Virus record (IMG/VR): IMGVR_UViG_3300021961_000248
Coordinates: 1 to 38,311 of that record
Source: a virus
Length of the DNA stretch: 38,311 nt
Direction: 5' to 3' (one strand)
Part shown: positions 1 to 38,311 of the stretch, piece after piece
How the letters are laid out: each line of letters starts with the position of its first letter
How positions within the stretch are numbered: the stretch's first letter is position 1
The notes under the pieces: generated by a model
Seen by the model: only the letters and a program-made list of their open reading frames with translations
Told to the model about the DNA's origin: nothing
The model's database searches: none
Program-made: the position numbers and the translations under genes

Positions 1-2
1 TC

Positions 3-44
3 GAAAACGCTGGACCTGGCGACAACTCTACAAGATACGACTAG
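3..44 (+). CDS. C-terminal end of a gene cut by the left edge
   Basis: Frame 3 from the window edge reads 13 codons (ENAGPGDNSTRYD) and ends at a TAG at 42-44. The next ATG follows after two bases, the tight spacing seen between other genes here. The composition (Gly, Asn, Asp, Pro) looks like a normal protein tail, but 13 residues cannot identify a function. A competing reading is that frame 2, which is open to the edge, carries the following gene further upstream. If so, this fragment is not coding. Confidence 0.4.
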   Translation, partial: ENAGPGDNSTRYD

Positions 45-46
45 AA

Positions 47-280
47 ATGAACAAGGTTTTAAATCCTAAAAATATTACAGTGCTGGAGGATCATCCTGAC
101 TATCGCGAAACTGTGGTAGGAGTCACAGTAACCAACGGTCGCTATGCTCTGCTGTTTGCTCAAAGGAGAGACAAACTCAATCGTTTCGCACAGATACTCA
201 AGAAAACCTCAGACTATTATAAAAACTGGTCTACCAAGAGCTACGATGATGTGGTTACTTGGAGGGAAGATCATCAATGA
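47..280 (+). CDS. small hypothetical protein (77 aa)
   Basis: I do not recognise this protein. It is 77 residues, soluble-looking, with no membrane segment or signal peptide, and has mixed charge with a basic and aromatic middle (QRRDKLNRF, then KTSDYYKNW). The ATG lies two bases after the preceding stop, but no Shine-Dalgarno sequence is visible. The frame is also open back to the left edge, so the protein may be longer and the chosen start may be internal. Its 3' end overlaps the convergent gene on the minus strand by 26 bases, and no terminator separates them. Such overlaps are common in compact phage genomes, but here they lower confidence that both frames are real. Confidence 0.5.
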   Translation: MNKVLNPKNITVLEDHPDYRETVVGVTVTNGRYALLFAQRRDKLNRFAQILKKTSDYYKNWSTKSYDDVVTWREDHQ

Positions 281-1223
281 GTTTCGTTTCGGAATCTCTC
301 TTGCACAATCTTTTGTAGGCTTTTTTTATACGACTCCACTCAGATCCGGTCCACCATTCAAACCCTCGAAAGGATGACTTGTATTCTGATCCCTGCTCGT
401 AGCCCGCACCCAGATACACATACGATGCTCCTTGATTTATGGCCCATTGAATCTCAAGATCTGCACTGATAGCAGATATTGGCACGATGCTGGCGTGCAA
501 CACTGTCTCTATGCCAGCCACTCCGTGAGTGTCCCAGTCCTCGCCTGGAAACATATATTGATTATCGTAGGGACTCTCCCAGTAGTATCTTCTAATTTTA
601 GTGAATCCCACAATTTCTTTCTGACATTCAAACAGCAGGAAACTGGTTCTGTTGCTCAACCAGAGAAACGGATCATAGAGATCAACAAATCCTTTGCGAG
701 CGATGTATTGATCGTAGATGCTCTTCAGCGGTAACAGAGCAAGATCTTCGGTGCGTTGCGGAAATATTTCTTTTATGGTAATATTGTTGCCGTCGTACTG
801 ATGTTTGGGAAATCTAGGAGTGTACCTGTCCGAATCAATCCTCACCGAACGTGATTGGTACCAGCATTCACGACCCTTGTGTGGACGATCCAACAACAGC
901 CATCCGCCATCCAGCATATCTCCATCTTCATACTCGTCTGCATATGCCCACACTGGTGTGTACACTATGTCTTGCTGTTCTTGTCGCCCGAATGTGTGAT
1001 TGAATAACAGTTCCACTGTGTTATTTAAGGAGATGTGTTGCACACATCTAAAACTCGCTCTCGCTCGTTTTGTTTTACATCTAATCGTTTGCGTACACTG
1101 TGGTAGATGAGCAGTCATAATTCGGCTGTTGCCAGCCGAACCAAACTGAAACTCTGTGGTGAGTTCGCAGTCACCGTATATCGCTACTTTCGTCGGGCGG
1201 TTGTGCTGTACCCGTTCGCTCAT
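255..1223 (-). CDS. Ate/Bpt-like aminoacyl-tRNA-protein transferase (GNAT-type fold)
   Basis: This 322-residue protein resembles arginyl/leucyl-tRNA-protein transferases, which add an amino acid to the N-terminus of proteins to mark them for N-degron proteolysis. The C-terminal part gives the best signal: residues 257-271 read EIQWAINQGASYVYL, followed by G-x2-Y-x5-YK-x2-FRGFEW (272-290), close to the pattern 'Q-A-x-G-x-Y-x-YLG ... YK-x2-F-R-P' of that family. A second trace is GGWLL followed by C120 and SVRI (106-129), where the family has a 'GW ... C-x2-C ... RI' stretch. The paired cysteines are mostly missing, so the N-terminal metal or cofactor site may be lost. The ATG at 1221-1223 has no strong ribosome binding site. 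It is divergent from the gene at 1493. It could instead be another GNAT-fold transferase; the family resemblance is by eye only. Confidence 0.55.
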   Translation of the reverse strand: MSERVQHNRPTKVAIYGDCELTTEFQFGSAGNSRIMTAHLPQCTQTIRCKTKRARASFRCVQHISLNNTVELLFNHTFGRQEQQDIVYTPVWAYADEYEDGDMLDGGWLLLDRPHKGRECWYQSRSVRIDSDRYTPRFPKHQYDGNNITIKEIFPQRTEDLALLPLKSIYDQYIARKGFVDLYDPFLWLSNRTSFLLFECQKEIVGFTKIRRYYWESPYDNQYMFPGEDWDTHGVAGIETVLHASIVPISAISADLEIQWAINQGASYVYLGAGYEQGSEYKSSFRGFEWWTGSEWSRIKKAYKRLCKRDSETKLIDDLPSK

Positions 1224-1492
1224 TCATTACAACGCGAGCTCTATGGATCCTTATACGATAGTCTCAATAGAACCTGGGGGTGCTGTTTCTCAGAGCCCCA
1301 TCATTTTTGCCTCTTGCATCTTCAGATTCACCTTCCCTTGCGGGTGCATTTCTGAGCTCACTGCGTGGACGCTATGTATTTGCCTATGAAAAATTGCTGT
1401 GTTTGCCTGGTGGATGGATACGGTTGCCCATCACACATATATAACATCGTAGAATTTGTCCGCCAAGATTCTTGAGTTTAAATACCAACACA
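1224..1492. other. divergent intergenic region, no convincing gene
   Basis: This 269-bp gap separates the divergent genes at 255-1223 (minus) and 1493-1915 (plus), so promoters for both are expected here. I see no late-promoter box and no convincing sigma70 pair. Short open stretches exist on both strands. The longest on the minus strand is about 45 codons and contains a 19-codon ATG frame, but none has a ribosome binding site. The region looks more GC-rich than the gene that follows. A weak stem could form between the G-run near 1275 and the CCCC near 1297. No tRNA or recognisable structured RNA was seen. Confidence 0.5.
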
Positions 1493-1915
1493 ATGTGGAT
1501 CTACAAAAATAAACCCGTTACAGAATTACCAGAGGACTGTGTGGGCTTCGTGTACCTCATTACCAACACAGACACAGGTAGAATGTATGTGGGCAAGAAA
1601 CTGGCCAAATTCAAAACTACGCGATATAAAATGCACACGCAGAAAAACGGAAAAAAAGTGCGTAAACGCATCCGCGGCGCTGTTGCTTCTGACTGGCGCG
1701 ACTACTATGGTAGCAGTGACGCACTGAATGAAGACATATTAGTGATAGGTAAAGACAAATTTAAACGAGAAATTTTATATTACTGTCAAAGTAAAGCAGA
1801 ATGCAATTATATAGAAGCTCGCGAACAATTTGATAGACGAGTTTTAGAAAAAAGCATATACTACAATGGACATATTAGAGTAAGAGTGCATGGTAAAACT
1901 TTGGTCAAAGAATAA
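1493..1915 (+). CDS. GIY-YIG-like nuclease
   Basis: This 140-residue protein carries a GIY-YIG-type signature: GFVYLI (18-23) followed by MYVGKK (31-36). Downstream are a W-x-DYYGSS segment, a KFKREIL segment and a glutamate-containing YIEAREQF helix, the order expected of the GIY-YIG core (two strands, an Arg-bearing helix, a catalytic Glu). Related small nucleases occur in many T4-like marine phages, where their role is unclear; homing-type or repair-type cutting is possible. An upstream in-frame TTG at 1472 would add seven residues. I prefer the ATG at 1493 because, as far as I recall, related phage proteins begin with MW followed by a tyrosine, as this one does. Neither start has a clear ribosome binding site. 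The gene overlaps the next one by 26 bases. Confidence 0.7.
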   Translation: MWIYKNKPVTELPEDCVGFVYLITNTDTGRMYVGKKLAKFKTTRYKMHTQKNGKKVRKRIRGAVASDWRDYYGSSDALNEDILVIGKDKFKREILYYCQSKAECNYIEAREQFDRRVLEKSIYYNGHIRVRVHGKTLVKE

Positions 1916-2138
1916 ACAATTAGCAAAAAGACTGTTGGCAAAAATTCCAATATTCAATCGATTAGACACGTTTGAATTACAAGTACGCTGTGAAAGCTGG
2001 TTAAAAGATTTCCCACATATTAAAGAGATATACGATGCTAATGGATTGATTATTTCTTTTACAGATGACGATCTTGTTCTTGAAGCTCGTATGTCAGACA
2101 GACAATACACTATGTGGTGTTTAAAATATCCTGATTGA
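1890..2138 (+). CDS. small hypothetical protein (82 aa)
   Basis: I do not recognise this protein. It is 82 residues with a basic N-terminus (MVKLWSKNKQLAKRLLAK) and an acidic centre (FTDDDLVLEARMSD), ending in an aromatic stretch (YTMWCLKY). It has no membrane segment. It begins inside the end of the GIY-YIG-like gene in another frame, so the pair is probably translated from one message. It ends ten bases before a strong hairpin terminator, which supports its being the last gene of that short transcript. No Shine-Dalgarno sequence is visible before the ATG, so translation may depend on the upstream gene. Confidence 0.65.
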   Translation: MVKLWSKNKQLAKRLLAKIPIFNRLDTFELQVRCESWLKDFPHIKEIYDANGLIISFTDDDLVLEARMSDRQYTMWCLKYPD

Positions 2139-2147
2139 TCAGCAATA

Positions 2148-2179
2148 AAAAAGCCCGTGTATTTCTACACAGGCTTTTT
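2148..2179. terminator. bidirectional rho-independent terminator
   Basis: A hairpin is formed by AAAAAGCC (2148-2155) pairing with GGCTTTTT (2172-2179) and GTGTA (2157-2161) pairing with TACAC (2166-2170). There is one C-A mismatch and a TTTC loop. The A-run on one side and the T-run on the other make it usable from both directions. It sits between the plus-strand gene ending at 2138 and the minus-strand gene ending at 2207, where a shared terminator is expected. Confidence 0.9.
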
Positions 2180-2206
2180 CATTTTGAATTCAAAATTTAA
2201 GAAATA

Positions 2207-2395
2207 TTAAGCGGCCTTCTCGGCGTTTTTCGATTCTTGAATTTCTTTTCTTCTTGCTTTGATTAATTTTGCCAATTCTGCTAGGGCTTTTCTTGCTCTT
2301 GTCGCAGAAGCCTTCACACCTTTGTCAGTGAACTTTGCGTTCTCTTCTGAGTAGGTTTGAATAGTTGACATAATTGAGTCGTGTGTTTGTGACAT
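2207..2395 (-). CDS. histone H1 (Hc1)-like small basic protein
   Basis: This 62-residue protein is rich in Lys, Arg and Ala. The segment KGVKASATRARKALAELAKL followed by IKARRKEIQESK resembles the N-terminal part of Chlamydia-type Hc1 histone-like proteins (K-G-x-K-A-x-A-x-R-x-R pattern, then a helix with basic residues). Such proteins bind and compact DNA; in a phage this could be the viral genome or the host nucleoid. The start is fixed by a strong ribosome binding site, AAAGGAG, seven bases before the ATG at 2395. This favours it over the in-frame Met at residue 9. It is divergent from the oxygenase gene at 2436 and ends at the terminator at 2148-2179. DNA binding is inferred from composition and family resemblance. 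Confidence 0.7.
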   Translation of the reverse strand: MSQTHDSIMSTIQTYSEENAKFTDKGVKASATRARKALAELAKLIKARRKEIQESKNAEKAA

Positions 2396-2435
2396 TTTGT
2401 GTCTCCTTTGTTATCGTACGATAATTAATTAACGT
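2396..2435. promoter_or_regulatory. divergent control region with perfect palindrome (operator candidate)
   Basis: This 40-bp spacer between two divergent genes contains a perfect 14-bp palindrome, TTATCGTACGATAA (2411-2424), immediately followed by the 8-bp palindrome TTAATTAA (2425-2432). The minus-strand ribosome binding site lies at 2403-2409. A dyad of this size in a short divergent spacer is a typical operator layout, but no regulator is known and the flanking promoter elements are weak (TTGAAC on the minus strand is a possible -35). Confidence 0.5.
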
Positions 2436-3002
2436 ATGTTCAATGATAGCATTAGATTTGTGGCACAGTCAATAGAAAAATCACCATTAATTAAAAAAAA
2501 TAAAATATTTTACCAAAAATTTACAGAGATGTTTGATGATAATTTGGTAAATCGTATCAACAATGCTGTTGATTCTCTCAAAACAGAACAATTACAGAAT
2601 CAACACACCGTGCCTAGGAAAAAATCAATCGATTTAGAGAAACTTGTAAAAGAGCTAAAAATTATTTTCAGTCACAGTTCTATTAGAGCAGTTCTAGAGG
2701 AAAAGTATAATCAAAATTTCAAATTGAACTCTTGCGATTTTTGGTATGATACTAAAGGATATTTTTTACCACCGCATATAGATAACGACTCCATTAAGTT
2801 ATCATTACAAATATATTTAGGTAAGGATATACAACCAGGTACAGTATTGTTTGATGATTTAAATTCTGAAAATTATTTTGATATTTTTCCATTTAGATTT
2901 AACAGTGGTTACTCTATGTTACACGATAGTAATAGTTTCCATGGATTAGAGTATCCTGTGAAAGAAGGTGTTAGAAAAAGTTTATATGTACGGTTCGGTT
3001 AA
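2436..3002 (+). CDS. 2OG-Fe(II) oxygenase (prolyl 4-hydroxylase-like)
   Basis: This 188-residue protein has the iron and 2-oxoglutarate binding residues of the dioxygenase superfamily: H114-x-D116 in PPHIDND, a distal H169 in SFHGLEY, and R180 in GVRKSLYVRF, ten residues or so after the distal His, as expected for the 2OG carboxylate. Family members hydroxylate protein side chains, nucleic acids or small molecules using O2 and 2-oxoglutarate; the substrate here is unknown. The N-terminal 100 residues are basic and helical with no recognised domain. The gene is very AT-rich compared with gp46. No Shine-Dalgarno sequence is visible. Its stop codon overlaps the stop codon of the convergent gp46 gene. 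Confidence 0.85.
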   Translation: MFNDSIRFVAQSIEKSPLIKKNKIFYQKFTEMFDDNLVNRINNAVDSLKTEQLQNQHTVPRKKSIDLEKLVKELKIIFSHSSIRAVLEEKYNQNFKLNSCDFWYDTKGYFLPPHIDNDSIKLSLQIYLGKDIQPGTVLFDDLNSENYFDIFPFRFNSGYSMLHDSNSFHGLEYPVKEGVRKSLYVRFG

Positions 3003-4774
3003 ATGACAATTTCCACGTCATTGGCATAATTGGTAAAACCATTTTCTTTTACCACTTTCAGCACAGAATTAACTCTGCTGACCAACTCGTCCTTGTGAGA
3101 AATAAGGAATATATTCTTTTGTTGTGTTCTTGACATTTCTTTTAATACTGCCATAGATGATTCCACACCAGATGCGTCCATACCAGCATCTATCAGCTCA
3201 TCAATGAACAGTAGATTGATCTGTTGGTACAAGCCTTCCCATACATCTCGGAATGCCCAGCTCAAACTCAATATCAAACGATTTCTTTCACCTCGACTTA
3301 GATTGTCAAAATCTAATTCTCTGCCCAGCTCTTCAATCTGCACAGTGAGGTCTGGTTGGAACACCACTGTATGTGGCAGTTTCACCTGATTCAAATACCA
3401 AGCCAGTCTTTGATTCAAATATGTCAAGTTCTGTTCTATGATACGAGTTCGTATAAACGAATCTTTGGCTGTTAACAGTTTGTATAGAAACTCTTGATGC
3501 CTGTGTAGATCTTCCAACTCATTAAGTTTAGTATAATCTACTTTTTGCAGTGCTGATTTTGTAAGTTCTTCAATCTGTTCTTGATATGGGTTCTCTTTCT
3601 TTTCTGTTTGTTCTTGTTGTCGTTTTAGATCCTTCAGAGAACCTTTGTGATTGTACGCTTCGTCTATGGTGTCATAGAATGTGTCAGGTAGTTGTCCAAT
3701 GTCTCCAATTTTCTCAATGTTTTCGTTTATTATTTTTAACTCAGTGTTGAGTTTTGATTCGTCTTCGTTTAATTCTTTTAGGTCTTGGTTTAGTTTATCC
3801 AACAACTGTTGATGCTTGTCATCGTGTAGTGCCTGTTCGCAGGTAGGACATTTGGCATCCTCAGCATATTCAATATCTTTTTTCTTTAATTCTAACTGTC
3901 TTGTTGTTTTGGTAAGACTGTCTTCGTGATAGGCCTTTTCTTTTTCCAGTCCTCTCAGTGTTTTTAGATCATCCTGTTGTTTTTGAATTCGTTTATGCAG
4001 TTCCAGTTCTTCTTTGATGTCTACTTTCTCTAACTCAGCAATGGCTTCTTGGAACTTCTCAATGTCTTGTCGCTGTTGTGTTTTCCACGCAGAGTTTCTC
4101 AATTTTAAATTATTAATAGATTCTTCAATTTTTTCATTGGATTGTATCATAGAATCCAATCGATACTTCTCTTCGATACATTCTGTTTTGGTACCTTTCA
4201 TCTGTTCTTTCAGCATATCTGCTTTTTGAGACAGTATGGTAATACCCAACAACTGCTCTATAATTTCTCTCTGCTCCGACTGTTTGGTAGACAAGAACGG
4301 TTGCGAATATGTGTTCAATGCAATGATATTTTTGAACATAGAATGACTCATACCCAACAGTTTTTCTATTTCGTGTTGAGTTTCTCTGTTTTCTCCCTGT
4401 GCTTCATTGGAGTCAGAGTCCTGCTCAATGTCATCTCGATAGAATCTTAGAACCTGTGGTTTTCTGCCTCGTTCAATCTTGTAACGTATGCCGTTCTTTT
4501 CAAATTCAATTGCTACTAACATATCCTTGTTGTTGGTCTTGTTAACTAGGTTGTCTTTACGTATGTTGGTGAGTGCCTCACCATAGAAAGCATAACTGAT
4601 AGCATTGATAATAGTGGTCTTACCTGTACCGTTTCTAGCACCAGCATCATCGCCGCCTAGATCCATATTTTCTCCTATAACCAACACAAGGTTTTTACCC
4701 TCAAAATTGATGCTCTGTGCTTGATTACCCACAGATAGGAAGTTTTTTGCAGTTAAAGTCTTAATTGTTAACAT
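2999..4774 (-). CDS. gp46: recombination endonuclease large subunit gp46 (Rad50/SbcC-like ATPase)
   Basis: This 591-residue SMC-type ATPase pairs with gp47 to resect DNA ends for recombination-dependent replication in T4-like phages. The P-loop is ARNGTGKTT (46-54), preceded by an insertion rich in Gly and Asp (DLGGDDAG). A long charged coiled coil fills roughly residues 190-430 and carries the zinc-hook CPTCEQ near residue 309. The ABC signature LSRGERNRLILSL begins near 492 and the Walker B LLFIDE near 525. The length is close to T4 gp46 (about 560). The canonical first Gly of the P-loop is Ala here. The gene overlaps gp47 by 14 bases, giving translational coupling, and shares a TTAA with the stop of the convergent oxygenase gene. 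Confidence 0.96.
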   Translation of the reverse strand: MLTIKTLTAKNFLSVGNQAQSINFEGKNLVLVIGENMDLGGDDAGARNGTGKTTIINAISYAFYGEALTNIRKDNLVNKTNNKDMLVAIEFEKNGIRYKIERGRKPQVLRFYRDDIEQDSDSNEAQGENRETQHEIEKLLGMSHSMFKNIIALNTYSQPFLSTKQSEQREIIEQLLGITILSQKADMLKEQMKGTKTECIEEKYRLDSMIQSNEKIEESINNLKLRNSAWKTQQRQDIEKFQEAIAELEKVDIKEELELHKRIQKQQDDLKTLRGLEKEKAYHEDSLTKTTRQLELKKKDIEYAEDAKCPTCEQALHDDKHQQLLDKLNQDLKELNEDESKLNTELKIINENIEKIGDIGQLPDTFYDTIDEAYNHKGSLKDLKRQQEQTEKKENPYQEQIEELTKSALQKVDYTKLNELEDLHRHQEFLYKLLTAKDSFIRTRIIEQNLTYLNQRLAWYLNQVKLPHTVVFQPDLTVQIEELGRELDFDNLSRGERNRLILSLSWAFRDVWEGLYQQINLLFIDELIDAGMDASGVESSMAVLKEMSRTQQKNIFLISHKDELVSRVNSVLKVVKENGFTNYANDVEIVI

Positions 4775-5780
4775 CTAAATTATTATAAATCGCCATTAGT
4801 ATTTGTTTGTCGTAGGTCTTAGAATCCACACCTTCCAACTGTTTGATCACAATCTGATCCACAGAATCAAATTTCTCTACAGACACAGGTCTAGCTTCTG
4901 CCTGATCCAGCTGTTCTGGTATGAGTTGAAACTCTCTGAGTTTGTATTTGTCCATGAAAGTTTCACGAATGAAGTTGGCTTCTTCATAGGATATCTTGAT
5001 ATCCAATCCCACACGCACATACATTCTTTCTTTCAATAATCTGTCAGCATCATCCAACAGTTGCGAAATTTTATAGTGTCGATACATCGGCATCGCAGGA
5101 TAATCAATATACTGCGGTTTGCCACCGTGTTCCAATATCATCATACCACGAGCATCGTCGCCAGCATCTGCGTAGTTGTGTGGAAACGCATTACCAATAT
5201 AGTGTATGTTGCCTCGCTGTTGTCTTTTGTGGAAGTGTCCAGTGAACACATATTCTTGATTGACGAAATGATCTGCTTTGATACCGCCCACATCAGGCAT
5301 TTCTACCATTGCGTTCATCATGAAGTAGGGCAACTCAAAGTGTCCAAAAATGTATTTCTGTTTAAGATCTGGTATTTTAAGATGTTCGTCTGGTTCCAAC
5401 CATGGAATCAGCGCCACGTCATCATCTAACTGCCATTCGTTCACAATATGCACGTTGGGAATGTATCTTACAAACTCCATAGAATTAATTTCTCTTTTTT
5501 CTCTGTAGAACAGATCGTGATTGCCCATCAGCACATACACATTATTAAATGCCTGCCCTAATCGCTCCATATTGGAAACGGTGTAGTTCATTGTGGAAAC
5601 ATTGGTGGCTGATCTGTGGTGATGCCAGTCTCCCAGGAATATACAGGTTTCACAGCCCTGTGCTTTGGCCTGCTGTATGAACCAATACACAAATGCTTCA
5701 GCATCATCGTTGTGTACTCTGGAATTACCCTTTAATCCAAAGTGAATATCTGTAAAACACGCCGCCTTTTTAAAAAGCAT
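4761..5780 (-). CDS. gp47: recombination endonuclease subunit gp47 (Mre11/SbcD-like)
   Basis: This 339-residue metallophosphoesterase is the nuclease partner of gp46. All the metal-binding motifs of the family are present in order: D11-x-H13 (FTDIHFG), GD-x-H (FLGDWHHH, D51), GNHD (86-89), an isolated GHFE, and GHFH near residue 185. The two Mn ions these motifs bind carry out exonuclease and endonuclease cleavage in the Mre11 family. The length matches T4 gp47 (339). The gene follows gp55 by three bases, and an SD-like GAGGT lies within the end of gp55. It overlaps gp46 downstream, so gp55-gp47-gp46 are likely one early or middle transcript. Confidence 0.95.
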   Translation of the reverse strand: MLFKKAACFTDIHFGLKGNSRVHNDDAEAFVYWFIQQAKAQGCETCIFLGDWHHHRSATNVSTMNYTVSNMERLGQAFNNVYVLMGNHDLFYREKREINSMEFVRYIPNVHIVNEWQLDDDVALIPWLEPDEHLKIPDLKQKYIFGHFELPYFMMNAMVEMPDVGGIKADHFVNQEYVFTGHFHKRQQRGNIHYIGNAFPHNYADAGDDARGMMILEHGGKPQYIDYPAMPMYRHYKISQLLDDADRLLKERMYVRVGLDIKISYEEANFIRETFMDKYKLREFQLIPEQLDQAEARPVSVEKFDSVDQIVIKQLEGVDSKTYDKQILMAIYNNLDVNN

Positions 5781-5783
5781 AAT

Positions 5784-6752
5784 TTATTTTACCTCTTCGA
5801 AGTCCTCTGCTGAAATTTCTCCAGTCTTCTTTAGTTTACGATTTAATTCTTTGATTGCTTTTTTACTATACACTTTTACAGGAGCAGATTCAATCTTTTT
5901 AGCAATCGCTTTATTGTGTTTGGCCAACACTTTTAAACGATCATCTTCTTGTTTCTGCTGTTCCATATCGTTTTTATTTTGTCGAGTATAGGACGGCATC
6001 ATGCCTTCCATCTCCATTATGTCGTCTCGAATATTTTGATTTTTCTTTTCAATGTTTAAGATACGAGTGAACGAGTTTGTAATGGCCGCCGTGTAATATG
6101 CAAACGGATTATCAGATTTAGATTCATCAAATTGTAGTCCAATCTGTGACAATTGCATTAGTGCTTGTGCCTGCATTTCGTCGTTGTAGGTGTAACCTCT
6201 CCAGTTAGCTCTTGTGCCATAACGTTCACACAATTTCATGTACATCAGTGCGAGTTTGTTAGTCATCTTACCGTGTTCCTGATTAAATTTTCCATTTGCC
6301 ATACCACCCTGCCAGTGTGATTTGCCCACACATTTGGGTTGCCCTTTATTGTCCAATCGAAAATGTTGGAATGGAGGAAAATTAATTTTTGTGTGATGAT
6401 CTGCTCTGGATTTGGGATTTCTTTTTCTTTCGCTATCTAATGGTATGTGATCAAAAGTCATCACTCGAAACACAAGATCTGTTTTTTCAATTTTTCTTGG
6501 TGACACTTCAAAATCTGACATTTTTAATCTTTTGTTTCCGGTTTCTTTAGCCGCTTCCCAGGCCTGCTGAGTCATTCTTTTGGCACGAGCCTTTCGAGCA
6601 GTAGTAATTGCTGTACTATTAATTTTTTTAATATCAGTAACAATAACATCGTACTGATCATCACCTTCAGACACATATGAGCAGTATGAGTTTTTGCTCT
6701 TGTGTATTTCAGCCAACAAATCTTTGTTGTTTAGATAGTTTACTCGTTTCAT
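5784..6752 (-). CDS. gp55: late-transcription sigma factor gp55
   Basis: This 322-residue protein matches T4 gp55 in its core: NWRGYTYNDEMQAQALMQ, then a segment ending in KSDNPFAYYTAAI and TNSFTRILNIEKKNQ, the region 2-like helix set that T4 gp55 uses to recognise TATAAATA with host core polymerase. It is much longer than T4 gp55 (185), with an N-terminal extension that is basic and contains an HHTKINFPPFQHF stretch, and a lysine-rich C-terminal tail. The start is supported by AGGAG five bases upstream of the ATG. It is transcribed away from the baseplate operon that begins 117 bases away and carries a consensus late box, so the regulator sits beside one of its presumed targets. Confidence 0.87.
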   Translation of the reverse strand: MKRVNYLNNKDLLAEIHKSKNSYCSYVSEGDDQYDVIVTDIKKINSTAITTARKARAKRMTQQAWEAAKETGNKRLKMSDFEVSPRKIEKTDLVFRVMTFDHIPLDSERKRNPKSRADHHTKINFPPFQHFRLDNKGQPKCVGKSHWQGGMANGKFNQEHGKMTNKLALMYMKLCERYGTRANWRGYTYNDEMQAQALMQLSQIGLQFDESKSDNPFAYYTAAITNSFTRILNIEKKNQNIRDDIMEMEGMMPSYTRQNKNDMEQQKQEDDRLKVLAKHNKAIAKKIESAPVKVYSKKAIKELNRKLKKTGEISAEDFEEVK

Positions 6753-6816
6753 AGTTCTCCTGTTAAACTCGTTTAAACTGTTCGTATGGGTAATAAAGTG
6801 CGCCTATTTTGATGCC

Positions 6817-6824
6817 TATAAATA
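6817..6824 (+). promoter_or_regulatory. T4-type late promoter for the baseplate operon
   Basis: TATAAATA is an exact match to the T4 late promoter element recognised by gp55. It lies 45 bases before the gp48 ATG. Transcription would be expected to start near 6830, leaving a leader of about 40 bases with AAAGGAAAG as ribosome binding site. It overlaps the perfect 16-bp palindrome TATACTTTAAAGTATA (6823-6838) by two bases. Confidence 0.9.
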
Positions 6825-6832
6825 TACTTTAA

Positions 6833-6861
6833 AGTATAAGATATTTGCGAAAGGAAAGCAA
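6833..6861 (-). promoter_or_regulatory. sigma70-like promoter candidate for gp55
   Basis: On the minus strand TTGCTT (6856-6861) and TATACT (6833-6838) are separated by exactly 17 bases, facing gp55. The -10 is 5 of 6 to consensus and the -35 is 3 of 6. The -10 lies in the right arm of the TATACTTTAAAGTATA palindrome, nine bases from the late promoter box on the opposite strand. This fits early transcription of gp55 by unmodified host polymerase, but it is inferred from sequence match only. Confidence 0.5.
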
Positions 6862-6869
6862 CCATTAAA

Positions 6870-7721
6870 ATGGCAGTAAATCCATTACAAGGCATAGGCA
6901 AAGCGGCTGGCAATGTTTTTAACAGAACACTAGGTCGATTATTCGGTGCTGGATTAAATCCAGGTGCCGAATCTCCGTTGTCCACGTCAGGACAGGCTCG
7001 TTGGTCTGTGAGGAATGAACAAACTGACTGGAGAGTTAAATTAACTCTACCAACAGGTAGTCCTATAGAGAGTTTATTTTTTAGAGATGCATCTGGTAAA
7101 AATGTTCTAGCACCACTATCTGATGAGAGGGGTATTGTATTTCCTCTAACACCAAGTGTAATTTTGCAACATACAGCATCTTATAATCCAATGCTAATGC
7201 CACATTCAAATCAACCGCACTTTGCTTATTCAAATTCAGAGAGTGCCGCTTTAACAATTGTGGGAGAATTTCCTGTACAAAATTATGAAGATGCTCAATC
7301 TTGGGTAGCCACACTACATTTTTTAAGATCAGTAACTAAAATGTTTTTTGGTGGGGATGAACGTCAGTTCAAAGGTAACCCACCTCCAATTCTTCATCTA
7401 AAAGGGTATGGAGATTATGTTTTTAAGAATGTGCCTGTGGTAGTTACATCTTTTAACTGTGAATTGACTCAAGGAGTGGATTATATTTCTACATCTCAAA
7501 ACACTACAGAAAACTCTTTAGCATACGATTTTGATCGTGTAAGAACATCTCAAAAAATCAGTGCGTCATCAGACAATATTCCTGATACGTGGGCACCAAC
7601 ATCGAGTAATATTACTGTATCGTTGCAACCAATTTATTCTCGAGACAGTATGAAAAGATTCAACATGAAAGATTTTGTTAATGGTAACTTAAACGGCAAT
7701 GACGGGATAGGATTTATTTAA
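6870..7721 (+). CDS. gp48: baseplate tail-tube cap gp48-like protein
   Basis: This 283-residue protein starts the baseplate operon. In T4, gp48 caps the hub and nucleates the tail tube together with gp54. The tube-type fold is suggested by the AALTIVGEFPVQNYEDAQSW stretch, a long helix (WVATLHFLRSVTKMFF), a KGYGDYVFKNVPVVVTSF strand pair and the VDYIS segment, features shared by gp19/gp48/gp54-type proteins. Ending the chain are beta strands (SNITVSLQPIYSRDSM). The position, directly before gp53 and the hub and spike genes, supports gp48 rather than gp54, and no separate gp54 is visible in the window. The late promoter at 6817 and the AAAGGAAAG site precede it. It overlaps the next gene by one base (TAATG). 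Confidence 0.72.
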   Translation: MAVNPLQGIGKAAGNVFNRTLGRLFGAGLNPGAESPLSTSGQARWSVRNEQTDWRVKLTLPTGSPIESLFFRDASGKNVLAPLSDERGIVFPLTPSVILQHTASYNPMLMPHSNQPHFAYSNSESAALTIVGEFPVQNYEDAQSWVATLHFLRSVTKMFFGGDERQFKGNPPPILHLKGYGDYVFKNVPVVVTSFNCELTQGVDYISTSQNTTENSLAYDFDRVRTSQKISASSDNIPDTWAPTSSNITVSLQPIYSRDSMKRFNMKDFVNGNLNGNDGIGFI

Positions 7722-8020
7722 TGGCGGGATATACTAACACATCTCCATATTATAACACACCTGAAAACAATATCAGTTTAGATTTTTTTGTTCCACGAAC
7801 AATCACTGCTGAAGCAGACGATGTGTCCTACACTGTTGATAGAATATATGCTTATAGACCTGACCTTCTTGCTTATGACTTGTATGGCACACCAAGACTA
7901 TGGTGGGTATTTGCTCAGAGAAATCCAGATGCGATCGAAGATCCTATCTACGATTTTGCTCCTGGAGTAACTATTCAATTGCCTAAGTTAAGTAATCTGC
8001 AAAAAGATTTGGGTATATAA
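7721..8020 (+). CDS. gp53: baseplate wedge protein gp53-like (LysM-like)
   Basis: This 99-residue protein has the gp53 pattern: IYAYRPDLLAYDLYGTPRLW, then WVFAQRN, then a proline-rich turn and PGVTIQLPKL, which also resembles a LysM fold (a Y-rich helix, a W-W pair, then a 'G-x-x-I-x-L/I-P' strand). In T4, gp53 joins the wedges around the hub. It is about half the length of T4 gp53 (196); the C-terminal part of that protein is missing or lies in other proteins. It is translationally coupled to the gene before it by TAATG and is followed by the next ATG after one base. Confidence 0.82.
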   Translation: MAGYTNTSPYYNTPENNISLDFFVPRTITAEADDVSYTVDRIYAYRPDLLAYDLYGTPRLWWVFAQRNPDAIEDPIYDFAPGVTIQLPKLSNLQKDLGI

Positions 8021-8021
8021 G

Positions 8022-10193
8022 ATGGCAACACAAGACATTAAAATTACTGACATTCTCTCTGAAGCCAATACACTTTCGTCAATAAACATCACCACGCAAA
8101 ATGTGTCAAAAAATGTTTTAAACAAATACGCTTCCTACAACTATCTTTTTACACTCAGCGGAATTAGTACAAACGAAGTTCAACGGTGTAGTTATATAAA
8201 CCAAGCACCACACGATATTATTGCACGATCGTCGGGTATCGGTCAGGGAGAGAACGTACCAAACTTTCTTGACGACGATTTTGGACTGTCTACTAAAACA
8301 GCAGAAACTTTATCTGCTCGAGGTATCAAAGCATTAGCAAGAGATCGTCAGATATTAGAACAGAACAGAGACCTGTATTTTCAATCAGTTGAAATGGATT
8401 CTGCACACGGTATGAACTCTGAAAGAGGCACTGCTCCTGTAACAAGAATTAATATGACAATTGTTGAGCCTGCTGGAATAAGTTTATTCAATAAGATGCG
8501 AGCGGCGGCCGCAAATAACGGTTTCCGTGATCATACTAATGCTCCTTATCTTTTAACTGTAACGTTTAGAGGATTTAATGAATTAGGACAAACTGTAACT
8601 GAGGATAAAGACGCAGTAACTAGATACATTCCTATTAAAATTTTTAAATGTGATTTAAAATTAACTCAAGCAGGTTCAGAATACAGTATTCAAGCAATAC
8701 CTCACAACGAAACTGCGTATATGAATAGATTTTTATATACTCGCAGTGTTATTAGTTTAACACAAAAAAGCACTGTATGGTCGTATATGCATAATTTAGA
8801 ACTTGCTCTCAACACTCAAACTCAAGACGAAGCAAACAGTAAATTATTTGAAGATGGTAAACAGGACGAATACAAGATAGTTCTCCATCCAGATTTAGCA
8901 TCAGAGACAATGGAGCCTGTGTACAAAGGAAAACGTAATTTAAAAGAGGTACCTATGGCGGATAATACTCAATTCCCTGAAGCCAGCGAAGGTGCAGAAT
9001 CGTTTGGTACTATCGGATATGATACCAAAGGTGGACAGATCTCCGAATCCACATCAATACTAAAAATTATTGAACAAGCAATGAAGTCTGTACCCACCTA
9101 TAGAAATTTGGTAGACAACTGGTTTGATAGGACTATACAAGCAACAACAAATAAGATCGGAAAAAAATTATTTACAGCCAAAGATGTGGTTTCGTATTTA
9201 GATTCTGATCCCTCTAGATATTTTGTAGATTGGTTTCGAGTCAAATCGTCTATAGAAATTCTTCCAGATTTTGATAATATCACCAAGCAACAGAAAAAAA
9301 GAATAACGTTTTACATTTATCCTTATAAAATTCATGTTTACGAATTATCAGTACCTGGAGTGTCGCTTGGAGCCGCAGGATCATATAATCCTAAAAAAAT
9401 TTATGATTATTTGTTTACAGGCAACAATACTGAAGTATTAGATCTAGATATTGAATATAAAATGGCTTATTATCAAACAGCACTTAAAGAAGTAGATGCA
9501 AATTATATGAGTTCTTCAGTTATTGATTTTAAGACAACACAACCTGGCACTTATCGCCAAGTTGGTAGTACGGTAGATTCTGTTGAGACGTTATTAACTT
9601 TACAATCAAATGTAGGATCAAAAGCTTCGTCCGCCTCTACAGGAGCCACTGTACAGACTTATAAATTAGTAGATGTGTTTATGGATCAACTGACAAATCC
9701 ACAGGCTGATATGGTGAATATTAGATTAGACATTATGGGAGATCCTGCATGGATACCACAGACTCAATTTATGTCAATTAGAACAAACAGCACAATTTCT
9801 GAAGATGAAAATTTAAAAGAATTTAGCAATACAAACGGCAACGATGTTGGGTGGAATACTCGTTTTGGTAATTTCAATACTGACCTAGCCGACCCTATTA
9901 TTTTGATAAATTTTAAAATGCCAACAGATATTAATGACAGAACAGGACTTTATAGATTCCAAGACGAGTCAAACGGAATGTTTAGTGGATTGTATCAAGT
10001 ATACAAGACCACGCACAGTTTTAATGGTGGAAAATTTATGCAAACATTACACTGTGTAAGATTCAATAATCAGAGCAACGAGAAACAAGGCACTGGAGAA
10101 CCAACAGAATATGCACTAGGTCCAGACGGAGATATCATTGGATCTCCAGATCGTAGAGAACAAGATCTCACAGCAACAGAGGGCTCATCCTAA
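8022..10193 (+). CDS. virion structural protein in hub position (723 aa)
   Basis: I do not recognise a named domain with confidence. This 723-residue protein is conserved-looking, soluble and rich in Thr, Asn and Asp, without signal peptide or membrane segment. It has an N-terminal segment with NKYASYNYLFTLSG, a middle with TRYIPIKIFKCDLKL, and a C-terminal GLYQVYKTTHSFNGGKFMQT followed by LHCVRFNN. This last pattern ('G-x-Y-x-V ... H-x-F-x-G-G-x-F-x-Q-x-L') is typical of the final domain of phage tail hub proteins such as the gp27 or gpD type. Its place directly before gp5 fits the gp27 role, the ring that holds the spike, and no other gp27 candidate exists in the window. The hub assignment is inference from order and this one motif. 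Confidence 0.6.
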   Translation: MATQDIKITDILSEANTLSSINITTQNVSKNVLNKYASYNYLFTLSGISTNEVQRCSYINQAPHDIIARSSGIGQGENVPNFLDDDFGLSTKTAETLSARGIKALARDRQILEQNRDLYFQSVEMDSAHGMNSERGTAPVTRINMTIVEPAGISLFNKMRAAAANNGFRDHTNAPYLLTVTFRGFNELGQTVTEDKDAVTRYIPIKIFKCDLKLTQAGSEYSIQAIPHNETAYMNRFLYTRSVISLTQKSTVWSYMHNLELALNTQTQDEANSKLFEDGKQDEYKIVLHPDLASETMEPVYKGKRNLKEVPMADNTQFPEASEGAESFGTIGYDTKGGQISESTSILKIIEQAMKSVPTYRNLVDNWFDRTIQATTNKIGKKLFTAKDVVSYLDSDPSRYFVDWFRVKSSIEILPDFDNITKQQKKRITFYIYPYKIHVYELSVPGVSLGAAGSYNPKKIYDYLFTGNNTEVLDLDIEYKMAYYQTALKEVDANYMSSSVIDFKTTQPGTYRQVGSTVDSVETLLTLQSNVGSKASSASTGATVQTYKLVDVFMDQLTNPQADMVNIRLDIMGDPAWIPQTQFMSIRTNSTISEDENLKEFSNTNGNDVGWNTRFGNFNTDLADPIILINFKMPTDINDRTGLYRFQDESNGMFSGLYQVYKTTHSFNGGKFMQTLHCVRFNNQSNEKQGTGEPTEYALGPDGDIIGSPDRREQDLTATEGSS

Positions 10194-13015
10194 TGGTAAT
10201 GGAAAACGCATCGAGACTGTCAGGTGATGTAGCATCATATAAATCTCCTTCAAAAGATAATACAGGTATACGTGTCGACTCTGGACCGTATGTGGCTATT
10301 GTTAAAAATAATATCGACCCTGCAAGAATGGGAAGATTAGAAGTTTTAATTCCAAGTTTGGTAGGTAAAGGATTAGCCGGTACACAAACACAACTTATTA
10401 TCTGCGAATATCTTTCTCCTTTCTATGGAGCCAAAACCACAAGATATGTTGATCAATCTAATCCAGCCAGTTACAAAGCAAGCCAACATTCCTATGGTAT
10501 GTGGATGGTACCACCTGACATTGACACCAAAGTATTAGTAATTTTTGCAGAAGGTGATATGTCTCAGGCCTACTGGATAGGCTGTGTGGTTGAACCATTC
10601 TTAAATCAAATGACTCCAGGTATAGGAGCCCTGGATCAAACTATGACAGAACCAGAAGCATCAGAAGGTTCCTACGCAGGCTCTGCTAAACAGGCAATTT
10701 ATGGAACAGACACGTTACCAGCTGGAGAAGTGAATAGAAGCTATTCTGAAGCCACAGGAGAGAGTGCCAAAGACGGAAGAAAACGTTATCCAATACATCC
10801 ATCAGCAGAGATTTTAAGACAACAAGGGTTGGTAGGGGATCCTATTAGAGGTACAACTACATCATCAGCACGAAGAGAATCTCCTAGTGCAGTGTTTGGA
10901 ATCAGTACTCCAGGCAGAAAAGATCTGTCCTCATCTCCAAAAAATATAGGAGCCACAGACAGTGTGCGAACAGATATTGTGGATCGTCTTGTTGGACATA
11001 CTTTTGTGTTGGACGACGGCGATAAAAATGGCAACAACCAGCTTGTTAGATTAAGATCAGCATCAGGACATCAATTGTTATTGAATGATTCAGCAGGTGT
11101 TGTGTATCTTGCCAATGCGTCAGGTAACACTTGGATGGAGTTTTCCGCTAACGGTTCTATAGATATCTATTCAGGCGGCAACGTTTCTTTGAGAGCAAGG
11201 GGTGATATCAACTATCACAGCGATGGTAACATCAATATGTTTGCTCATAATGATATTAAATTAAGTGCCGCTCGTAAATTGGTCCTAGACGGTTACGCAA
11301 TACAAAATTACGCAGATCAAGATATTTCTTTTCAAGCCACCACAGGTAGCATTGTTAACAAAGCGCCTGTGGGCAGTTTTATCACAGATGTAGGACAGAA
11401 TATTATGCAACAATCAATAGGTGTACAACATCTAATTGGTTCACAGATTCATTTTAACTCAGTGGGTCGTGTTAATGATCTTGTTAAAACTATTGAAAGA
11501 ACGTCGGTGTTGGATCCGTCAGGCACAGGAACCAAAAGAGAATATATTCCAGATGTGAATCCAGTGGCAAAATTTTTACTGCGTCCTATTGAAGTATCAC
11601 CTATAGGTACAGTTTCGATGTCGGGTATGCGAGTGCCAACACACGAACCATATCCGTATCACTATGATAAGGTGATTAGTTTTGCAGGATACGAACCAGA
11701 TTCAAATTCTTCTGTGCCAGGCACAGCACAGTTTGTGGCTCAAAGAAACAGAACCAGTGATAACCCCACAGTGAGAATTGGCCAGTTCCAGGCAGACCTT
11801 CAAGCATACATGGAAAAACAAGGTTACAGTTTGTCTGGTGCAGTGAATAAGTTAACAGGATCAATCGAAGCAGGCACAGGTAATATTGCTTCCCCTACAC
11901 TGGCAAAACTACAGTCGGCCGCAGATCAATTTACAAAAGATTATAACAAATTGTATGCTCTTCTAGATTCTGGACCATTCAAATTAAGTCCAATTTCAGC
12001 AGGTATAAGTGAGGCAGTGGAACAAACTATTCAAACTATTACAGGATCAACATTAGATCAATTAAAAGATAAAGTGTTTATTAATCAAGGGGGCAAAATA
12101 CTTTCAGCAGTTAATCTAGGAAAAGAAATCACAGGTGATGTACAAAGAGTATTTGGTGATTTAAGTGAAATTAATAAAATAAAAACCACAACAGGCAATG
12201 TGTTGAACAAAACACTAGAATTAGAATCTCTCAATAAAGTTTTTTCTGGAGCAGGCAGTTTGAATATTCCTGATATGCCAGATCTTGCAATATCGTTAGG
12301 AGATACTAAAGTGAATGATATTTTGTTTGGCCAAAAAGCATTAGGAGATTTTGACACAGGCACGCAAGGTATATTTGGTACTGGTGGTTCTGTTAATATA
12401 GATTTAAGCAAACTTACTACTAACCTTGCCTCTGACCAACTCAATGCAATAATAGGACGATCTAGTAAATTGTCAAATATTGCTGACATTGGTATGAGTG
12501 CCGCAAACACTTTTAAAAGCATAAATGATATCACAGGAGGCAAAGCAGGAGAAATTGGCAAAGATATTCTTTTTGGCAAAGGACCGTTAGGAGATTTTGA
12601 TACAGGAACCAAAGGTATATTTGGCAGTTATGGGCAGGCTGGAATTGGAGGAATTTTATCTAACACATTCAAAAACTTCCAAGGAGGAGCAGTTACCGCA
12701 GTGACTAAAGTATCAAGTTTAGTTTCGAATTTTGGTTCTAGTTTTTCGAGTACTATTGCTTCAGTTGCTTCGTCGATAGGAAAATTATTCTCTGATGCTC
12801 GATTGAAAGAGAACGTTATTAAAATTGATTCATATAATAATGTAAATTTCTATGAATACAATTATACGTTTAATAAAACACAAAGATTCGTTGGTGTGAT
12901 GGCCCAAGAAATTTTACAGAGTAAATACAGTGAGTGTGTTGAATTAGATTCAACAGGGTATTACAAAGTTGACTATACACAACTATTGGAGAGATTAAAT
13001 GGCGGCAGAAACTGA
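10193..13015 (+). CDS. gp5: baseplate spike gp5 with C-terminal S74-type chaperone domain
   Basis: This 940-residue protein forms the central puncturing spike. An OB-fold domain lies near residues 25-140 (NNIDPARMGRLEVLIPSL, then a FAEGDMSQAYWIGCV strand). From about 270 to 400 comes a VgrG/gp5-like region (LVRLRSASGHQLLLND, followed by repeats of the type GNTWMEFSANGSIDIYSGGN and LRARGDINYHSDGNINMFAH) that should form the triple beta-helix. No T4 lysozyme domain is present; the space holds a Ser/Gly-rich linker. Residues 590-865 are low-complexity with an internal repeat. The end (867-940) reads SDARLKENV, FVGVMAQEI, YYKVDYTQL, the intramolecular chaperone pattern of peptidase S74. The gene overlaps gp25 by 17 bases and begins one base inside the preceding stop. 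Confidence 0.85.
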   Translation: MVMENASRLSGDVASYKSPSKDNTGIRVDSGPYVAIVKNNIDPARMGRLEVLIPSLVGKGLAGTQTQLIICEYLSPFYGAKTTRYVDQSNPASYKASQHSYGMWMVPPDIDTKVLVIFAEGDMSQAYWIGCVVEPFLNQMTPGIGALDQTMTEPEASEGSYAGSAKQAIYGTDTLPAGEVNRSYSEATGESAKDGRKRYPIHPSAEILRQQGLVGDPIRGTTTSSARRESPSAVFGISTPGRKDLSSSPKNIGATDSVRTDIVDRLVGHTFVLDDGDKNGNNQLVRLRSASGHQLLLNDSAGVVYLANASGNTWMEFSANGSIDIYSGGNVSLRARGDINYHSDGNINMFAHNDIKLSAARKLVLDGYAIQNYADQDISFQATTGSIVNKAPVGSFITDVGQNIMQQSIGVQHLIGSQIHFNSVGRVNDLVKTIERTSVLDPSGTGTKREYIPDVNPVAKFLLRPIEVSPIGTVSMSGMRVPTHEPYPYHYDKVISFAGYEPDSNSSVPGTAQFVAQRNRTSDNPTVRIGQFQADLQAYMEKQGYSLSGAVNKLTGSIEAGTGNIASPTLAKLQSAADQFTKDYNKLYALLDSGPFKLSPISAGISEAVEQTIQTITGSTLDQLKDKVFINQGGKILSAVNLGKEITGDVQRVFGDLSEINKIKTTTGNVLNKTLELESLNKVFSGAGSLNIPDMPDLAISLGDTKVNDILFGQKALGDFDTGTQGIFGTGGSVNIDLSKLTTNLASDQLNAIIGRSSKLSNIADIGMSAANTFKSINDITGGKAGEIGKDILFGKGPLGDFDTGTKGIFGSYGQAGIGGILSNTFKNFQGGAVTAVTKVSSLVSNFGSSFSSTIASVASSIGKLFSDARLKENVIKIDSYNNVNFYEYNYTFNKTQRFVGVMAQEILQSKYSECVELDSTGYYKVDYTQLLERLNGGRN
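12320..12631 (+). repeat. internal repeat pair in gp5
   Basis: Two copies of a 22-residue unit lie 82 codons apart in the same frame, at 12320-12385 and 12566-12631. Both read ILFG-x3-LGDFDTGT-x-GIFG. The DNA of the two copies differs at many third positions, so the similarity is kept at protein level rather than reflecting a recent duplication. They sit in the low-complexity segment between the spike helix and the S74-type end. Confidence 0.85.
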
Positions 13016-13409
13016 AAAGGGTAAAACAGGCATAACACGTCAGGTATTTAAAGGGTTTAGTTCTCGAGCAGACCAAGACAATTATAGACTGTACGATTTT
13101 AGTCTCATCAAACAGAATCTTATTAATAGGCTGAGTGTGCGTAAAGGAGAACGAGTAGAAAATCCAGAGTTTGGTACAATCATATATGATTCTCTTTTTG
13201 AACCTTTTACTGAAGCATTAAAACAAGCCATATTAGATGATGTTACACAAAATCTTAATGCTGATCCTCGTTTAAAAACCACAGACATTGTAGTGAGTCA
13301 AGCCGAACACGGTTTACAGATAGAAGCAACACTGACCTATGTGCCATACAATATCACTGAAAAACTTGTATTTTCTTTCGACGAAGACAGCATATTACGT
13401 CTATCTTAA
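12999..13409 (+). CDS. gp25: baseplate wedge subunit gp25 (gpW/gp25 family)
   Basis: This 136-residue protein matches gp25, the wedge component of all contractile injection systems, in length (T4 gp25 is 132) and pattern: an N-terminal YRLYDFSLIKQNLINRLSVR helix, the conserved RKGERVENPEFGTIIYDSLF core (E151 and R of T4 aside, this is the family's sheath-contact loop), a helix with FTEALKQAILDDV, and a final beta hairpin. In T4, gp25 contacts gp6 and the first sheath ring, and gp6 is indeed the next gene. The ATG lies within the end of gp5; GGAGAG six bases upstream serves as ribosome binding site. Confidence 0.95.
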   Translation: MAAETEKGKTGITRQVFKGFSSRADQDNYRLYDFSLIKQNLINRLSVRKGERVENPEFGTIIYDSLFEPFTEALKQAILDDVTQNLNADPRLKTTDIVVSQAEHGLQIEATLTYVPYNITEKLVFSFDEDSILRLS

Positions 13410-13429
13410 TATACGCATATTTTATTTCT

Positions 13430-13437
13430 TATAAATA
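13430..13437 (+). promoter_or_regulatory. T4-type late promoter before gp6
   Basis: An exact TATAAATA sits in the 43-bp gap between gp25 and gp6, sixteen bases before the gp6 ATG (13453). If the transcript starts at the usual distance, near 13443, the leader is only about ten bases and contains no Shine-Dalgarno sequence. The gp6 message from this promoter would be close to leaderless, or gp6 would be translated mainly from the read-through message. Confidence 0.85.
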
Positions 13438-13452
13438 TCATTGTAATTACAC

Positions 13453-16400
13453 ATGGCCACTACAGATAGACAAAATAGATTATTAGTTGCGGAAGATTGG
13501 AGAAAAATCTACACTGCTTTTCAACAGGCAGATTTTAAATCCTACGATTTTGCCACTCTAAGAAGAACCATGATAGCATATCTTCGTGAGAACTATCCTG
13601 ACGATTTCAACGATTTCGTAGAGTCTTCAGAGTATGTGGCTCTGATTGATCTTATTGCCTACATAGCACAATCACTTTCTTTCAGAGTGGACCTAAATGC
13701 TCGAGAAAATTTTTTAGACACAGCAGAAAGACGAGATTCAATTTTAAGATTAGCAAGATTAATCAATTATAATCCAAAAAGAAATATATCAGCAACAGGA
13801 CTTTTAAAAATTGATACAGTGTCAACTACTCAAACTATCAGAGATTTTACAGGTACCAACTTAGCGAATACCACAATTGTGTGGAATGATCCAACTAATT
13901 CAAATTATAGATCTCAATTTGTAACAATTTTAAATGCGGCAAACTTTACTGGTCAAAATTTTGGCAGGCCGAAAGAAACTGCTACAGTTGGAGGTATATT
14001 AACTGAAACTTACACAGTTAACTCAACCAACGTAGATTTGCCAATTTTTAAATTCACTAAAGCTATCAGCGGTATAACTAGGAACTTTGAAATAGTACCA
14101 GCATCATTGAGCACTGGAGAATCTATCGTTGAAGAAAGTCCATTATCAGGCGGAGCGTTTTCTTATGTTTATAGATCCGACGGGTCTGGAGATTCCTCAA
14201 ACAATACTGGATTCTTCTCAATGTTCAAACAAGGGTCATTGGCATTTAAAGATTTTACTATAGAAAAACCAACCACAAACTATGTTCAATCTTTTTCTAC
14301 ACAGAATGTTAATAACAACGATGTATGGTTATATCAATTAGACGATTTTGGACAAATACAAAAATTATGGACACAAGTTCCAGCATTGTCTGGAAATAAT
14401 GTTATCTATAATTCTTTATCAAAGAATGAAAGAGACATTTATAATGTTATTACAAAAAATAATGATACTATTGATCTAGTGTTTGGCGATGGAAATTTTT
14501 CTAATTTACCTTCTGGCACATTTAGACTTTATTACAGAACCAGCGACAATCAAAAGTACACAATCCAAAGTACAGACCTTCAATCGATAAGATTTAGTAT
14601 ACCATACCAAGATGCAAACGGCGGTCAGCAGACGTTAACAATGACAGCAAGTTTGAAACAATCAGTGTACAACGCCGCGGCAACAGAATCAAATGAATCT
14701 ATAAAACAAAAAGCATCACAGGTGTATTATGCACAGAATAGAATGATTACAGCAGAAGATTACAATGTTGTACCTCTTTCAGTTTCACAAGAGATTATTA
14801 AAATTAAATCCACAAACAGAATAGCATCAGGTATTTCCAGAGCTAAAGAGATTATTGATCCATCTGGAGCATATTCAAATGTTGCTGTGTATGCCGATGA
14901 TGGTATTCTTTATAGAGAAGAAACACAACCTACATTTACATTTACATTTACTAATAGAAACGAAATCCTAAGTACAATTAACTCTAATGTAGAAAACAAA
15001 TTAAATGATGCAAGTGCAAGACAATTTTATTACTTAAAATATGGAACAAAAAATCTATCAACTCTATCAGCGAGTTGGGTTAGCACAACGACTAGCACAA
15101 ATACTAACACAGGATTTTTTAATGGTTCGGGACCGTTGGTGGTTGGAGACTTTGCCACATCAAATTTAAAATATGCGAAACCTGGTGCTCTAATTAAATT
15201 TACATCTCCGGACTCACGTAAATTTTTAAATGGAAAATTAGTTACAGATGGTACAAACAGTGCTGAAGATCGACAATGGGCAAAACTTGCTCTAGTAAAC
15301 GGTGATGGAGCCAATGGAGGTGTAGGTAATCTAGAATCTGGGTTAGGGCCAATAACACTAGCAAGTATTGTACCCGCTAACGCAGTTTTAAATGCCGTAA
15401 TACCTAATTTTGTAACAGATTTTCCTGCATCTTTGAAACAGGATTTAACAAATAGAATTGAATCATATGAAGAATTTGGTTTAAGATACGATGAAGAAAA
15501 CGAAGAATGGAAAGTGATCACAAGTGCAAACCTAAGTACATCCTCTGTGTTTGATCTTGCATATGCTGGAGATGCCACAAGTTCAAATCTAGATGCAAGT
15601 TGGTTCTTTAAATTTACTAATGATGGAAACACATATACAGTAACATACCGATCATTAAAATACATTTTTGAATCAGTAGGACAAAATAAATTCCATTACG
15701 ATGCCGCAGAAAAAATATATGATTATGTTACAGGCACAACTGTCAAAGATACAGTAAAAATTTTAAAAAATAATACGTCTCCAACAAGCGGAACTGCTTT
15801 TGGCTATCCAATTAATTGGCAGGTAGTGAACACTGTGCAGGAAGCAGATGGGTATCAAGACAATCGCAAAGTTGAAGTGGGATTTTATGACGGAGATGAT
15901 GACGGTGTGGTGGATAATCCAGAAATTTTTGATATCGTTGTAGAACCAAACACAAGTGTGTCAACAAAATTTGTTTTCTTTGAAAAGTACACCAGTTATA
16001 ACAATATTGAAAGATACAGACCATATGCGGCAACAAACTTTGTGGTTACTGAAAACGAATCAGACATTTCTCTGCCTGGATCTTACACTAATGGACAATT
16101 GTTTTATTTCTATGCAAGTTCAGAAAATGTGATCAAAAAATACAATAGTACAACTGTTACTTTAACTACTTCAACAGATTATATTGCTCGAAGAGGCAGA
16201 TCTTCGATTGATTTTCAGTATAGACACAATGCAGGACAGAACACACGAATTGATCCTTCAGTGTCAAACATTATTGATATCTATCTATTAGAAAGAAATT
16301 ACGATACATTATTTAGAACTTGGTTACAGGAAGGCGGTACAAAACCCGAACCAAGTACCAGTGATCAAATGAGAATCAGTTATTCTTCTTCTTTGAATGC

Positions 16401-16920
16401 AATCAAAGGATTATCAGATCAAATTATATATCATCCTGTAAAGTATAATATATTATTTGGACCACAAGCAAACGAGGAGTATCGAGCTACATTTAAAGTT
16501 GTAAAAAACACCCAAACTAATGTTTCTAATGCTGTGGTTAGAACTCGAGTCATTGCCGCTATCAATGAGTTCTTTGCACTGAACAATTTTGATTTTGGTG
16601 ACACTTTTTATTTTACAGAATTAGCCGCATATATACACCAGGAACTTGCACCAGATCTATTGACTGTGGTAATTGTTCCTAACCAATCTACACAGAGTTT
16701 TGGTTCTCTGTTTCAGATCAGTTCAGCGGCAGACGAAATTTTTGTTAGCGGGGCCACCGTTGATAACGTTGAAATCATTGATGCACTTGGAGCCAATCAG
16801 TTGGTGTCTACAGGAACAGTGATTACGTCGACTACTTCAACAACATCAAACACTCGATCCTCATCAGCAGTATCTTCAGTGACCACGTCTACTCAACCAG
16901 GTAGTGGCACAGGATACTAA
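13453..16920 (+). CDS. gp6: baseplate wedge subunit gp6
   Basis: This 1155-residue protein is gp6, the dimerising wedge component that forms the iris ring of the baseplate (gpJ family). The N-terminus has the conserved features: [20 protein letters not shown], the [20 protein letters not shown] helix, then [20 protein letters not shown] and LINYNPKR. Downstream are the beta-rich J-like segments (DLVFGDGNF, and [15 protein letters not shown], the region typical of this family). It is far longer than T4 gp6 (660), with extra beta-rich material between about 380 and 950 and a Ser/Thr-rich C-terminal tail ([18 protein letters not shown]). A late promoter precedes it. The giant gene follows two bases after its stop, as gp7 follows gp6 in T4. 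Confidence 0.93.
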
Positions 16921-16922
16921 CG

Positions 16923-19900
16923 ATGGCAGACTCTCCAACAAATTCAAAAACCAATTTCGAAGTTGTTACAGATAGTAACGGCACAAAGATTAGAAGATCC
17001 GTTGCTCATTTACCTTCATACTACAGAACAGATAATAACCAACGGTTTTTAGGAAGCACAGTAGATCAATTAATTCAACCAGGCGAGTTGGAAAGACTTG
17101 ATGGATATATTGGAAGAAGATATGCTTACACTCATAAAAATACAGACAATTATGTTCCAAGTACTAACAAATTAAGAGAAGATTATCAATTAGAGCCCGC
17201 AGTAACTTACATTGATCGAGATAACTCATCAATTAATCCTGAAGATCAGGTTAAATTTACAGCAACCTATGACGATTTTATAAATCAAATCAAATTCTTT
17301 GGAGGTAACGTAGACAATCATGACAGACTATCTCGAGAAACAGTGTATGCTTGGAATCCGGCTATAGATTTTGACAAACTCGTAAATTATCGAGAATACT
17401 ATTGGTTACCAGAAGGACCAAATCCAATTCTAATTCCATCAGTAGGTACAGGTGCTGTTACAGAAATAGATGTAACAAGTGACGGTCTCGCTTATAAATT
17501 TTCTAATATTAAAGACATAAAAAATCCAACATTAACTCTTTATAGAGGAAACACTTATAAATTTTTAGTTAACAGTCCAGGAACTACTCCAGGCACACGT
17601 GGTCGTCATCCATTCTACATAATGACGGAACCTTTCAAGACTGGTATAGCGGTGGATGGATCAACATCTGTGTTATACAACAATGGAGTGACCGGCAACG
17701 GCGCTTCTAACGGTATTGTAACTTTTGAAATACCATCTAATGCTCCTGACGTACTCTATTATCAATGTAGTACTCATGCTAGTATGCACGGTGTAATAAG
17801 AATTAAAACTATTTCAGCAACCACAAACATTGATGTTGCCAACGACATAATTGGAGCAAAAAATTATACCTCAGGGTCTGGGGTAAAATTTTCTAATGGT
17901 ATGAAAATTAAGTTTGGAACCAATGTGACAGATAGCGCCACATATGCAGGTAAACAATTTTATATCGAAGGAGTAGGTGAAGACATTACATTAACCAATG
18001 TTGAAGATCTAATCACACCAGAGAGTTATTCTGAAGAGACCACAACATTATACGACGAAGTTGCATATGACTCGAGACCGTATTCAATCAGCTTTTATCG
18101 ACCAAAGGATCCAGATTATATCACAATTAAGAGAGATTCTGTAGATAGAAATGCCTGGTCAAGATACAATAGATGGTTTCATCGAGCAATCATAGAAGCT
18201 ACTGCCAATGCTAACGGTTATACTGCTAATCTAGTTGAAGGAGATCGAGCAAAAAGACCAATTATAGAATTTGATTCAGGCCTCGCATTATATAATCACG
18301 GCACTGTTGCAAAAAAAAGCATTGCACTTATCGACGATAAAACAACAGATGTTATGAGCACTATTCCTAACACTCCAGGATATATTATTGACGGTGTTCC
18401 ATTAGTGAACGGTATGCGAGTGTTATTCACAGCTGACACAGATTCTCTCGTAAAGAATAAAATTTATGTGGTTAATTTTGTTACTGTAGGTTCTAGATCT
18501 GTGATATCTTTAACAGAAGCTATAGATACCACCCCAGAAGATGGCCAAACGGTGTTTGTAGAATTAGGTACCAGCAATCAAGGAAAAACCTATTATTATG
18601 ATAGTAACACAAAGAGTTGGAAAACAGGACAAACCAAAACTGCTCTAAACCAAGAGCCCCTATTTGGTATGTGGGACGATCATCACACACCATTTGATGA
18701 CACAACAGTGTATCCTAACAGTACATTTACAGGTGCTAAAGTTTTTAATTACAAAGTTTCAGCGTCGTCTCCTATAGACACAGTGTTAGGTAAACGAGTA
18801 AAATACAATACAATTAACAATGTAGGAGACATTGTGTTTGAAACAGACCTTTCGTCTGGCTCATTCTCATATATTTTCAACAAAAACAGTTATACAAAAA
18901 AATATGGTGCAGGACATCTACACTATACCACAGGTAGACTCACACATAATTCAAAGAGTGCCTGGATTAAAAGACCAGCACAAAGCCATCAGAGAGTAGT
19001 TCGAACATACACAGTAGATGCCAAAGAAAAAAGATTGTTTGCGATAGATGTTTTTGCTAATTCAAAAGATCTTGCAGAGTTAGAAGTGTCAGTGGATGTA
19101 AACCACCTAAGAAAAGATTCAACCATAGACTACACACTGGTCAATGGAACCGTACATAAATTTGTTCAATTCAGCAAGGATTTATCTGTAGGCGATTTAA
19201 TTAAATTAGAATGTTACAGTAAAACAGCCAAACAGTCTGCTGAAGGTTTATACGAAATTCCAGAAAATATTTCAACCAATCCATTCAACGAACAGATAGC
19301 AACTGCCACATTTGGTCAGATATTAAAACACGTTCACGACATTCATGAAAAGAACATTGACATTGTGGGACCAATGCCAGGATCATCCAATCTTCGAGAT
19401 CTACCAGATGTGCGATTAAAAGGTGGTACAATTTTACAGCACCTAGGACCATTGCCTGCGGCTTTTTTTAATTTAATTGACACAAACGCAAATTTTGTAA
19501 GTGCATTAGATTATTGTCGTGATGAGTATGTTCGATATAAAGAAGCATTTTTAAACTACGACACAGGTAAAACCTATGAGGGTACTGTCGCACAGCGAGT
19601 GGATGACATCATAGCAGGACTAGCTAAAGATAAAAATTATAGTTTTCCTTTCTTCTACGAAGATATGGTGGGTCATGGAGAAAATGTTTCTATAAGGAAT
19701 TATACAGTTCAAGACGAAAGCGAAGTAACGTATGCGATAGATTCACAATTTGACGTCACAAAAGCGAGTAATCGAGCAGTATATGTTTATCTTAACAATA
19801 CATTATTATTGAGAGGCACAGACTACTCATTCAGCACTACTGAAGACAGTGTTACAATTGTTACTACACTTGCAGTCGGCGATAAGTTAGTGATTAAAGA

Positions 19901-22900
19901 TTACACAGATACTACAGGCAGTTTCGTTCCTCCCACTCCAACCAAACTAGGAATGTATCCAAAATTCAAACCAGAGTTGGTGTCAGACAACACTTATAGA
20001 ACAGCGACCAACGTGATCGTGGGACACGATGGTTCAAGAACCAAAACATATGGAGACTTCCGTGATGATATTCTATTAGAATTAGAAAAAAGAATCTATA
20101 ACAACTGTAAGACTGCGTATAACGACACTCTTCTGCCAGCATCAGAAGTTATACCTTCTGGGTTTGTAGATACAGATTACACAGCTCAAGAAATCACAGA
20201 CATTTTAAGCACAGATTTTTATGCCTGGGCAGGTAAGAATGCTGTAGACTATCAGATAAACTCTACATATTCTGCCGCGGATCCGTTCACATACAATTAT
20301 AAATTCAACAAAGATATCAATGGCGGTCAGTTACCAGGCTACTGGAGAGCGATATACAAACATTTCTATGACACAGATCGTCCGCATACTCATCCGTGGG
20401 AGATGCTGGGTTATACAGAAAAACCTTCTACCTGGGAATCTCGATATGGACCAGCACCTTACACATCTGGCAACTCCGTGATGTGGGAGGATATTGCCGC
20501 AGGATACGATTCACCAGCTGGAAAGACCAATGAAAGATATGTCAGAGATGGGTTATTAAATCGTTTGCCTGTAAATGAAAATGGAGAACTATTGAATCCA
20601 ATTCAAACAGGATTAATTGACACATACGCAGGTGTAGGCATTGCAGAAAGATGGCAGTTTGGAGATCAAGCACCAGCGGAAACTGCTTGGCGCAGAAGCT
20701 CAGATTATGCTTACGCTGTTATAAAATTATTAGCACTAACTCGTCCTGCTAAGTTCTTTGGAGTATTTTTTGATAACTCAAGATTGACTCCAAACACAGC
20801 AGGTAATTTAGTTGATTTAGATACAGGTGTAAGACAAGATATTAAAACAGCACGATACCATTTAGAAACTGTAACAAATTCTGCTACAGGTATAGTAACA
20901 AGATATCAGACAGCAGGATATCAACCTTTTATAGTTAATTATTTGATTAAAAATACTCTTGATCCTGCTGTGTATTACTATGATAAAATGAAAAATCTAA
21001 GTGTGCAGTTGGCATACAAATTAGGTGGATTCACAGATAAAGACAATTTAAAAATATTAACAGATTCATTTTCACCAGGTAGTACAGCAGGCTCTCAATT
21101 TATTCCAGATGAAAATTATAAGATTGTTTTCAGAACATCTAATCCTGTTGCAAAATATGATTATTCAGGTGTGTTGATAGAAATTAACACAGACATTGGT
21201 GCTGATGGATCAAGTTTAGATGGCGGTTATAAAATCATTGGATACAATACTCTGAGACCTTACTTCAAATATCTTCAACCTATTAGAAACGGAAACAGTT
21301 ATTCGATTACTATGGGTAATGGTAAAGCCGTTATATATAAAAATTACAGTGTCAAAGAATCTATTTTAACGTACGGATCTGTTTTAAAAACACCACAAGA
21401 AGTTGTAGACTTTTTAACAGGGTACGGAAAGTATCTTGAATCACAAGGTTTCCGTTTTGAAAAATTCTCCAATGAAATAAATGCAATAGCCAATTGGGAA
21501 ACTTCTGCTAGAGAATTTGTGTATTGGACTCGCCAAGGGTGGGCACCAGGTTCAGCGATCACTCTATCGCCTGCAGGTAAAGGTTTTGAATTAGAAACAC
21601 AAAACAGCACAATAGGAAAACTTAAAAACTTATTAGGTGAATACACAGTGTTAGATGCTGGTGGAAGAACCATGAGTAAGAAAAGTATTAGTACTAAAAG
21701 AGTAGGTACAACTTTTGATATTGAGAGTACAGATCCTGAAAAAGGTATTTTCAATGTAGTACTAAACGCTGTGCAGAAAGAACAAATTATATTATTTGAT
21801 AATATCACAGTATTCAACGACATATTATTAGAGTTATCTACTGGGTTCCGTCAGGCAAGATTAAAACTAGTAGGATGGAAAACTGCTAATTGGAATGGTG
21901 ATTACTATTCACCTGGATTTATTTTTGATGAGGCAAAAATTAGTATTTGGTCTCCAAACACTGATTATGCAGTAGGAGACACAATAGAACACCAATCTAA
22001 ATTTTACGTATCAAAAACTAATCACAACTCAGGATCTAAATTTGATTACGAGCAGTGGAATAAAAATGATTCAAAACCAGCCGCTCAGTTAATTCCAAAT
22101 TTTGATTATAAAATATCACAATTTAATGACTTCTATAATTTAGAAACTAATAACTTTGTGGAAGGACAACAGAAACTAGCTCAACAATTAGTCGGATACC
22201 AATCAAGAGATTATTTAGAAAATCTTTTTGTCAACGACATAACCCAGTATAAATTTTATCAAGGTTATATCAGAGAAAAAGGTACAATGAATGCAATTGA
22301 TCGATTGTTAAAAGCAAGATTTGAAGGTGAAAATATTTCATTGTCTCTATATCCAGAATGGATGATCGGCGTAGGAGAATTTGGAAACAGTGACAATACA
22401 AAATCAGTACAAATTACAATGGATGATACAAAATTTACTGACAATATACAAAGTATTGAAATACTCGATAATCCTACTAATAATTCAGACTGGTCAAAAT
22501 CTATACGTGTTCTAGTAGATGATTTATATAATAAACCACTTGATTATGTGGCTGACAGTTTCTCTCGTTATGATTATTCTTCTGCAGGAATAGACAGAGA
22601 CGTAGTACAAATATATAAAACAGCAGGTTATCCTCGATTGCAAGATGTACAACACACAGCATTTAAAGTCAAAGATATTACAAATCTTGATGTTAATTTA
22701 ATTGAAGACAACGATTTACTGTGGATTGCTAATAAAGAAAATTTAGACTGGGACGTTCAACGAATTTCAAAAACAAATATAAAAATTGTAAGAATTGAAA
22801 ATGTTAATGAAGGACTACAGTTACAAGTTACATTGGATAAAGATCATTCGTTTACAAAAAACATATATTTTGCAATAAGAAATTCTGAATTTACTAATTT

Positions 22901-25900
22901 AAATGGTGTTTATAAAATTTCATCAGTGCCTTCATCACGAAAACTTGTTTTTGATTTTTCAGGAACAAATCAGATCATAGCATTATCACGGTTAGCAGAT
23001 GGCAGTACATTAGACACATTTGGTGATGTTTATAAATTAGTTTCTGTTAGATTAGCAAGTATAGATAATGTGAATGATCAATTAAATTATTCAGAATATC
23101 AAGATATTGATATAGTAAACGAGAAGAATGGAGATCGAGTATTTGTTGATTCTAAGTCTAACGATGGATTATGGAGAATTTATGAAAAATGTGATCCATA
23201 TACATTTAAATTATTAACTTCGCCGGACAGTAACAATGACCAAGATTTTGGATATCGTATAGTTGCTCGAAATGATGGAAGAACAGTGGTTGTTTCTGCT
23301 CCATCGCGAGGACAAGGAACCATACATTTCTTTTTTAGAAGACAAAGCACGGCGGGAACACAGTACACAATTCAAAGCAGTACCACAATGACTGATGCTA
23401 GTGAACTAGTGAGCAGTCGATTAGGAGAAAGTTTATCTATAAGCACCGATGAGAATTTTGTGGTTGCAGGTGCGCCATATACAGATGCAGTAGGCGGAGA
23501 TGGCAGTACAAGATACACGGAATCGGGTCTAATAAAAATTTATATTTGGAATAGTACTACAAAATCATATTCTCTATTAAGCACATTAACTTCACCACAC
23601 GACGGAAGCACTAATTTAGAAAATGCAAATTTTGGCTGGCATCATACTATCGCTGAACCTAGTGTTTCTAGTACAATATCTACATTAGAGAAGTATCTAT
23701 TTGTTTCTGCTCCAGGACACAATAATGACAATGGTGTTGTTCATATGTATACCTGGGGGGTTGGCGTAGACGGTTCAACCTACGATACGTGGACGCACAA
23801 TGTTTCAATTACTTCGTCAAATGCAGGCAGTAATAATAGATTTGGTCATAGAGTAGCAGTTAGCGATAATGGAGACATTCTTGCAGTTGCGGCAAAATCT
23901 CCAGGCAATGCAGGTGCAGTAGAAATTTTCACAAGAGGAGGCCACACCAACGACGGAAGCACGGTTAATATTTGGACTCATCGACAGACTCTGACAGGAG
24001 TTTCTGCTGATGGTACATCATTAAACACTAACTTTGGCGAAGATATTGCGATGAGCAAAGATGGTACAACACTTATTATAAGTTCTCCTAATCATGATAA
24101 AACAGATCAAGCAGATGCAGGTGCTGTGTATTATTACAAATGGAACGATGATGGAAGCACCAACACTTATACATTAAAACAAACTCTAGAATCTCCAGAA
24201 GATCAAATTAATATGAAATTCGGTACTTCATTAGATATCAACGATGCAGGTACGAGAGTAGTAATTGGTGCTGAAAACTTTTCAAACGCAAGGACAATGA
24301 AATTTGATTTAGGTGCCACAACATTTGATTTACAAGATACAAACATTGTAGATTCAAACATTGGTTCGGGTGGTGCATTTACTGCCACTATGTATGATAC
24401 AAAATTTGTTATTGATGATAAGATTGTTACAACTTCAGTATCAGTTAATGACGATTTTGGTAGAGGTGTATGTATCACAGACAATCAGTTGTATGTAGGT
24501 GCACCAGACGACGATTCTGCAAGTGGTGTTGTAAACGACGGAACTGTAAGCGTGTTTGATTGTAAGACTGCAGGTACGTATGCTTGGGCAGTGTTAGAAA
24601 CTGAAACAGCTTTAATAAACAGTACAACAATTAGTTCTGGATTTATTTTTGATAGAAGTAAAAATGCAATTATAGATTATCTAAACTATTATGATCCTGT
24701 GAAAGGAAGAATATTAGGCCCTGCTGACAGAGAAATTAATTACAAAACCGCCTGGGATCCAGCAGTATATAATATTGGATCAACATCAAAAGTAGTCAAC
24801 CCATCTACGGCGTGGGATGAAGAGAAAATAGGCACAGTATGGTGGGATCTGTCGACAGTAAAATGGTTATGGTATGAGCAAGGTGGACAAGAATATAAAG
24901 TCAAGAACTGGGGAAAACTGTTTCCTGGATCGTCAATAGATATTTACGAATGGGTAGAGTCTACACTACTTCCAAGTGAATGGGCACAGAGATCAAATAC
25001 TGTAACAGGATTAACTCAAAATATTTCAGGCCAACCTTTACATCCAGACAATACAGTATTCACCGTTAAACAAAAATATAATTCTACTGTAGACGGTTTT
25101 ATAAACTATTATTATTATTGGGTTAAAAATTCTGTATTCTTACCTGATACAGCGAAGAGTGTAGTGGTAAGAAAAAATACTACAAGCTATGTGTCTAATT
25201 TAATCTCTAATCCTTTTGCAAGTGGTATAAAATATTTTGCTGTGTGTGATACAAACAGTTTAATTACTTGGAATATTAAAGATTCTTTAATAACTCAAAA
25301 TACTGTATTAAATGTTGATTATAAAACTAATACAAACCAGTCTCAGACACATAAAATATGGAAAATAATTCAAGAAGGTAATAAGGATGATCGACCTAAT
25401 GCTTCAATAGAAAAAAAATGGTGGGATAGTTTAATTGGATCAGACGAGGCAGGTAATCAAATACCTGATATTGATCTTCCAGTGAATCAACGATATGGAA
25501 CAAGTGTGAGACCTAGACAAAGTTGGTTCACAGATAGATTTGAGGCTCTTCAACAACTAATAGATTACACAAACTCGGTGTTGTTAAAAAATCAATTAGC
25601 AGGCACAATTAATTTTAAAAATTTAAATTCAGAAGATCCAGAACCTACAGCACAATCAGGATTATGGGATGCCACTGTCGATACCTATCAAGATTTAACT
25701 TTTGTTAACACAGGAGAATTAAGTGGCACAGTGAATTATCTGGTCAGAGCTGATGAGCAAAACTCAAACGGTTTTTGGGCGATATATCAATGGACAGGCA
25801 CAGAATTCTCAAGAACTCGAGTGCAGACCTACAAAACTTCTGCCTACTATCGTTTGGCAGACTGGTATGCTTCGGGCTATGACACAAATACAAGGATTGA

Positions 25901-28900
25901 TGTTCAAGTTAATTACGAGTATAACTTAGATGAATTGTCATTAGATACGGATCAAATAGTTAAAGTTAAAAATGCTGACACCGGCGGATGGAAGTTGTAT
26001 GTAAAAACTAATGACGGATGGTCCAACGTTGCTACACAAAACGGTACAATTCAAATTAAAAAAGATATCTATGACTATAACATTCAAAATATTGGATTTG
26101 CTGGAGGAGATACATTCGACGGTAACTTCTTTGATAACGTTCCAACTACAGAAACTCGTAAAATTTTAACTGCATTGAGAGATGACATATTTGTAGGAGA
26201 TTTAAAAGTTGAATATAATAATATTTTCTTTACATCATTAAGAAACGTATTAGAACAACAATTGTATGTGGACTGGCTGTTTAAAACCAGTTTTATAAAT
26301 GTAACAAATACATTTAGACGATTGGATCAAAGAAAAACTTATACAACAGGCACAGAAAATTATGTAGAAAGTTATATCAGCGAAGTAAAACCGTATCACA
26401 CAAAAATCAGAGAATACAAAGTAGGCTATACCAACGTTGAAACACAAGATGGAATCAATACAGACTTTGATAACCCTACATTCTATGATGCTTCTGAGGC
26501 AAGAATTAGATCAATTGATATAAACGGTCCAGCAGATTCTACACGAATCACAGAGTATCCGTGGAAGTTCTGGATAGACAATTACAAAAAAACCATTGGT
26601 TCAATCACTGTGTTCAATCAAGGATCTGGCTATACACAGGCACCTACAGTCACTATCACAGGCGGTGGCGGAACAGGTGCTACTGCTGTTGCAAAAATCA
26701 GCAATGGTAAAGTTGTTTCAATCACAGTTACTAATGCAGGATCTGGATATACATCCACTCCTACAGTTGCAATCACAGGCGGAGAATCTGGAGGAAGCAC
26801 CCCAGCAAATCAAGCCAAGGGTTATGCTAATTTAGTCAATAGCACAGTGAGAGACCTAGAGGTTACAGTTAAGTTTGACCGAGTGGCTCGAGATGCTACA
26901 GTGTACACTTATACTGTAGGCACAACTTACGAATATGCAAGTTTAATAAGATACAATAATGAATTATATCGAGCAACATCAAGATTTACTGCCACTAGCG
27001 ACTTTGATTCTCATTTAGTAGACCTAACAAAATTAAGAGGTGATGAATCTTATATTACTGCCGCAGAGAGAACACTCGGATTATACACACCAACAGCAGG
27101 AATGGCAGGCAATGAGTTAGCACAGGTTATGGAGGGCATAGATTACGGTGGAGTTCAAGTTACAGGACTTGCATTCTCTAATGATCAAGGATGGGACAGA
27201 TCGTCGTGGTACGATTCACCATGGGACTCTTATGGATCTTCAAATGTGAGAACATTCTATGGAGATGGAAGTACAGTTGCTTTCACTTTCTCAACAGCAC
27301 CTGCTACTACAAAAGTTTATACAGTTTATTATAACGGAGTAAGACAAACAGCAGATGTGTTCAGAGGTGATGGATCAACAAAAACATTTACATTAAGTTC
27401 AGCACCAGGTAATGGCGTCAAAGTTGAATTTATTCCTTTTGACGAAGACAAAGTACTTACACCCACTGATGATAGAATTTTAGATTCTTTGATATCAGGT
27501 GGTCAGTTTACGAGTGCTGTGGGATTAAATCCAGCAGACATTAACCTTGAAGGTGATGCGTTTATTACACCTGACACCTCGTATGCACCAGAAGAGAATG
27601 TTCCAGGGTCAATCTTTGACACAGTGGATATTAAAGTTTATACGTCACCATTATCTGGTGTACCATTTATTATAAACAAAACATACATCGGTAATGGAAG
27701 CACAACAACATTTAATATAGGACAAAAACCCGGCACACAAGCAGGTGTTTTTGTGTCGGTCAACGGTGTAGCACAAACACTTAACTCAGAATTCACAGTA
27801 GATGTTCAAGCAAAAACTGTGACATTAACTCCTGCACCAGCAGTAGATGCGATAATCAACATTAAGAGTTTTGCAATATCAGGATCTAATTATGTGCTAT
27901 TAAACGAATTCACAGGAGATGGAAGTACTAGAAGTTTTGCTACCAGTGCTAGAGATACATATCAATTAGACAGCTCGTTGCCTCAGTTATATGTTACAAT
28001 AGATGGCGTACCTACTACAAGTTATACAACTTCAGAACAGAACAAAATAGTCACAGTAACATTTACTTCTGCACCATCGGCTAATGCCGCAATTCAAATT
28101 GCTGGATTCAACCAAACACCAGGTACTCGAGCATACAATGAATTAAGATCCCAAGCAATAACTTGGGACGGAGCAACACTAACATATGGTTTAACATATC
28201 CTCCAGGAGCAATTGGACCATATGCTGGGTTGACTATCGTAGAGTTAAATGGAAAAATTTTGCGAGGTCCAGACAACACTTATTATTCTGGGGATGGCAC
28301 AACCACAGCATTCAAATATGGAGTGGTATCGGGACTGTCAGATGGTAGCACAGTAGATCCTGCTAAAACAATCACATCTGCCGCACAGATTGAATTATAC
28401 AAAAATGGATCTAAACAGATGCTTAACACAGATTATATTGTGAACATTGGATCTGAACAGGTAGAATTTGTGACAGCACCAGCTGAAGGTGATGTCGTTG
28501 CTATCACAACACTGGTAGATAACCATTATAAAATTTCCTCAACAGATTTAAACATTAACACAACACAGATATCTGCAGATGGTATCACATTTACATCAGG
28601 AGATGTATTAACTGTGACAACATTTAACAATGCCGTAGGATCTAAAATTAGAAGAGAAGTGTTAGAAGGCAGAGCATCAGGGGAGTTTTATCTTGCCGCT
28701 GAACCGTATGATTACAACTATGTTTACGTAATGTTGAATCAATCACCTCTAGTATACGGACACGATTTCTTATTAGAAGGCAATAAAATCACAGTGTCTG
28801 GAAGAACTATAAGCACTGCTGACAGAATAGATGTTCTATATTTTGCTGTGGATGGATCAACAAATGCAACTGGATACAGAATTTTTAAAGATATGTTGAA

Positions 28901-29540
28901 CAGAACCTTCTACAAACGAATTTCAAAAAATAACACAACAACATTGGCGGCAGATGTAAATGACGAATCAACAACAATCACAGTTGCAGACGGATCAGTA
29001 TTATCAATACCAAGTGCATCAGCAAATCAACCAGGTGTTATAATGATAGACAAAGAAAGAATTGAATTTTTCACAAAAACAGGTAACACGTTAGGACAGA
29101 TCAGACGTGGTACTCTTGGAACAGGAATTAAGGCACACTCTTCTGGAGCAGACGTGGTAGACTTTGGAAGCAATCAAATTGTGCCTTATGCAGATACTAT
29201 CTATACCAAAACATATACAGGTGACGGTAGTACTGCTTCATTTGCCACAACATATGCACCGTCCTCGGCTAGTGAGTTAGACATTTTCATTGGTGGCCGA
29301 AGATTGATAGCAACTAGTGAGGACGGTAGCACTGTAAATTACATTGTGGACGGATCCACAGCATCAGTCACATTTACAGCGGTTCCTGCCTCAGGTACTC
29401 AAGTAAAAATACTACAAAAACGCGGATATGTGTGGTATGATGCAGGTGTATCCACAGCGGCAAACGGTAAAGGACTACAACGAGCAACAACTAACCAAGC
29501 TAAATTCATAGCAGGAGAACCAACAAATGCACCTGAATAA
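16923..29540 (+). CDS. giant mosaic virion structural protein (4205 aa), gp7 position
   Basis: This gene fills a third of the window. It follows gp6 where T4 has gp7, and marine T4-like phages often carry a very large structural protein here; a baseplate or fibre-network role is inferred. No signal peptide or membrane segment is visible. Domains seen by eye: an N-terminal module with [16 protein letters not shown] and [20 protein letters not shown] (1-160); a cupredoxin-like domain (200-300); a long tail-wedge-like region with no recognised domain (300-2100); a seven-blade FG-GAP-type propeller (2105-2560); another unrecognised region (2560-3220); two GSGYT beta repeats (3234-3290); and GDGST modules (3440-4190). 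The tetrapeptide DGST occurs about fifteen times. The reading frame is intact over 12.6 kb. The end overlaps the next ATG by 14 bases. Confidence 0.85.
17520..17820 (+). other. cupredoxin-like domain within the giant protein
   Basis: Residues 200-299 of the 4205-residue protein read as a small beta sandwich with the classical type-1 copper ligands: H229 (RGRHPFYI), then C282, H285 and M288 in [17 protein letters not shown]. The C-x2-H-x2-M loop is two residues shorter than in plastocyanin (C-x2-H-x4-M) but keeps ligand order. Similar domains occur in other marine phage structural proteins. Copper binding is predicted from residues only. Confidence 0.75.
23235..24600 (+). repeat. seven FG-GAP-type propeller blades within the giant protein
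   Basis: Seven units begin with FG or LG at residues 2109, 2167, 2237, 2307, 2371, 2433 and 2512. Each follows the pattern (F/L)G-x3-(A/S/I)-x5-G-x2-(L/V)-x-(V/I)-(G/A/S)-(A/S)-P..., ending in a strand such as [14 protein letters not shown] or GTVSVFD. The spacing is 58 to 79 residues, as in integrin-alpha and FG-GAP propellers. Seven is the number needed to close a propeller. The fold is predicted, not shown. Confidence 0.75.
26622..26795 (+). repeat. GSGYT-type beta repeats within the giant protein
   Basis: Two units start at residues 3234 and 3273, 39 residues apart: [17 protein letters not shown] and [17 protein letters not shown], joined by the strand [10 protein letters not shown]. This motif is frequent in structural proteins of marine phages and probably forms a beta-roll or beta-helix turn. 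Confidence 0.8.
27249..29430 (+). repeat. array of GDGST modules at the C-terminus of the giant protein
   Basis: Six modules begin with the strand motif (F/Y)-x-G-(D/N)-G-(S/T)-T-x2-F, with the first Gly at residues 3447, 3482, 3590, 3665, 3790 and 4100. Most continue with a strand of the type V-x-V-x2-(N/D)-G and end with V-x-F-T-x-A-P followed by a short hydrophobic strand. They look like tandem beta-sandwich modules used in phage fibres and baseplate arms. Spacing is irregular (35 to 310 residues), so other material is interspersed, including a [12 protein letters not shown] segment near 4040. Confidence 0.75.
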
Positions 29541-30210
29541 ATATAGTACGATGCAAGAAGAACAAAATCAAAAAATAGAAGAAAAAACGTCTGAGAAAAA
29601 ACCTCAGGATCAAACAGGTGTAATGATGCAAGGACACATCAAAATCTGGGATCCAGAATCAGGCGAAGTTATTGTGGATAAAAGAAACGCAATACACTAT
29701 GAAAATATGTCCACTGCACTGGCCAACAGTCTTGCAAATAAAACAACAGGATTCGTACACGAAATGGCATTTGGAAACGGTGGAACCACTGTAGATCCAA
29801 CAGGAATTATTACCTATCTAACTCCTAACTCAACAGGTACTAATGCAACACTTTATAATCAAACATATTATAAAGTGATAGACGATAATTCATCTACAAA
29901 TAAAGATACCACTAGAAACAAAATGGAAGTGCGTCACACAGCGGGCAACAAATATACAGATATCGTTGTGACTTGTACTCTTGATTACGGCGAACCAACA
30001 GGACAAGCGGCTTTTGATAACACAACAGATTTCAACGGAAATTATGTGTTTGACGAATTAGGATTAAAATCTTGGGAAGGCACAGAGAACGGATCGTCTA
30101 ACAAATTATTGACTCACGTGATCTTCCATCCTGTGCAAAAAAGTTTGAACAGATTGATACAGATTGATTATACTTTAAGAATACAATCATTAACAACTTT
30201 TACGGAATAA
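29527..30210 (+). CDS. conserved virion structural protein (227 aa)
   Basis: I recognise this as a type seen after the giant gene in marine T4-like phages but cannot give it a gene name; T4 gp8 or gp9-like roles are possible by position only. After a charged N-terminus ([19 protein letters not shown]) the body reads [20 protein letters not shown], then an ALANSLAN helix, [19 protein letters not shown], and ends in beta strands ([12 protein letters not shown]). The ATG at 29527 is supported by AGGAGA with nine bases spacing, and it overlaps the stop of the giant gene by 14 bases. A second in-frame ATG at 29551 would remove eight residues and lies just after a late-promoter-like box. It is followed after five bases by the first fibre gene. 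Confidence 0.72.
29536..29543 (+). promoter_or_regulatory. late-promoter-like box (one mismatch)
   Basis: AATAAATA differs from the T4 late consensus TATAAATA only at the first base. It lies at the junction of the giant gene and the next gene. A transcript started from it would begin near 29549, just before the in-frame ATG at 29551, and would miss the ribosome binding site of the 29527 start. Given the AT-rich DNA, this could be chance. Confidence 0.3.
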
Positions 30211-30215
30211 AGTAA

Positions 30216-31709
30216 ATGCCATATACAGTAAACAAAACAGATACATCAGCAACACCAAACAGTTATACGGTACAAGATTCAATTCTTAATATACAAACTG
30301 ATTTAAGTTTTGTAGGAAAAGGATATGCTGGATATGGAGAAGTTATTGCTGAAAACTTTTTACATCTATTAGAAAATTTTGCAGATCAAACTGCTCCGTC
30401 AAAACCTATTACTGGACAACTTTGGTATGATAAAACTGATGAAAGATTAAAAGTATACACAGGATCAACATTCGCTCCTGCAGGTGGAGCAAGGTATCAA
30501 TCAGATGCACCTGCAGGACAAGTTGCTGGAGACATTTGGATTGATTCTGATACAGGACAGTTATATTTTTACAATGGGTCGTCTAATGTTTTAGTAGGAC
30601 CTCCTTCAACTTCGGGAACCACAAACGGTTTTACATATGAGACAATCAAAGATTCCACAGATGCTGATCAAAACATCACAAATCTTTATAATGACGGTAC
30701 ACGAATTGCTATTATATCAGAAGATTCATTTACACCAAAATCTGCAATTTCAGGGTTTGCTACAATTACATCAGGTATAACTTTATCCACTTCTGTGTCA
30801 GGCAACAAATTTACAGGCACGTCTACAGACGCAGACAAATTAGGTGGAGTTGCCGCGGCTAATTATCTACGAAGTGATTCCAACGACACCACATCAGGCA
30901 CATTAGGTATTGTAAATGATGCTGGATTAACGGTAGGTGCTGACAACGATTTTAAAATTACAATTGACGGAACAGGAGCCGTTATTTCAAATCTAGTTGT
31001 AGACACAGATATTACATTTAAAGTCAATGATGGAGGAACAACTGCTACAGTTATGACTATTGATGGTTCAGCATCAAGAGTAGGAATTGGAACGATCACA
31101 CCTACAACAAAATTAGATGTGTCAGGTACAGTAAATGCAACTGCTTTCACAGGACCATTAACAGGTAATGTTACAGGAAACATTACAAGTGCAGGAATAA
31201 GTTCTTTTTCTATAATGAATGTTACAGGAACATTAACATCTGCTGGTATAGTACCATCTGTAGATGCCACGTATGATATTGGCACAAGTCTTAAAGGTTA
31301 CAATACAGTTTATGCTAAAGCAACATCAGCTCAGTACGCTGACTTAGCAGAGGTTTACAAATCAGATCACGAGTACGAGCCAGGCACAGTGGTGATATTT
31401 GGAGGACCAAAAGAAATCACAATATCTCAATGGGCCAATGACACACGAGTAGCAGGTGTTGTTTCTACAAATCCAGCCTACCTAATGAATGACAAATCAG
31501 AAGGTATTGCTGTTGCACTTGTGGGAAAAGTGCCTTGTAAAGTAGAAGGAGTAATTGAAAAAGGAGATTTATTAACAACTAGTGGCAACACAGCCGGCTA
31601 TGCTAAAAAAGCAATTGAACCTAAATTAGGATCTATTATTGGCAAGGCTATGGAAGATCATCGATCAGCAGGTACAGGCACGATCTATGTATCTGTAGGA
31701 AAACACTAA
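30216..31709 (+). CDS. tail-fibre-like protein, paralogue 1 (497 aa)
   Basis: This is one of three related fibre-like proteins in the window. The N-terminal 100 residues (VGKGYAGYGEVIAENFLHLL, then GQLWYDKTDERLKVY) are shared with the genes at 31720 and 36628 and probably attach the fibre to the tail. The middle is Thr/Gly/Ser-rich with short beta strands (GVAAANYLRSDSNDTTSGTL, then GIGTITPTTKLDVSG, a common fibre motif). The C-terminal 130 residues (AQYADLAEVYKSDHEYEPG, RVAGVVSTNPAYLMN, GKVPCKVEGVIEKGDLL) are shared with the 36628 protein and resemble the chaperone-like ends of phage appendages (peptidase G2 type). That last resemblance is tentative. A host-recognition role is inferred. No strong ribosome binding site is visible. 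Confidence 0.8.
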   Translation: MPYTVNKTDTSATPNSYTVQDSILNIQTDLSFVGKGYAGYGEVIAENFLHLLENFADQTAPSKPITGQLWYDKTDERLKVYTGSTFAPAGGARYQSDAPAGQVAGDIWIDSDTGQLYFYNGSSNVLVGPPSTSGTTNGFTYETIKDSTDADQNITNLYNDGTRIAIISEDSFTPKSAISGFATITSGITLSTSVSGNKFTGTSTDADKLGGVAAANYLRSDSNDTTSGTLGIVNDAGLTVGADNDFKITIDGTGAVISNLVVDTDITFKVNDGGTTATVMTIDGSASRVGIGTITPTTKLDVSGTVNATAFTGPLTGNVTGNITSAGISSFSIMNVTGTLTSAGIVPSVDATYDIGTSLKGYNTVYAKATSAQYADLAEVYKSDHEYEPGTVVIFGGPKEITISQWANDTRVAGVVSTNPAYLMNDKSEGIAVALVGKVPCKVEGVIEKGDLLTTSGNTAGYAKKAIEPKLGSIIGKAMEDHRSAGTGTIYVSVGKH

Positions 31710-31719
31710 ATATAGGTAT

Positions 31720-33129
31720 ATGGCGTACGTAATTAATAACACAAGAGGCACAGCAATCACCACAATCACTGACGGTACAGTGGATAACACCACATCGTTA
31801 CAGTTATTTGGAAAATCATATTCGGGGTTTGGTGAAGGATTAAACGAAAACCTTGTAAAATTATTAGAGAATTCAGCATCATCAGCGGCACCCACTGCTC
31901 CATTAGCAGGCGAGCTATGGTTCGACACATCAACATCACAAATCAAAGTGTACGATGGCACGAGCTGGAAGCCCACAGGTGGCGCAAAATCACAAACAAC
32001 ACAACCAACTTCTCCGTCAGCAGGAGATCTTTGGTCTGACAGCACAAACAAACAATTATATTTCTACACAGGAACTACTTGGCAATTAATAGGTCCAGAC
32101 TATACAGCAAATCAAAGTTTATCAGGGTGGAAAATTGAAACAGTAAATGATTCAGGGGGAATAAGCAAAGTTATTTCTTCTATGTATGTGGCTAACACAA
32201 GAACTGCAATACTTTCTAAAGAAACATTTACTCCTGGCTCAGCAATAGCTGGTTTTGCTACTGTGTATGCAGGACTCACACTTAATTCAACACTAGGTGC
32301 TGTATACCAAGGTGCTAATTCAGCTCAATCAGCGGCATTAGATGTGTCATCTACATCAAACACATCAGCAACAATTATTGCTGGAGGAAATTTCCTAAGA
32401 TCAGATCAGGCAGACACCACAACAGGTGCTCTTACTATCGATACAGATTCAGGAATTATCATCGGTGATGCACAAGAATTATCAGTAACAGTTACATCTG
32501 GAAATGTAACTTTAGCTCAAACTAGACAAGACAAAGATTTATCTATCACAGTAAACGACGGTGGAGTCACAAAAACTCCTTTTGCGATCACAGGTGCTGA
32601 TGGTAATATTGTGATCACAGGAGATGTGTCAATCACAGGAAATTTAAATATTAGTGGAGAATATAATTCGTCAGTATCAAATATTTCCACATATGATGAT
32701 GCATTTATTAAATTAAATTCTGGAAACTCAGAGGCAAATTCAGGTATTATTGTTGAGACTTCAGACACAGACGATGCAAGATTATTCTACAGTTATTTAG
32801 ATAACCATTGGTCAGCAGGCGAAGGAGGAGTATATTCTCAGGTTATTCGATTAGCAGATGCTGTCACAGACGGTAATGCTAATAAAGAAAAAGTTTTAAA
32901 AACAGATTCATCAGGTCGAGTTGTAGCAACGTGGTTTGCTAGACCGTCTGTAGAAACAATAACAACTTCCAACACAGCAGTAACTGATGTCCCGTCAACA
33001 GGAGCAGTTGTTAATTTAATAAACAGTGAGCAACCAAAATGGGGCTCATCAGAAAAATATGTTTCCACTGTAGCACCTACTTCGGGTGATGGTAATGATG
33101 GAGACTTTTGGTTCGTAAGGGAGGCTTAA
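31720..33129 (+). CDS. tail-fibre-like protein, paralogue 2 (469 aa)
   Basis: The N-terminus (MAYVINNTRGTAITTITDGT, then FGKSYSGFGEGLNENLVKLL and GELWFDTSTSQIKVYDG) is clearly related to the proteins at 30216 and 36628. A second copy of the 'G-D-L-W-x-D-S-x2-K-Q-L-Y-F-Y-x-G' unit follows directly. The centre contains fibre-type strands (NIVITGDVSITGNLNISGEY). Unlike its paralogues, it lacks the YADLAE C-terminal domain and ends in a short module (PKWGSSEKYVSTVAPTSGDG, then DGDFWFVRE). Its end may therefore be exchanged or may contact the following glycine-rich protein. It starts ten bases after the preceding stop, with only a weak AGG as ribosome binding site. Confidence 0.8.
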   Translation: MAYVINNTRGTAITTITDGTVDNTTSLQLFGKSYSGFGEGLNENLVKLLENSASSAAPTAPLAGELWFDTSTSQIKVYDGTSWKPTGGAKSQTTQPTSPSAGDLWSDSTNKQLYFYTGTTWQLIGPDYTANQSLSGWKIETVNDSGGISKVISSMYVANTRTAILSKETFTPGSAIAGFATVYAGLTLNSTLGAVYQGANSAQSAALDVSSTSNTSATIIAGGNFLRSDQADTTTGALTIDTDSGIIIGDAQELSVTVTSGNVTLAQTRQDKDLSITVNDGGVTKTPFAITGADGNIVITGDVSITGNLNISGEYNSSVSNISTYDDAFIKLNSGNSEANSGIIVETSDTDDARLFYSYLDNHWSAGEGGVYSQVIRLADAVTDGNANKEKVLKTDSSGRVVATWFARPSVETITTSNTAVTDVPSTGAVVNLINSEQPKWGSSEKYVSTVAPTSGDGNDGDFWFVREA

Positions 33130-33135
33130 TCTCCT

Positions 33136-34566
33136 ATGCCAACTATTGTTAAAACTTTTACCTACACAGGCACTAAACAAGAGGTAGCAATACCAGCAGG
33201 CACAGTTTCTATGAACATCTCTATGTGGGGTGGTGGAGGCGGTGGCGGTGGTAGTGATTCTGCTGGTCCTGGAAGACCTGGAGCCGCAGGACATTATGTA
33301 ACAAAATCCTCATTTGATTTAAAACCATACATAGGACAAACTCTTACAGTCGCAGTGGGCGGCAGTGGAGCAGGTGGTTCATCAGGTGGTGGTGCCGCTG
33401 GTGGAAAAAATGGAAAGAGTTTAACAGGATATTCAGGAGGACGTGGAGGTAATTCAGGACCAACTCCTTTCTCAGGATCGGGCGGTGGAGGTGGTGGAGC
33501 CTCTGTTATACAGATCAACGGTGTTGATATCGCAATAGCAGGTGGCGGTGGCGGCGGTGCTGGAGACGGACAACATTCAGCGGGCACAGTGGGTATAAAC
33601 AGCAATTCAGCCACAGCAGGCTCCCCAAGCACACTGGGAGAAAACGGTGCTGATCACTCTGGAGACGGAGCAGGTGGAGGTGCAGGAGGCGGTGGAGCCA
33701 ATGGCGGACGAGGTGGCAACGGAGGCAGTGGAGACAATGGAGGCACAGGTGGTTATTCAGGATCAAATCTTGTACCAGCTGGTGGCACAGAGAACAACGG
33801 GTCAGGCAGAACACCAGGAGGAACAGGAGACGCTGTGTATCAATCTGGAGTTGCTGAAGGAGCAAGAGCCTCAACATCAGGCGGAAACGGTTTAATAGTA
33901 TTAACTTTTGATATTGGAGTTCAAGCAAAATATAAGGTAGCAGGTGATTGGAAAGATACTAATAATTTATATTATAAAGTATCAGGCGCATGGAAACAGA
34001 TTACAGCCGCTTATGTAAAAGTCGCAGGAGAATGGAAGGCTATGTTTAACTCAGGTATTGAATTCTTGTCAACATCAGCAGGATTTGGTGATACAGTAGG
34101 TGGGTCATCGTCAGGCACACCAGGAGGTGGCGGCGGATGTTTCCTTGCAGGCACACCGATCACAATGGCAGATGGTACAACCAAACCAGTTGAACTGGTA
34201 GATTTACGAGATGAAGTTGCTGTGGGTGGTTATGTATTTGCTACAGGTAAGTTTTTAATTGATAATCTTTATGATTACAAAGGTGTTAAAGTATCTGGAG
34301 AACACATGGTAAAAGAGGACGATGTTTGGATGCGAGTTAAAGACAGTGCTCACTCAGTATCGATGGGCGATGATGAACACGTGGTATATGTGTTTGGAAC
34401 AGAGTATAGAAGAATCATTATTAACGGTATAGAGTTCACTGACTACTTTGAGATCAGCGAAAAAGAAGAATTATTCAATCACGGTGATAAATTTTTTGGT
34501 ATTTGGCAGGATCATGATAGACAAATTCATGAAAAAAATGTTAAAATATTAAATGATGGAAAATAG
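33136..34566 (+). CDS. glycine-rich tail protein with C-terminal Hint domain
   Basis: This 476-residue protein has three parts. Residues 1-40 (FTYTGTKQEVAIPAGTVSMN, then ISMWGGGG) start a glycine-rich domain known from phage tip proteins. Residues 33-255 are more than a third Gly in runs, comparable in composition to polyglycine-helix adhesins of the gp38 type. Residues 260-310 carry three short YKV-x-G-x-W-K repeats. From C335 the protein reads CFLAGTPITMADG, then KPVELVDLRDEVAVGG, VSGEHMV (H390) and RIIINGIEFTDYFEI, the pattern of Hedgehog/intein (Hint) self-processing domains: a nucleophilic Cys after a glycine run and a block-B His. No C-terminal His-Asn junction exists, so splicing is not expected; cleavage before C335 is. 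The ATG has GGGAGG eleven bases upstream. It overlaps the next gene by 14 bases. Confidence 0.82.
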   Translation: MPTIVKTFTYTGTKQEVAIPAGTVSMNISMWGGGGGGGGSDSAGPGRPGAAGHYVTKSSFDLKPYIGQTLTVAVGGSGAGGSSGGGAAGGKNGKSLTGYSGGRGGNSGPTPFSGSGGGGGGASVIQINGVDIAIAGGGGGGAGDGQHSAGTVGINSNSATAGSPSTLGENGADHSGDGAGGGAGGGGANGGRGGNGGSGDNGGTGGYSGSNLVPAGGTENNGSGRTPGGTGDAVYQSGVAEGARASTSGGNGLIVLTFDIGVQAKYKVAGDWKDTNNLYYKVSGAWKQITAAYVKVAGEWKAMFNSGIEFLSTSAGFGDTVGGSSSGTPGGGGGCFLAGTPITMADGTTKPVELVDLRDEVAVGGYVFATGKFLIDNLYDYKGVKVSGEHMVKEDDVWMRVKDSAHSVSMGDDEHVVYVFGTEYRRIIINGIEFTDYFEISEKEELFNHGDKFFGIWQDHDRQIHEKNVKILNDGK

Positions 34567-35230
34567 TTTTTATCAAGGAAAACAAGGCGAATGCTTCAAG
34601 TTATTAGAGCAAAACTTTGAAAAAATCAGACAAGAGTATATCAACAAACAGGACAAGATATTTTTAGATCCTGAAGATTTTTCTGACGGAGTGCGTGGAC
34701 TTGCTGACGACTTCTCAGACACAGATCGTCCGGGTGACTATGTCAAAGGAGATTGGAGAGCACTGGGCATAAGTTCTGGAGATCACGAGGGACAGTCCTA
34801 CGAGGATTTCCCTACTCTCTATGATATACTAAGACAATTCCCCTATAAGACCAATGTGGCATTTATGGTGGTAGGACCGAACACATCTATAGGCACTCAC
34901 AAAGATGACGAGGGCGGATGGAGATTTCAAATGTGTTTTGATGACGGCGGCGGAGATGACAGCGGAATGTACTATCAGGATTTAACGACCAAGGAAAAAA
35001 GATTACACACATTCAAGACAGGCAATCAGTTCGCTTTTAAACCAGGCGAGCAACCACACAACGGATTCAATCGCAATCCAGGCGAGAGATTGACGCTGTT
35101 GATCGATTTTTACAAAGAGTCTGAGTACACTCCAGAAGCATACGAATCCTATCTAAAGAACTATGACGAGAAGTTTGAAGGTCTAAAAGAGTTAGCGGAG
35201 TTGTATGAATCAAGAAAACAAAAAGCCTAA
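34553..35230 (+). CDS. aspartyl/asparaginyl hydroxylase-like 2OG-Fe(II) oxygenase
   Basis: This 225-residue protein belongs to the 2OG-Fe(II) dioxygenases, closest in pattern to the aspartyl/asparaginyl beta-hydroxylase group. The motif GTHKDDEGGWRFQMCF gives H116-x-D118; PHNGFN gives the distal H169; and GERLTLLIDF gives R179 for 2OG binding. It is distinct from the oxygenase at 2436, which has a different motif context. Members of this group hydroxylate Asp or Asn in proteins, among other substrates. It is in frame-overlap with the Hint gene upstream (14 bases) and the dehydrogenase gene downstream (26 bases), so the three are likely made together. No ribosome binding site is visible, and two adjacent ATGs (34553, 34556) are possible starts. 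Confidence 0.85.
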   Translation: MMENSFYQGKQGECFKLLEQNFEKIRQEYINKQDKIFLDPEDFSDGVRGLADDFSDTDRPGDYVKGDWRALGISSGDHEGQSYEDFPTLYDILRQFPYKTNVAFMVVGPNTSIGTHKDDEGGWRFQMCFDDGGGDDSGMYYQDLTTKEKRLHTFKTGNQFAFKPGEQPHNGFNRNPGERLTLLIDFYKESEYTPEAYESYLKNYDEKFEGLKELAELYESRKQKA

Positions 35231-35786
35231 GGCATTGATCACAGGACATACCCGCGGTATAGGACGAGCGATATATGATCGTCTCACCAGAGAAGGGTAT
35301 GAGTGTGTGGGATTGAGTAAGAGCACAGGACACGATGTATTGGATAGAGAGGACGAGATTGTGGAAAGAATACAGGACTTTGATTACGTGGTACTAAATG
35401 CATATGCTCAGCACTCGCAGTTGAATATGTTGAAAAAGATTGTGGATCGTTATTCCAACAAAGCACTTGGAGTGGCAGTGATAACCAGCACGTCAGGCAC
35501 ACCCGAGGGAGCAGACGAAGATATGCAGGACGAGGAGTATATAGAATACAAAAGAATAAAACGAGAATTGATACAATACATAGGACAGATACAACAGGCC
35601 ATTGTGGATAAAAAATTGAACATCTATGATGTGTGTCCAGACACAGTGTACACTGATATGACTGTGGGACTTTGGGAACAGTATCCTAAACTACAGCCGG
35701 CGGATGTGGCAGAGTGTGTGAGCCTGTGTTTCCACACAAAAGACTATAACATTAACAAGATTGTGATACAAAAAAATGCAGACTAG
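35205..35786 (+). CDS. short-chain dehydrogenase/reductase-like protein
   Basis: This 193-residue protein has the classical SDR features: a nucleotide-binding TGHTRGIG (13-20), the NAYA motif (65-68, NAG-like), a serine segment TSTSG (94-98) and Y115-x3-K119 in YKRIKREL. The set suggests an NAD(P)-dependent oxidoreductase on a sugar, alcohol or cofactor. It is shorter than most SDRs (about 250), with little after the sixth strand (VCPDTVYTDMT) beyond a final helix, so the substrate-binding end may be reduced. The GGAG seven bases before the ATG supports the start, which lies inside the end of the oxygenase gene. Metabolic SDR genes close to tail genes often act on surface sugars, but the substrate here is unknown. 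Confidence 0.82.
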   Translation: MNQENKKPKALITGHTRGIGRAIYDRLTREGYECVGLSKSTGHDVLDREDEIVERIQDFDYVVLNAYAQHSQLNMLKKIVDRYSNKALGVAVITSTSGTPEGADEDMQDEEYIEYKRIKRELIQYIGQIQQAIVDKKLNIYDVCPDTVYTDMTVGLWEQYPKLQPADVAECVSLCFHTKDYNINKIVIQKNAD

Positions 35787-36258
35787 GCCCTGGAGCAGAG
35801 ACACGGACTACGACACACTGGTCAAATGGTGGAATCAGCACGAGTTTGGAGTGGTGCCTAGAGAAGTGCTACCACCAGATGGGATCATTGTGGAAGAAGC
35901 CGGTGTTCCCCTGTGTGCGGGCGGACTGTACATAGGCATGGGCACGGAGTTTGCTTTCATGGAGTGGGTAGTGGCAGACAAAGATGCCAACAAACGACAG
36001 TTGCACAGAGCTCTAAGAATGTGCGTGGATGCCCTATTTGAGTTGGCTCGCAGTAAAAATATGCAACTGGTATTCACAACTACATCAGAAGGTGCTCTGC
36101 AGAAGAGATACATCAAATATCACGGCATGGAATTAACAGAAAATCACGTCAAAACTTTTTTAAAAGACCTTACAAAAGACAAGCATTATGCGTCCAAAAG
36201 CCTGGATTGGATATCAGACGATACCCAGATTAGCATACAGCGAACAAATAATAAATAG
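35776..36258 (+). CDS. GNAT acetyltransferase-like protein
   Basis: This 160-residue protein resembles GNAT acyltransferases, which move an acetyl group from acetyl-CoA to an amine. The strand FAFMEWVVADKDANKRQLHR is followed by a helix (RALRMCVDALFELARSKNM), the strand QLVFTTT, and a final RYIKYHGMELTENHVKTFLK resembling the 'F-Y-x-x-x-G-F' end of the fold. The usual pyrophosphate loop (Q/R-x2-G-x-G/A) is not clear; the segment DANKRQLHRA occupies its place, so activity is uncertain. It overlaps the dehydrogenase gene by 11 bases and completes the cassette before a probable promoter box at 36250. Confidence 0.7.
   Translation: MQTRPWSRDTDYDTLVKWWNQHEFGVVPREVLPPDGIIVEEAGVPLCAGGLYIGMGTEFAFMEWVVADKDANKRQLHRALRMCVDALFELARSKNMQLVFTTTSEGALQKRYIKYHGMELTENHVKTFLKDLTKDKHYASKSLDWISDDTQISIQRTNNK
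36250..36257 (+). promoter_or_regulatory. late-promoter-like box before the small paralogues
   Basis: AATAAATA, one mismatch from TATAAATA, lies at the very end of the GNAT-like gene. It stands 22 bases before an ATG at 36280, with AAGGA (36263-36267) between them as ribosome binding site. The spacing to the start codon fits a late promoter with a leader of about 17 bases for the small gene pair and the third fibre gene. Confidence 0.5.
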
Positions 36259-36279
36259 CAGTAAGGATATCTACGAATT

Positions 36280-36456
36280 ATGGCAACAAAAGAGCAAGTT
36301 ACAGAGTATATAAATGCAACGTGGTCAGAGGTATGGACAGCAGACGACGAAGCACTTGTGGACAGAATGCTTGATCCTGCTCTAGCAGATATTTTAATTA
36401 AATTAGTAGGCAACGTAGAATTTTTAACAGAGGTTTCAGCAAACAAGAGCAATTAG
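36280..36456 (+). CDS. tiny structural-region protein A (58 aa), paralogue of next gene
   Basis: This 58-codon frame runs from ATG at 36280 to TAG at 36454-36456. The product begins MATKEQVTEYINATWSEVW and ends with a helix reading LADILIKLVGNVEFLTEV. An AAGGA box precedes the start. It shares the pattern (E/D)YINA ... LA-x2-LIKL-x-G-(N/D)-V-x2-L-x-E-(V/I) with the next gene, so both frames are supported by each other. The function is unknown. Its mainly helical, amphipathic look and its position before a fibre gene would fit an assembly helper or small fibre component, but that is speculation. Confidence 0.8.
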   Translation: MATKEQVTEYINATWSEVWTADDEALVDRMLDPALADILIKLVGNVEFLTEVSANKSN

Positions 36457-36457
36457 T

Positions 36458-36628
36458 ATGATTACACAACAAGAAACAGCAGACTATATTAATGCAAATA
36501 TAACCTCAGCATTGACAGTGGAAGAAATTAACACTGTTAAATCAATAATTAATAAAGACCTTGCTGTAGTACTAATCAAATTACTAGGTGATGTAAGTAT
36601 GTTAGTTGAAATTAGGGACGCAGAATAA
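36458..36628 (+). CDS. tiny structural-region protein B (56 aa), paralogue of previous gene
   Basis: This 56-codon frame starts one base after the stop of its neighbour and ends in TAATG, sharing one base with the start of the third fibre gene. The product begins MITQQETADYINANITSALT and contains LAVVLIKLLGDVSMLVEI, aligning without gaps to the end of the 36280 product. The tandem arrangement points to an old duplication, since identity is limited mainly to the motif. Translational coupling to the fibre gene suggests a job connected with that fibre. No known family is recognised. Confidence 0.8.
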   Translation: MITQQETADYINANITSALTVEEINTVKSIINKDLAVVLIKLLGDVSMLVEIRDAE

Positions 36629-38238
36629 TGGCATATTCAATTAATAACACAGCAGGCACACTTTTAAAAACTCTAGCAGATGGCACTATCGATACCACCA
36701 CGACAGATCTTGCTCTGTTTGGTAAAGGCTATGCAGGATTTGGTGAGCGACTGAATGAGAACCTCGTCAAATTATTAGAGAATTTCGCCAACACTTCCGC
36801 ACCCTCAAACAAACAAAAAGGACAACTTTGGTATGATACTTTAAACAATCAGATCAAGGTATGGAACGGCAACAAATTCAAACCAGTAGGATCATCCACT
36901 AACTCCACTGCATCGCCCACCAACGCCAACACAGGGGATTTTTGGTTCGACACTAACAACTCACAATTCTATGTGTACAATGGCACTGCCTGGACACTAA
37001 TTGGACCAACTACTGTTTCAGGATCTGGAGTCACACAAGTTTCGTCAGAAACAGTGGCGGACAGTGTAGGAGTAAACAAATCTATTCTAAAATTAATTAC
37101 TAATGATATCATTGTAGGCATTGTGTCCGCAGAAGAATTCACACCAGGCACAGCAATATCAGGATTTGCGACAGTCTACAAAGGTATCACTCTTTCTACA
37201 GCAATATCAGGAAACAAATTAACAGGCACAGCCACAGATGCAGATGCATTGGGCGGAGTCGCCGCGGCAAACTATCTAAGATCTAACGCCAATGATACCA
37301 CATCAGGCACTTTAGGAATTCTTGCTGATGGCGGATTAACTGTAGGTGTTGGATCAGATCTTACAGTATCAGTATCTGGTAGTGATGCTGTTATAAAAAA
37401 CAACACATTGAACGGTGACATAAAATTTGATGTAACTAATTCTTTAGGATCAACCACAGTTATGTATGTGGATGGTCAACTAAGAACCTGTAATATTACA
37501 GATTTAATTGTATCAGGTAATTTAACAGTTAATGGAACAACTACAACATTAAACACATCTAGTTTATCAGTAGAAGACAACATTATTGAGTTGAATAGAA
37601 ATGTATCTTCAGCGGCTGGAATGCCAAATTACACAGGACTAAAAGTTAATCGAGGATCAACATCATCTGTTACTGAGCAAGACCTATACTGGGTATGGGA
37701 CGAAACGTTTGCCGATGATGGTACAACTATATATGGTAACGCAGGAGGTGCTTGGACAGCGTTCAAATCAGGCGGCGGCGGTGAGATGTCAGCACCCACA
37801 CTAGTAGATATTCGAGCTAACATAGTACACGCAACATCAACAGCGGCACAATATGCCGATCTAGCAGAGAGATATGAGACAGATGTTGCTGTAGAGTGCG
37901 GTGATGTAGTAATATTAGGTGGAGATAAAGAGATTACAAAGTGTATGAAAGAGTTAGACGATGCTGTATTTGGAGTGGTTTCTGAAAATCCAGCGTTTTT
38001 AATGAATAAAGACGCAGGAAACGATGATTCACACCCTATGATAGCACTCAAAGGACGTGTAAGAGTTAAAGTAAAGGGCACAGGATCTGCAGGTGCTCGT
38101 ATCGTTTCTGCAGGTAACGGAGAAGCAAGAGTAGCAAATCTAGAGGAATGTACCGCTTTTAATACCCTAGGTAGGCTGTTGAAGGCTAAATACTCACAAC
38201 AAACAGAATTACACGAATGCGTGATAGGAGTAAAATAA
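36628..38238 (+). CDS. tail-fibre-like protein, paralogue 3 (536 aa)
   Basis: The N-terminus (MAYSINNTAGTLLKTLADGT, then FGKGYAGFGERLNENLVKLL and KGQLWYDTLNNQIKVWNG) is close to that of paralogue 2. The middle segment (GVAAANYLRSNANDTTSGTL) and the C-terminal YADLAERYETDVAVECGD domain match paralogue 1. In between is the fibre motif LTVNGTTTTLNTSSLSVEDN, widespread in marine phage fibres, followed by a WVWDETFADDGTTIYGNAGG insertion that the others lack. The C-terminal domain continues with VFGVVSENPAFLMN and VRVKVKGTGSAGARIVSAGN. It begins inside the stop of the tiny gene before it. The mixed relationship to both paralogues suggests module exchange between fibre genes. Confidence 0.82.
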   Translation: MAYSINNTAGTLLKTLADGTIDTTTTDLALFGKGYAGFGERLNENLVKLLENFANTSAPSNKQKGQLWYDTLNNQIKVWNGNKFKPVGSSTNSTASPTNANTGDFWFDTNNSQFYVYNGTAWTLIGPTTVSGSGVTQVSSETVADSVGVNKSILKLITNDIIVGIVSAEEFTPGTAISGFATVYKGITLSTAISGNKLTGTATDADALGGVAAANYLRSNANDTTSGTLGILADGGLTVGVGSDLTVSVSGSDAVIKNNTLNGDIKFDVTNSLGSTTVMYVDGQLRTCNITDLIVSGNLTVNGTTTTLNTSSLSVEDNIIELNRNVSSAAGMPNYTGLKVNRGSTSSVTEQDLYWVWDETFADDGTTIYGNAGGAWTAFKSGGGGEMSAPTLVDIRANIVHATSTAAQYADLAERYETDVAVECGDVVILGGDKEITKCMKELDDAVFGVVSENPAFLMNKDAGNDDSHPMIALKGRVRVKVKGTGSAGARIVSAGNGEARVANLEECTAFNTLGRLLKAKYSQQTELHECVIGVK

Positions 38239-38239
38239 T

Positions 38240-38311
38240 ATGGCATATGTAGCAGGTGATACAATTACAGCGTCACAATACAATATTTTTGTAAATAATT
38301 CGTCAAGTCCT
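38240..38311 (+). CDS. start of a further virion protein, cut by the right edge
   Basis: An ATG one base after the preceding stop begins MAYVAGDTITASQYNIFVNN and runs open to the window edge (24 codons). AGGAG with nine bases of spacing (38226-38230) supports the start. The opening 'AGDTI-x-A-x2-YN' is a frequent N-terminus of fibre or decoration proteins in marine T4-like phages, so the tail region probably continues to the right. The function cannot be given from this fragment. Confidence 0.75.
   Translation, partial: MAYVAGDTITASQYNIFVNNSSSP

Follow-up and report, generated by a model that had tools for sequence, protein, structure and literature searches.

A Hint-GNAT gene cassette of uncultured phages as a candidate module for virion protein processing

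Introduction

How phage virion proteins are modified after translation has been little explored. A fragment of 38,311 bases from an IMG/VR virus record (the whole of which is referred to as the window) raises a specific question in this field: what do a Hint domain, an Asp/Asn hydroxylase-like oxygenase (AspH), a short-chain dehydrogenase/reductase (SDR) and a GNAT-fold protein, encoded together at positions 33136-36258, do side by side, and on which protein do they act? The reading favored here, with a probability of about 0.55, is that the four genes together encode a conserved and translationally coupled module for protein processing, centered on the Hint domain and its GNAT-fold partner, through which a virion protein is trimmed and modified. 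The evidence points to a protein-processing kit undescribed so far, composed of a mini-Hint and a GNAT with an optional AspH/SDR pair, and its hosts are uncultured, mostly marine phages. The kit would serve such phages generally in maturation or conjugation, would provide some of the many "auxiliary" oxygenases and GNATs of phage genomes with a function open to testing, and might yield a compact Hint enzyme.

Table 1. Features of the cassette and of the flanking fiber genes (window coordinates)
Feature	Position	Strand	Evidence
Tail-fiber paralogue (context, outside the module)	31720..33129	+	37-39% identity to 30216-31709 and 36628-38238
Glycine-rich carrier (residues 1-334) with C-terminal mini-Hint, 476 aa	33136..34566	+	ORF, repeats, phrog_36019/25859
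Mini-Hint domain, C335 to D436 (~102 residues)	34138..34443	+	Model, structure matches, invariant residues
Conserved helical tail, residues 437-476 (YFE...ILN)	34444..34563	+	Model helices, alignment conservation
Asp/Asn hydroxylase-like 2OG-Fe(II) oxygenase (AspH), 225 aa	34553..35230	+	PF05118 and invariant residues
Short-chain dehydrogenase/reductase (SDR), 193 aa	35205..35786	+	PF00106 and conserved motifs
GNAT-fold protein, Hint partner, 160 aa	35776..36258	+	AlphaFold, Foldseek, VIA, phrog_17252
Tail-fiber paralogue with Peptidase_G2-like C-terminus (context)	36628..38238	+	PF11962 E 2e-4, below cut-off; paralogy

Genomic setting and conservation of the cassette

The window is a fragment of a T4-like myophage, as marked by its baseplate proteins (gp25 and a gp5-type OB domain protein, the gp5-like protein bearing a Peptidase_S74 domain) and by a homologue of a baseplate-wedge protein from large T4-like phages. 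No cultured phages close to the cassette region were found at the DNA level. Around the cassette lie three paralogous ORFs (30216-31709 and the two listed in Table 1; E 1e-61 to 1e-105), all with tail-fiber-type PHROG matches. A preliminary description of this DNA had reported four overlapping genes between tail-fiber paralogues, and the same ORFs were recovered here, with successive overlaps of 14, 26 and 11 bases.

Related loci came from searches of viral contigs in which every protein or profile served as query, and were then re-annotated with the four family profiles. Overlaps occur at 85-100% of the gene junctions across these loci. The AspH subfamily was detected on 49 viral contigs, all of which show the order Hint-AspH-SDR-GNAT or are cut by the contig end, and the co-occurrence of the four families in relatives, on which the preliminary description had made its proposal depend, was thus borne out wherever this subfamily is present. 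Among 98 distinct mini-Hint/GNAT pairs, 56 consist of Hint-GNAT, 40 of Hint-AspH-SDR-GNAT, and 2 carry a second AspH, a hydroxylase paralogue that lies upstream of the GNAT gene. A GNAT gene follows the mini-Hint wherever enough downstream sequence exists, and mini-Hints without it are all located on contigs that end shortly downstream. In gene content, the hydroxylase-dehydrogenase pair is an optional insert in a unit built on Hint and GNAT. The notion of a four-gene unit holds for the recurring order, but not for the necessity of the two middle genes, which are missing from 56 of the 98 pairs.

Relative to the nearest diverged relative (L003), pN/pS values were 0.31 for Hint, 0.07 for AspH, 0.24 for SDR and 0.19 for GNAT, indicative of purifying selection on all four genes. 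Dozens of diverged contigs repeat this gene order and these overlaps, and pN/pS lies at 0.07-0.31; the cassette is therefore not a chance arrangement.

The mini-Hint domain and its predicted chemistry

For the Hint domain of the window protein, Pfam gave no more than a PF05203 match below cut-off (E 0.009-0.05), and for the GNAT protein no significant match, so that both assignments rest on structure. The AlphaFold model of the mini-Hint has a pLDDT of about 94 over the domain. It is matched best by BIL2 from the BUBL1 locus of Tetrahymena (6y75; VIA Z 14.8, rmsd 1.8 Å over 109 residues), with inteins and Hedgehog (1at0, Z 12.4) coming next; the predicted structure accordingly places the domain in the Hint fold (Foldseek E 5e-5). 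Structural alignments to these relatives stop at about model residue 111, which corresponds to D436, and the PDB matches end before the helical tail.

Hint domains have a nucleophile, Cys or Ser, at position 1 (block A) and a His in block B, and in established Hint chemistry this Cys and His are needed for the N-S acyl shift. Both are present as C335 and H390, which, together with W398, T435 and D436, are invariant in the 93 mini-Hint sequences compared. A Gly precedes the Cys in 105 of 106 proteins, and Arg takes this position in three more distant Hints. The preliminary description had placed the expected cleavage before C335; this residue is indeed the block A Cys, and self-processing there is plausible given the invariance of Cys335 and His390 and the modeled Hint fold. 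The His-Asn ending typical of inteins and A-type BIL domains and the +1 Cys/Ser/Thr typical of inteins were not found, their place being taken by an invariant T435-D436-Y437. Since both the His-Asn end and the +1 nucleophile are lacking, N-terminal cleavage at Gly334/Cys335 (bases 34137/34138) is expected instead of splicing. The mini-Hint would, on the strength of these conserved residues, release its N-terminal partner by an N-S acyl shift.

A comparison with characterized Hint proteins reveals both common and distinct features. BIL domains, including BIL2, have the same fold, also combine a Cys in block A with a His in block B, and are likewise flanked by non-conserved proteins; unlike them, the phage mini-Hint has Thr-Asp instead of His-Asn, no +1 nucleophile, a length of only ~102 residues, a helical tail of its own and a fixed GNAT partner. 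With the Hog domain of Hedgehog it has in common the fold, a Gly/Cys-Phe start, the expected release of an N-terminal partner by a C-terminal domain, and an extra C-terminal region. Hog domains ligate a sterol or other adduct to the N-terminal fragment, a step that would be hypothetical for the phage domain, whose tail comprises ~40 residues. Some relatives have an A-type BIL that ends in VVHN immediately before the mini-Hint (VVHN-K-G/CF), which makes two Hints in tandem. A reading as a polymorphic-toxin PT-HINT toxin-immunity system was rejected, as just ~40 helical residues follow the Hint.

The GNAT-fold partner and the optional oxidoreductases

The GNAT-fold assignment is based on an AlphaFold model (pLDDT 92.5) that matches GNATs in Foldseek (E 6e-7) and Ard1 in VIA (Z 15.6), and on a match to phrog_17252 (E 2e-17); the predicted fold is that of Ard1/RimI-type GNATs, with the conserved helix-4 region and its Y112 retained. 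In contrast to those enzymes, motif A, [QR]xxGx[GA], which forms the CoA pyrophosphate loop, is present in none of the 93 distinct GNAT sequences, and members of the window GNAT subfamily lie next to a Hint throughout. Ordinary acetyl-CoA chemistry therefore cannot be assumed, and acylation by the GNAT, as initially suggested, is doubtful. More distant relatives, found in Cellulophaga phages and in others, are encoded immediately behind a conserved structural protein that has no Hint; gp113 of Cellulophaga phage phi46:3 is one such GNAT relative, with gp112 as the structural protein. These neighbors suggest that the GNAT probably acts together with virion proteins.

Both oxidoreductases are supported by Pfam. 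The hydroxylase scores 28.1 bits against PF05118 (cut-off 22.6; E 2e-6), and H116, D118 and H169 for Fe binding and R179 for 2OG binding are invariant in its subfamily. The dehydrogenase scores 34.1 bits against PF00106 (cut-off 26.6; E 2.5e-8) and contains a GHTxGIG motif, with G14, G18-I19-G20 and the Ser-Tyr-Lys triad (S95, Y115, K119) invariant. The hydroxylase forms a subfamily distinct from its PF05118 relatives, and in the data searched neither this subfamily nor that of the SDR was found anywhere outside the Hint-GNAT cassette. No close solved relative of the window hydroxylase emerged from the structure search. LpxO belongs to PF05118, and an LpxO-like hydroxylation of lipid was considered as a role on account of this membership. 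Marine T4-like phages are rich in 2OG oxygenases in any case (PMC9146016), and the adjacency of an oxygenase on its own is therefore weak evidence. For phage 2OG oxygenases, a part in DNA repair has been proposed, or they have been listed as metabolic genes (PMC9146016). No Asp or Asn of the Hint domain separates AspH-bearing from AspH-less loci among 93 sequences compared. Two GNAT residues, D131 (replaced by Asn in the majority of AspH-less loci) and D85, stood out, a signal too weak to be used.

Carrier proteins and their exchange

The carrier in the window contains Gly-rich repeats and KVxGxWK repeats, both read directly from the sequence, with matches to phrog_36019/25859 at residues 263-306, and is probably a receptor-binding protein. 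Once the Hint part is removed, the N-terminal parts of the collected proteins fall into at least 14 groups without detectable mutual similarity. They include Gly-rich proteins, DUF4815 proteins (~1,650 aa), a LysM/transglycosylase protein and others of no recognizable family, and one carrier, which ends in a C-terminal glycine zipper, is encoded between the portal and major capsid genes. Several carriers are of clear virion type or lie in a virion gene context; since some belong to no recognizable family, we infer, rather than observe, that every carrier is a virion protein.

This diversity (at least 14 unrelated carriers) implies that the partner genes travel with the Hint domain and not with the tail fiber. 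The earlier designation as a tail cassette is therefore too narrow in tying the genes to tail fibers. The AspH-SDR pair was found on two carrier types, Gly-rich and DUF4815, for which the module is the only sequence seen in common. In a joint Hint and GNAT tree, the pair requires two changes, and the topology would allow a single origin plus a loss.

Proposed maturation mechanism and alternatives

In the favored processing model, Cys335 would attack the Gly334 carbonyl after translation, and an N-S acyl shift aided by His390 would follow. The Hint domain would then release the carrier with a processed C-terminus, its thioester being either hydrolyzed or passed to a nucleophile, and the GNAT-fold partner may act in maturation on the same protein or on its new terminus. 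Where present, the hydroxylase and dehydrogenase could supply a further oxidation-reduction tailoring step. As an outcome, a virion protein, here the Gly-rich carrier, would undergo trimming and chemical modification in the course of assembly. The putative targets of the enzymes in the preliminary description were the Hint-bearing adhesin or the neighboring fibers.

A Hint-driven conjugation, in which the thioester is passed to an acceptor such as a lysine amine or a small molecule or lipid, the GNAT presents or activates this acceptor, and AspH/SDR tailor it, is rather unlikely. In its favor, GNAT-fold enzymes use acyl thioesters, and the one encoded here is devoid of the CoA motif; the Gly-Cys-Phe cleavage motif and the C-terminal helical extension also recall Hog domains. 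BIL2 of BUBL1, the best structural match, provides a precedent, since ATP-independent conjugation of a ubiquitin-like protein via an isopeptide bond has been reported for it (PMC8616854). However, the GNAT relatives beside Hint-less structural proteins need no Hint thioester there, and the three related Hints with Arg at position -1 also speak against this alternative. The more specific version of a self-activating phage conjugation system that is independent of ATP, with the Hint producing a C-terminal Gly thioester on a virion protein, the GNAT itself transferring it to the acceptor, and AspH/SDR tailoring the acceptor in some lineages, is likewise judged unlikely.

Comparably improbable is a self-removing C-terminal Hint that aids folding and then cuts itself off in the manner of fiber chaperone domains, with the other genes being host-directed morons. 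Peptidase_S74 and Peptidase_G2 are likewise C-terminal self-releasing domains of fiber or adhesin proteins, and the window carries both kinds, as Peptidase_G2-like regions on the neighboring fibers and Peptidase_S74 on the gp5-like protein. Their fold and chemistry are unrelated to those of Hint, and they are not known to have dedicated enzyme partners. Phage GNATs that modify host proteins are known, for example Rac of phiKMV-like phages (PMC7824862); yet the GNAT remains the neighbor of the Hint on 14 unrelated carriers and in many phage backgrounds, and host-directed morons are not expected to track one domain. Replacement of the intein-type His-Asn end by Thr-Asp could also mean that the Hint performs no chemistry and is a binding platform for three enzymes acting on neighboring fibers or host surface molecules, but all 93 sequences compared, on unrelated carriers, keep Cys335 and His390, on which the acyl shift depends, and this explanation is the least probable of those considered.

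Distribution and relation to the literature

Hint/BIL domains, phage oxygenases and a pelagimyophage hydroxylase are already known, whereas for the Hint-GNAT pair, its enzyme complement and the four-gene cassette no description was found in the open-access literature, in agreement with the earlier impression that no phage system with this combination had been described. An Asp/Asn hydroxylase has been termed "core to all PMPs" (pelagimyophages; PMC7029224), and profiles of the four families gave no match in positions 1-141,900 (96% of the genome) of the cultured pelagimyophage HTVC008M. In ~50,700 phage records, searched by near-DNA comparison and tblastn and possibly missing near-identical records, Hint, hydroxylase and dehydrogenase had no match, and only GNAT relatives with 26-31% identity were recovered. 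Among 84,980 prokaryotic species genomes, one full mini-Hint was detected; it lies with all four genes on a metagenome-assembled contig that is presumably a phage.

Domain architectures and oxygenase genes in related loci

Three related viral contigs (L032, L075 and L079) encode proteins in which an A-type bacterial intein-like (BIL) domain with a C-terminal VVHN is followed, with Lys-Gly as the sole spacer, by the mini-Hint domain, giving two adjacent predicted self-processing domains. Among the Gly-rich carriers, tandem copies are confined to loci lacking AspH and SDR. In contig L242, the carrier is DUF4815-like and its Hint domain lacks the FTDYF motif; AspH, SDR and GNAT genes nonetheless lie downstream.

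In L091, and likewise in L092, full BIL domains occur in tandem in a protein whose gene precedes four overlapping 2OG-Fe(II) oxygenase genes (PF13640), a further Hint-oxygenase neighbourhood whose oxygenase family differs from the PF05118 of the cassette. L244 and L245 carry a second, diverged PF05118 hydroxylase between SDR and GNAT. Distant GNAT relatives carried by phages of Cellulophaga and others are located directly 3' of a conserved structural protein (GWxSFYSYxPD...) that lacks a Hint domain, in L107, L108 and L324-L344; the family carries no functional annotation.

Tail genes of the window

Two fibre paralogues have C-terminal Peptidase_G2-like regions scoring under the Pfam cut-off, and these ends may represent self-cleaving chaperones near the Hint protein. 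The 4,205-aa ORF begins 2 bases past the baseplate-wedge gene.

Positions of features in the window and in related viral contigs
Feature	Source	Position
gp5-like baseplate protein (Phage_base_V), C-terminal Peptidase_S74 self-cleaving chaperone domain	window	10193-13015
Single 4,205-aa ORF, probable baseplate/tail type	window	16923-29540
Fibre paralogue, Peptidase_G2-like end	window	30216-31709
Fibre paralogue, Peptidase_G2-like end	window	36628-38238
BIL plus mini-Hint	L032	3931-5985
BIL plus mini-Hint	L075	850-2904
BIL plus mini-Hint	L079	431-6079
Tandem BIL protein and oxygenases	L091	2-3743
DUF4815-like carrier	L242	3-4826
Second PF05118 hydroxylase	L244	6153-6884
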